DNA of 64,000 nt from Argopecten irradians (Eukaryota > Mollusca > Bivalvia > Pectinida > Pectinidae): NCBI RefSeq assembly GCF_041381155.1, contig NC_091142.1:40225604-40289603 (forward strand), given 5' to 3'. Positions within the stretch are counted from its first letter, which is position 1, and each line of letters opens with the position of its first letter. Of this stretch, positions 1 through 64,000 are shown piece after piece. The translations under genes were made by a program, and so were the position numbers. The notes beneath the pieces are model-generated. The model had not been told where the DNA came from and did not search any database. It saw nothing but the letters and a program-made list of their open reading frames with translations.

Positions 1-273
1 CTCGTGCTATAGTTCCATCTATACTCCTCCAGCTATCATGAATACTTTAACTACCCGCTACAGGAGCCGAGTACTAAGTCACTAACTATATAAGGAGTAC
101 ACTCCACTTCGTTAGAGCTATTGGAAAGCTTTTAAAATGAGAGCACTTGTTCCAGTGTTCCTTATGGCACAGATAACAGACAAAACATGTTGTTTTATTA
201 CCGTTATCGGGTACCATGGTGCATACGGATGTTAAAAATATAACATATGGTGCTGATGGATTTGTTATTTCAG

Positions 274-2122
274 CAATAATGGATTTTCCATTTTTTTGAC
301 AGCAGTCTTTACAAAATTATTCAGCGGGATGTTTTATTCTTCCGGCTCGGAGCAGGATGGTGATGACTGGGTGAAGTCAGCCATGTCCGTCTGTGGCCTT
401 AGTTTATCTCTAAGGTCGAAGTCAATGACACCTCTACCCAAAAAGGATATAGTGGTGATTCCTCAAGCCTCGATATCACAGGAAGGTGAAAGTTCGGAGA
501 GTGGTCATGACAACGAGGATACTCATTCAGAAAGGTCGGATTCAGAATCACCAGCTCTGAGTGATGTCCGAGAACTTGACCAGCTCAATCCTCCAGACAT
601 AAAAACTGGCCATGACAGTCCAAGATCAGTTCTGTCTTGGACTGAAGATGATCATGGTGGTGGCGGGAAGGAAAAATCGACAGCCACGCGCCATAGTCAT
701 GATATTAGATTACGAAGTGACATTCGTATAAATAATGACCTTGGGACGGTCACCGCCAGTATGCCTTCTGATCTCAAACGGAGCTTGGAAATGGGTGTTG
801 GGACCAATTTCTCCAAGCGTTTGAGTGGTCTGGGATCTTCAACGTTAGACTCAAAAATATGGAATAGCAAATCAAAAAATGAAAATAAAGGTGTAATGGG
901 GTCCGGAGTGTGCATGAATCCACGGACACGAAGGGATTATTTAAACGACGTGTTCAAGGTGGGTTCTTTCAGTAACGCCCGAAAACTGGACAACGTCGAC
1001 CTGGACGTACATTTAGCGGTCAGACAGCAATTCTATGACCAGTGGGCGAGACCCAAGCGAGGTAGGTACATAAACTTAGAAAACCGCTCCCTAAGGAAGA
1101 GCAAATCGGAAGAGAGCAACGTAAGAAATGCAATAAAATTAAAAGAGTTCCGAAAAGCAAGAACAAAACTAGATGACTTCCTAGGGAGCGAAAACAGTAC
1201 AAGCGAAAATTTAAAACCGGTGTCTTCTGTAGAAATAAAAGTACCGAAAACGCCTAAAAAGGAAACTATCAACGTTCAAAGTGCTAGTCAAGAACCTGTT
1301 AAACAGAAACAAGATAAACCGGAAGTCGGTGTAGACAAAGATGCAATGACCTTGACCTTTGGCGACCTGAATGAATCGTTAAAGGTCGAGGACAGCAGTG
1401 ATCGACGTGGACTGATATCACATTCGTTTTTGGAACCTTTCACCTTTGACCGTCGCACCGAGACGTCACCAATGTTCGTGGCCTATCGTGGTGCTTATGA
1501 TATGTCAACATCCCGCATGTCTGATTGTCGTTCAACGCGACCATCGTCGAGGAGAGAAGACGAGACATTACGAGAGGTCGGTAATATATCTGGGCGATAT
1601 CCGTGGAACAAATACCACATATTCCATCTACCTCTTAAGTTATCGCAATGTTCAACGCCCAGGAAGCAAACATCTGAGCGTCAAGAGCGACACGTGAACA
1701 AGGAGAACAATCATTTGGTGAAAATTCCATTGATTCCTTCAAAAAAGACCCCAGTGTTTTCAAATAGTGATAACGTTTATGTTTCCATCAAAACGAGCAG
1801 ATCAGACGATAATTTTAACAACAGAACAAAGTCCAAACCGATACAGGTAGTGAATAGGGAGTTTCAGTACCCGAACCATAACGGGGTCATGGGGTCAAAT
1901 GGTGAGAATGATACAGTTAGTGGTACAAGCCAGAGTGTGGTCAACGCTAGCTCACGGTGTGGTCAACAAGATAAATATAAGATTGTTGATTATTCTGGAC
2001 GTTCGAGTGTGAAAAACAGGACTTACGGCGGATCTCGTCAATCGTATGTCCGGCTGGAGTCTGGTCTGGAGATGGCTTCTCTCGTCGTCAGGGGCGAGAC
2101 ACCAAAACTCTTCATGGAGTAG
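274..2122 (+). CDS. Terminal exon of an unrecognised serine-rich protein (5' partial)
   Basis: A long open frame ends in TAG at 2120-2122. It is closed upstream by TGA at 254-256, and no good ATG opens it, so it is probably a last exon. The likely acceptor is the pyrimidine-rich TTTGTTATTTCAG ending at 273; a second candidate ends at 303. If translation instead starts here, the first in-frame ATG is at 329. The roughly 600 residues are hydrophilic and rich in Ser, Asp, Glu, Lys and Arg, with long low-complexity stretches. The most ordered-looking part is around residues 205-275, containing KVGSFSNARKLDNVDLDVHL and YDQWARPKRGRYINLENRSL. No signal peptide, membrane segment or known domain was recognised, so no function is proposed. 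The length of open frame and absence of repeats argue that it is real coding sequence. Confidence 0.72.
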
Positions 2123-2595
2123 ACTTAGCTCTGTATCCATGGAGATCCATTCGGAACTCTCAACAACTGACCTACAAATGTCGACCGCATCCTTGCTCAT
2201 CTCAAAAACAGTTCCCTTATTCCATTCAAAAGAATAGTTTGCATTCAAATTATTCAAGACACTGAATTATATCAATGGAAATATGAACACATTAAAACAG
2301 AGGTAGTTGTTCAAAATAATTTATTTTTCCAAACTGATGCAGGATTTCTCTTCCGCTGGACAAATTTACGTCTACTATAACTATATAAACACACGGATAC
2401 ATGTACTTGCTAATGTGAAAGGGGATTTGTGATACTTTGTCTATATCCTGTAGGAATATTTATTACGTATCACATAAATTTGCAAAAAGCGATTATAACA
2501 TTTGTTAAGTTGTGAAATGTGATAATGTTCATTTTCATGTTATCAAAATGTATTTTTATACGAAAAGTGCTAAAATATTATTTGTTGTACAAAAC

Positions 2596-2601
2596 AATAA
2601 A
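2596..2601 (+). terminator. Polyadenylation hexamer AATAAA for the 274-2122 gene
   Basis: An AATAAA lies 474 bp past the stop codon in AT-rich sequence that fits a 3' UTR. Another AATAAA near 3178 could serve as a distal site. Neither has transcript support. Confidence 0.4.
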
Positions 2602-2604
2602 TAG

Positions 2605-3918
2605 CCTTAATCCAGGGATTACAGAAACACTGCACCATTAGCCAGCCATAGAGGGGGAGACTTTGGGCATACCTGTCCTGACATCAAAGGATTAGATTTT
2701 CTAATTATACAGGTACACATACCTTATCAAGTATTGTAAGCTTTGTATACATTTAATGATTTACAATTTTATCTTTGAATCTCGTCAACTTATAATAATC
2801 TATATTCTGTTAAGTTTAAGTTCATGAAAGCTGAAGAATAGTACCACAATTAATGACTAGATGATTTATTAAATGAAGCATTTCCGATGGATGGGCATGC
2901 AGATGAAAACGGAAGAATACAAGAAGCTGGTAAAATGGATTTTTTATACTTTGCAGGTATCGGGTACAGTTTCGGTACTTGTTGTCCAGGTGTGTGTACA
3001 ATGTATACTATACAGAACGATAAAATAACATTTCAAATAGCACTGTATTATAACGTATTATACCAACCTATATCTGAATGAGTTTAATACCGATGATAAT
3101 TAAAGTTGTTTTACTTACTGAAAAGGCGGATTTGAGTCAATATTTGTATATGTCTGATTTATATGAATTAGTACTTTAATAAACATCTGATTTGTATACA
3201 TCGGTTTGTATTCAGACACGGCGAAAATATACTTGAACATGAACTTATCAGATTCCTATCAACTTATTTGAAAGTACTTGTTAAAATGTTGACACGCCTC
3301 ACCTTAATGGTTGTTTGAAATTATTTTTTTGTCTATAGCGATTTCTCAAATTAAGGATTCAAAATGTGCGACATGTCTTTAGGATTGTTGGCGTCGATAC
3401 GAAATGTGCCATTTGCATAATGTTAACATTTCTGAAATTCTATAAAATAAATTAATATAAATACAAACAATTCAACATTTTTAAATGTTCGATGAAATTT
3501 CATGTCATGACAACATAGAAGGGGAAAACAATTTCTTTATTATACAATGTACATATGTTATAGTCATCAAAGCACTACATACTGAAATTTCCTTCGAATT
3601 AGGTTGACAGATGTGTAATATGGTTAAATAGAACTGAAAAATAATCTACAGATTATGTGAAATATGTTTAATTAAGCAAGGAAAATATGATATGGTTCTT
3701 GTTTGTTTGCTAGTGATTTTAAACAGTTGTCCTTTTGTAGAAGTGTCTGTCTCACTAAATGCCTGAACAGGAGTTTTGAGTATCGAACACCATTCAAAAA
3801 TTCATGAATTCCTTTCAAGGACACATTAACAAGAGTACAGACCAGTTTGTTTCTTAGGATATAGAGCAGAAAAAACCATCATGGATTATGATCTTGTATT
3901 CATATATCTGAAATCATT
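2605..3918. other. No gene seen
   Basis: AT-rich sequence with only short open frames (for example 64 codons at 2887-3081) that lack splice context or recognisable protein. It is probably 3' flanking or late 3' UTR sequence. Confidence 0.5.
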
Positions 3919-3920
3919 AA

Positions 3921-4380
3921 AGGGACCGCAGAATCAAACCAAAAATAGAATCCTGGAAATCCCCTTTTGGGCACAAGATTTCATAGAGGGGTGAATGTTT
4001 CGGAGGCTGCTGATTGGGTATTCAGGGTGGATCAGTTTCAAATGTTTAATTTGTTGTTTGGGCAATACATGTAGATGTAAAATATGTAAAGAAATTTTAA
4101 AATTCTATCAAGTCTGTTTCTGACAGGGTGAGTTAATAAAGATTGGAATTTTATGAAAATTTTGGTCATTTTTTGGTGCGGAATTCAACATAAGATGGCA
4201 CCCCCCACTTAAAAGTTTAGCAAGATGGTAGATCTGAAAAAAAATTTATTCACATGTATGTGAGATGATCTTCTTCAAAATTAGTGATGGTTGACCAGAC
4301 TTGAAAACTTCATTTAACCTGGACATTGGCAAACGTTAACATTATCGTCTATGGAAAATCATTTGGTTCTGCGGTCTCTA
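3921..4380. mobile_element. MITE-like element with inverted ends, about 460 bp
   Basis: The left end reads AGGGACCGCAGAATCAAACC. The reverse complement of the right end reads AGAGACCGCAGAACCAAA, giving an imperfect terminal inverted repeat of about 18 bp. TA dinucleotides lie at both borders, which would fit a Tc1/mariner-type target duplication. There is no internal coding capacity, so this is a non-autonomous element. The superfamily is inferred only from the flanking TA. Confidence 0.6.
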
Positions 4381-5639
4381 TAGGATTACGTGGGTCAGTG
4401 TTACACCTGCAGAGACAGAGTTCGTAATTAAATCTGTTTGAAAACGAAATGTCTCATTTAATGCATTAATCCATTTGATGTTACACCCGAGTTGTCATCG
4501 ATTCGGGTCTAAAATGATGTTGTTTCAATTTGCTGCACCGTTTGATCAAATAATTCCATTGCTCAAAGTACCGATAGAAATGTTTGTCCATTGATATTAA
4601 ACAGAACAGACCCGAGAGTTCAAAGGAAATCAAACTTTGAGAATTAGTTACATCAGTCCGTTCGATGTGTTAATCAATACGAATCCGTGATTAGTAACAG
4701 TATGGATAGTGGGGCTAGCTTACTACAGATCTAAAAGACCTGGGATATTGACGACATGCTTAAAACACAAGAATCTACATCTGGTTAGAAAGTATATGTT
4801 TAACAGCCTAAACTACAGTAGGTAGGTCTATTTTTGGTCTATTTTTGTTTTATGTCTTATTGACAGACAATTTGATTTAGCACGCGACAGGATTCGGAGG
4901 TGGAAAGTCGGAGAACAAGGAGAAACACATCGAACAACGGTTAACTTCTATAGCAGTTGCTCATGAGATTTATAAAAAAAATGATATGTTGTGAAATTCG
5001 AGTTTTGAAAAACAGTATTCCAATTTGGGTTAATATTGAATTGTACTTGCAAGCCGCGTGTTTTATATTTTGTGACCCTTGAATAGAAAATTCCTATCCT
5101 TCAAACCCACACATGAGTCATTGTACAAACCTTTTCAAATTGACTTCTCGAGAGCCTGATGATAATATATATATGACATAATAGGATGACGTATTTTACT
5201 TATCTACTATTTCTCAGGACCCTATGACTAGAATTACTTGTTCTTCCTTGCATAGACTGTAATTATACTGATACATGTACACAATGTTATATAATACACT
5301 ACAACACGTCGAGTCACTGTGTCTGGATTAGGTAATACAGTAAATCAGAATAGGTCGGATCCAGCACAGATATAAATAACTATGTTTTAAAGCCTCTGAC
5401 CGCTACTGAAAACCGTGACAAACACAACTTTGCTGAAAACCAGGTGAATAATTAACGGTATACTTAAGGCAATAAAATGGACGTAGTTATTGATTTTATG
5501 GCTATCACGTTTCAGACGTCTCTAAAATTAGGCCAATGAAGCAAGTGAAGCGTGTCATATACAGAAAGGTCACCACGACAATAAACCAAGCTTGTCTAAT
5601 TACAAAAATAACAACAAAAAAGCACCCTATACAAATGGA
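4381..5639. other. No gene seen; small SINE-tail-like stretch
   Basis: No convincing open frame. Around 4845-4935 there is sequence with a 'cttattgacag ... ggaggtggaaagtcggag' pattern that resembles the tail of the SINE-like repeats found elsewhere in the window. The rest is unremarkable AT-rich DNA. Confidence 0.4.
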
Positions 5640-6440
5640 GCAAAACCTATTACCGAACGTATCTAATAACCACATATATGGTTACCACATCCAACGAACC
5701 GTGTCTGATAACCACATAAATAGGTCATAACCAACGAACCGTGTCTGATAAACACATAAATAGGTCACAACCAACGAACCGTGTCTGATAACCACATAAA
5801 TATGTCACAATCAACGAAGCGTGTCGAAAACCACCTAATTAGTAGGTCACAACCAAGGAAGTGTGTATATGAAGGTCACCATGCACAATCAATGAAGCGT
5901 ATCTAATAACCACCTAAATAGGTCACAACCAACGAGGCGTATCTGATAACCACTTAAATAAGTCACCACATCTTACGAAGTGAAACTGATAACCACCTAA
6001 ATAGGTTACCATACACCATCAATGAAGCGTATCTGATAACCACCTAATAAGTCACAACCAACGAAGCGTATCTGATAACCACCTAAATATGTCACAACCA
6101 ACGAAATGAATCTGATAACCATATAAATAGGTCACAATCAATGAAGCGTATCAGATAACCACAGAAATAGGTCATAACCAATGGAGAGTGTCAATAACCA
6201 CATAAACAGGCCACAACCAACGAAGTAATCTAAAAAAAAACACCTTAATAGGTCATCACAATCAACGAACTATATCTGATAAGTACGTGAAGTGTATCTG
6301 ATACAGTGTAACCATGTAAGTACATGTAGGTCACCACAATCAACGAAGTACATAGGCAATTACGCACAAGCAATGGAGCATATCTGATAACTACCTAAAC
6401 AACGAGGCGTATAACAAAGCCTATCTGATAACGACATTGG
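5640..6440. repeat. Degenerate 40-bp minisatellite
   Basis: About 20 diverged units of roughly 40 bp. Each contains 'ataaccacctaaatag', then 'gtcacaaccaacgaagc' and 'gtatctg'. Unit lengths and sequences drift, so the array is old compared with the near-perfect arrays at 13.5 and 18 kb. The short open frame at 5536-5730 runs into it and is not a gene. Confidence 0.85.
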
Positions 6441-6751
6441 ATATAGAAAATTATTATCAAAAATTACACACAGACTAAATATTCAGATGGCACTACATGT
6501 ATATGTATTTTACGAATACCAATAGACCCACGTGTATGTACTGACAAAAGTTGACAAAACACGAGTTACTCCCCTTCAGACAAAAAAGTTTCTACTTGGT
6601 ATGCACATTGTTTTTAGTGACATCACCACCAGGGTTGTGCTGGTCCAACCACCTAACGTTACTCCACGTTATACGTGATACACACACAGTCACTTGTTTG
6701 GTTACTGGGTCTATAAGGTAAGGAGAGCTGTAGAGGAGAAGCTCATTTTAA

Positions 6752-7496
6752 GGATGTACTCCTCTGAGAAGTCAAAATTTTCTTAAATTAAACTTTTTTT
6801 CTCATATATATTTTTTAAAATAGGAATTTATACAATAAAAGAAAATAGAAGAAAAAACATGTGTTTGTGTGCTCGGTTGAGCTATTGTCACTCAAAAGTT
6901 TTGACCATATACACAAGAGATTAAAAATTCTGGTATTAAACTTTTGTTAATATTTTTCATATTACTAGGGAAATGGTTTTTCTTTCTAAATCAGGCAGAA
7001 AAATGGGGGTCCGTGTGCTTAAATTTTTGCCCCATTTGAATATTTGTTACTTTTCAATATTTTAGAGTAAAAAATAAAAGTGATCAATTTACCATTAAAT
7101 GTAAAAATAAAGTGACAAAGGTGTATCATTTCATACATTAATGCTCAATATTTTAATTACCACGAACCTAGTAAAGATTTAAAGCAAAAATTAGCTCGAT
7201 ACAGCTAAAATTGCTGACGCAGTGATGATTTAAGTAAAAACAATTTCTTTTAAGAAATGGTAAAACTGTGGCTCTACTCAAAGCGAAAAAATGTATAATT
7301 TCAAAATGGCCGCCAAATGGGCCATTTCTTAAAATCCTCGTATAAAAAAATCTAATAAGAACAGATATGTAATTTTTTGACAAAATTTGCCAACTTGCTA
7401 GAGTTATTGATAAATTGTATTTGAAAATCTCATTACTTCCTTGGTCTTTGTTGAAATGAGACTTCAACGGGGGTGAAATCTCAGAAGAATACATCG
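6752..7496. mobile_element. TTAA-flanked MITE, 745 bp
   Basis: TTAA tetranucleotides at 6748-6751 and 7497-7500 bracket the element. The left end reads GGATGTACTCCTCTGAG and the reverse complement of the right end reads CGATGTATTCTTCTGAG, an imperfect inverted repeat. TTAA target duplications are characteristic of piggyBac-type transposition, but the terminal bases are not a canonical piggyBac CCC start. The interior is AT-rich. The 108-codon minus frame at 7168-7494 shows no known protein. Confidence 0.65.
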
Positions 7497-7500
7497 TTAA

Positions 7501-9834
7501 AGATAGATATGGTAGTCTAGAAATAATGATATCATAGATCAGAAACGGAAAAGTTAAAACTTAAGAACAAGCATCACGTCGTATTTCTTTATTGGTAAAA
7601 TGCTATTTTTTATTTTAATTTATGAAATGAGGAACTTACTTCATACTTACGATTTCCTTTGGTGTAGAAAGTTGTACTGTGGTCTCTTCTCGCCAAAGTG
7701 AATACAATATATAATACATACTGTATAAAATAATGATAAAGAATCATGGTCTGTTTTGGATGCTTTACGAGGATAAAAAGGGTTTTGATAGACAAAAATC
7801 ACTATCTTCAAGATTCAAGATTCTTTACTCGTCCAAGTTGCCTACATGTACATGTACATGTGCTACAAGAGGTCATTATTGACAAAAAAATAACAGTAAA
7901 AACCAAAGAAAATAGACTGATAGAGAACTCAGATTTATAAATTGATAATAATACATTATACTACACTTTCGTGGAGGTATGTCACAGGTAGGTGGAAGTA
8001 GGTCAACTCTGTACTGGGATCTCCTAATATAAATATATAATTATCACGGTTCTGATCACTAACTCAAAGGATATCTAATTAACATTCTTCCATGTTTTTC
8101 TTTGTCCTACGGAGATGTTTATTCTATATCTGTAAAAGTAGTCCCGAGTTCCTTGTCCCTGGGAGATTAGACGAAGCCTTGGTTACTTATTATGTCAATA
8201 ATCTATCGACTTCCATGTACGACATACCTACAGAACGACGTCTCTAGTTCTGTGGATCAGAAGTGGGTACAGGCGGAGCGTGCACGCTATTATCATCGAT
8301 AAAAATGTTCTCACTAAAACACATAGAATGGTCACCAAAGGAATTCGACCCCTATCAGACAGACAACCTTTATAAGACAGACCATTAAATTTCATTTCTT
8401 CCTGATTAGGGGACTGGTATATCAAAAATTGACATAAATAATATAAATGCACCAAAATGTTACTGCTTGAACACCACAAAGTTTACATTATAGGAATTAA
8501 TAGAATATTAAACATGAAACTATAATATACTTATATTGGAAACCAACGATCTTTCGTGACTGTTAAATATCGCGATTTCCATATCAAATCAAATTCACAG
8601 AAATTATCTTTCGCGAATAAATTAATGAATAGGAGGTGCTTTCAGTATTAGGTAGGAAAATTTGAATTCGCAGAGATAAAACTTCGGGAATTTACCTTCA
8701 GATATTAGATAAATCGCACACGAAAGAAAAATGGTTTACAATATTTCAATACCACTGGGGATTGAAGATTTTATTTCATCATTCAACTTCTATGGGGCAA
8801 CCAGTAGTTCAAAGTCTCGTTTAGTACCTCATTACCATGCAAGTCTTGAGTAAAAAAATGAAAAAAAATAATCTTGCAAAAAAAATGAAAAAGAAATGGA
8901 AAAATTTCTTGCATCGTCTTCATCTTTTAAGTGAACAAGCGGTTCTATTTTGTGTTCAATTTAAAAATGGCAGCTACCACCTCGGTATTACGAAATATTT
9001 TGATAATAAATAATCGGTATGAAAGAACAATTTGCTGAAAACGAAATCGTACTTTTATGGTTCCAAGGGTTACCATTTGATTATTTGTATTAGATTAGAT
9101 GTTTTACACCAATTAAACCATTCATGTGTGTGTGAATTCAATAAGCTAATCCTATAAAATAATAAAATCTTTCTATAAACATCCCCCTCAAGTCTACCAG
9201 ATTCCAGCTTAAGGAGGCTATACCTACAATCAGTATTGATAAAAACTAAATCTTTAAACCTTTCCAAATATGTAAGTATAAACCCCTGTCACGTGACCAG
9301 CTAAGCAAGACCGGTTTGATAAGAGTTTTAAAAATCAATCAAATGTGACAGTATTCGATTTAAATTTCAAGTGTTTCTAATTCCCCAACACGCGGTGTCC
9401 ATTTTGTTGGCTGACGATTCTGCTTTATGATCTGCACATGCTTTTGAAGGTAAGACAATATGGCTGATACCGCGATTCATTAATTTGTAATTTTGTATTT
9501 AAGATAATTCTTCCGAGGTCAACGAACACTTTGATAATACCATGGTGTCATGGTAAAGAAAATCGTGGATAGAGCTGCTTTGAAAATGTATTTCCCTTTA
9601 CTTGAAATTTAATTACTATTTTAACACGGTTCTAGTTTAGTATTTAATTAATATCTTATTTATGCTGTTGGTTGAATATTAGGATTGCGAGATATTAAGT
9701 GTTAACTTTGGAGACGAAAACTTAATATTTAGCTGTCATTATCATATTAAGGCCATGAAAGGCTTTGAAAAAAAGTTGTGCACCAGTTATAGTTATGCTT
9801 GTATTACCTTTATAGAATTGATTGGCTGTATTGA
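7501..9834. other. No gene seen
   Basis: AT-rich intergenic sequence. Around 8545-8730 there are 'cgcgattt' and 'tttcgcgaa' motifs like those in the element at 11450-12015, so an old relative of that element may lie here. The short frames at 7746-7940, 8228-8479 and 9070-9267 have no recognisable protein. Confidence 0.45.
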
Positions 9835-9839
9835 AATTA

Positions 9840-9990
9840 ACGTTCTAGTAACAGCTAACTTTTCTCAAGGAAGACCTCCCCTGTATGTGATGTGTTGTAT
9901 ATGTGGATGTCTGTATGTTTTGGGAGTCTGCTGTATATCTATGTTGTGTCTCCTTGTAATATTGGGACCTTATCCCTTTTCATAGTGCTA
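9840..9990 (+). repeat. Dispersed repeat, relative of the copy at 59345-59690
   Basis: The stretch with 'gacctcccctgtatgtgatg' and 'tgttttgggagtctgc' aligns by eye with 'gacctcccatgtatgcgatg' and 'tgttttgggagactgc' in the B3GLCT intron. The two are diverged copies of one interspersed family. The 76-codon frame at 9755-9985 is part of this repeat and is not counted as a gene. Confidence 0.6.
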
Positions 9991-10644
9991 TCTCGCTGAA
10001 GCATGTCGATAAAGACGCCGATCAGTACACCCTGCCCGATCATATGATACCACTTTCTTTATGCTCATCGAAAACATTTTTTGCGTTACAATTTCCCCTA
10101 ACCAACCTTTGGACAAGTACACAGAATAATCAGTGATAAAATCTGCATTAAATATAATTTAAAAAATCATAAACAATTATCAGTGATCGACAAATATAAT
10201 ACCTGCCATCAGTGAATTGACTACTGACTATGTCGGGCCTATCAATAGCAGACGTCTGCTAATTGGTAACTGATAATATCTGTACTTCACATAACCTTCT
10301 GACGGGAGGATAAGCTACTGTACATACATAATATATTATACGATTTGGCACATCACTTTCCTACCAGCTCCCGTGAGGCATGAATACAACACAAATCGAA
10401 CTCTGCTGGAGAGGATTCAAAATTGATGATTTAATTCCTGGTGATGTTTTTTCGTTAACACATGAACGTGCTAGTTTGTGTGGTGCATTTATCGTTCGAT
10501 AAAATAACGTACCGGGAACAGCTAAATCAGAATAGATTACAAGCTCATGAAGCCAATGATATTTGGCTCTGTTATTCTTATCATTAATGTTCTAGATAGT
10601 GTTTATATCCATTAATATATAGCGACAGTATAGATTACCTTTCG

Positions 10645-10785
10645 TTTCGTTACGTTAACGTCCTACACATATTAAAGCCAGGGTGAGGCCCAACATGACT
10701 AGGATTTATAACTCGCAATCCAGAGGTGAAGGGCTTATTGTTATATGTCGAGACATCTTAACTACTCGGCCACCGCAGCCCCATA
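10645..10785 (-). repeat. tRNA-derived SINE fragment
   Basis: On the minus strand, 'ggtggccgagtagttaagat' resembles a Pol III A box, and 'gattgcgagttataaatcc' sits where a B box would be. The other end carries a 'gttaacgtcc' motif also found in other SINE-like pieces here. It resembles the copies at 48366 and 59145. Confidence 0.5.
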
Positions 10786-11089
10786 GTATAGATTACTAGT
10801 AGTTTGTGACTCGATATTCCACTGTGCATTCCATTACCACAGATGCAGCCTTCTAACACTAGGATCTGCATGCTCGAGACCTATGTGGGGCAATAGCCAG
10901 GATGTTGCCGTAAACAGTAAATTGTATTGAAATCCAAAAAGTAAATCAACTAAAGAATAAATAGAAGTTGTTTAACACCAACTGCATACATACCGAATGA
11001 TGAGATAACTTACAGCTTATGTAGATTGTTTCTGACCTGGTGCTCAATCTCAATGTTGCAAAGTAGATATGTAAAAACAGAAAATATGA

Positions 11090-11400
11090 TGTTATGGCAA
11101 AGCGGCTAAGATGCTCCGAAACATTACCTATCTTATGTTTTAATGAAGGGTACGAGTTCCATGACACAATCCGACCCCAAGATCTTGAAACAATCATGAA
11201 AGGTTTGATTTGGCCAATCAAAAATGATGTAACCTTTCGTAACATCATCTGTGATTGGCCAAGTAAAAACTGTTTCATGATATATTGGCCTGGATTGAGA
11301 ATAGGAGAGTTTATAATGTTTATAGCAAAAAGGTCTACCCAATCAAGAAGACCAGTAATAATTTCATTAACTAAATCATTCCAGTGCCTACTCCGATAAG
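11090..11400. repeat. Foldback/SINE-like repeat with a large hairpin
   Basis: Arms at about 11196-11235 and 11245-11282 are near complements: 'ttggccaatcaaaaatgatg' pairs with 'catcatctgtgattggcca', and 'catgaaa' pairs with 'tttcatg'. To the left, 'ggcaaagcggctaagatgct' and 'gggtacgagttcc' look like a tRNA-type A and B box pair. The overlapping frames on both strands are products of the palindrome. Confidence 0.5.
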
Positions 11401-11449
11401 CTAACTCGTAAATTCTTCCTCGAAAACCTAACATGATAAGAAATTCTAC

Positions 11450-12015
11450 AATTATCTAGACTATTATACTGTATACCGATTATTTTCGCGGACAGGATAT
11501 TTTCGCGATTTCGCAGGACATGCCTCTGATCGCGAAAAGTTGATCCGCGAAATATAGAGAAATGGTCGAATAATATATAGCCAGATTCCAAAAATTTCAA
11601 ACAGCTATAATTTGTTTTTCTCGTTTTTAGTTCAAATAACGAAATATTGAACCCGCGAAAATAACCGGCTTTGAAGTTTGAATATAGTATCTTTACAACA
11701 TAGTATATGGGGATGCTTTTCTGGCGTACTATGATATGTGCACTCAACAAGATTTTTTTTCATGCATCATGAATTGGAGAACGACAGTCCAGACACTGTA
11801 AGCCAAATTTCTTTCCTGGCTACTAAATTTCGCGATTTCTGTTTCAAAATATTTTTCGTGGAGATTGAGTTTCGCGGATATAAAATTGAATGGAAATATC
11901 TTTGAATTTAATTGTGCAAGAATTGTGTAATATATATCAATTCGCGGAGGGAAACTTTCGCGAATTTACTTTGATCACGAAATTCGTGAAAATATATCGC
12001 ACGGTTCACTATAGG
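11450..12015. mobile_element. Degenerate MITE-like element rich in 'ttcgcg' motifs
   Basis: The region carries many copies of 'ttttcgcg', 'cgcgaaa' and 'ttcgcgaa' in otherwise AT-rich DNA. Its ends, 'ctatactgtataccgattat' and 'gcacggttcactatag', are roughly inverted with respect to each other. A decayed non-autonomous DNA element is the simplest reading. The exact borders are uncertain. Confidence 0.42.
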
Positions 12016-13475
12016 CAAAAATTCACACAAATCACAAAGTTTTAGGAATGCATTTGGTTAAACATTTAACGCTTAAACATTAAACGTTTAAACAGGAATT
12101 CATTAATCTGGTCATAGTTTAAGTGAAGGAACATTTTGTCACAACAATTTACCATGACAAGCTAATAAAAATAGTTTCCTTTTATCTAAGAATCACGATT
12201 GAAATACATAATACTTAATTGGTTGGTGATAAAATCCTCCAACAAACATTAAGCAAGTATTCTTTAATTTAAGTCAATTTGGTTTTAATTTTCTTAGAAC
12301 GACAGGATTATTTTACACAGAGTATGCTTTTCTATATTTCCCGATGTTTGACTTTATTTCTTAATACTTTTCTGGGTATCTATGCATTCCAAACAATACT
12401 ATCGATATTCAGTTGTTATTCTAGCATCATAACAGTTGTCTCTTTTAATTAGGTGGAAAAATCAGTAAAAGTCTTATTTTATCCGGAGACATTTGTTTTC
12501 CCTTGCAGACGCTTTCAAGAGGATACGCCGTTTTGTTTATAATTAGTTTCATTTTTCCTTTTGTTCATTAAGGGACCACTTCACAAACTTTACAAAATGC
12601 CTGCCGAAAAACACAGCATGTACATGCACTTATTTGACATGAACTATCAGGATGACCACTTTTAATTGATATTCTATGGCTGATATGTTATATGAAATAT
12701 TTATTTCAAATACAATATGGTATATCGTTTGCAACAGAAGATCTAATTATAAAGTAGCTGTGAAATTTGACCTTTTAACCTTGATTAATGACAGAAAAAC
12801 TCAACCTTTCATTACATGCCGAAATATCATAACGGTTAGAATTAAACTGCGATTTTTATGATGCCATGCCTTGCATAAATGTTTTATTCAAAGCTTGTCA
12901 GGTGCGAGATTTTGGCGATTTAAATATTATAGACACCTTTAATCAGATAAAAAGGTCATTCCAAAGAAATGATGTGAAACGCAACCTTATGTTGTGTAGA
13001 GCTAAGGTCTCTAATCTCCAATATACAACATTTTATGACGGACTGTGTTTAGTTCCCTTTAGAATATCGGAGACGTAATGAGAACACACCTACATATTTT
13101 AGCATTTCTTTAACATTTTAGATACATAAGCTCGGATATTGATAATAAGAAATTACACGAACATTGAACAAACAGGACACACTCCTTGGTTTAAGACATG
13201 TTATTCTTCTTGGGTGTGAGATCACTGCACACAATCAACGAGTTATGAAATATCCAACATATTAATCTATTAAGAAGGATTAATCTGCCCAAATCTGTCC
13301 TGTGTGGCGTTCGGGGTTTAACCCACTGCCTTGACGAGGTGGGTTGTCGGGGACAGTGTACGAGAGTGTGTAGGGAAGTCACGAGTTTAAAGTATCACAG
13401 CTAGAAGAACAGAGCACACATACATAATATTGGTATCATTATTGAAAAAATGTCATATAAGGGATATAGCAGAAT
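12016..13475. other. No gene seen
   Basis: Intergenic AT-rich sequence. Frames of 61 and 70 codons at 12676-12861 and 12866-13078 are close together on the plus strand. They show no splice context, repeat identity or known protein, so they are not called. Confidence 0.45.
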
Positions 13476-13477
13476 CG

Positions 13478-14240
13478 AAAAAGGTAATGGTAATCTTTTG
13501 TCTATAACTTAAAAAGGTAATGGTAATCTTTTGTCTATAACTTATAAAGGTAATGGTAATCTTTTGTCTATAACTTAAAAAGGTAATGGTAATCTTTTGT
13601 CTATAACTTAAAAAGGTAATGGTAATCTTTTGTCTATAACTTAAAAAGGTAATGGTAATCTTTTGTCTATAACTTAAAAAGGTAATGGTAATCTTTTGTC
13701 TATAACTTAAAAAGGTAATGGTAATCTTTTGTCTATAACTTAAAAAGGTAATGGTAATCTTTTGTCTATAACTTAAAAAGGTAATGGTAATCTTTTGTCT
13801 ATAACTTAAAAAGGTAATGGTAATCTTTTGTCTATAACTTAAAAAGGTAATGGTAATCTATAACTTAAAAAGGTAATGGTAATCTTTTGTCTATAACTTA
13901 AAAAGGTAATGGTAATCTTTTGTCTATAACTTATAAAGGTAACATTTGGTAATCTTTTGTCTATAACTTATAAAGGTAACATTTGGTAATCTTTTGTCTA
14001 TAACTTAAAAAGGTAATTGTAATCTTTTGTCTATAACTTAAAAAGGTAATGGTAATCTTTTGTCTATAACTTAAAAAGGTAATGGTAATCTTTTGTCTAT
14101 AACTTAAAAAGGTAATGGTAATCTTTTGTCTATAACTTAAAAAGGTAATGGTAATCTTTTGTCTATAACTTAAAAAGGTAATGGTAATCTTTTGTCTATA
14201 ACTTAAAAAGGTAATGGTAATCTTTTGTCTATAACTTAGA
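13478..14240. repeat. 33-bp minisatellite, about 23 copies, nearly uniform
   Basis: The unit is made of 'aaaaaggtaatggtaatc' followed by 'ttttgtctataactt'. Most copies are identical. A few variants (aacatttggt near 13940-13985, a shortened unit near 13858) are clustered, which suggests recent local amplification. Confidence 0.97.
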
Positions 14241-15108
14241 GCAACATCTCTAATGACTCATTTACAGTGGGTGTTTTTTTGTAGGTTATCAGTACACATC
14301 CCTTAATTTACATACCTTATGCAGTTATATGTTTTATAGAAAATAGCTTTAACCCATGGCCATATATCGAATGAATGATTTCTATGGTTTGCTTTTTTAT
14401 TATCAGAAAACATGTTATTTTTTGCGACCATAGCAATGTGCTGCGAAATCGCTAAAATACCTGGCTTTACGTAAGTGTGCTGGATTCAAACCATGTCTAT
14501 CCTATACTACATTTTCCTCACCTTTCTCTTACAGGAAAATACCAAATCCTCACATACATTATGAAAGTTTGTTGGCTGAAACATGTATATTGAAAGTATT
14601 TATTACTTTTTAAAGACTTGCAGTGGCCCCATCTTTACATAAAAAACAAACTCTGTATCAATTTCATAAAAAACAAACTCTGTATCAATCATCAAAAGAT
14701 TGTCGTTAAAATGTCATCAAAGCATACTGATAGTACACGACTTGAGCACGTTCTTTTTTAAAATAATATATACTTTAACTATGTTAAGTTCAAAACACCA
14801 GTTGTACAAGAAATTAAATAGTAGCTAAATATCCAAGTCAACAACGCTACAATTACTTAAAAGAATAAGCGACGTCGTACACATGTATGCTAATTTGATG
14901 AAGACATCCAGTCTACAGGATTCTTTACATACAAGTGTTCGCAGTTTGACGACAAATTATTCATACTATTTTTAAAATGAATTCCACAACACTGTCTGGT
15001 TATTTAAGTTTGGTAGATATAGCGGCCAATGATATGATAATGCAAAGATTTCATTGTGTCGATTTTGTAATAGGCCAAGTGTCAGATGGTTCAAAAGGCC
15101 AAATACAT
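14241..15108. other. Upstream region of the 15446 gene; no gene seen
   Basis: AT-rich sequence with a short direct duplication near 14640-14690 (two copies of a roughly 28-bp stretch containing 'aacaaactctgtatcaat'). No coding signal was seen. Confidence 0.4.
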
Positions 15109-15116
15109 TATAAATA
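15109..15116 (+). promoter_or_regulatory. TATA box candidate
   Basis: TATAAATA lies about 30 bp before a 'ttactcacact' stretch that could be an initiator. It is correctly placed for the 15446 gene if that gene has a short 5' noncoding exon. Confidence 0.45.
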
Positions 15117-15139
15117 TTGACTGCCCTTAGTCCTACTTT

Positions 15140-15182
15140 ACTCACACTAAATCACAGCTTTGTTGTTGATATTCTCGGCTAG
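15140..15182 (+). other. Possible 5' noncoding exon of the 15446 gene
   Basis: A donor-like 'ctag|gtacga' ends this stretch at 15182. A strong pyrimidine-rich acceptor, 'ttttttctctttgtag', ends at 15387. Together with the TATA box they suggest a roughly 200-bp intron in the 5' UTR. The 5' border is only estimated from the TATA position. Confidence 0.35.
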
Positions 15183-15387
15183 GTACGATTTCTACTTACA
15201 ATACTTTTTATTTGTATAGGAAACGAGGTGTGTTTTACCTAAAGCATAATGTGTTTTATGTTTGTGTGTATACTGTGGTATTAATATTGTATAGTGCTTG
15301 TCACTTAAGCAGTATGTAATTAAAAACATTTCATATTCGACAATTTATACTTTATGTTCTCAAGGACTATTTTTTTTCTCTTTGTAG

Positions 15388-15477
15388 ATGCAGTTGTTTA
15401 AGGAAACGCAAACATTAGTCGTCGGATTACTCCAAGACATTCAGTATGAACGCCAAAATGGTGAGCTCCCTGTTTAA
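15388..15477 (+). other. Upstream ORF overlapping the main start codon
   Basis: The ATG immediately follows the predicted acceptor at 15387. It opens a 29-codon frame that begins MQLFKETQTL and stops at TAA 15475-15477. It overlaps the first 32 nt of the main ORF in another frame. If the 5' UTR intron is real, this is the first ATG in the mRNA and would limit initiation at 15446 or 15458. Confidence 0.45.
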
Positions 15478-16390
15478 GATTGATGGAGATAGTAACAAAC
15501 AGAAAACGCTAAATACTATCCGGGTCATGAAGGGAGCAATCAGTGTTTCTAAAAGCAAAACGGGCGAGGTCATTTATCGGAGCAACAAGCTCGAAAATGA
15601 AGGACTTCAACGTCAGATCAAAAGATTTGAAAAGGCGCGGCTTCATCTGAACAGTACATATGACTCTAAAAAGCGGACAACGCTTAGGCGTTGGGCCCTG
15701 GTGTTCGAAAAACAGAAATCTATGAACGAATCTATTCGGGAATTCGACATGCTTCTGACTCGAGCCATAGAAGATGTAGATTCTGGAGGTCGTAAAGAGT
15801 CATCAGTCGGTATGAAAGAAAATGCTCTCGGTCTGAATTCTGAGGCAGAAAAACAAGAAGAGGAGGACGAGGAAGAGAAAGAAAGACAGAAAACAGATGA
15901 AGAAAAGGCCGCTGAGTTGATGAGTCGTCGAGGAATTACACGGATACGACTTCAACCGATTGGTGTTGGTAAAAACTCTCAAATAAAGGTCAAAACTCCG
16001 GAACCGGAAACGCCGGTTATAGAAGAAGAGTTGTGGCCCCTTGCTGATACCACGTGGGTCAACAATTATATTCGTGATCAAAAAGTAAAACACGAGTCAC
16101 TTATCACGAAAAACATTTTGAAAAAGATACGCGAAGGACTTACTTCGAAAAATCCATTGTTTCGATTTCGACTTCGTGCTAACTTTGCTGATGACCCTAA
16201 TGTTAGTATTGACATAATTAAATCCGCTAGAGCGGTGCCACAAACGGCGAGGTCAGCTAAAACAGCCCCGTCTATGTCAACATTACCTGTGCGAAAGGAT
16301 ATAATCAAACCGCAGACGACGATGCACGAGTCGTCACTGAACCAACTTCCACCAATCAACATGCTGAGACGATCAAAAACAATGGTGTGA
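15446..16390 (+). CDS. Unrecognised charged protein, 314 residues, single coding exon
   Basis: A complete frame from ATG to TGA in base composition clearly richer in GC than its flanks. The first ATG (15446) is followed by a second at 15458 with a better context (aaaATGg), so translation may start at either. The protein is basic and helical in its first 120 residues. It has a run of Glu, Asp and Lys around residues 135-157 that probably forms a coiled or acidic linker, and a tryptophan-bearing segment ELWPLADTTWVNNYIRDQ near residue 195. The tail is rich in Ser, Thr, Lys and Pro. There is no signal peptide or membrane segment. I do not recognise the family and propose no function. The minus-strand frames over it are shadows. 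Confidence 0.8.
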   Translation: MNAKMVSSLFKIDGDSNKQKTLNTIRVMKGAISVSKSKTGEVIYRSNKLENEGLQRQIKRFEKARLHLNSTYDSKKRTTLRRWALVFEKQKSMNESIREFDMLLTRAIEDVDSGGRKESSVGMKENALGLNSEAEKQEEEDEEEKERQKTDEEKAAELMSRRGITRIRLQPIGVGKNSQIKVKTPEPETPVIEEELWPLADTTWVNNYIRDQKVKHESLITKNILKKIREGLTSKNPLFRFRLRANFADDPNVSIDIIKSARAVPQTARSAKTAPSMSTLPVRKDIIKPQTTMHESSLNQLPPINMLRRSKTMV

Positions 16391-16866
16391 GGCTGGTTCT
16401 CAAATGTTATATATATCCCATAGTGCCCTGTTAACGGAAACAAAGAACTCTGGGAGGTTGTCAAGTGTGTAAGCTTAATAGCGGAATGGTATGGCACTTC
16501 GTTGACAATAAGATGGTTTTCAAAATAGCAGGAAAGTTAGATCGTAAACTGTGTTTGTTGAAAGCATGCAAAGTTAATTAAATCGACACATTGTGATGAT
16601 CTAGGAATCTGCTTCCAAGTGCTCAACTGTGAATTCAATAACTTGGTCGATTGGAACTTTACTGTGTTTTATTTTAATCGAATCCATGTAATGGAAAAAA
16701 CTGATACATGTATGATGACAGATCGTGTCGTTATTTATTTAATCCAGTTCTACTGTCAAGCATAGCAAGTACTGTTGTGTGTGTCTATATTGTATCGAAG
16801 AGGCTGTTCTACGTATTGGATGTCGTGTCGTCATACAAAACGATTTGTATTGGCGTCATAATCTTA

Positions 16867-16872
16867 AATAAA
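16867..16872 (+). terminator. Polyadenylation hexamer AATAAA (proximal)
   Basis: AATAAA lies 477 bp after the stop of the 15446 gene. A second copy lies at 16984-16989. Confidence 0.4.
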
Positions 16873-16983
16873 CTGACTTTAACAAAACAAAGCAAAGTAA
16901 ATGACCAATGTCTGATCATTGCTAATAACTGTTGTGACAAATTTCTAGATAACTGTTATATTACATTGTACTTGTTAAATTCC

Positions 16984-16989
16984 AATAAA
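16984..16989 (+). terminator. Polyadenylation hexamer AATAAA (distal)
   Basis: The second hexamer downstream of the 15446 gene, followed by GT-containing sequence. Which of the two sites is used cannot be told from sequence. Confidence 0.35.
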
Positions 16990-17339
16990 ATTACGAACAA
17001 ATGAATTACTGTTCAGTAACAGTTCTTTTTAATATGTGAATATATGATAAAACGTATACTTATACTTAATCCGCTAGTACCTTAGACTTACCATTGGTAA
17101 AATTAGTTACCAGTGGTATACCCATGGTGCCAATGTCAACCAAACAAAATTTTAAACTTTTTGTGCAGCGGTCTAGAACTCTGCGTTGGTAAGTTCGGTA
17201 ATGACGTAATTTAAAGATGGCGACCTCCATGTGCAGATGTTGTCGCGGCAGTTTTTCCTCTCATTTTAATCATACAGGGGATTCCAAACAATCCCTGCTA
17301 TTAGCAGTTGTCTGATGGCATGTTTTTTTCTAAAATGTT

Positions 17340-17650
17340 TACCATTGCTTTAACGTTGGTCCAATTGGTTTACCGTCGGTACCATTGGTTTACCGTCGGT
17401 ACCATTGGTTTACCATTGCTCCCATTGGTTTACCGTTGGTACAATTGGTTTACCATTGGTCCCATTGGTTTATCGTTGGTACAATTGGTTTACCGTCGGT
17501 ACCATTGGTTGACCATTGGTCCCATTGGTTTATGGCTGGTACCAGTGGTTTACCATTGGTCCCATTGGTTTACCGTTGGTACCATTGGTTTACCATTGGT
17601 CCCATTGGCTTACCGTTGGTACCATTGGCAAGTATGCTACCATTGGTAAG
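17340..17650. repeat. 20-bp minisatellite rich in ATTGG/CCAAT
   Basis: About 15 units of 20 bp of the form 'ccattggtttaccgttggta'. Units alternate between 'accgt' and 'accatt' types, giving a 40-bp higher-order pattern. Related single copies lie at 17085-17140. Every unit contains at least one CCAAT on the minus strand. Long frames in all three plus frames are caused by the repeat. Confidence 0.93.
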
Positions 17651-17944
17651 TTAAAATCTGTTAAAAAACAGTCATCCAATGGTGCTTATGGTAATTAGTT
17701 CTACCAAAGATTACTAATGATTTATACCATTGTTACTTCTCTGGACGTAACCAATCTTCAACAAAATTGATTCAGCCCTAGATAATGCCTTGATCGGATG
17801 TGACACAATATAATTATTTACGTCGTCATGATTTCTGACAAATCTCTAACGTATCAACTTTTTTTTCTACTTTTCACAGAAAGATAAAATTGGTATGTAA
17901 AATCGGATCTTTTTTAAATGATATTGAGTTAATGTGCACCAAAT

Positions 17945-18470
17945 AGCTTAATAAACTTCATCGAAGATACCGGATAGCTTAATAAACTTCATCGAAGATA
18001 CCGGATAGCTTAATAAACTTCCTCGAAGACACCGGATAGCTTAATAAACTTCATCGAAGATACCGGATAGCTTAATAAACTTCATCGAAGATACCGGATA
18101 GCTTAATAAACTTCATCGAAGATACCGGATAGCTTAATAAACTTCATCGAAGATACCGGATAGCTTAATAAACTTCATCGAAGATACCGGATAGCTTAAA
18201 AAACTTCATCGAAGATATCGGATAGCTTAATAAACTTCATCGAAGATACCGGATAGCTTAATAAACTTCATCGAAGATACCGGATAGCTTACTAAACTTC
18301 ATCGAAGATACCGGATAGCTTAATAAACTTCATCGAAGATACCGGATAGCTTAATAAACTTCATCGAAGATACCGGATAGCTTAATAAACTTCATCGAAG
18401 ATACCGGATAGCTTAATAAACTTCATCGAAGATACCGGATAGTTTAATAAACTTCATCGAAGATACCGGA
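17945..18470. repeat. 31-bp minisatellite, about 17 copies, nearly uniform
   Basis: The unit is 'taccggatagcttaataa' followed by 'acttcatcgaaga'. Only a handful of single-base variants are present (near 18025, 18195, 18215, 18290 and 18440), so the array is young or homogenised. Confidence 0.97.
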
Positions 18471-18474
18471 TTTG

Positions 18475-21070
18475 GAATGCAGGTTTATTTCACTTGAATA
18501 ATGATATCTTTCCATAGAGTTGTTTGGTGCATACATGTACATTGACACTGATTTTGCATCCTTACCAAAAATTGTCATTTCCTTGACGCAAACCGCTTAA
18601 CAATAATCGCAGTAAAATGTTAAAACACATTTGTTATATGACAGAGAAAATCATTTCATTTATTTGTAATTCATTCTAACAGTGTATATACTATGCTTTT
18701 TATATGGAATTTGGTAATTTTGTTTTCTCTTGATAACTTAGGGTTGTAGGGGTCATAATTAGTTACATATTTTAATAATTAGTTGACAATAATTTAACAA
18801 TTAGTCTTGTAATCCGTGAGACCTGTCATCGTGAGAGAAAGGCAATGCAGATTGTGAGTCTCACACAAAAAGCGTGAGATTTGGCAACCCTGCGTAAATA
18901 CGGAGATGAGATAACCGTTCATTGACAGGATTTGACTGATTTTCGAGCTTTAATGCAATTCACGGTGAAGCTGCGAATGATTTCTTTGCCAGTTTCCACG
19001 TTTAACTGCCCGGTGTTAAACACCAGCTATAATACCGGTATCAGGTTTGACACCCGTCAAGTGTGTATTGTGATATTGACACTTGTATTAAGTATGTATT
19101 AGTGAAGGATTGATCGCCATGATTATATACCGTATGTATAAACTGTTGATCTTCACGAGATTATTAACCCTATTCCAGCTAAAGCGCTTACCCCAATTCA
19201 TACAGTCCTATTGAAATCTCGATCAAATAATAATTCCAGCTTGGATTTTAATCACTTTTCGCTCTGTGATTACAGATCAAACTCGTCAAAACACCTCGTC
19301 ATAATAATCAATAGACTTTCAAATCAAGATTGCAGGTAAAGATACAATTATAAATTTGATACGGGTCAAGGTTATCCCAAAGGTTTTATTGAATTTATAC
19401 TATAGAATTTATCGACTGGATCGATTTGTGAACGTAATGATTTTTCATCAAGTCTATGAACTGATGAAAATCTTCAAAGACACGACGGTTGATGGCGTTA
19501 ATTTAACAGAATGTATAGCAGACATTAACATTTATAAGCTCCTAATTAATAATGTGTTAGAACGATTTTAGAACATTTTAAACCTTTTATTTCATTTGAA
19601 AGCAATTGAAAATTGCATGCTTTTGAAAACATCTGTTTATATTAATTTCTTAAAACAAGACATTTCATTTAGTAAACATGATAAACAATATCAAGCACAA
19701 CATATTATTATACTGATTGTTAAGTATTATATATTCATACAATCAATGAAAATCGAAGGCATTAACAAAGAATCAACAATATTATATTTACAATCATACG
19801 TGTACGTCTACCATAAACGAGTATAAATTCTACCCAAAATATGGTGTTGTGATTATAACTTTTTATCTTTAACTTTATTGCAGTTCACAGTCAAATGTTT
19901 CTTTTTAATAACAAATAAATAATAATATGTCTTTTTATACACTATAAATTTCATATGTAGCTCGGCATTGCATAATTATATTGAGATGTCTTAGTGACTT
20001 ACTGACTACACTCTTAGATGAACACAAAAACATTAAGAAAGAATCATTTCCCTAGTACACAGGTCACGACAACAGACTTTGGCATTTACCTTTTTTGTAA
20101 TGATAATGTTACGCAACAAGTAAAAACTCTAAATGTGTGGCGTTTCGTAACTAAGTCATCGAAACGTCACACATGAAATATTCACTGGTTCATTACATCA
20201 TCACATAAACCATACTTCCCAGCCCGAAGACAGAAAATTTAAGAAATAAAAGGCTTTGATCCGAGACAGGAATGTGTCTAGTAGATAGATGTCTGTAGAT
20301 GTCTACACTTGATATCTAAATGTCGAAATATCATACAAGTGTGATATCAAGACCAGAGTACATTCGGGTGAATTGTATGCACGCTTTCTCCCTGCTTGCA
20401 TCCCTGTGACCAACATATCCCAGTCTCCACTGACCTTTCACCAGCTGGCTATCCCAGACAGAGCTTCAGGGAACACTAACCAGCCGATTGAAGCTATTTA
20501 AATCAGTATATAAAACAAATTTTAATGAAGTTAGCGCGCTTTAATTTCTAGATATCTTTATACCAAAGTTTAGATTTAAATTATATCTTAAGAACACGGA
20601 CGATGGCGCAATGCTTCTTGTATATCAAACTTTAAAATGATATGATACATGACTATAGGTATCATAATCTCAACTCTAAAATTATTTCAGATTTAATAAG
20701 TCAGCAAACGACCGGTAAAGATATTGAAATTTATTCTTTGTGATGAACTCCTCAGATAAGAACAGGGTTTCTTGAAGCAACACACACTATGTTGAAGGTC
20801 ATAGTCTATTTACACAAAAATAACATAACACCCATGTTAGATAACTGGTTGGGGACTCATGAAAAGTGCTAAAGGATCGAACAGAAACAGACAGTCCCTA
20901 AATGTAATAGAACAAAAATATTTTGTGGATAAATCTGACTGTTTTCAAGAGCACCTAGAAAAAGATATCAAAAGCGACAGCAAACGCGAATTATCCAGAA
21001 CATTTAAAAGAGTAGAAATCATCAAAGGAATAGTGAACTGTTCAGGTTACAAAGAATGCTAAGAATAGTT
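18475..21070. other. No gene seen
   Basis: AT-rich intergenic sequence. Frames at 19356-19571, 19596-19826 and 20859-21062 have no recognisable protein. The last may be the decayed 5' part of the retrotransposon that follows. Confidence 0.4.
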
Positions 21071-21074
21071 ATCA

Positions 21075-22370
21075 ATGACAGGAGTAAAACCGTACAACAA
21101 CTACAAAGTTCTCGATCAAATATATCTAACCCTTTCCAATTTTACATCACAACTTCTTGGCAGCAAAGGGTCTGGAACCTTGAAAGCAGAGAGGGAAGAG
21201 GTCGATAAGCATCTGAACGACATGCACAGCGATTCTAAGAGGGATGCGGAGCTTGAGAACAACGAAAAACTCATTCGACCAGATGAAACAGAACATTTGT
21301 TTGATCAGTCTAAACCAGAGTTGAAGGCAGAAAAAGATCATCAGGAAAGCAAGAACAACATCATCACCAGGTCCCAACGGCATGCCATATAGAGTATATA
21401 AGAATTGCCCGAGAATGACAAAGCGACTGTGGCAGCTCATGAGGATAGTATGGAGAAGAGGAAAGCTGGATAACTGTTGGCACCAGGCAGAGGGATGCTT
21501 CATACCAAAAGAGGAACAATCTGAGACACTCAAGCAATGCCAGACCATATAATTTATATTGAACATCGAAGGATAGTACTTGCAATACTAGCAAAGAGAA
21601 TGACTAATTGCATGCTGCATAGCAAGTTTATCGACATGTCGTTACAGAGAAAGGAAGGGTTCCATGTGTGTCAGGAGGTGTGGAACATACCAGCGTCTTG
21701 ACGCACATTATCAGAGAAGCAAAGGAGATGAAAGGCGAGCTTGCTGTCATTTGGCTAGACCTAGCAAATACATAGGGTCCCATGCCACACAAGCTGGTCC
21801 AACTTACACGTATCATGTGCCATAAAAGACACGACATCTGCTAGAAAGCTACTTTGACAAGCTAGAGCTTAGATTCACAGTCCAGGACAACACAACATCG
21901 TGGCAAAGTTTAGATGTCGGGATAGTCACTGGCTGTACGGTATCAGTGATTGTTTTTGCTGCAGTCATGAACCTAATGGAGAATATGAGTAAGGGACCAT
22001 GGATGAGAGCTGGAGTTAGACAACCCCCAGTAAGGGCATTTATGGATGACATGACCATCAACACAAAGACAGTCATAGAGGCAAGATGGACTCTTCAGAA
22101 AATTAAAGAACCATCCAAGTCCAGAAGTCTAGTTCTGAAGAAGGGGAATATCAAGAGCGAAGCATTCAAGACTGCAGAGGAAACCATTCCAACAGTTTTA
22201 GAGATGCCAGTTAAGTGCCTGGGGAAATGCTTGGACGACTCACTCAGCGATACTGGAAACGTTAACAACACACAGAGGCACCTTGAGAAATGGATGGACA
22301 CTATCGACAGGAGTGGTTAACCAGGAAAATACAAGACCTGGATATACCAACATGGAGTATTACCAATGGT
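21075..22370 (+). mobile_element. Decayed non-LTR retrotransposon (reverse transcriptase)
   Basis: Translation in shifting plus frames gives RT-type sequence with many stops. A linker-like part (KAEREEVDKHLNDMHSDSKR, near 21181-21240) precedes the RT. A part with TKRLWQLMRIVWRRGKLDNC near 21417-21475 follows. The last open part at 21946-22320 contains FMDD (22040-22051), the catalytic box that corresponds to YXDD of reverse transcriptases, then VKCLGKCLDDSLSDTGNVNN. The frame ends near KYKTWIYQHGV and then gives way to the 23-bp array. At least five stops or frameshifts separate the pieces, so it is dead. The clade is not assigned. Confidence 0.82.
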
Positions 22371-22375
22371 TCTGT

Positions 22376-22586
22376 AAATATACAGTTCCCGTATTATAGC
22401 ATATAAAGTTCTTAAATTATAACATATACAGTTCCTGTATCATAGCATATACAGTTACTGTATCATAGCATATACAGGTTCTGTATCAAAGCATATACAG
22501 TTCCTGTATTATAGCATATACAGTTCCTGTATTATAGTATAAACAATTCCTGTATTATAGCATATACAGTTAATGTATTATACAAA
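22376..22586. repeat. 23-bp minisatellite, left arm (about 9 copies)
   Basis: Units of the form 'tatacagttcctgtattatagca' start directly after the truncated retrotransposon. The same array resumes at 24205, so a 1.6-kb insertion has split it. Confidence 0.92.
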
Positions 22587-23127
22587 TATAGCATTTTGGT
22601 GAGGTCGATACATGGTTATATCGACCAAAGAAAAAATATTGACCGAGGACGTAGCCTGAGGTCTATGGTTTTTTTTCTGTGGTCGATATAACCATGTATT
22701 GACCTAAATCAAAATGCTATAATTGTTTTATTATTTTTCTGGATTTTTTTCATTTTGAAATGGGTGTTAAAGTAAATAAGCATCGTATTGTAAATTCTGC
22801 TTCGTGATGACAGTTACAATCTTAAGATTTTGTAACACGTTTCATTTAAAAACAACATATGAAAGCAGTATCAATTGATGCACTTCAAGCTTTTATTACA
22901 TGCACTCGGTGCATGCGTGTTTGTAAATTGCATACATGTACTCTATTAGACATGTAGCTCCATGGCTTTAGGACACAGTCAATTAAATGTATAGCTGTTC
23001 TCTGTTGAAATAATAAACTTCGACGTCAAACATATATTAACAGATTCAGATAGACATTAAGATACATTCTCTTATGCTTAGTACTCCATTCCGTAAAGTA
23101 AAAATCGTATACATACAGTAGGATTAG

Positions 23128-23249
23128 CCTAGGCCATAGGGCCTCGTTACTTATGATGATATATATAAGATAGGTCACGTGTAATGTATGTAAATAGACG
23201 TGACCTATCTTATATATATCATCATTAGTAACGAGGCCCTGTGCCTAGG
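23128..23249. repeat. Palindrome, arms about 52 bp, loop 17 bp
   Basis: The left arm 23128-23180 starts 'cctaggccatagggcctcgt' and ends 'gataggtcacgt'. The right arm 23198-23249 is nearly its exact complement. Confidence 0.9.
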
Positions 23250-23387
23250 CCGAATGTTGTAAGTAGCCTAGGTGGAATTTTAAAATAAATATCAAACGTA
23301 TTCACTATTCAATGGCTCCAGACGCTTAATGAATGTTATTCGATTATTTCGTACTCTCCTACCGTGTTTATATTATACTGCAGTCAT

Positions 23388-23488
23388 CAGCTGGAACAAC
23401 TTCGCTAGCCAAGGGTATTAAGTCCGATTCTCTCCCTACTAGAAAGAGATGCGGACTAATACCCTTGGCTAGCGAAGTTGCAGCTGGA
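23388..23488. repeat. Palindrome, arms about 37 bp
   Basis: The left arm (23388-23426) contains 'acttcgctagccaagggtat'. The right arm (23452-23488) contains 'atacccttggctagcgaagt'. The loop is about 25 bp. Confidence 0.9.
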
Positions 23489-23664
23489 AGTCATCATCAT
23501 CTTTGATAGAAACCGAAACAATCAACGTCTTCTGTCACATTTTGTGGTTACGCTTCAAATTCAGGTCATCAAAGCGTTTGTTTAAAAGCGCCAGGAACAC
23601 AAAGCTTAAAATAACCGTGCAATATACTTTTTCTATAAACTACTTCCGGAAAAATAGTGCAATT

Positions 23665-23777
23665 ATGAAGGATAGGGATATTCTACCCGAGGGTCACAAA
23701 ATGTAGTAAAACCCGAGGCTTGGCGAGGGTTTTGCAACATTTTTTGATCCCGGGGGTAGAATATCCCTATCCTTCAT
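23665..23777. repeat. Palindrome, arms about 50 bp
   Basis: 'gaaggatagggatattctac' near 23668 pairs with 'gtagaatatccctatccttc' near 23756, and the pairing continues inward with mismatches to 'aaaaccc' and 'gggtttt'. Confidence 0.88.
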
Positions 23778-24204
23778 ATCCACTTATGAAAGAGTATTTT
23801 TCTTTCATACCACGACGTTTTACTGCAATTTTACAACTATAATATCCCGCCATTTTGAAATAAATTCGAAGAAATCCACGACTGGAAGTCAATTTCCATA
23901 CATGAAAAATTACGTGATATTTTCAACACAAATTCCGTTGCTTGCATCTTTTATAGTAAAACCAGTCAATTTTGTGAAAAAAATGTTACAATTTTACCGA
24001 GGAAATAGAGATTTTGTTGACGCCGTGACGTCACGAGGCTTTATTGCATGGGTAGACATGCAATACAGCCTCAGGCGACATGAGTGTATTGCCCTAGACC
24101 AGCCAGTATTACACGTGTAGGTATGAAAGAAAGTTTTTATCGGTGATCACGTGGCGTGTTTTTGACCAATGAGAAGTGACAAAAAATCCAGAAAAATAAT
24201 AATA

Positions 24205-25186
24205 TAGCATATATAGTTCCTGTATCATAGTATACAGTTCCTTTATTATAGTACATACAGTTCTTGTATTGTATATACAGTTCTTGTATTATAGTATATA
24301 CAGTTCCCGTATTATAGCATATACAGTTCTTGTATTATAGTATATAAAGTTCCTGTATTATATCATATACATATACAGTCCCTTTCCTTTATTATAGTAT
24401 ATACAGTTCTTGTATTATAGTATATACAGTTCCCGTATTATAGTATATACAGTTCCTGTATTATAGCATATACAGTTCCCGTATTATAGCATATACAGTT
24501 CCTGTATTATAGTATATACAGTTCTTGTACCATAGCATATACAGTTCCTGTATTATAGTATATACAGTTCTTGTACCATAGCATATACAGTTCCTTTATT
24601 ATAGTATATACAGTTCCTTTATTATAGTATATACAGTTCTTGTATCATAGCATATACAGTTCCTTTATTATAGTATATACAGTTCCTTTATTATAGTATA
24701 TACAGTTCTTGTATCATAGCATATACAGTTCCTTTATTATAGTATATACAGTTCTTGTATTATAGTATATACAGTTCTTGTACCATAGCATATACAGTTC
24801 TTGTACCATAGCATATACAGTTCCTGTATTATAGTATATACAGTTCCTGTATTATAGTATATACAGTTCTTGTACCATAGCATATACAGTTCCTGTATTA
24901 TAGTATATACAGTTCTTGTACCATAGCATATACAGTTCCTGTATTATAGTATATACAGTTCTTGTATTATAGTATATACAGTTCTTGTACCATAGCATAT
25001 ACAGTTCTTGTATTATAGCATATACAGTTCCTGTATTATAGTATATACAGTTCTTGTATCATAGTATATACAGTTCCTGTATTATAGTATATACAGTTCC
25101 CGTATTATAGCATATACAGTTCTTGTATTATAGTATATAGAGTTCCTGTATTATAGCATATACAGTTCCTGTATTATAGCATATAG
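24205..25186. repeat. 23-bp minisatellite, right arm (about 42 copies)
   Basis: The same unit as at 22376-22586, with ordered variation at a few positions (cctg/cttg/cccg, tattatag/taccatag, agta/agca). Alternating runs of variants give local higher-order blocks. Confidence 0.95.
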
Positions 25187-28100
25187 AGATAACAAATCAA
25201 TTATTCATAGCTACTCTTGGAACAGCCAAGCTGTTTGACAACGAAATCTCAACAGTCAATGGAAAACCCTCAGCAAGCCTCCTGTTAGACGTTCATAAAA
25301 TTTCCTCAGGTTTAGAGTTTGTTGTCACACCCCCACAGCAAGAAAGGGTTATAATATTCTTTTTCCTAACAAATAATGAAGAATGAAATATGGGATACTA
25401 TAAAATATATATTCTCTTTAAATGGTCACTTACCTCCAGTCCACTACCATTCTTCTGTCACCCTCTGCAGATACATGATCCTATCTCCTTTTCGGTGTTC
25501 AATTGACAGTTTCCATCATGGTATAGTAGTTGTTTATTTTGTGATATTGGTCCTATTCTCCACAACAGATACAGGCTATAAAGTCCACACGTGTATAACA
25601 CAATCAGCCATCCACTGATGGGAATCAAGAACCAATCTCACAAAATAGACATTATCATACATGTATTATTTGTTCGGATGTATGATCCTTAATCGGTCAT
25701 GTCAAGTTACACTATGTAGCTGCTCACTGGATTTGGGCTTCCAGTCTTTATAGCTTAGACCTTGTCATCTGCTGTTTGATGTCTTTTGATTCTTTATTAA
25801 ACCCCTCCACGCAATGCCGGTGACTTGGTCATACCCAGCAATCATATGTATCATAAACATTTCCAATAACTGAACCGAGGACCTGCTGTATACAGCAATA
25901 TGTCTTCAGGTAAATTCAGGTCAATTTAAGGTCAAGATTTTTTCAGGTCAAAATGACCTGAAGATATATTGCCTGTGTAGCTGACCTCGACCTTCAAGTC
26001 CTTGTGCATGTAGGCTGACATTTTTACCCATTTGTAGAATACATCTTAAAGAGGAGGGAACTCTAAAAGAATGCACTCTATATATAGTTGGAGATCAGTA
26101 AATCTCAATTAAGTAGTTTTATACAAGCGAACCCAGGTCACATTCCTCGGTTCTTTCGTTCATGTGCCTCCTCGACAATAATGGAGTCCTAAATACAACT
26201 TAATGCCTAGAAACACAAAGGTACCATCACCATCCGATTCTAGTCCTCAATAATAATATTTTGTAACTAGTTTTCTCTTTTTTTCTCTCATCAATCTTTT
26301 CTTCCACTGCTGTTGACCACATGCGCTTCTTTTCTCTGTCATCCTCCTATTTCATAGCCAGCTCGCATATGAATTTGTCAAACAATCCACCTCTTTTCGC
26401 CAATTCCTTCAAATATCCTAAACACGACGCGTATAATTGACCATTATCTTTCAATTTCCACACAGATAACAACTAGGGGTTTCGGATAGCTAAAAATGAT
26501 AAAAAATTTGACTATAATGCATCATTCATTGTTCTCCAAAGCCAAATTGTATTGATACTTTCTCACTTGCTTCACTATGTATTACTTCTTTGTTGCCGGT
26601 GCTTTAATCTACTTGTACGTTCCTTCCTCTTCTAATTTTTCCAAAGCCAGCTCCCAGTCGTACATTAGATTTAGACTAAAATATGTAGATGCTGATCACT
26701 TGAGACCGACCCTAAACATTGTACTCTAAGGAATCTCTTTAAATACCGTGACAAGAGCGGAACAATCGACAACTAGATTTACTTTGTAAAACAGTCATCG
26801 TGGGACTCCCCTTTCAGCCATTGTCTCGGGTAGTTGCTAGATATTGCAGACTTTCGTGAATCAACATAATTTACACCAGTTTTTCCCAGGTTTTGCACTT
26901 CCCGTCAAGTCTGAGCTTCCATCCACTTTCTTTATCCAAGATCTTGCTTGAGGCAGTGTGGTTTTTACAGGTTTACAGATAGTAAACCGATAAATAGTCA
27001 AGAAATCACTTGATTCTCTCAGTAGGGACTTGTTACTAGTGCTAGAATTGCTTCATCTCGTGTCTAAAATTACCAGCCTCTATACTTCACAAGATTATAA
27101 CTCATTGACATCCCAAGAGGCACCCGTCCATTGCAGCTAACAAACAGCTTGCCTTTTGGCGAGATATAATCTTGTTGTCGATTTCTGCAGTCTTAGTCAC
27201 TACGCTGATGTGCAATCAGACGCTGTATCAGACGCTGTATCAGACGCTGGATCGTTTAATTTAACGTTTATGCCTTAAGTGGTATCTGATTGGAACAATT
27301 TTGACCCTTCCTCTTTAATTCATTAGACCTCGTACAGGTCCACATTTACTTCTCTTTGACAGACTATGCGGTTTCTGATAACGTAGAATAGAGTCTCCTA
27401 GTCCAGATGTGTCTCTCCACTTCTGCTTTTGAACAGCAAAGCTTCTGACTTAGGAACTTTTTTGTGAATCTGAACGGATCCTCCATATGTCCATTCCTGT
27501 TCTAGTCTTGCTTTGCCGTCTCAACTCTCCTGAATTTTGCAATATGCTGTAATAGTAAAGCGAGTATATATCAGCAATGATATTCTTCTCATTATATGTC
27601 GCTTTTTATTGCTTATAAGATAATGTCACCTTCTGACTGTCACATAATCTTTTCTCGTATATTAAGCATACACTTATGTCTGCTTTTACTTGGGCTTGTG
27701 TACAACTCCTAAGTCATTCCCTTTCTCTGCTATACATGAAAGTCGTCAATGACCCTAACTCCTCTGTATGCTGTATCTAGAATAACGACTTGACTATTCC
27801 AAAAACTATTCCAGGTTTTCTTTTTCTGCCTTTGGTCCAGCAATTGTCATGAAAGCAGTCATCGTGGTATAATTTGCTTTTTAACTTGGGTTTTCTTCTC
27901 CTTGAACAGAGCGTTGCCATTAAGTGGTCCTTTAACCACATTTATGGTATTCTTATTAGCTTTATGACCGTGCAAATCTCTACTTTTCCATTTGGTCTCC
28001 ATTTTGTGTTGCTTGATTAAATGAATGATCACCTAATAATAGTTATGATCAATAAAATGTGTCCGTTTGTGATTGACATTCTCACATTCTCCTATATTAT

Positions 28101-30739
28101 ACATGTATTCCCTTACAGGGGTTTTGTTCTCCTTGGCAATCTCCATCTTTGGTGTCTCTTGTAGGCACTGGCCCTCAAGAAGCTGTCTTTCAGTGTCTGT
28201 CAGTGATCTCTACTGGCAATGAGCCTTTTCCCAGTGTTACTAGTCTCTATCTGTCCCTATTCAACATTTCAAAAGAAATCACTGTGATTCAGTATATATT
28301 TTATATGATTAAATATCCACAGGCCAGGCATGCTGAATTTGGCATACTGGAAAATTAAATATAAAAATGAAAGATTAAAAAATCACTTCAATAAAACATT
28401 TATTGCTAAAGTGTTGCATAGTATAATTATTTTGACATGGAATGTTTTGGACGGAAGAGCATATACAATATCACCTTAAAATACAGGAATACTCCATTCA
28501 GGAATAGGTTTCATATTTATGGAGAACACTTCATATGAAATCAATGAACATAGTACAGAGTTACATTCAAGATAAAAACGATAACTTCTGATGTACATCT
28601 GATTAAAAGTACTGCATTTTGATTTCATATCTTTCTGCATGTTAATGCTTCACAAATATTGTACATATCTCGGAATGTATAATATACAGATCCATGTTTA
28701 TAAAGATCATTAAGGGACAGAATAAAACATTTCACTAATTCAACTCAATCACTGTAACAAAATCCAAAATATTTTCAGTGAATTATAACATGATATGCGA
28801 TTTACAATCCAACCATCTGTTCACAAAATCAGATGTGCTGAAAAAACAAGTAGTGAAAAACAATGAGGTGACTTCTTGCTTTGATATATATTTTGTACAT
28901 CTAATAAGATGTCTGAGCTATAATAGAGAGTTTTCAAAATTAAAGACAAAAACATGAAAGGGACATAACTTTTAGTGCTTGATAAATAAAAACATAAAAA
29001 GAGAAGGATAGTTTTTTGCTTGGTTTCGCTAGTAAAATAAAAAAAAATCTTTCAAACAAATGTATCATATGACTAGCTGACATAAATTATATAACATGTT
29101 ATCAATTTGTGTACTTACTTGTAGAATGTAAGCATGCCTTACTGGACGGAGTGTTTAATACCAAAATAGTCGCGTGTATAATTTTGGAAAAGATAAACAT
29201 TTAGGGTATGTAAATGAAGTAATTTGATAAATACTGATATGTAGCAATCAATATTTGTGGACAAAACAAAAGACAAATTACATATTGTATAGATCTTCAC
29301 ACAAATATTTCAAGTTCAATAAATAAAAGAAATAATATTGTACATCTTAAGTATAGTTGGCCATTGTACAATGCAGAACAAATAAATTAGCAGAGCACAG
29401 TAACCAGCCAGAAGCTTATGTTAACTGTCTTTAATCTACATTATTATATTTACAGATGCTCCACCACTGACATAGCATAAATGATACTCATCAATAGAAC
29501 AATAATTGGTGTTTACTAATGTAAATATATGTCTAATTAACACAAAAATAATATAAAATAACTTGTTTTGTTTGTGGTGGATGTACAATCAGTTCTTCCT
29601 TTCACATAGACATAGCGCCATGGATTTTTTCGGAATGCAATTAATTATTTTGAATCTTGAGGTAAAGTAAAAAGCTCAAACTTTTCAATGGTGGTAATGG
29701 TGTAAAGTACGTTACTTTTGTAACAGAAGAAAAATACTAATTTACCCGCTGTTTTCTGTTTTGATTAGAGAAAAATACAATTTGTCAACAGTGTAGTATC
29801 TATAACATTTTCTATTAAACTTTCCACAAAAGAAAACCAAACTCTCCTGATTTATCAAAAACATCACTACCAGTAATATTACCAGGAATATAAAGGTTAG
29901 ATAAATTGTAACATGAATTATACTTACTTCTCCTATTAGACTAAAACTTTGTTCATCAAGCACCTAATGGGAATTTAACCCCGTAACCGTCCATACTTAT
30001 TATAAAAATTTTGACAAGAAATGAAAGCATGATGTAAGGTCAGATAACTCTATAAATAAATAGTGATAAAATTTCTTTGTTTTGTTATATAAATATATCT
30101 AATATATATAAACTCTGTGTATATATAAATATATTATCAGCACTTATGTGAGGAAGGTGGAAGAAACATTGATTTATTTGACTGTGAATTAGGGTATTGT
30201 GATTGAAACACTTTATTTTGGACTCTTTGTTTTTGCAAATGCAATATTTCTGGTTATTTTCAACAGATTTGTAAATGCATAAATTTGTGATTAAGGGCTC
30301 TAAGTGACAACAGTGTTTTCATATGTATGTTTATACATATTTTCACATACCATTTGAATTCGTGCTCAAGCTCTCGAAAAAGATTATGTGAAAATCTGGT
30401 AGAAATACATCCTCCAGTAACTTATGTATTGCACTACTTCTCTCTAGTAGTTTACTTTAAGATACCGCATTACTGAAATCTTGATTCTAGTTTTTCTTAG
30501 TTTTTTTATACCATGGTACTGGCTAAGTTTCTAAGCATTACCACTTTCTAGTATTTGCTTCCCTTGCAATTGTTGAGTTCCTAAGCCCTATTCATTTTGA
30601 GATTTTCGATTTCAAAGAATCTACTGAAGCTTCTGGGCTCTATTACAAGATTTATGACTTCCTGGTGTTCGCTGAATCTCCTTAGCCCTATTTTCCATAA
30701 ATAAGATTTTATCTTCTTGCCATTGCTGAGTACTTAGTA
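25187..30739. other. No intact gene; a possible retrotransposon fragment on the minus strand
   Basis: About 5.5 kb without a convincing gene. On the minus strand around 27540-27360 a frame with stops reads DPFRFTKKFLSQKLCCSKAE. This resembles NFTSQLLGSKGSGTLKAERE in the retrotransposon at 21.1 kb, so a second decayed, opposite-facing copy may cover part of 26-28 kb. The 80-, 69- and 73-codon frames at 25376, 28149 and 29742 look random. The part nearest 30740 would be the 3' UTR and flank of the minus-strand gene. Confidence 0.4.
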
Positions 30740-30910
30740 TTATTTATTTCTCGATTTCCGACTTCCCGGTGTTTGTTGTAGTTCTCTTGCTCGTCGATCT
30801 TCTCGCCACTTCTGCATCATCTTCATCATCTGTTCACTGATGTTCTGTTGAGATGTGGGTGACATTCTGTCAAACTCTCCTGGTTTCAATGTGTGGCCAA
30901 GTATGTCTCT
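30740..30910 (-). CDS. TBC-like gene, exon 18 (last)
   Basis: Acceptor TTGTTTACAG. Encodes RDILGHTLKPGEFDRMSPTS to the C-terminus TPGSRKSRNK and stop TAA. The last codons, AAT AAA TAA, contain an AATAAA hexamer. Confidence 0.88.
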   Translation of the reverse strand, partial: RDILGHTLKPGEFDRMSPTSQQNISEQMMKMMQKWREDRRARELQQTPGSRKSRNK

Positions 30911-33900
30911 CTGTAAACAAGGAATCAAAAATAAAGTGATCAAAGGCATTGGTAACCTTACTACCAATGACCTTGGCATTGGTAACCTTACTACCAATGA
31001 CCTTGACATTGGTAACCTTACTACCTATGACCTTGACATTGGTTACCTTACTATCAATGACCTTAACATTGGTATCCTTACTACCAATGACCTTGACATT
31101 GGTAACCTTACTACCAATGACCTTGACATTGGTAACCTTACTACCATTGACCTTGGTATTGGTAACCTTACTACCATTGACCTTGGATTTGGTAACCATA
31201 CAACCAATGACCTTGACATTGGTAACCTAACTACCAATGACCTTAATACAGTTATCTTGCTAACAATTTGTTTAGTTCAAGTAAATTTACTCCAAATGTC
31301 CCTGTCATTAGTAACATTGATAAAAATTACCTTGGCATTATTGACTTTTCTTTCTTTTTTAGCATTGCCAAAAGTAACCTTGGCAATAATAACCTTACAA
31401 ATGACTGGATACAGCTCTTTATTAGTGGTTATTATATCAGCTATCATTGACCTGGGATAGTAACCTTGTTACGAAAAACTTTGAGAATAGTAATCTTGTT
31501 ACCAAATGACCTTGGGTTACATACCTGCGCCCGCTTGATGTCCTTGACATTTTGTTGTAGGTATCCATCTGTTTCCTTGTCCAGTTCAGCCTTGTCCTCT
31601 CCCTGGCCATGGGCAACTAGAGGTCAAACAGAGATCAAATGGAAATAAGGCTGAGATAAGAACATTTCAGATTATAGTGCCTGTTGTTTGATGCACCTGT
31701 ACAAACTGTTGGGTCAAATCAAATTAACTTGCTATTTCACAGCTTCAATTTTCATGACCAAAAAGTGTCCTGAAAAGTCATGAAAATAGCATCTCCATGA
31801 TACCAGCAGACAGTCACATTATAAAACAAGGCTTTTTAGATTGGATATTACCACTCCACACACTGGAGATAGAGGAAGATTATTATGTAAACCTTACTTT
31901 TGTCTGCTCCTAGCTTCACTCTCTGTAAGAAGTCAATGAGGACCTCTTTAGTCTGGTTATCAGGAGATTTGGCGGGGGTTGGAGCTCGCTTTTCTTCCGT
32001 GATTACGGGGAGAGGTTCAGGTGTGTTTATACGTGTAGGAGGAGGAGCTACACAGAATCGACTGAAAGGTAATGGAATCATCAATATACAGAATCGACTG
32101 TAAGATAATGGTATCATCAATATACAGAATCAACTGTAAGATAATGGTATCATCAATATACAGAATCGACTGTAAGATAATGGTATCATCAATATACAGA
32201 ATCGACTGTAAGATAATGGTATCATCAATATACAGAATCGACTGTAAGATAATGGTATCATCAATATACAGAATCGACTGTAAGATAATGGTATCATCAA
32301 TATACAGAATCAACTGTAAGATAATGGTATCATCAATATACAGAATCGACTGTAAGATAATGGTATCATCAATATACAGAATCGACTGTAAGATAATGGT
32401 ATCATCAATATACAGAATCAACTGTAAGATAATGGTATCATCAATATACAGAATCAACTGTAAGATAATGGTATCATCAATATACAGAATCGACTGTAAG
32501 ATAATGGTATCATCAATATACAGAATCGACTGTAAGATAATGGTATCATCAATATACAGAATCACTGAGAATATCATCATATACAGAATCACTGTAAGAT
32601 AATGGTATCATCAATATACAGAATCGACTGTAAGATAATGGTATCATCAATATACAGAATCGACTGTAAGATAATGGTATCATCAATATACAGAATCAAC
32701 TGTAAGATAATGGTATCATCAATATACAGAATCACTCAATTAAGATAATGGTATCATCAATATACAGAATCGACTGTAAGAAGATGATGTATAATCAATA
32801 TACAGAATCGACTGTAAGATAATGGTATCATCAATATACAGAATCGACTGTAAGATAATGGTATCATCAATATACAGAATCGACTGTAAGATAATGGTAT
32901 CATCAATATACAGAATCGACTGTAAGATAATGGTATCATCAATATACAGAATCGACTGTAAGTATGGATCATCAATATACAGAATCACTGTAAGATATGG
33001 TATCATCAATATACAGAATCGACTGTAAGATAATGGTATCATCAATATACAGAATCAACTGTAAGATAATGGAATCATCAATATACAGAATCGACTGTAA
33101 GATAATGGTATCATCAATATACAGAATCAACTGGAAGATAATGGTATCATCAATATACAGAATCGACTGTAAGATAATGGTATCATCAATATACAGAATC
33201 GACTGTAAGATAATGGTATCATCAATATACAGAATCGACTGTAAGATAATGGAATCATCAATATACAGAATCGACTGTAAGATAATGGTATCATCAATAT
33301 ACAGAATCGACTGTAAGATAATGGTATCATCAATATACAGAATCGACTGTAAGATAATGGTATCATCAATATACAGAATCGACTGTAAGATAATGGTATC
33401 ATCAATATACAGAATCAACTGTAAGATAATGGTATCATCAATATACAGAATCAACTGTAAGATAATGGTATCATCAATATACAGAATCGACTGTAAGATA
33501 ATGGAATCATCAATATACAGAATCGACTGTAAGATAATGGTATCATCAATATACAGATAAGGAATCGACTGTAAGATAATGGAATCATCAATATACAGAA
33601 TCGACTGTAAGATAATGGAATCATCAATATACAGAATCGACTGTAAGATAATGGAATCATCAATATACAGAATCAACTGTAAGATAATGGTATCATCAAT
33701 ATACAGATTCAACTGGAAGATAATGGAATCAGTTCTAGGGCTAGGATTATTTTGTAATGATTGCGACATATGTATAGACTATTTGTGTTTTACTATTACA
33801 AAATCAAATGCCAGAGGAAATATCCTGTTTTTACATAATTAGATATTACAGAGTTACTGCCCTTGTGAGTATTGGGTAGGTCTTGGTTGTGATGATTTCG

Positions 33901-36900
33901 TGAGCAAGCTTAATAGATATGTCATTTTCACTTAAAAATTTGATGGTTTGCTCATAAAATAACAAGGTAAACTATTGATACCTATCAGCAAGGGCAGATA
34001 ACTCTGTAATGGGCATACATTACTACATACGTAACCGTAACTTACATGTATAAGGTAAAGTTTGATCTAAAACCTGACTTCTTTCAGGATAAAAAATGTT
34101 TTATTTGCAAGGAAATCTCTTTAAACAATATGCTGTACTTGATCCTATCACAAAACGTGTTCCTATGGTAACTAAAATTGTCATTAACTCACCTGAGAAC
34201 AACAGAGGACCTGCCTGTGGAAGCTCTGGATCTCTGTTTAAAGAGTACATTGCTTAGAGTTTAAAGTAAATAATTGAAATCAATTCTTGGATGTGTATTT
34301 TAAAATCAGACTATGAAACTGTATTGTTACAAAGCTGTTGATTATTCATAGAGGAGTAGAAACTATATGATAATTTCCCTCTTGTTTTACATTAAATGAT
34401 TGACATTATATTAAACCAACCTGTCTAGATACATGATATTAATATTTAATCTAACATTACATATCAACATCGAAAAATTATTCAAAAACTATCATGGAAC
34501 TCAGAACCAACATGTGACCCAGACCGTGTCACATGACTAAGGACATGTCACGTGACCTAGCAATTAAAACAGGACCTGTCATGTGATTCAGGATTTTTCA
34601 CATCACACTCACTGGTTTGGTATAGCCAAGAGCAGACACCTCCATTTTTAAGCGTTCAATCTCTGCCTGTGCTCTTTGCTCTGCCTGCAGTCTCTTCCTT
34701 CGTTCCTAAAACAGTAATGTAAATAATAAAACAAAGATTAAGGATGGAAAACTGATTCCAAACATGGGCTTCTAGCATACAAATACTCAATATTTTATCA
34801 TAGGGTTCCGATTTCAACCCAATCTACAAGTACCTGTCCTGCACCAGTAGATGTTTCAATACTCACGCAGATGCATCAATAATGATTACCTGTACAGATT
34901 TTAATATAGAATCTTAAATTATCAATTTTCATAAAATACATTTTTTAAGACATGTTGAACACCAAACTTTCCATACACTGTGCCATAGCTACCATTGAAG
35001 AGATTGCACTTACTACACCAAACTTATCACCCGTTACATAGGATCTTTAGTACTGTTATCCATAAAATAAACTTCTTTGAATATTTCTCGGTCCGTATTA
35101 TGTACCATAGCTAGTGACCTAAAATAGAACCATATCTTACCTCCTGTACCATCTCCTCCAGTTTCAGCCTCTCCAATTCCAGCCTCTGTCTCAATACCAT
35201 AGCTAGTGACCTAATATAGAACCATATCTTACCTCCTGTACCATCTCCTCCAGTTTCAGCCTCTCCATTTCCAGCCTCTGTCTCTTGTATCATAGCTACT
35301 GACCTACTATAGAACCATATCTTACCTCCTGTACCATCTCCTCCAGTTTCACCTCTCCATTTACCAGCTTCTGTCTCTGTTCATAGCTACTGACCTACTA
35401 TAGAACCATATCTTACCTCCTGCACCATCTCCTCTAGTTTCAGCCTTTCCATTTCCAGCCTCTGTCTCTGTATCATAGCTACTGACCTAATATAGAACCA
35501 TATCTTACCTCCTGTACCATCTCCTCCAGTTTCAGCCTCTCCATTTCCAGCCTCTGTCTCTGTATCATAGCTACTGACCTAATATAGAACCATATCTTAC
35601 CTCCTGTACCATCTCCTCAGTTTCAGTTTCACTCCAGCCCTCCTCCTGTATCATAGCTCTGCCCATATCATATCCTACCTCCTGTACCATCTCCTCCAGT
35701 TTCAGCCTCTCCATTTCCAGCCTCTGTCTCTGTATCATAGCTACTGACCTAATATAGAACCATATCTACCCCTACCATCTCCTCCAGTTTCAGCTCTCCA
35801 TTATCTTACCTCCTGAACCATCTTACCATCTCCTCCAGCTATACCCATCTCCTCCCCTCCATTTCCTCAGCTCCTTCCACTCTGCTCGTCTCACTACCTA
35901 TTGAACAATCTTACTCTGTACCTCTGTCCATTTCTAGCCTCTGTCTCTACCATAGCTACTGACCTAATATAGAACCATATCTTACCTCCTGCACCATCTC
36001 CTCCAGTTTCAGCCTCTCCATTTCTAACCTCTGTCTCTGTATCATAGCTAGTGACCTAATATAGAACCATATCTTACCTCCTGTACCATCTCCTCTAGTT
36101 TTATCCTCTCCATTTCCAGCCTCTGTCTCTCACCAGCTGCCATTCTGGCGTAATCCTCATCTTCTTCCCTGAAACACAAACCTAAGTAGTGAAACGTTAC
36201 TGAGAGACACATGATCTCAATCATAATGACAACTCAGAAGGTTTATACAGGTGTGTAATATATCAATCATTTAACTTGGTTTTCAAAAATCAATATTTTA
36301 TTAAAAATATATCAATGATCAAGTTTTGTCCATAAATCCATCTCTATGTTTGAAGTATTTGTATTTAATTGTATATTTATGAGTTAACTAATAGTCTAAG
36401 AACTTATTCATTTTATGTAGGCATACTAAACATTTGCGTGTTTATGAAGGTTAAAATACCTGATGTATATAAATTCATATCTTTTAAGCAATAGTGAAAT
36501 CAATTTTTCCTTCATAATTATTGTTTTAATCATAAAATCATATAATAACAGCCAAACAAACAACAAAGCCATATGTTAACAATAGGCTAAAGTTAGACAT
36601 TAAACAATACAAAACAAATATTATTTTGGCATATATTACCCCAAATAAGTCCAACCTTACAGCACAAACTAAATAAGTATATAGTTGTACTGTAAAAACC
36701 TCCAAAGCCGTTATAATCTATGAGACTCCAGTTAAAATTCTCATTATAAATTAGATACCACAAGAAACACTTTCATTTGCTAAATGTTATCATCTTTTAA
36801 ATAAAAAACTCAACTTCACACACATATACAGAGTTAAACTTCACACACAATCAACAGATGTTACTATTTATACACGCTTACATAACGGGAGGTTCAGAAC

Positions 36901-39900
36901 GGGACAGAGATGATTGGCTGAAATAAAACACATGTCATGGTGCTCAACACGGGGAGTGTGAAAGGTTGACAAACATCATGTGTAACATGTACTGCAAACC
37001 AACTTACTTATTGCAAGCGACTAAATTTTGTGTATTTCACAAGAAATCGCAAAAATAATAAATCGCTGCAAAAATGTTTCAACCACAGGTGAAATGGAAC
37101 TTTATACATCTAGATCGCAAATTAAATAGCATTGAAAAAATTGTTTGTCATAAAACACAAAATTAAGTTGCTGCAAAAATATGTTGGTTTGTGTTCACTA
37201 TAAAGGATTTGTGCAAAAGGTACTGATGGCTTACTAGCCGAGTCCCTATCACTTGATTACAAATAAGAACAAATTATATATAGGTAAAATTAAATCATCT
37301 ATTTTCATAAATGTATTTTCCAAGATGTAGATATTATAAGGCTGTAAAATTGAGATAAACAAAAATTCATTTTTAGAATCGCCAGGCAAGCTTGGTTACA
37401 CCGATTTTCTCTAGTATATATAGTTTGTAGCATAATTACAGCAATATCATAACTCATTATCTGAGGTCACTAGGAGGTGCATAATTAGATTTATTGGGCA
37501 CATGGCAGAAAAATTCTAAATGCCATAGTATGACCAGTAGATATTGAGAGACATAGATTGTAATAAGGTTAGGGTGACAACTGAAATGACAATTCAAATG
37601 TATTATGTATGCTCAAGTCAGATACAACAATTAATGGTTCAAATGTTAGTTCTATGAATGAATTTAAAGAATTTGTAAATATCGGTAATGTTGTTTAAGA
37701 AATAAAATACTAATTGTTTTGGCAAATCAATTCTATAGATATCAATTTAAACAGCAATGGGTTCACAATATATTGTAAAGATATGTGAAAAATAAGATAG
37801 GAGAAGTTCAAACTAAACACAAAGAAGTGAAAACATCAACAAGGACACAAAATGGAGACTTTGTGTATACCCATAAAGTAACTTGTAGCTATGTCACAGA
37901 GTAAAATAGAAATGGTTTCACAACTTGTACATAACAGAACACATACCTTCTCTCCTTGAGTGCCATTTCACGTTTACTGATCTCGTTGTCCTTCTGCATT
38001 CGTGCCAGCCTGGAAAATAATTACATTATGTATAGTTTTTCTAGTATTGGATTCCTTTGGTGATATTACTGGTAGTATAAAAGGAAAGCATACCCATAAT
38101 GCTTTCTAGAGTCAGTAAACCTAAGGCTAAACATAATGTATAATGTAAAGCTGGTTATTTTGTGATTTTGACTGAAAAATGAGAAAATGATATTTGAGCA
38201 GTATTAAAATTTCATGCTTTGGCTACAAAGTTATATTTCATACATTTTCAATATTTCACAGATCAAATTTTCACAACTATAGCAATGTCCTGCAAAATCA
38301 CGACAATATACCTTCTGCCACAAAAATAAATGGCTATTTATTATTTCTGTTATATAAGTGATAAAATAGATCTTAAAATAAGGAACAAAACATGACTTTA
38401 TTGAACGCTCACTAACAGCATTTTGTAACATCGTTCTATATTAGATCCACCAAAACAGAGACATGCTCCAAGGTCAATGACCAACATAACCAACATTTTA
38501 TCTTCTCATGTCTAGGACATTGAATCTAACCTATGAAGAGCACTAGGTTTTTAGTGTGTTAGGTAATATGTTACCTTTCTCTTTCTGCTTCCCTCTCCTC
38601 CCGAGCACGTCGCCGTTCCTGGGGTTTGGTGTATGGTGGAATGACGTCGTTGTACCAATGACGCCATGGTGGATGTTGAGCTGTAAAACGTGATCCCATA
38701 TAAATAACAGCTTTGGTAAACTTTCTAAGATTTAAAGCTGAAAGGATTTGTCAATGAAGACGTCCCTGTATTCATCCACAGCATGTGATTTCATTCTCAT
38801 CTCCAATGTATTGTTTCCAATGGTATTCATGTGAAGCTAGTCTACACTAAGCACTTTAGATTTGCTGCTACAGCTATTCATGATTCTAACATTAGCCAAG
38901 TCTACCCATTTTATATAAAATACACATAGAAGAAAAATCAATAGTATTCTAACAAAATTTAAAAGTCTTCAGTTTAAAACTATTTTAGGTTGAGAAATGA
39001 TGTCACATGTGTATGATTATCATGCAATGGATGAGTTAAAGCAAATTTTTCTCTATACATTACACAGGTTACTAACAGGATGTATTGGTAAAAGATGTTG
39101 GAGGTTGCTATGGTGACTTACACTGCGTTGGATCCAGGACTGGCATGGCTGCCTTCTGGTCGTGTTGTAGCATAGAGTACAGTCCCTTGTAATGGTCAGT
39201 TTTTACCTGTAACCATTGATTGACATATCTATTATTCATTAAATCAGTTTTTAGTTAAACATATCAATTATGACCTTAAATATCTTTAGCAATATATTGA
39301 TTTTTCTTATTATAACAAAAATCCATAATATAGTCATTGATTGATTGATTGATGGACTAAAACTTTCTTACTAACCATTTACCCAATTAGAGACCCCATT
39401 TTTACTGAACACTTACCAAATTAGAGACCCCATTCTTACTGAACACTTACCAAATTACAGATCCCATTCTTACTGAACACTTACCAAATTACAGACCCCA
39501 TTCTTACTAAATACTTACCAAATAAAAGACCACATACATTCTTACATAACACTGACCTCATATTGGAACTGTGGTATCATGAGTCTTGGTCCCTCTATTT
39601 TCAATGTTTTCTCCATCTCGGCTGACTGTGAGAGCAAGGGGAGACAACCTTATAGCAAAATACTGAATCACTGAAACTAAATTTTAACTTTTTATATGTT
39701 GTGCATGTCATCCAATCCATGCATTTTATATGATATCAGACCCTCTAACTATTTCCAAAAAGTCCATCATCTATGTGTTATATAGCTACTGGGAAATCAT
39801 TTGAAATATTTTTCTGTTATTCCAAATTTAAGTCACACACCTTTCTCAGATTGTCATCATAACTGTAACATTCACTCTATGATAGCTTCATTCTTATTAT

Positions 39901-42900
39901 CATTATTGAGAAAACCAGATGATTCAGATTTTTGTGCATATATAACATCTACTGCTATTTACAATCTGGACTGTTTTTTGACATTATAAATAATCCAGTT
40001 GAATAAAGAAAAAAATGATAATAAAATATTACTGATGATGAATCTTTAAGCTTTTCCCTGAGAAGTCCGAGAAACACTAGTGTCACGTTGGCCAGCCATT
40101 CTGTGTGAAATCCTGGTGTGTTGGAGCCTATCATGTACTGGTCCCATACATACAGCAGTGTGTCAAAGTTCAGATATGCTGTCAAAGAAGAACCAAATTC
40201 AAGTTTCAAATTACCATAAAACCTTGTATAAATTTCACACCAGCATACATATTTTGTAACTTAAAAGCTACTTTTTCTGCTGGAAATGCAACACAATAAA
40301 TGCATGATGTTTCTGAATGTTTGTTCAATTGATCTTTTAGAAAATTTACTTCATTTTTATTTGTGATGAAGCTCTAAGTCCATCAGGAAAAATGAATGCT
40401 CAAACAACAACATAACATTAAACAATGACAACTCTGGTGTCTTTCTGTCCAACAGTTTGGATGAAAAATAATATAATATAAAAAGATAAAGTTTACTTAC
40501 TGACAAACATTCCACGGATGACGGGTCGGATGAGTGAAGTCAGACCTTCCATCAACAGGGCATATTTACCAGTTTCTGTCTCTACGATCTTTTCTGTAAT
40601 TATAAGTACAAGACACTGTATTGTGATTGGAATACACTAAAACATGGTTATAATGAACCTGAAATTTATTAGGTACAAGATAGTAACATGTTTAGATACT
40701 GTGAAAAAACCTGAGAATACCAAAATTATAATATTGATCGTAATTTGTGTCACACTAAGGATAAAATTATAAATATAAAATAATAACAACAATTTGTACA
40801 ATTATCACAGTATCTCTTTGAATGAATCAAGTTAGATATCAACAAGGTTTATACAAATTATATGTGATTTTACCTTTGGAGCTGACGACATTATTTACTA
40901 TAGCTCTAGCCACACTAGGAAACTTCTCCTGAAGTTCTTTAGCGACTTTATCCACAAAGGCTAGCAACTCATCCTCATGTTTCTGTATAAAGTCATAAAC
41001 CATATATATTGTGTAGGTCAATCAGGGAAATCCTAAACCATATATTGTATAGGTCAATCAGGGGAAATCATATATCATTCCAACCCCATAGGGAAATTCA
41101 TATATATACATTTCTATTACCAAATGGAAAAGAATCGACAGTTACAAGACTATATGTGCACATAACCCATTTTATGAATTTGTTTACCATAAGAATTATT
41201 AGAATTTTGAATGTTCACGGTAAGGTCCAATCCTATTGGGGAAATCTGAATATCATCTTGTTTTAAAAGGTCCCCCAATTATGACATTTATAATGAAACT
41301 ATAGACATCCATCTCAAGTCCAACAAAGTGACCCATAGCAGGGGAAACATATTATTATAGCAATTCTCACCCCTAAGGGGACTCCTGCCCCCAAGAGAGA
41401 CCCCATCTTCAACTTTTACCATAAGACCCCATTCTTAGGGTGTGGCCATTTACCCATATTTAGAACCATTGTAATTTACAAGCATATTTAGGCCCCAAAG
41501 GAGGGGAAACTTACCCATATATCAGAAACCCATTCTTACTGAACATTTACCCTCTTAGGATCTCCATTCTTACTAAACATTACCATCCCCTTAGCCCATT
41601 AAGAAATCCTATTCTTAGTCATTTATATACATTTACCATTCTAGATAGGTCCCCATTCTTACTGAAACTTACCCATATTTAGAGATATTTTTCTGAACTA
41701 GTTTTACCCATTGTAAGAGATTCCATTCACAACTACTAACTAGATTGTAGGAGATTTACCTCATTTCCCATGAACTACTAACATTTACTCTAGAGACCCC
41801 ATTCTTACTGAATTTACCCAAATTAGAGACCCCTACCCATTATTCATTCCATTATTATGAACATTTTAGAGAAAATTCTTACTGATTCAGAAAAAAATTA
41901 CAAGACCCCATTAGGAGGGTTTTGCAAAATATCACATATGAACTGAAGTATTTAAGGGAACTGAACCACTTTTTTGAATGGGGGGGGATCAGAGCCAAAA
42001 TTTAATCCAGTTAATATCCCCATAATCTCCAATCATTTAAATCATATGAAAATCTTAAAACAGTTTTTAAAATTCTTACCGAAAATATTACCATATTTGA
42101 AAAATTCCAATGGGCAACCATATGAGATACCCATTCATACAAGTTTACCCAAGTTCAAGGATCCCATTCTTATGTTTGTTAAAGTCACTTACAGGGGATT
42201 TAGCATTTGTAAAGGAATACCTCATTTAAGGGGTAAAGCCCCTCCATGCCCCCAAGTTGAGTTCAAACCAAATATATAAAGTTTGTTCTTAAGGAAGGAT
42301 GTTTGTCCAAATTTGTGTATCAGCATACAATATTTTGTTTACAATCTATTTCCCCAATTGGGGGGAAAAAATAAACCTAAGTATAGGATCAGAGCCAAAA
42401 ATTTTTTCTGAACAACTTCCCCCAAATCAGGGGAAATTTTACACATGACCCAATCATGATTTTACAATCGATTTAAGGATTTACTTACCCAATATTCTCC
42501 CCCCCGGGGGGCCAGAGCCAAAATTTATACATTTTTATTAGATGTTTGTGGCCAAAAGTTACGGGGAAATCATAATCCATTTAACTCTATCATAGGATTT
42601 AAAGGATAATGTTCCAAAATATAGGGGAAGTTCAAAACACAGGTGGAAATCTAAGCTGTTGTATGTTGCTCAAAGTGGGAATTTCAAAAAATCTATGCAG
42701 GGAATTGTTATTCTTATGAAAAAATATTAGGTCCCCGCCCCTTCTATAAAATAAAAATATAAGTTTCCCATTCCCCCAACTGACAAAAGGTTCCACATCA
42801 GGGGAAACTTATGAACAAGGCATATAAAGGATTTGAAGTTTTTACATTTTGGGAACAGGCCCCTTCCATCAACAAAATTTATACAATATTGTGGCTGAAT

Positions 42901-45900
42901 TTATTTCTGTTCAAGTACGATGAAAAATTACCTGTATTATAAGTCCCCAAGGGGAGACCCCATTATTTATGTATTAAGGAAAAGGAATCCACTAAAAATG
43001 TTTGTGGAACAAATTTATATTTATCAAGAACTCAGGGGATCATAATTCTCAACCATTTAAACCCCTATTCTATATCCTCCTGCCCATGTATCAGGGGAAA
43101 TCATTTTATATATTATTTATATCAAGACTTTCTGAAAGGTCCAATCCCCCAAGGTAAAAATCATATATTTATACCTATATCCACCATTAGAAACCTCTGT
43201 CAGGTAAATCAGAGCAATATTTAAATTAAGGATGCCATATTTGTGGCCATAACATCAATCAGGAGAATCATTTAATTAAAATACCTATGGTTATATATTT
43301 CCTGTCCCCCCTGGGGAAATCCAATTAAACCCCTTAAAATATTTGTTTTTGGTTAAAGGCCCATGTCAAAAATAGGGAAAAATTCATTTAAATATACCTC
43401 ATGTTATAACAAACCAATGTCTGGGGGAAATCATCAAAATATCAGTTTATTCCCTTTCATTAAACATGATTTTGTTACAATCCATAATATAGGACTTGCG
43501 ATTTATGGTATTCATTGGGGAGGGGAAAAATAATTTTACTTTTAAAACATGAATGTATTGTTAATAGGGGAAATTGGACAATATAAATTATAGGTCAATA
43601 AAGGGAAATCATTTAGTGTAAGGATCCACTCAATGTCATTATAAAATTTAGTATTGAAATTAAAAAAAAATTAATTTATCTAAAAAGGCTTAAATCATAA
43701 TTTAAGGTCAATTGGGAAAACCATATAATTATATTCAATCAAGGACTGAAATTTGGGGAAATCATATCCATATTGTTTAGGATTCTGTATCCAATACCCA
43801 AAAGGGGAAATCATTTAGGCCAAAGGGGACATATACAAAAGGTATAGGTCAATCAGGGAAAATTCATCATATTCATGTTCTTCCCCCAATTAGATTATTA
43901 GGCTCAAAAGGCTACAATAGGAAGGGGAAAATATATATCTGTTTAAGGGAATTTAAATGTTAATTTACTATTGGGGGATCATTCATTAACATAGTATAAC
44001 ATTGTATACATATACAATCAGGGTATTAAGGGAAATCCAAATTTCAGGGAAAAACATTATCCATGCCAAGGCTCAATCAGGGAAATAAAACCATTGGATT
44101 CGTCCCCTATTCCAATCAGGGGTGTCACTGTCAAATATGAATATAATTCAAAGTTAAATTAAAAAAATGGCATGTTCATATATCGCATAGGTACAATCCA
44201 AGGGGAAAATATACTGTTTGAAAGGGCAATCATAAAATATCATATATTGGTCCATATGCAAGGTGATCAATACCCATGCAAATCATATATGTAAATAGGT
44301 CCAATCAGGGGGTAAACCATATATTTAAATATAATAGGTCAAAGTCTAGAGAATCAAGGTATAACTATATAGTTGTATTAGGTCATATCATAAACCATAT
44401 ATTTCCCTTATAGGTCAACAAGGGACAACACTTTATATACTGTAGTCTAGGTCAATCTAGGAAATGGACAATATTGTGGTTCATAATCCATAATATATGT
44501 ACGTAAGGTATGTCAATCAGGGGGAAATCATTTATCCATACTGAAATAGCATTGTTTAATACTAGGTCAATCCAGGTGAAATCAATAAACCAATATAGAT
44601 ATATATATGTTGATCAATCCGGTGAAATCATATAGTGTAAAGTTCAATCAGGTGGTAGGGGAAATAAACCATATATTGTCTAGGTCTATCAGGGAAATCA
44701 TATATTGTATAGGGGAAATAATCCATATACTATATTGTAATAGGTCAATCAGGGGAAACCATTATAGTGTATAGGTCAATCAGGCGAAATCATTAACCAT
44801 ACATTGTATAGGTCAATCAGGGGAAATCATATAGTGTATAGATCAATCAGGGGAAATCATATACCTGTGGTAATGTATAGGTCAATCAGGGGAAACCATA
44901 TAGTGTATAGATCAATCAGGGGAAATCATATACCTGTGGTAGTATATAGGTCAATCAGGGAAACCATATAGTGCATAGATCAATCAGGGGAAATCATATA
45001 CCTGTGGTAATGTATAGGTCAATCAGGGGAAACCATATAGTGTATAGATCAATCAGGGGAAATCATATACCTGTGGTAGTGTATAGGTCAATCAGGGAAA
45101 CCATATTGTATAGGTCAATCAGGGGAAATCATGATCCATATATTGTATAGGTCAATCAGGGGAAATCATAAACCATACATTGTATAGGTCAATCAGGGGA
45201 AATCATGATCCATATATTGTATAGGTCAATCAGGGGGGAAAACATATATTGTGTAGGTCAATGAGGGGAAAATCATAATCCATATATTGTATAGGTCAAT
45301 CAGGGGGAAATCATAAACCATACATTGTATAGGTCAATCAGGTGAAATCATAAACCATATAGTGTATAGGTCAATCAGGGGAAATCATATAGTGTATAGA
45401 TCATTCCAGAGAAATCATATAGTGTATAGGTCAATCAGGGGAAATCATATTATACCATATAGTGTATAGGTCTATCGGGGGAAATCATAATCCATATATT
45501 GCATAGGTCTATGAGGGGATAAACCATATATTGTATAGGTCAATCAGGGGTAATCATATATTGAATAGGTAGGTCAATCTGGGGAAATCATATAGTGTAT
45601 AGGTCAATCCTGAGAAATCATATAGTGTATAGGTCAAACAGGGGAAATCATATATTGTATAGGTCAATCAGGGGAAATCATATATTGTATAGGTCAATCA
45701 GGGGAAATCATATATTGTATAGGTCAATCAGGGAAAATCATAATCCATATTTGTAAAGGTCAATCTGGGGAAAACATATATTGTGTAGATCAATGAGGGG
45801 AAAATCATAATCCATATATTGTATAGGTCAATCAGGGGGAAATCATAAACCATACATTGTATAGGTCAATCAGGTGAAATCATAAACCATATAGTATATA

Positions 45901-48900
45901 GGTCAATCAGGGGAAATCATATAGTGTATAGATCATTCCGGAGAAATCATATAGTGTATAGGTCAATCAGGGGAAACCATTTAGTGTATAGGTCAATCCG
46001 GGGAAATCATATAGTGTAAAGGTCAATCAGGGGAAAATCATAAACCATATATTGTCAGGGGAAATCATTAACCATATAGTGTATAGGTCAATCAGGTGAA
46101 ATCATTAACCATATAGTGTATAGGTCAATCAGGGAGAAATCATAAACCATATATTGTCTAGGTCTATCAGGGAGAAATCATAAACCATATATTGTATAGG
46201 TCAATCAGGGGGAAATCATAAACCATATATTGTATAGGTCAATCAGGGGGAAATCATAAACCATATATTGTATAGGTCTATCAGGGGGAAATCATAAACC
46301 ATATATTGTATAGGTCTATCAGGGGAAATCATATATTGTATGGGTCAATCAGGGGAAATAATATAGTGTATAGGTCAATCAGGGGAAAACATATATTGTA
46401 AAGGTCAATCAGGGGAAAACATATATTGTAAAGGTCAATCAGGGGAAAATCATAAACCATACATTGTATAGGTCAATCAGGTGAAAATCATAATCCATAT
46501 ATTGTATAGGTCAATCAGGGGGAAATCATAAACCATACATTGTATAGGTCAATCAGGTGAAAATCATAATCCATATCATGTATAGGTCAATCAGGGGAAA
46601 TCATATATTGTATAGGTCAATCAGGGGAAACAATACATTGTATAGGTCAATCAGGGGAAATCATAAACCATACATTGTATAGGTCAATCAGGGGAAATCA
46701 TAAACCATATATTGTATAGGTCAATCAGGGGGGAATTATAAACCATACATTGTATAGGTCAATCAGGGGGAAATCATAAACAATATATTGTATAGGTCAA
46801 TCAGGGCAAATTATAAACCATATATTGTATAGGTCAATCAGGGGAAATCATAACCATACAGTGTATAGGTCAATCAGGGGGAATCATAAACCATACATTG
46901 TATAGGTCAATCAGGGCAAATCATAAACCATATATTGTAAAGGTCAATCAGGGGAAACCATACAGTGTATAGGTCAATCAGGGGAAATCCTTAACCATAT
47001 ATTGTATAGGTCAATTAAACTTACATACTGTAGCGATAAAATTTCTTCAATTCAATTATTTAAAGTAATTCCTATTTAACAGACATTCAAAGTCATATTT
47101 TGGAAAATTTGTTTCACAGTACATGTCATTTTCAAAAAATGTACCAACTACCTAAGTACATTGTAGTATGAAATCATACCTTAGAAGGAGAAAATGAAAA
47201 AATTCAGTTTGTTATTTGCCCTGGTCAATAATTATCCTTGTAATTTTCATGTCAATGAGTTAATGATCTGACAGATTTTTCATTACACATTTTGATATAA
47301 GTGTTGAAAAAATTGCTTTATCTCCCTTATTTCTGGAGCTATCCACAAGTTGTAAAACTAAAGAAAATAACTTGACATTTTTGTTCTAGGTAAAATTTCA
47401 TTTGGCAATTGTCTTCTTTCTCATTCGTTGTGGGGATAGGACAAAGTCCTTAAGTAAATTCTATGTTAATAAAGTAGTACATGGCAAGGACCTACATCTG
47501 AACCAGAGTCCGAGACAAATCCAGGTCTCGATTCCATATAGGATATATACTGTTCAACTAGTGCTGCGATCACTCGGCCGGCGGGTGGCTCACGTCTGTA
47601 AAAAAAAAAAAAAAATAGACACATAAACTGTATCGTCAAAAGTTATAAACAATTAACATTAAATATATTCATATATATAGACAAATAAAATGTACTGTAA
47701 AAAGTTATATACTACATGTATATAAAATATATCTATAGTCTGAGGCATGGTTTAACTTTTCAGTATAAAAGATTTTAATAGTTTCTTTTTTGAAGATTTC
47801 AATTCAGAGAAATTTGGACAATATGACATGCCATATGATTTACTTATATTCAACTTCAGAATTGCTTACTTTGGCATATTGGAATCATTCACTTTGACAA
47901 ATGGCACAACGAGGAGATGGTCAACATCTCGTAATCTGTTCTTGGTCTTTAGGGAGGCATGGTAGTAAGATAGCACAGCTTTCATGGCATAGAAGGAGCC
48001 TGGTAGAAATGTTTACATAGATAAATAACAATACATGTTGCACTGGTAAAATCACAATGTTTGCTCTTCACAGTATGTACTTAGGGACACTTAATATACT
48101 ATCCTGGCACATCTATTGGGAACATACCAAAATTATGACAACATCCTCTACATATTCAAAATGTTGCATTGTGAGAACCAGTGTTGTTGAAGAAAAGTTG
48201 AAATCATTTTGTTCTGTAAAATGAATCAGATAAACACACACTTTCTAGGTAGAGGGTCAGAAACAACTCAGAACCTCCAGCATGGCCGGCCTCCTGAGCT
48301 TGTCAGCTGAATCACAGACACTCTATTTTTGGAACACTTTGTACAAAATTCAATAACCTATTCTCAGTGGCACATTGGCCCAGTGGTTAAGATGTCATGA
48401 CATATTACCACAAGCCTCCATTCCTGGGTTGTAAGTTTGAATCTCATGTGGAGCAGCAGTCAGGTACTGCACTTGATGGTTTTTCTCTGTGTAGTCCGGT
48501 TTTCCTATGCCTCATAAACTAGCACGTCCTTAAATGACCATTAATCATATCAAACCAGTAAGAATTAGTGATAATTCTTTAAAACCTACCCACTGATCCT
48601 TTAAGTTCGGCGAAGGTCGCCTCTGTATTAATAAGTGCCTCACATTTCTGTGAGATCTCAAGGTCGTAGGGTGAGATGGCTGCCCTTGGGTTGGTGTTCA
48701 GCTGGTCTACATACTGCTTTCTTACTGTTGATTGTAAAAATAGTCACATTCATATATTCATGTCCATTCAATTATGATATCTATATTCATCCTGAACTAT
48801 GTTGCTGTTTTATAGATACTAGTTTTATAAGATGGAGGATTAAATCAGAAGAGGGATTTTGATTTTTTTAACATAAATGTGGACAATCATTTGCCACTTT

Positions 48901-51860
48901 TGTCAGTGGGGAAAGAGGATAGACAGGCATTCATGACTTTGTGTTCACTGTTATAAAACCATTTTTCTGATTTATTGGTTGAAATCAACATGACATATCA
49001 CACAGAATTTATCTAAAACCAAAATTCAAAGCATCTAATTACCTTTATTGTTTGTGAGATATAGTCTCCAGGCAACTTGTCTCAAAGGTGGAGGAAGTGC
49101 TTGGTTCAGACAAATATTGAGTTTATTTTTCATGTCAGGCCATTTCTTCAGCATGCTCAATGAACCCTCTTCTGCATTCTCTATAATAAGGTCAGACTTG
49201 GTTCCAACTGGAGCATCTTCAAGTAGCTGTCGAGACACCTCCTCATTGAGGTGTTGGTCGAGGAGAACGGAGACTTTCTTTGATAGATTTGTGTATATAC
49301 CACCTACAAATAGATTATTCACTTCACTAGAAATACAAATACAAGTATAATAAAAAAAAAATCCTTGACAAAAGAAGGCAAAGTAGGATAAGTAATGTTT
49401 AATTTCAGGTCATGAAATCAGAGTTGTTAATATTTCATTATAATTACGTGTAATTGATGGCAAACCTGTAATAGAACCACAGTTTATCCCAGATAAAACC
49501 ATACAATACTTATTTCCACTGAAATACACAACTAAATTGTCAAATTAGTGAAATGCAAATAATGCTGCAAAGAGAGAAGGAAGATTACACATTTTTTTCT
49601 GTTAGATTTGTGTTTTATATGGAACTTAAACAAATCCACGGTTGATCATTAATTCATTTTGGTTCAGTAAAAGATAAATTATACCTGGTAATCCTGATGC
49701 ATAGGATTTTCAAACAAATTCAGATAGCCTAAGGAATGGTTTAAACTTAATAACACATTGATTGTTGTAATTTACCTCCTTCAATAGCAGCTGTGGCTCT
49801 TTCCATAAAGAGCTCCTTTTCAGCCTCGGACAAGTCTGTGAAATATTGGACATGGCTTTCTGTCAACTGTTGCTGGATGGCCTCATGTAGTTCCCCTAAA
49901 AATGTGTTCCACTCCTTCAAGTAGAGATTATTATCATATCAATTACATAGAACATTGAAACTGGGACCTCCTAACACTAGACGGATGCTGGTCGAGCTGT
50001 ACATGTACATTAATTGTATAATGTGCTGATTGAAGCTAGGGTATATGACACTTGCCTGCGGTCACCCGTCCCAGAACAGCCCATATACTACATAAACACG
50101 ATGCAGTCACACTAACCCCTTTGTGAACAAGATTTATCCTTCCATGGGTTCAACCTCAACACACACAAAAATATAGGCTAGTGTTGCTGCCTTGTGATAG
50201 GGCCCCTCTAGATCTAGATCTAGTCAACAGCTCAATTTACTTACATGCTGTCAAAAGGCACCTTACATACTGTCAGGCCCAAATTTTAATAGTGAAAATG
50301 TGATAGATAGCATACAGTGCAGGGCTTGTCAATGACGTAGGAAGATGAAACATAATGGGGGGGCAAAGGTCCTCAATATTTCGTAACACACACACCCCCT
50401 CACGCTCCCCGCACCCACTAGAGATACTTGGTATACATATTTTTCATATATCATTACATATAATCCTTGTACACATCTATAGACAGTGGCGTCGCTAACT
50501 GAAAATAAATGAAAACGCAAAATAGCGCACGGGCTTGGGGGGTACGGGGGTATCCCCTGGAAAATATTACGACTTAGAATGACTGAGATGAATTTTACAA
50601 TGTATTTTGATGATTTTTCGAGCGCCAATGGAGGTTTTGGTGTTTGGGTCTTCTGGGGTCTCCCCCGGGGAAAAATGTACGATTTAGAATGGCAAAGATG
50701 AGTTTTACGATTCATTTTGTTGAATTTGAGAGCGCCGAAGGCTCAAGATTTTGGTGTTTTGGGAGGTCTTGGGTTCTCCCCCAAGAAAAGATTTTACTAT
50801 TTAGAATGGCTGAAATGAATATGGGAGCGCCGTAGGCGCGAGATTTAGGTTTTTGTGGGGTTCGGGGGTCTCCTGGGGAACGGGGGGCAATCCCCCCCCT
50901 CCCCACCGCTTCCTACGCCCCTGCTTGTTTTATTCTTTTTTTTTCTTCTTAATGATTCTTAATGATGTTTTCCAGCACAGGCTCTTTAGAGATCCTTTTT
51001 GCTGGACTCACAATGTTATTAGTTACAAATTATGATTTTGGTCACTTCCTAGCTGATATTCTCTTTATAGTTATTGTGTCTAATTTTCTGCTCGTTCCAG
51101 TGGTTGTCCAATCTGATTTTGAAAGTATCCAATGTCTAATACGATGTAACGACATGGTCTGGTAGGTTATTCCATATTGAAGCAATCCTAACAGAGAATG
51201 AGTTCTTAATCTTACTGATCGATGTTCTAGTATGCTGTGGGAATATTTTCAGCGAGTTAGTCCTAGTGCTAGATCTCTCTGATGTGTCGGGCCACATCCT
51301 TATGAACTGAGTTGCTCCTTTGTCATATCTCCCTGTAACTGCCTTGTATGTTTCTATCATGTCGCCTCGTACACGTCTGTAATTCAGTGTTGGAAGCTTT
51401 AACTTCGTTAGCCTCTCAGGATAAGAAAGGTTATCCATTCCCGGTAGTTGTTTAGCAAAATGAAATTTATGAAAATGGGAACATCTTACCCCTGTAATAG
51501 ACACCAACCATATCAACTCACCCACAAATACAGAATCATCTTTCCCCTGTAATAGACACCAACCATATCAACTCACCCACAAACACAGAATCATCTTACC
51601 ACTGTAATAGACACCAAATGCAACCATATCAACTCATCCACAAATACAAAATTATCTTTCCCCTGTAATAGACACCAAGCTGAGATAAATGTGTTTTCCA
51701 TCTTTGTTCTCATTTATTTGAGTTGCGAATGCTCTTATCGGTATATTTCCAAAATCTGTTTTCATCCGGAAATAAAACAATCACTTTTTTTTACCTTTGA
51801 ATCGCTAATCCCTTGTTTACAATTTATTAACCATCGGGGATACGTTTGCTGAGCCGCCAT
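30740..51860 (-). CDS. TBC-like domain and coiled-coil protein, spliced model of at least 18 exons
   Basis: Exons joined by eye run from ATG 51860-51858 to TAA 30742-30740. All junctions are GT-AG and all phases agree, except between exons 5 and 6, where a 3n+1-nt exon seems missing. The model gives about 674 residues plus that exon. Exons 2-3 end with ALPPPLRQVAWRLYL, like the first TBC motif. Exons 4-8 carry a helical domain with VVPFVKVNDSN and YLNFDTLLYVWDQYM, typical of the later part of TBC Rab-GAP folds. The places where TBC proteins carry the catalytic Arg (IxxDxxR) and Gln (YxQ) read ISQKCEALI and RLRDVDHLLVV, so GAP activity is doubtful. Exons 11-14 encode a highly charged coiled coil. 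Exon 16 has a proline-rich linker. The C-terminus is basic (RKSRNK). I cannot match it to a named orthologue. It diverges from B3GLCT at a shared promoter. Confidence 0.85.
30940..31260. repeat. 30-bp minisatellite in intron 17
   Basis: About 10 units of 'accttactaccaatgacctt' plus 'gacattggta'. The period is a multiple of three, so frames on both strands are open (up to 201 codons) without being genes. On the sense strand the exon-17 donor continues with 'aacccaaggtcatttggta', a diverged form of the unit. Confidence 0.95.
31525..31616 (-). CDS. TBC-like gene, exon 17
   Basis: Acceptor GACCTCTAG. Encodes AHGQGEDKAELDKETDGYLQ and QNVKDIKRAQ. Donor CAG|GTATGT, phase 0. Confidence 0.85.
31898..32047 (-). 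CDS. TBC-like gene, exon 16 (proline-rich linker)
   Basis: Encodes PPPTRINTPEPLPVITEEKR, then APTPAKSPDNQTKEVLIDFL and QRVKLGADK. The acceptor CTGTGTAG lies inside the last unit of a 36-bp array. Donor AAAA|GTAAGG, leaving one base. Confidence 0.85.
32048..33735. repeat. 36-bp minisatellite in intron 15, about 45 copies
   Basis: The plus-strand unit is 'gaatcgactgtaagataatg' followed by 'gtatcatcaatataca'. The array begins 5 bp from exon 16. On the sense (minus) strand each unit contains ATTATCTTACAG, an acceptor-like sequence. Variants (cgact/caact, gtatc/gaatc) are interspersed. Frames of 176-265 codons on both strands come from the 3n period. Confidence 0.97.
34193..34214 (-). CDS. TBC-like gene, exon 15 (22-nt microexon)
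   Basis: Using the acceptor AGCTTCCACAG gives a 22-nt exon encoding AGPLLFS. This restores frame into exon 16. The alternative acceptor TTTAAACAG, 19 nt upstream, would give 41 nt and the wrong phase. Donor CAG|GTGAGT. Confidence 0.65.
34613..34705 (-). CDS. TBC-like gene, exon 14
   Basis: Acceptor ACTGTTTTAG. Encodes ERRKRLQAEQRAQAEIERLK and MEVSALGYTKP. Donor CCA|GTGAGT, phase 0. End of the coiled coil. Confidence 0.87.
35106..36077 (-). repeat. 92-bp array of partial exon-13 copies with donors
   Basis: Copies with the donor context at 35136, 35228, 35321, 35412, 35504, 35596 and 35981 are 91-93 bp apart where intact. Degenerate copies fill 35600-35960. In sense orientation each copy reads AGACAGAGGCTGGAAATGGA and onward to GAG|GTAAGATATGG, encoding RQRLEMERLKLEEMVQE. 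Most copies have ATACAG right before the coding part. Each could therefore be read as a phase 0-0 mini-exon, although the upstream pyrimidine tract is poor. Confidence 0.9.
36078..36168 (-). CDS. TBC-like gene, exon 13 (source of a 92-bp array)
   Basis: Acceptor GTGTTTCAG. Encodes EEDEDYARMAAGERQRLEME then RIKLEEMVQE, phase 0 at the end. Donor GAG|GTAAGA. Its last 51 nt plus donor and the first bases of the intron are repeated about ten times downstream. Confidence 0.87.
37947..38009 (-). CDS. TBC-like gene, exon 12
   Basis: Acceptor ATTTTCCAG. Encodes LARMQKDNEISKREMALKER, part of the charged coiled coil. Donor AAG|GTATGT. Confidence 0.85.
38575..38680 (-). CDS. TBC-like gene, exon 11 (start of coiled coil)
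   Basis: Acceptor CGTTTTACAG. Encodes QHPPWRHWYNDVIPPYTKPQ and then ERRRAREEREAERE. This is the transition from globular domain to charged helix. Donor AAG|GTAACA. Confidence 0.87.
39122..39206 (-). CDS. TBC-like gene, exon 10
   Basis: Acceptor ATGGTTACAG. Encodes VKTDHYKGLYSMLQHDQKAA and MPVLDPTQ. Donor AGT|GTAAGT. Confidence 0.87.
39365..39556 (-). repeat. 34-bp array starting at the exon-9 donor
   Basis: In sense orientation the donor GTCAGTGTTATGTAAGAATG is echoed by units starting GTAAGTGTTCAGTAAGAATG, roughly five copies. The repeated GTAAGT is a better donor consensus than the real GTCAGT. Confidence 0.8.
39557..39625 (-). CDS. TBC-like gene, exon 9
   Basis: Acceptor GCTCTCACAG. Encodes SAEMEKTLKIEGPRLMIPQF and QYE. 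The donor is GAG|GTCAGTG, the start of a 34-bp array that repeats donor-like sequence. Confidence 0.87.
40033..40178 (-). CDS. TBC-like gene, exon 8 (C-terminal TBC motif)
   Basis: Acceptor TTCTTTGACAG. Encodes YLNFDTLLYVWDQYMIGSNT through VTLVFLGLLREKLKDSSS. The FDTLLYVWD segment matches the conserved tryptophan-aspartate motif late in TBC domains. Donor TCA|GTAATA. Confidence 0.9.
40501..40593 (-). CDS. TBC-like gene, exon 7
   Basis: Acceptor ATAATTACAG. Encodes EKIVETETGKYALLMEGLTS through LIRPVIRGMFV. Strong donor A|GTAAGT. Confidence 0.88.
40874..40982 (-). CDS. TBC-like gene, next exon found (called exon 6)
   Basis: Acceptor ACTTTATACAG, then KHEDELLAFVDKVAKELQEK and FPSVARAIVNNVVSSK. 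The only AG giving an open frame implies phase 0, so at least one exon between this and exon 5 is missing. The 37-bp array ends within a few tens of bases of the acceptor. Confidence 0.85.
40995..47030. repeat. 37-bp minisatellite with a scrambled centre, intron 5
   Basis: Clean units ('ataggtcaatcaggggaaat' then 'cataaaccatatattgt', with shorter 30-bp forms) occupy about 44690-47030. One or two reappear at 40995-41080 beside exon 6. Between 41090 and 44690 the sequence is a loose mosaic of this unit and of the 34-bp unit seen at 39.4 kb, with no clear period. The frames inside are not genes. Confidence 0.85.
47395..47625 (+). repeat. Possible retroposed fragment ending in poly(A)
   Basis: A roughly 220-bp stretch of more balanced composition ends in a run of 15 A at about 47600-47614, as a reverse-transcribed insert would. 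The source is not recognised. The 74-codon frame at 47402-47626 runs through it. Confidence 0.3.
47870..47999 (-). CDS. TBC-like gene, coding exon 5
   Basis: Acceptor TTTCTACCAG. Encodes GSFYAMKAVLSYYHASLKTK through DVDHLLVVPFVKVNDSNMPK. The donor is CAAA|GTAAGC, leaving two bases, which does not fit the phase-0 start of the next exon found. Confidence 0.87.
48366..48550 (+). repeat. tRNA-derived SINE
   Basis: 'ttggcccagtggttaagatg' is a good Pol III A box and 'gtaagtttgaatctcatg' resembles a B box. The tail 'ctagcacgtccttaaatg' is shared with other SINE copies in the window. It lies within intron 4 of the TBC-like gene, antisense to it. Confidence 0.7.
48590..48724 (-). CDS. TBC-like gene, coding exon 4
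   Basis: Acceptor TACAATCAACAG. Encodes RKQYVDQLNTNPRAAISPYD and then LEISQKCEALINTEATFAEL. This is where TBC GAPs normally carry the IxxDxxR arginine finger, and no such arginine is present. Confidence 0.88.
49043..49303 (-). CDS. TBC-like gene, coding exon 3 (start of TBC-like domain)
   Basis: Acceptor CTATTTGTAG. Encodes GGIYTNLSKKVSVLLDQHLN through the motif LNQALPPPLRQVAWRLYL. The donor is AAAG|GTAATT, leaving one base. Confidence 0.9.
49776..49914 (-). CDS. TBC-like gene, coding exon 2
   Basis: Starts EWNTFLGELHEAIQQQLTES after the acceptor CTACTTGAAG and ends AAIEG with donor GAG|GTAAAT. It begins in phase 0 and leaves one base. Confidence 0.85.
50320..50925. repeat. GC-rich interspersed repeat with internal modules
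   Basis: Runs such as 'ggggggcaatcccccccc' and 'gtctcccccggggaaaa' sit in AT-rich intron sequence. A module containing 'gagcgcc', 'ggttttggtgtt', 'tctccccc' and 'ttagaatgg' recurs three to four times at roughly 80-100 bp. It is a dispersed, probably non-autonomous element. The overlapping frames are not genes. Confidence 0.55.
51135..51465 (-). mobile_element. 5'-truncated non-LTR retrotransposon 3' end
   Basis: The minus-strand frame reads LSYPERLTKLKLPTLNYRRV, RGDMIETYKAVTGRYDKGAT and ends SFSVRIASIWNNLPDHVVTS. This pattern (RL-KL-LP-L-YRR-RGDMI, then WN-LP) is the familiar C-terminal tail of LINE reverse transcriptase polyproteins. Only the tail is present, inside intron 1 of the TBC-like gene and in the same orientation. 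Confidence 0.75.
51483..51680. repeat. 55- to 59-bp minisatellite, short array (about 3.5 copies)
   Basis: Units carry 'cccctgtaatagacaccaac', 'catatcaactcacccacaaa' and 'tacagaatcatctt'. These are the reverse complement of the array at 62570-64000, so one family is present in introns of both divergent genes, in the sense strand of each. Confidence 0.92.
51795..51860 (-). CDS. TBC-like gene, coding exon 1
   Basis: Encodes MAAQQTYPRWLINCKQGISD followed by SK, 22 codons. The start context is strong (catcATGGC). The donor is AAG|GTAAAA, phase 0. Confidence 0.85.
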
Positions 51861-51978
51861 GATGTAAACATTCTTGGAGTGAAGGAGATTTTTGTAAGGA
51901 CGTTTCTGATTGGATGTATTCTGACGTCGTCCAATCAAATCACGGCTTTGAATCAGACACATTTTGACGTTTGTAAAC
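51861..51978. promoter_or_regulatory. Bidirectional promoter/5' UTR interval (118 bp)
   Basis: The interval separates the start codons of the TBC-like gene (-) and B3GLCT (+). It holds ATTGG at 51909-51913 and CCAAT at 51931-51935 (NF-Y type sites in both orientations). It also holds a CRE/ATF-like TGACGTC at 51922-51928 and a second TGACGT at 51965-51970. No TATA box is present. Transcription start sites may lie partly inside the interval, so some of it is 5' UTR. Confidence 0.7.
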
Positions 51979-52030
51979 ATGGACGTGCATGGAATACACC
52001 GGGTTGCACTGATGCTTGTTGTTATTTCTG
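51979..52030 (+). CDS. B3GLCT: B3GLCT exon 1
   Basis: Encodes MDVHGIHRVALMLVVIS plus one base. Donor CTG|GTAAGA. Start context aacATGg. Confidence 0.88.
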
Positions 52031-55000
52031 GTAAGAATTATATAAATATCGCTAATGTGTCAATGTTTGCTCCATTATTGTGTTTATTTCATGATCAAAA
52101 CGAACATTTGGATGTTGTCTTCACTCCTTATAATGCATACACGAGTACTGGATGTTTCTCCAAAAACTGAGTTATCTCCCATTTATAAGTTAAGTCATTG
52201 ATCAATACAACAGCAGCAGCAACAGGTGCCCGTGATAAATAGTAAATGTTAATATGACTGAAGGCAAGGCCTTAAAGAGCAACCAGATGTTTTGATATGA
52301 ATCATAAACGGCATAGGAAGAGCGAAGCTGTACTTGTGTATTTTATTTTCTATTTTTAGTAGAAGACATAATTTAGAAATAAAAGGACACACTTTAAACT
52401 ATAGAAGTATATGATGTAATAATTGTCTATCATAAACTTAAAGAAATGAACTCAAAGATTCGGATTTCTCTGTTTTCACTGGAGTGCCGCATATGCGAAT
52501 CCTATGATTTCGCGCCATTTGTTTACGTTATGGGACGTCATGATTCCTTGTGCTCATCTTCGCCTTGGTGGATATTTTGACTGCATTCTATAGCTTTTAA
52601 TTTTCAAAGTGTTATTATTATTATTTATAAATTAATAAAAAAAATGTTTAATTACTCCTAGCTGTTATGCATTTGCATTAGTTAAATATATTTACTTGGG
52701 CAAGCAGTACCGGAGCAATGCACAACCTCCCCATTTGTATGAAAAAATTGGCGGCAGCAAACTGAAGTTGTCAGTGTGTTGGATTGAAATTTGAAGATTG
52801 TGTTTTTTCTTATATTTTCATGTGTCTGTTACCTTAGAAGTGCTCCGCACTGCGCCCTTATAAGTATCGCACTATCAGTAATCTAACATTATTGGATTTC
52901 AGATGCCATGTTGAATATGAAGGCCCACATGTTCCGTTGGTTATGGTAATAAAGATTCTTATTTTGTTTGTCCAGGTATTTCATTTGTGTCTGGATCAGA
53001 AAAACAGAACATTGACAGGAAAGCAGAAAATAATTCAGGTATAGTATTTTAAACAGTAAATTACAGTATTTTCTGATATTGATTATAGTTAGACAGTGCA
53101 GAAAGCTCCTATTTTTAACTTCTATTTGTTTTCATATGATTACTACACATAATTGTAAATTCAATTTAAAAGTGCCACCCAGGTTGATTGATAAAAAACT
53201 TGCATAATTTACGTATCTTTATATGACAACGTTCGATTCCAATCAATCGCACAAGATAATTATTATTTCGTGTGACTTATAAGTTTTATCATAAAAACTA
53301 CATCATTCTTGTTAAAACCATGAAATGTCTTTTAGGAATTCATGTGACACGTCTGCCACATGCTTTCAAATTATTTAAAAGTTTACTGAAGAGTGTTTTG
53401 TGTCACAGAAGTTAGGTAACAAATTACTTCAAATAGTAAATATGGGGAGAAAAAATTACATTATAGCATGTGTAACTGGACATGAATAATTGTAATATAT
53501 ATCGGGTAACAACTATCCAGTTAAATGTCTATGTCTTATTATATAAAAGCAGATAAGTCAATATTTGTCTTTAATTCTGATTTGATTTGGATAAGTTGTT
53601 GTTCACATTTAACAGTAAATTAGGAAAAAAAAAAATTTTTTTTTGCTCAAAAGAGATAAATCATATTCATTGAAATGTGATGGTGTACACTTTACATTAT
53701 GTACATGCAGAACTCAAGAACTTGTTTGGTTTTCGTTTCAAATTTGGTTTATTGCTACAGAAAGCATTTGAGTTTAATGAACATTTAACTTCTTGTAACT
53801 AAGAAACATTAGACCTTATCACTATAATTAAAGGGCAATAAATCTGATTATTTTGCTATATGATGTCACGCACAGTATGTAGTAATTAAAAGTCTTCAGT
53901 GAAGGCAGCAACTTAGTACCAGTAGTTGATGTGTTAGTAGGTATCACCCAAACCACTCTTACCCATTCTAAAACTCTGAATTAGCTTACCAGTAGTTGAT
54001 GTGTTAGTAGGTATCACCCAAACCACTCTTACCCATTCTATAACTCTGAATTAGCTTACCAGTAGTTGATGTGTAGTAGGTATCACCCAAACCACTCTTC
54101 CCATTCTATAACTCTGAATTAGCTACCAGTATGATTGTTGTGATTATGTGTTAGTAGGTATATCACCCAAACCACTCTTACCATCTAACTGATTACTTAC
54201 CGTAGTTGATTGTTAGTAGTATACCAACACTCTTACCCAATAACTCTGAATTAGCTTACCAGTAGTGAGTGTTAGTAGGTATCACCCAAACCACTCTTAC
54301 CCATTCTATAACTCTGAATTAGCTTACCAGTAGTTGATGTGTTAGTAGGTATCACCCAAACCACTCTTACCCATTCTATAACTCTGAATTAGCTTACCAG
54401 TAGTTGATGTGTTAGTAGGTATCACCCAAACCACTCTTACCCATTCTATAACTCTGAATTAGCTTACCAGTAGTTGATGTGTTAGTAGGTATCACCCAAA
54501 CCACTCTTACCCATTCTATAACTCTGAATTAGCTTACCAGTAGTTGATGTGTTAGTAGGTATCACCCAAACCACTCTTACCCATTCTAAACTCTGAATTA
54601 GCTTACCAGTAGTTGATGTGTTAGTAGGTATCACCCAAACCACTCTTACCCATTCTATAACTCTGAATTAGCTTACCAGTAGTTGATGTGTTAGTAGGTA
54701 TCACCCAAACCACTCTTACCCATTCTATAACTCTGAATTAGCTTACCAGTAGTTGATGTGTTAGTAGGTATCACCCAAACCACTCTTACCCATTCTATAA
54801 CTCTGAATTAGCTTACCAGTAGTTGATGTGTTAGTAGGTATCACCCAAACCACTCTTGCCCATTCTATAACTCTGACTGATCAGAATCGGTGTCACATAG
54901 GCTGGGCATAAGAGTGAAAGAATTATTTATGATTTTTTATGACATTTTTAATAGTGAAATTTAAGGTTTTACGGTGAGCATAAAACCAATATACTTCACT

Positions 55001-58000
55001 CCAATGTCCAGTGAAAATATCAATTTTGATATTTCACTCACTTTTGACCAATCAGAGTGCAGCATTGACAGTGAACATATAATTTTGATTGTTACATGTA
55101 CATCAGTAGTTTATGTACAAAAAAATGACGTCATATTTTTGTGTAGAAATATGACGTTATGCTCACAAAAATACAATGTAATAATCACAAGGGCAAATTA
55201 CTGTAAAATACAACGGTGGAATAACCTTTGGTGGAACTAGTAGTGAAGTTCTTCTGTAAATAGAAGTGAGAAAACAAATGTAATAAATAGAATATTCCTT
55301 GTTTCTTGATGAATACCAGTAATATTTCATCTTGTAAAGTGCTGTGCACTCGTGAAAAATATCAAAGTTTCCACCTCACTCAATGAAACATAACTGGTAT
55401 TCATCAAGAAACAAGGAATATCTTTTATATCTATATATTACCTGGGTATATTATGCTGTTACATGTGACACTTAAGATAATTTGAATTAGTTGAATTTGA
55501 ATTGTATTAATATGTAGTCAGTCTAATTCTTCTTTTTTTTTTTCAATGATTGATAATATTTTTTGTATCTTTTCAGTCTTATTTTGTCATGTCATGTTTA
55601 TTGCAGAGTTACAGCCTAAAGACATAGTATTTATAGTTTTAAGTCAGAAAAATCCATACCATGAAAAAAGGGCAGAAGTTTTTAAGGAAGATTTTGATGC
55701 ACAGGTTCAGGAACTGTCTGAGGTTAGTAATATGTGTTTATCTTTGTAAGGACAGCTTATTAGGGGATAACCAGCATGTGAGCCATTATTTACCATTCAT
55801 TTAATTGAATCAAACAATTAATGAGGTGAAAATTATATTCAAATGAATTGGAATACGCCTACTTGTATGTTCTCCTTTATAGGGCTAGTGAGTAATCCTA
55901 ACGGTGTAGATAAAATAGATTGTCAAATTTTACAAGGCAGTCTACTCTTTTATCAAGGCACACAGAAAACTAACCTGGTCAAAATTACCAATGGAAAATG
56001 CAAGAAGACTTCTATGTGAACATACATGTAAAAGATGTAATTAAAGTGAATAGTTGGGCAAAGAAAACCGGTTTAAATACATTCATAGGCCTTCCAAAAG
56101 TCCTTACATATCAAAACGATGGTCAAGTTCTGCTATGTTATCCAGTTTTGACCATTGAAAATTGTGAAAAAGTCCCATGTAAATTAAGCGGGAAAAAAAA
56201 ATCTGAAAGCGAGGCTGCATACAAATATCAACACAGACATAACCAGTCGGGAGGCCGTTTTAGGATTCCTGATATATAAATTAATTTCTTCACATTTTAC
56301 CGACTATAGCCTTCCTTAATTTGCTTAACTATTCACTTGACTATAGAGATAAAAATACCAATAACAAGATGTAATGTGTTTAACTTTGCAGAGAGCTAAA
56401 CCCAAGTTAATATTTATACATAAGAAACATAGAAGTGTATTAGGGGCATGGACTGTGTTTCCTCTTCTTCAAACGTAAGTAAGATTGTATATATACCAGT
56501 ACATATGTAGTCAAATGTGTATGTGACAGGTTTTTAATTCTTTGTGGTGAATTCATTTTCCATCAAACCTGCAAAGAAAGACCACATAAGAGGCAAATTT
56601 TAACCCATACTTGACAGGGCTATCCCGAGGTTGCTAGGGAAAGATAACTCTTTCTTTTACCGGGGTAGGGAAATGACAGCACACACAAGCTAGACACATT
56701 ACTTCTGGCCGTCAAGCCTGGGATTGAACAGCTAAACTCTTTCACTCGGGTTGAGATATCGCTGTCCACTGGACAGACCCATATAAGATTCTATTAGTCT
56801 TTATAGCCATGTGGTCTTTATACATAGGTTCATTTGTGCTGAAAATATAAGCCATTTAGGAAAATGGGACTATGGACTTTACATACAGAGGTAGTTGCTA
56901 AGACAGGCTTTACTGTAAATATGATCTGTATTGGTATCAGTGTATTGCAATAAGATACAAATAATATTCTTTTTTTTATCCACTGCTTTCACCGAAACGA
57001 GGGATATTAATTTGAGTCTGTGCGTCTGTCCTTCCGTTGGTCCATCTGTCTGTTTCTAACGCTTGGTTTCCATGCAATAACTGCCACAAATCTTAAAGGT
57101 AGGTTTCGCCCAATGAAATATAAAGTCTACGAAATTGAAATTTATCCTGTTCATAGATATAATCTTCAGATCATTTTTGATGCAAACAGCGATTAATATG
57201 GGTGGTCAGTACTAGCTTGACCAGGAAAATACTCCTCTAAAAATAGAACGAAGTCAAGCTTTACATAGAACATGACATATTTTTTCCAAAACGAGGCCGC
57301 ATCAACAAAAGGAAGCATGCAATAAAATGTCAGATAGAAGTGACAGTCTTGCCACGGCATGTTTAGTAAAAACAACAACAACAAATCGAAGTACGATGGA
57401 TTGTTTATACATGTCATATAATCTATAACACTTCAAATTACTTACATACGTTCACTAGCTTAGTACATCAAACATATATGTAGTTAGTCTGCCACTGTAT
57501 GTGCGCTGGCACATGAGTTGAAATTTAACTCACCACGAGCAACACAGTCCAAACAGAATCCAGGCGAGTTCCGCTTGAGATGTGGCTTCTATTTCTTCTA
57601 TTGCTACATGCCATCTATGAGTTTCATTCCCTAGATATATATCCTAGGGTGCTACTGATTCCATTCTAATTTCATACTCTTTGATGCCGATTCTGATACA
57701 TTTTTTTCTCACATGCTTTCGTTCAGCCATTTTGTTTACTTTTAGTGCGTAACAATACGCATGCGCGAAATTTCGACAACACAATCCATCGCAGCTTCAT
57801 TTGCATACAATCCTGTCAGCCTGACGATATCGTAATAAATCAAGGATTTCCTTCAATTTTGTATTCAAGACACATTTGTTCAATCTCAAACGCATAAAGA
57901 AATTAAATTGAGGCATTTTAATATGTTTTTTTTCACATTTTCTTCCGTTTATCGGATTTTACAAAAAAATATTTATTTGGTTGGGCGAAACCTACCTTTA

Positions 58001-61000
58001 AGCGATTTTTCTTGTATCTTGGTCACATGGTTAAATGTGCAGATGGCCCACATGAGTTCGCTCGGCACCTTCATCGGACCCTCTTTGGCAGAGTAATGGC
58101 CCATTATTTAACTAAAAACACCATTTTCATCTGTTTCCATTTTATAACTCTTGCAAATATTACCAGATTTTCTTGAAACTTCGTGACATGGTTAAATGTC
58201 TTGGGGCCTTGGCCAAGTTTGATTGGCACTTTCAAAGGACCCTATTTGACAGAGTTATGGCCCTTCAAATAATGAAAAATGCCATTTTCGGCAGTTTCAG
58301 TTTAATTATTCTTGCGAATATTACCGGATTCTCTCAAAACTTGGTAAGTTACTAACATTGTTAAATATCTCAGGGCCTTGGCCAAGTTTAATCAGCTCTT
58401 TCATTGGACCCTATTTGGTGGAGTTAGAAAGCAGGGGATAAAAATTCCACTAAGTTTTTTTTCTTCTTTGAATCTTTTTGGGGTCATGAAAAAATCACTG
58501 TGAAAACAGCCATCTCAGATTTTGAGAGAAAACATACCACAAATAAATACAAAATGCTATAGCTTATAGCAAAACCACCTTTCATGCTAACATTCATGCT
58601 AACATATTATAATTATTTTTATACATTTGTTGCCAATGATGTATTTTCTTCACCAACAGGAGTGTTTACTATGACTGTTTTGCTGATTTTCAGTTTTGCT
58701 GAAGAATATGCGGACGCCTCATGGCTGTTTGTGTGCGAGGAGGAGACCCGTGTAGACGTACACAAACTGGTCAAGGTCCTCCAGAGGTTTGATCACACGA
58801 AGGTCTGTACAGAGAAAAAAAGACCGTTTGTTTCCTTTATTCTTTAAAATACATGATAATTTTGTCTAAAAATACTTGACTTTCACATTGTTTGTGGAAA
58901 TTGTCTATTGGATAGGTTAATACCAGACTGCTCCTTATCTGAACACATTCCCTTATGAAGACACAGTTGAATTCTTCTAATTCAAAGGCTATAGGAGTTC
59001 ATTATGAATTTTCTGGGGTCAATTAGTCAAGAGAGTAAAAAATGGGTGCTTAATGATGTGATTGACTTTTAGATTTATCAAAATGTTTTTAATCTAAAAA
59101 AAAAGTAGATTTCATTTCCATGACATGGTAAAGTACTTAGCTAGAAAAGGCTGAAGTGGCCAAGTGTTTAAGATGTTGCAGCACCGCAAGTTTGAAGCCA
59201 GGTACTGACTGCTGGTTTTCTTTGGGAACTCCAGCTTTCCTTCGCCTCCTAAATCTGGCACATCCTTATCACTCAATGTTAATAGGATGTTAACAAAGCA
59301 AGCCAAACTTTAACTAGAAAACATTAAATGATTTTTGTTTGTTTGTTTGATTAATTAACGTCCTATTAACAGCTATGGTCATGTAAGGACGACCTCCCAT
59401 GTATGCGATGTGTTGCGTGAATGTTGTGCAAGGTGCATGTTTTGGGAGACTGCGGTATATTCATATTGTGTCTTCTTGTATAGTGGAACTGTTGCCCTTT
59501 TTAGGGGCGAACGCTCAACTCAAGGCCAAATGTGAGGCGGTGCCAAGGGAGGCATTAGGAAAGATAAAGTCAGTTAGGAAGAAGAGAAAAAATAAGATCC
59601 TAAATTTAGTCGCCTTTTACGATCATGCAATAGGGGCAGCAGGTACAATTATAACGCCCTACCTGCAGGGCCAAAAACATTGAATGAAAAATTTACTCTG
59701 TGTGTAATGCAAAATAAAATTTGATCTCTAAATTTGAAATGCTTTTTTGATTGACAGGAACTGTATTTAGGGCACCCTCTTAGGGACCAATCCCCGACCA
59801 TCATACACCATTACGCCTTCCATGAAAATCCAAGTAAATTTGCATATGCAGATTGGGGAGCTGGCTTTGTTCTTAGTCAATCTCTTCTAGCCAAGTAAGA
59901 ACATTTTGCTTTTTATGTTATAAAACAAAATTTAATTTGATAGTAAAACTTTAAACATTTATAAATATATAATCAAGATTGAAAGGGAAAAGAAATACCA
60001 GTACAAAGTACAGTATTATAAGCTAATACATTGTAAATCATTCTTATGAAATATTACGATAATTTCCTTGGAATTAGAAGTTTAGGATATGCACCGTCAT
60101 ATCAAATTACATATAATCCGTAATTACTGTTACAGTGGAACCTCCCGAAACCGATCATGGTCGGTGCATAGAATTTTGGCCGGTTCATAGAGAGTTTGGT
60201 TTGGAGAAGTTAACCGAATATCGATCATTACGATCCGAATTTAATTGATCGGAAGTCGTTTTCTACACTATACTGTACTGCCTGTATGCCTTGTTTCCGT
60301 TATAACCGTCCGATATTAATTGTTAATGTGAATGTTATCACAAAAGAGAGAATCATACGTTCAAAAGGAATGGATTACAGCAATCTCAACTTTTTTACCG
60401 CTTATAAACGTTGTTAGTTGCGTGATTGTTCTTGGGGATGTTCTCGTCTGCACTAACCTACATACAGCCGATCGCTTCCGGTTACGTCAAGAATCAAATT
60501 ATGTAAATATGGTCTAATTACACGATGACCAGTCGATGCCGGTCATTATATGACATGGTCATCGTCTAAAACAATGCATGGCTTCGACTTCTTCATACAG
60601 ATTATTTACGTTATCTGACAACTTCATATGTAAATAAATAACACATGAAACTATCAAGATTGAATACGGAACTTTCTCTTTATTACTAGCTCTGCTTGTT
60701 TTCCTACAGTAAACAAACCGCCAGTGCACGTGGTAGACCTTCGTTAAATTCTATACAATTGATATAATTAAATAATTACTCCACCATCACTGGTATAATT
60801 ACCGTGTACATATACCTATAGCTTCCACACCTGTATACATGCCCCAGGACATGGCATGCGACAACTATGGATACAGGTACGTATGTATTTCACGGTCTGT
60901 TGATCAGACCTTAATGCAAGCTATCGGTGTCGCTCAGGTAAGGCCGGTTTTCAGAAGTGTATTTTATTTACATTCGACTATTCCGATCTCAAAATCGGTC

Positions 61001-62301
61001 CGGTATTCGGAATTGGGAAGGATCAGTGTTGGGAAGTTTTATTTACTATTAATAAAGAGGAATTAATTCCGTACATAACACCCATGTTCGGTTTCTAGAG
61101 GTGATCAGTTTTGAGACTGTATTAGTAGCATGAATATTTTCAATTTTAGAAAGATGATTTTTTGTTGACAACCCTTAGTGACAGGACTGTTTTTTCTTTC
61201 TACACTGTATTAATTCTCAATCTCTTTTGTGTATATCCTGTTTAGCTTTTGTTCGTTATTTTTAGGACGGGGAAACGTTGGCCTGATAAGGACTACAAAA
61301 TAGATTTCACGATAGATCCCAAGCATGAGGTAAAAATTAACTCTTTATCAATGTTTCAGTATTTTGTATCTCTGCAGTACTGAGATACAGTATGGTCAAT
61401 GCTGTCATAATTGTTCCCCTTGACAACATGTGCTACTTAAATTGCCTGTAACAGGCCTATATGTTGTTCATAGTACAGAGAGACGTTATATCAAAACGAC
61501 TAATCAAGCAATCAAGGGGAGATAACCTCAATAAATTCTTCGTTGTTTATTGCAGCAGTACCAATGGTATTTGATTTTGTTTATCTGTATTGTCATTTAC
61601 TTTGTTATATGTTATTTCTGTTAGATCATTAAATCATTATTAGCTCACATGGTCCGAAGGACCGAGGTGAGCTTATGGGATACTGCAGCGTCCAGCGTCC
61701 AGCGTCCAGCGTCCGGCGTCCGTCGACAATCGACTTCTTCTCCATAACTGCTGGTCGGATTTCAACAAAATTTGACTGGTAGCATCCTTATGGGCTACTA
61801 ACTGAAAATTGTACAAACAATGGGGCTAACCCCTCAGGGGCCTGAGGGGCGGGGTCAAAAGGGGTCAATTTGGCTATTTCCATATAAACGACTTCTCTGA
61901 AACCAAGATGGGATAGCACCCATAATGCAATGGTAGCATCCTTATAGGGTTGGGATTTGAAATTGTACAAATGATAGGGCTGATTCCCCCGGGGACTTAG
62001 ACAGCAATAGACGCGGGGCCAAAACTAATTGTAAGAGTCTTTGTGATAATTACTCACAAAAAAAAACAACAAGTATATGATTTTGTACTCGTATACATTG
62101 TACAAATCATAACAAATTGTCATTCTACTGAAAAATAATACTACTAATCTGTAACAAAGGAAATCCTTTTGTCTATTATAGCTTGCCAAGTACATGTATA
62201 GTGATGCCATCAACGTGACCTTGACCCCAGTCACAGAATTGTGTTTGGTTAAAAAGTCCACCAAATGTGCTTCCTGGTATCCAATGAAGTTCCCAGACTG
62301 T
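51979..62301 (+). CDS. B3GLCT: Beta-1,3-glucosyltransferase, first eight coding exons (3' partial)
   Basis: Joined exons give 248 residues with all junctions GT-AG and consistent phases. The protein matches the N-terminal half of animal B3GLCT (about 500 residues in human) block by block: DIVFIVLSQKNPYHEKRAEV, GAWTVFPLL, SWLFVCEEETRVDVHKLVKV, TIIHHYAFHENPSKFAYADW, DFTIDPKHE and LTPVTELC. The family transfers glucose from UDP-glucose to O-linked fucose on thrombospondin type 1 repeats in the ER, after POFUT2, as part of folding quality control. Residues 1-22 contain a hydrophobic segment (RVALMLVVISGISFVSG) that serves as a signal sequence. The GT31 catalytic half with its DxD motif should follow after the array at 62.57-64 kb and is outside the window. 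The gene is divergent from the TBC-like gene. Confidence 0.93.
52976..53038 (+). CDS. B3GLCT: B3GLCT exon 2
   Basis: Acceptor TTGTTTGTCCAG. Encodes GISFVSGSEKQNIDRKAENN and S. Donor CAG|GTATAG. This is the poorly conserved linker after the signal sequence. Confidence 0.83.
53915..54880. repeat. B3GLCT: 70-bp minisatellite in B3GLCT intron 2, about 14 copies
   Basis: The unit contains 'gcttaccagtagttgatgtg', 'ttagtaggtatcacccaaac' and 'cactcttacccattctataa'. Most copies are identical. Copies between about 54060 and 54250 have many small deletions, unlike their neighbours. Confidence 0.97.
55288..55424. repeat. Inverted repeat in B3GLCT intron 2
   Basis: 'atattccttgtttcttgatg' (from about 55291) is complementary to 'catcaagaaacaaggaatat' (ending about 55421), and the pairing continues inward through 'aataccagt' and 'actggtatt'. 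The loop is about 55 bp. It is probably a foldback or MITE core. Confidence 0.85.
55607..55722 (+). CDS. B3GLCT: B3GLCT exon 3
   Basis: Acceptor TTTATTGCAG. Encodes ELQPKDIVFIVLSQKNPYHE then KRAEVFKEDFDAQVQELSE. The KRAE block is conserved in the family. Donor GAG|GTTAGT. Confidence 0.92.
56392..56474 (+). CDS. B3GLCT: B3GLCT exon 4
   Basis: Acceptor TAACTTTGCAG. Encodes RAKPKLIFIHKKHRSVLGAW and TVFPLLQ. Donor AAC|GTAAGT. Confidence 0.92.
56985..58460 (+). repeat. Interspersed repeat with roughly 150-bp internal modules, split by a transposon
   Basis: Modules containing 'cacatggttaaatgt', 'ggccttggccaagttt', 'ttcattggaccctatttg' and 'gagttatggccc' recur three times between 58005 and 58440. 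The left part (56985-57096) ends in 'gccacaaatcttaa' and continues naturally at 58002 once the 901-bp insert is removed. Confidence 0.7.
57097..57997. mobile_element. TTAA-flanked MITE, 901 bp, 17-bp perfect inverted ends
   Basis: The left end is AGGTAGGTTTCGCCCAA and the right end is its exact complement TTGGGCGAAACCTACCT. TTAA lies on both sides (57093-57096 and 57998-58001). Removing the element and one TTAA restores the surrounding repeat. There is no transposase frame. TTAA duplication points to piggyBac-like mobilisation, though the terminal bases are unusual for it. Confidence 0.88.
58694..58802 (+). CDS. B3GLCT: B3GLCT exon 5
   Basis: Acceptor TGCTGATTTTCAG. Encodes FAEEYADASWLFVCEEETRV and DVHKLVKVLQRFDHTK. 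The donor AAG|GTCTGT is weak, but the next exon joins in frame. Confidence 0.92.
59145..59306 (+). repeat. tRNA-derived SINE
   Basis: 'agtggccaagtgtttaagat' (A box) and 'gcaccgcaagtttgaagcc' (B-box region) are followed by 'ctgactgctggttttctttg' and 'aaatctggcacatcctta', matching the arrangement of the copy at 48366. Confidence 0.7.
59345..59690 (+). repeat. Dispersed repeat next to the SINE in B3GLCT intron 5
   Basis: Starts 'ttaattaacgtcctattaac' and includes the part shared with 9840-9990. The 94-codon frame at 59399-59683 is inside it and is not an exon: it breaks the B3GLCT frame and has no family similarity. Confidence 0.6.
59758..59894 (+). CDS. B3GLCT: B3GLCT exon 6
   Basis: Acceptor TTTGATTGACAG. 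Encodes ELYLGHPLRDQSPTIIHHYA then FHENPSKFAYADWGAGFVLS. IIHHYAFxENP is a strongly conserved family block. Donor CAA|GTAAGA. Confidence 0.95.
60133..61119. mobile_element. pogo/Tigger-like non-autonomous element, about 987 bp
   Basis: TA at 60131-60132 and 61120-61121 flanks ends that read CAGTGGAACCTCCCGAAACC and, on the other strand, CAGTCTCAAAACTGATCACC. Both continue to a GAAACCGA...CATGG block. CAGTGGAACC is the known start of pogo/Tigger ends. The small frames inside (61 and 75 codons) do not look like a DDE transposase. Confidence 0.6.
61266..61329 (+). CDS. B3GLCT: B3GLCT exon 7
   Basis: Acceptor GTTATTTTTAG. Encodes TGKRWPDKDYKIDFTIDPKH and E. SDFTIDLKHE is the vertebrate counterpart. 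Donor GAG|GTAAAA. Confidence 0.92.
61640..62030 (+). repeat. Interspersed repeat with 'gcgtccagcgtccagc' run
   Basis: Begins 'ttagctcacatggtccgaag', with a small inverted match to 'accgaggtgagctta', followed by repeated 'gcgtcc' and two related halves containing 'tggtagcatccttat'. This is the form of a dispersed invertebrate repeat. It lies in B3GLCT intron 7 and has no coding content. Confidence 0.6.
62182..62301 (+). CDS. B3GLCT: B3GLCT exon 8
   Basis: Acceptor GTCTATTATAG. Encodes LAKYMYSDAINVTLTPVTEL and ends ASWYPMKFPDC. LTPVxEFC is conserved. Donor TGT|GTAAGT, phase 0. Confidence 0.92.
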
Positions 62302-62569
62302 GTAAGTGCTGAATAGTGTATTTTTGTGGGCCATAAGCCAGATCATTGTCAATAATAATAAAAACATACTTTATTTTTAATCAACTCGTCATCTGACACA
62401 GTTTACTATTTATCCTATGACGAACATCAGTACATCTGTTTATATTCATATATGGTTGTAGTACATGCTATGATGCATGTGTAAAACTATTTACATTATA
62501 AACTGCAATATATCTACAATTCATCTAAACAAAAGAAAAGAGGTTTTTTAATGTGATACTTTATTTATC

Positions 62570-64000
62570 AGATGATTCTGTATTTGTGGGTGAGTTGATA
62601 TGGTTAGTGTCTATTACAGGGGTAAGATGATTCTATATTTGTAGATGTGTTGATATGGTTGGTGTCTATTACAGGGGTAAGATGATTCTGTATTTGTGGG
62701 TGAGTTGATATGGTAAGATGATTCTGTATTTGTGGGTGAGTTGATATGGTTGGTGTCTATTACAAGGGTAAGATGATTCTGTATTTGTGGGTGAGTTGAT
62801 ATGGTAAGATGATTCTGTATTTGTGGGTGAGTTGATATGGTAAGATGATTCTGTATTTGTGGGTGAGTTGATATGGTAAGATGATTCTGTATTTGTGGGT
62901 GAGTTGATATGGTAAGATGATTCTGTATTTGTGGATGAGTTGATATGGTTGGTGTCTATTACAGGGGTAAGATGATTCTGTATTTGTGGGTGAGTTGATA
63001 TGGTTGGTGTCTATTACAGGGGTAAGATGATTCTGTATTTGTGGGTGAGTTGATATGGTAAGATGATTCTGTATTTGTGGATGAGTTGATATGGTTGGTG
63101 TCTATTACAGGGGTAAGATGATTCTGTATTTGTGGGTGAGTTGATATGGTTGGTGTCTATTACAGGGGTAAGATGATTCTGTATTTGTGGGTGAGTTGAT
63201 ATGGTTGGTGTCTATTACAGGGGTAAGATGATTCTGTATTTGTGGATGAGTTGATATGGTAAGGTGATTCTGTATTTGTGGATTCCTGTGATTCTGTATT
63301 TGTGGATGAGTTGATATGGTTGGTGTCTATTACAGGGGTAAGATGATTCTGTATTTGTGGGTGAGTTGATATGGTTGGTGTCTATTACAGGGGTAAGATG
63401 ATTCTGTATTTGTGGATGAGTTGATATGGTTGGTGTCTATTACAGGGGTAAGGTGATTCTGTATTTGTGGATGAGTTGATATGGTTGGTGTCTATTACAG
63501 GGGTAAGATGATTCTGTATTTGTGGATGAGTTGATATGGTTGGTGTCTATTACAGGGGTAAGATGATTCTGTATTTGTGGATGAGTTGATATGGTTGGTG
63601 TCTATTACAGGGGTAAGATGATTCTGTATTTGTGGATGAGTTGATATGGTTGGTGTCTATTACAGGGGTAAGATGATTCTGTATTTGTGGATGAGTTGAT
63701 ATGGTTGGTGTCTATTACAGGGGTAAAATGATTCTGTATTTGTGGATGAGTTGATATGGTTGGTGTCTATTACAGGGGTAAGATGATTCTGTATTTGTGG
63801 ATGAGTTGATATGGTTGGTGTCTATTACAGGGGTAAGATGATTCTGTATTTGTGGATGAGTTGATATGGTTGGTGTCTATTACAGGGGTAAGATGATTCT
63901 ATATTTGTGGATGTATTGATATGGTTGGTGTCTATTACAGGGGTAAGATGATTCTGTATTTGTGGATGAGTTGATATGGTTGGTGTCTATTACAGGGGTA
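62570..64000. repeat. 55-bp minisatellite with 36-bp short form, continues past the window
   Basis: The long unit is 'gtaagatgattctgtatttg' + 'tggatgagttgatatggttg' + 'gtgtctattacaggg'. The short unit lacks 19 bp (the part with 'gtgtctattacag'). Short and long units alternate up to about 63060, then long units dominate. 'tgtgggtgag' units are mainly on the left and 'tgtggatgag' units on the right. It lies in the intron after B3GLCT exon 8. Confidence 0.97.

Follow-up and report, generated by a model that had tools for sequence, protein, structure and literature searches.

Minisatellite arrays at splice junctions of an Argopecten irradians gene resemble the mirages of amphioxus

Mirages are known from amphioxus, where the available parts of two reports describe them in Adh3, the globins, troponin C and PGBD5 (PMC3087553; PMC3902484), and where the copied splice sites are reported, again in the part available, as passed over in splicing (PMC3902484). 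These two papers, both on amphioxus, were the only ones judged relevant in our literature searches on mirages, and searches covering mirages, bivalves and molluscs found neither a genome-scale account of mirages nor any account of them in molluscs. Minisatellites in abalone introns have also been described, with no claim about splice junctions in the accessible portion of that report (PMC6905558). Here we describe minisatellite arrays at five splice junctions of one Argopecten irradians gene, which are very probably mirages, that is, arrays produced by repeated local tandem duplication that included or touched a splice junction. New here are the rate of mirages in one genome and the unit searches, which point to an origin in place.

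The host gene lies in a stretch of 64,000 nucleotides, the whole of which was analyzed and is called the window below; tandem repeats make up 19% of it. Searches of viral and prokaryote collections with DNA patterns gave no match, and Rfam gave none at its thresholds. All 19 introns of the gene begin with GT and end with AG, their phases join into an open frame, and without the optional exon 14 (36 nt) the product has 717 amino acids. A genome search with this protein returned 17 matches, all of them at its own locus, with no second copy of the gene in the assembly. The gene had been labeled TBC-like in the first-pass annotation, and this label was not confirmed by Pfam, in which the 717-residue protein matched no family up to E 0.1 and parts of it gave only two weak, unrelated matches up to E 10. 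Searches of Pfam and PDB with the protein returned nothing significant, and the host gene was not among the 32 matches of a genome search with PF00566 (TBC). Its identification as a TBC (RabGAP) domain protein was thus rejected, with no match to PF00566 in Pfam or in the genome search. Exons 6, 9, 13, 16 and 17 of the first-pass annotation correspond to exons 7, 10, 15, 18 and 19 here. The features of the gene and its surroundings are collected in Table 1.

Table 1. Positions of the host gene, its arrays and related features in the window
Feature	Position	Strand	Remark
Host gene, 20 exons	30740..51860	(-)	Modeled by phase and GT/AG borders
Intron 19 array, 30-bp unit	30947..31514	(-)	Fills most of intron 19
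Intron 17 array, 36-bp unit	32049..33731	(-)	Spans exon 18 acceptor; 13 bp of exon included
Intron 15 array, 92-bp unit	35101..36130	(-)	Spans exon 15 donor and takes in 53 bp of that exon
Exon-like 51-nt copies coding RQRLEMERLKLEEMVQE or near	35141..36036	(-)	Inside intron 15 array
Intron 10 array, 34-bp unit	39365..39557	(-)	First base is last base of exon 10
Intron 6, 37-bp unit copies by acceptor	40990..41078	(-)	Last copy 7 bp short of exon 7 acceptor
Intron 6, middle	41079..44562	(-)	Degraded 37-bp repeat, then 34-bp-like stretch at about 41.5-42.2 kb
Intron 6, main array, 37-bp unit	44563..47015	(-)	Far edge 480 bp from exon 6 donor
Intron 1 array, 55-bp unit	51479..51678	(-)	116 bp from donor; unanchored
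Fringe-like gene, 55-bp array, first part	62570..64000	(+)	268 bp past end of the window's last exon

Arrays had been placed at the donors of exons 10, 15 and 19 and at the acceptors of exons 7 and 18. In a scan of all 38 junctions, which asked whether the 50 bases around each junction recur in the same intron, these five came out on top (z 29.5, 29.0, 9.2, 4.3 and 4.2; the next junction, 3.6), and the arrays at the five named junctions are real. Ranked against the other donors or acceptors of the gene, the own junction of the array was first of 19 at each of the five, while at the opposite ends of introns 19 and 6 the exon 20 acceptor ranked 15th and the exon 6 donor 7th of 19. For the three diverged cases, none of 3000 same-sized windows elsewhere scored as high. 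A two-copy repeat 18 bp past the exon 14 donor was considered as a further case and was rejected, being at background in the junction scan. The earlier statement that so many arrays at splice sites of one gene are unlikely by chance stands against a within-gene null of random placement (P 2e-5, or 3.4e-4 when intron 6 is taken as unanchored), but not against the genome's own rate of 9/78 junctions described below. With a null in which seeds fall at random, P was 0.0016-0.014 in introns of 300-407 bp and smaller in longer ones. Once the genome sample existed, the within-gene P values were not used as a measure of surprise.

Array limits were set by wraparound (head-to-tail) alignment of each unit along the gene and to every junction. 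By this measure the boundary is strictly spanned in introns 15 and 17, the intron 10 array reaches the last exon base, and the arrays of introns 6 and 19 do not span it, stopping 7 and 10 bp short. The intron 19 array begins 10 bp past the exon 19 donor and stops 36 bp short of the exon 20 acceptor; its core lies at 30947-31339, and its copies diverge towards the donor. In intron 10, the authentic first copy is the most diverged (76%, versus 91-97% in the four inner full copies). This arrangement, homogenized inside and diverged at the edge, is clear in introns 10 and 19 and less clear in introns 17 and 15. In intron 6, an exact core of the 37-bp unit adjoins the exon 7 acceptor at 41038-41067, and the next exact cores are 3.7 kb off; the stretch at about 41.1-44.5 kb, which carries pieces of two of the gene's units, is perhaps poorly resolved assembly. 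Because of this degraded stretch and several damaged-looking copies in intron 15, copy numbers are approximate; damaged copies also occur in the intron 17 array.

The introns had been described as filled with decoy splice sites, which fits two of the five. Scored by a weight matrix built from the gene's own 19 sites, with the real sites included, intron 15 holds eight additional donors that match the real one, the copies bearing GAG|GTAAGA, and intron 17, with about 46 near-identical acceptors, holds 45 further acceptors that score at least as high as the real one. In introns 10 and 19, however, the real donor is the best and no other matches it, and in intron 6 one other acceptor ties. In a control of 13 array-free introns, no donor reaches the score of the real one in 12, and no acceptor does so in 7, the remaining introns having 1 to 4 such acceptors. 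Read-through past exons 10, 15 and 19 runs into stop codons, and upstream of exon 18, in intron 17, the frame stays open for 23 codons and then meets TGA. Judged from the reading frame, the simplest reading is that splicing uses the outermost site and passes over the copies.

The intron 15 array contains exon-like copies of 51 nt, and the good ones are preceded by an AG, have a strong donor and keep their frame intact; among the 11 full-length non-authentic copies, 6 are frame-intact and 5 are broken. The intron holds 19 in-frame candidate exons with an acceptor score above 0, whereas 20 shuffles gave 0.25 on average and 2 at most; in this comparison the array copies are not independent. Their candidate acceptors score 0.2-4.9 and the real acceptors of the gene 4.4-12.6. 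Over the seven intact copies, four codon changes are synonymous and two are not (P 0.014-0.050, depending on the assumed transition bias). Neighboring copies are separated by 41 nt, which is very short for an animal intron.

The origin of the units was addressed by pattern searches of the 846-Mb genome, allowing up to 2 or 3 mismatches, with four of the five units (introns 6, 10, 15 and 17). All 4 matches of a 26-base core of the intron 10 unit (up to 2 mismatches) and all 42 matches of 34 bases of the intron 17 unit (up to 3 mismatches) fell in their own introns; a 30-base core of the intron 6 unit (up to 2 mismatches) gave 41 matches, all inside intron 6, and a 32-base core of the intron 15 unit (up to 3 mismatches) gave 9, all at its own array and including the authentic junction. 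Since the four units match only their own introns, these results suggest that they arose in place, and by sequence they look like local products rather than dispersed elements. The intron 15 unit, moreover, holds coding sequence of the host, so its array derives from the junction; the coding sequence of exon 15 is the first copy of the array, which gives the direction of origin. An origin of the arrays in place at splice junctions, as the first-pass annotation had proposed, is thus supported. The 34-bp unit of intron 10 has diverged relatives within intron 6, and these count against a purely local origin, barring spread within the gene or assembly noise.

Other arrays lie around the gene. An open reading frame fragment at 51136-51567 (-) adjoins the 55-bp array of intron 1; it gave nothing in Pfam and resembles the end of a LINE reverse transcriptase. 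The neighboring Fringe-like gene (PF02434, E 1e-12) showed no clear repeat at any of its 11 in-window junctions (top z 3.1); its array continues beyond the window to the acceptor of the next exon, which starts at C9:40294572, and this sixth array ends at that acceptor, TCTATTACAG|GGCCC, two bases of the exon being part of the repeat. A search with the 55-bp unit counted 110 genome matches, and all among the matches listed are at this locus. The same 55-bp unit occurs in sense orientation in two divergent neighbor genes about 11 kb apart (62570-64000 and 51479-51678), a point against the reading of the arrays as mirages, and one unit resembles a 52-nt mini-intron (GTAAG...TTACAG), the units being separated by GGG. 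At 21826-22320 (+) there is a reverse transcriptase fragment (PF00078, E 7e-4, below the cut-off); a 23-bp array lies close to it (22378-22582), and there is a larger array at 24203-25185. Elsewhere in the genome, another gene, of the TBC family (C8:32138000-32147900), carries arrays of differing period at three junctions and resembles the window gene in this respect. Contig C391 matches the C7 locus at 22.80 Mb with about 94% identity, and both carry the same junction-spanning 85-bp array, in about 29 copies on C7 and about 40 on C391; the two are allelic or duplicated, and perhaps C391 is an allele of the C7 locus with an array of variable length.

In order to place the window gene against other genes, we sampled 116 junctions beside 58 exon hits (30 of the TBC family and 28 of kinesins), with the splice sites inferred. 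Junctions without a splice site scoring at least 5 within 30 bases of the hit edge were dropped (38/116), which left 78 trusted ones. The TBC sample omits 2 of the 32 matches, namely the largest (on C12) and that on C391, and the kinesin sample comprises 28 of 130 matches. Arrays span 9 of the 78 trusted junctions, compared with 10, 12, 12 and 17 of 78 interior points at +100, +150, +200 and +400 bp within the intron; in a stricter set, limited to exon hits without internal stops, the figures are 4/61 junctions and 6, 8, 7 and 12 of 61 interior points. Seven of the nine spanning cases belong to TBC-family genes, three of them to one C8 gene. In several of the spanning arrays the repeated unit joins coding sequence to the splice site, as with GAAGAG|GTGAGTCCC (about 106 copies) and CATAGACCAGA|GTAAGTAAA (4 copies). 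For one of the nine, the acceptor at C8:32141922, the assigned position lies two units too far out; the sequence suggests that the array there overlaps a likelier acceptor by about 4 bases.

The sample, which is small and relies on predicted exon borders, also allowed array edges to be counted in a zone around the junctions. Ten edges lie in [-60,+30), negative positions being exonic, and 28 in [30,800) (90 of 860 bp; binomial P 0.005), and against the nearer zone [30,240) the count is 10/20 (P 0.048). In the full sample, junctions thus have two to three times the edge density, the zone having been picked after the window gene was seen. In the stricter set, 5 of 26 edges are at junctions (5 and 21, P 0.13; against [30,240), P 0.28). 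With the doubtful C8 acceptor removed, P is 0.012, or 0.084 against [30,240). Repeat coverage is 0.10-0.14 next to the junction and climbs with distance from the exon, reaching 0.25 at 480-800 bp. Of 198 kb in 20 stretches (18 around TBC-family exons, one past the window and one on C391), 39% is tandem repeat. When one repetition test was applied throughout, it was positive at 3/38 junctions of the window gene and 7/65 of other genes (Fisher P 0.74), the latter divided into 6/38 for the TBC family and 1/27 for kinesins. A longer-range first test found repeats at 6/38 TBC-family junctions and at between 9 and 18 of 37 interior points. Because the rate in the window gene does not exceed that in other genes, several touching arrays per gene are ordinary for this genome, and the number of arrays in this gene is about as the genome's load of intronic minisatellites would predict. 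Mirages thus look common in this genome rather than peculiar to one gene, at a rate of about 1/9 to 1/15 of sampled junctions.

Several other explanations were weighed against these data. An assembly artefact would account for the degraded stretch of intron 6 and for the damaged copies in introns 15 and 17; clean copies, however, flank the damaged ones on both sides, and C391 and C7 share the 85-bp array at about 92-94% identity with differing lengths, and we regard this explanation as very improbable. It seems scarcely credible that the arrays are repeats of a dispersed or mobile kind which came to lie at splice-like sites by landing there. The presence of the 55-bp unit in two neighbor genes and of relatives of the 34-bp unit in intron 6 would agree with such landings, yet the four searched units have no match elsewhere at the mismatch limits used, the matches listed of the 110 for the 55-bp unit are confined to this locus, and the intron 15 unit is coding sequence of its host. 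According to a further possibility, raised in the first-pass annotation, the repeated sites are used and the arrays tune splicing or make isoforms, chiefly through the 51-nt copies of intron 15, each of which would add 17 residues to a charged helical stretch. The AG, strong donor and intact frame of these copies, the 19 candidates against a shuffle maximum of 2, and the four synonymous versus two non-synonymous changes (P 0.014-0.050) all speak for use. Nevertheless, the candidate acceptors are weak (0.2-4.9 versus 4.4-12.6), copies 41 nt apart leave little for an intron, the frame is broken in 5 of the 11 full-length non-authentic copies, a TGA follows 23 open codons upstream of exon 18, and copying from the real exon could explain the synonymous changes; we consider isoform use quite improbable.

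The two remaining explanations concern how the arrays relate to junctions. The first-pass annotation had suggested that splice-junction sequence is a preferred start of minisatellite amplification in this genome, and had proposed as a check whether arrays begin near splice sites beyond expectation. In the TBC and kinesin sample, array edges are in excess in [-60,+30) (P 0.005 and 0.048 in the full sample), and random placement in the window gene gave P 2e-5. The excess, however, loses significance in the stricter set (P 0.13 and 0.28) and weakens without the doubtful C8 acceptor (0.012 and 0.084); junctions are spanned no oftener than interior points (9/78 versus 10, 12, 12 and 17/78), repeat coverage is lower beside exons than deep in introns, the Fringe-like gene has no clear case at its 11 in-window junctions (top z 3.1), and the zone was chosen with the window gene already seen. 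A preferred start at junctions is accordingly doubtful. We also think it unlikely that junctions are genome-wide hot spots of amplification, with about one in ten embedded in up to a hundred copies of its own site and a spliceosome that reliably picks the outermost. Alternatively, chance overlap by itself may be enough, arrays being so common that some touch junctions and the window having been picked for that; this is compatible with arrays of mirage structure and disputes nothing but a special link to junctions. Junction rates similar to or below those of interior points, a window gene not above other genes (3/38 versus 7/65) and an edge excess that is not robust in the stricter set are all on its side, whereas the edge excess in the full sample, though it comprises only 38 edges, opposes it. 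On balance, we find chance overlap rather probable.

Returning to mirages as the preferred reading of the arrays themselves, the defining features that could be examined here, namely boundary spanning, units homogenized inside and diverged at the edge, and copied splice signals, were all found. In the mechanism that we propose, a seed duplication, by slippage or unequal exchange, would arise at the junction, and the seed would then be amplified and homogenized within the intron. The exon-adjacent copy would retain the authentic site under selection, and splicing would consequently take place mostly at the outermost site. If about one junction in ten sits in arrays of its own copies, this genome would be a natural experiment in how one of many near-identical sites is selected by the spliceosome, and in whether the arrays give rise to new introns and exons.

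As far as the available text of the two amphioxus reports goes, the arrays described here are like mirages in that minisatellite-like repeats lie over exon-intron boundaries at both donors and acceptors, the units measure tens of bases or more, splice signals are copied and the borders are left unhomogenized (PMC3087553; PMC3902484). They differ from the amphioxus mirages in that many genes of one genome were sampled here (9/78 junctions, or 4/61 in the stricter set) and in that the arrays reach about 100 copies. Amphioxus genomes are smaller than this 846-Mb assembly. A second likeness is to human genes in segmental duplications, where, in the accessible part of that report, minisatellites with units of about 30 bp alter exon/intron structure, some of them at the boundary; there, new introns appear in recent paralogs, whereas here the copies sit within introns (PMC2812944). 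Additionally, duplicated splice sites such as those described here would be raw material for new introns in the creation of introns by AG|GT tandem duplication (the Rogers model; Zhuo 2007; Gao and Lynch 2009, as mentioned in the available part of PMC3087553); the copies of the present gene lie inside its introns.
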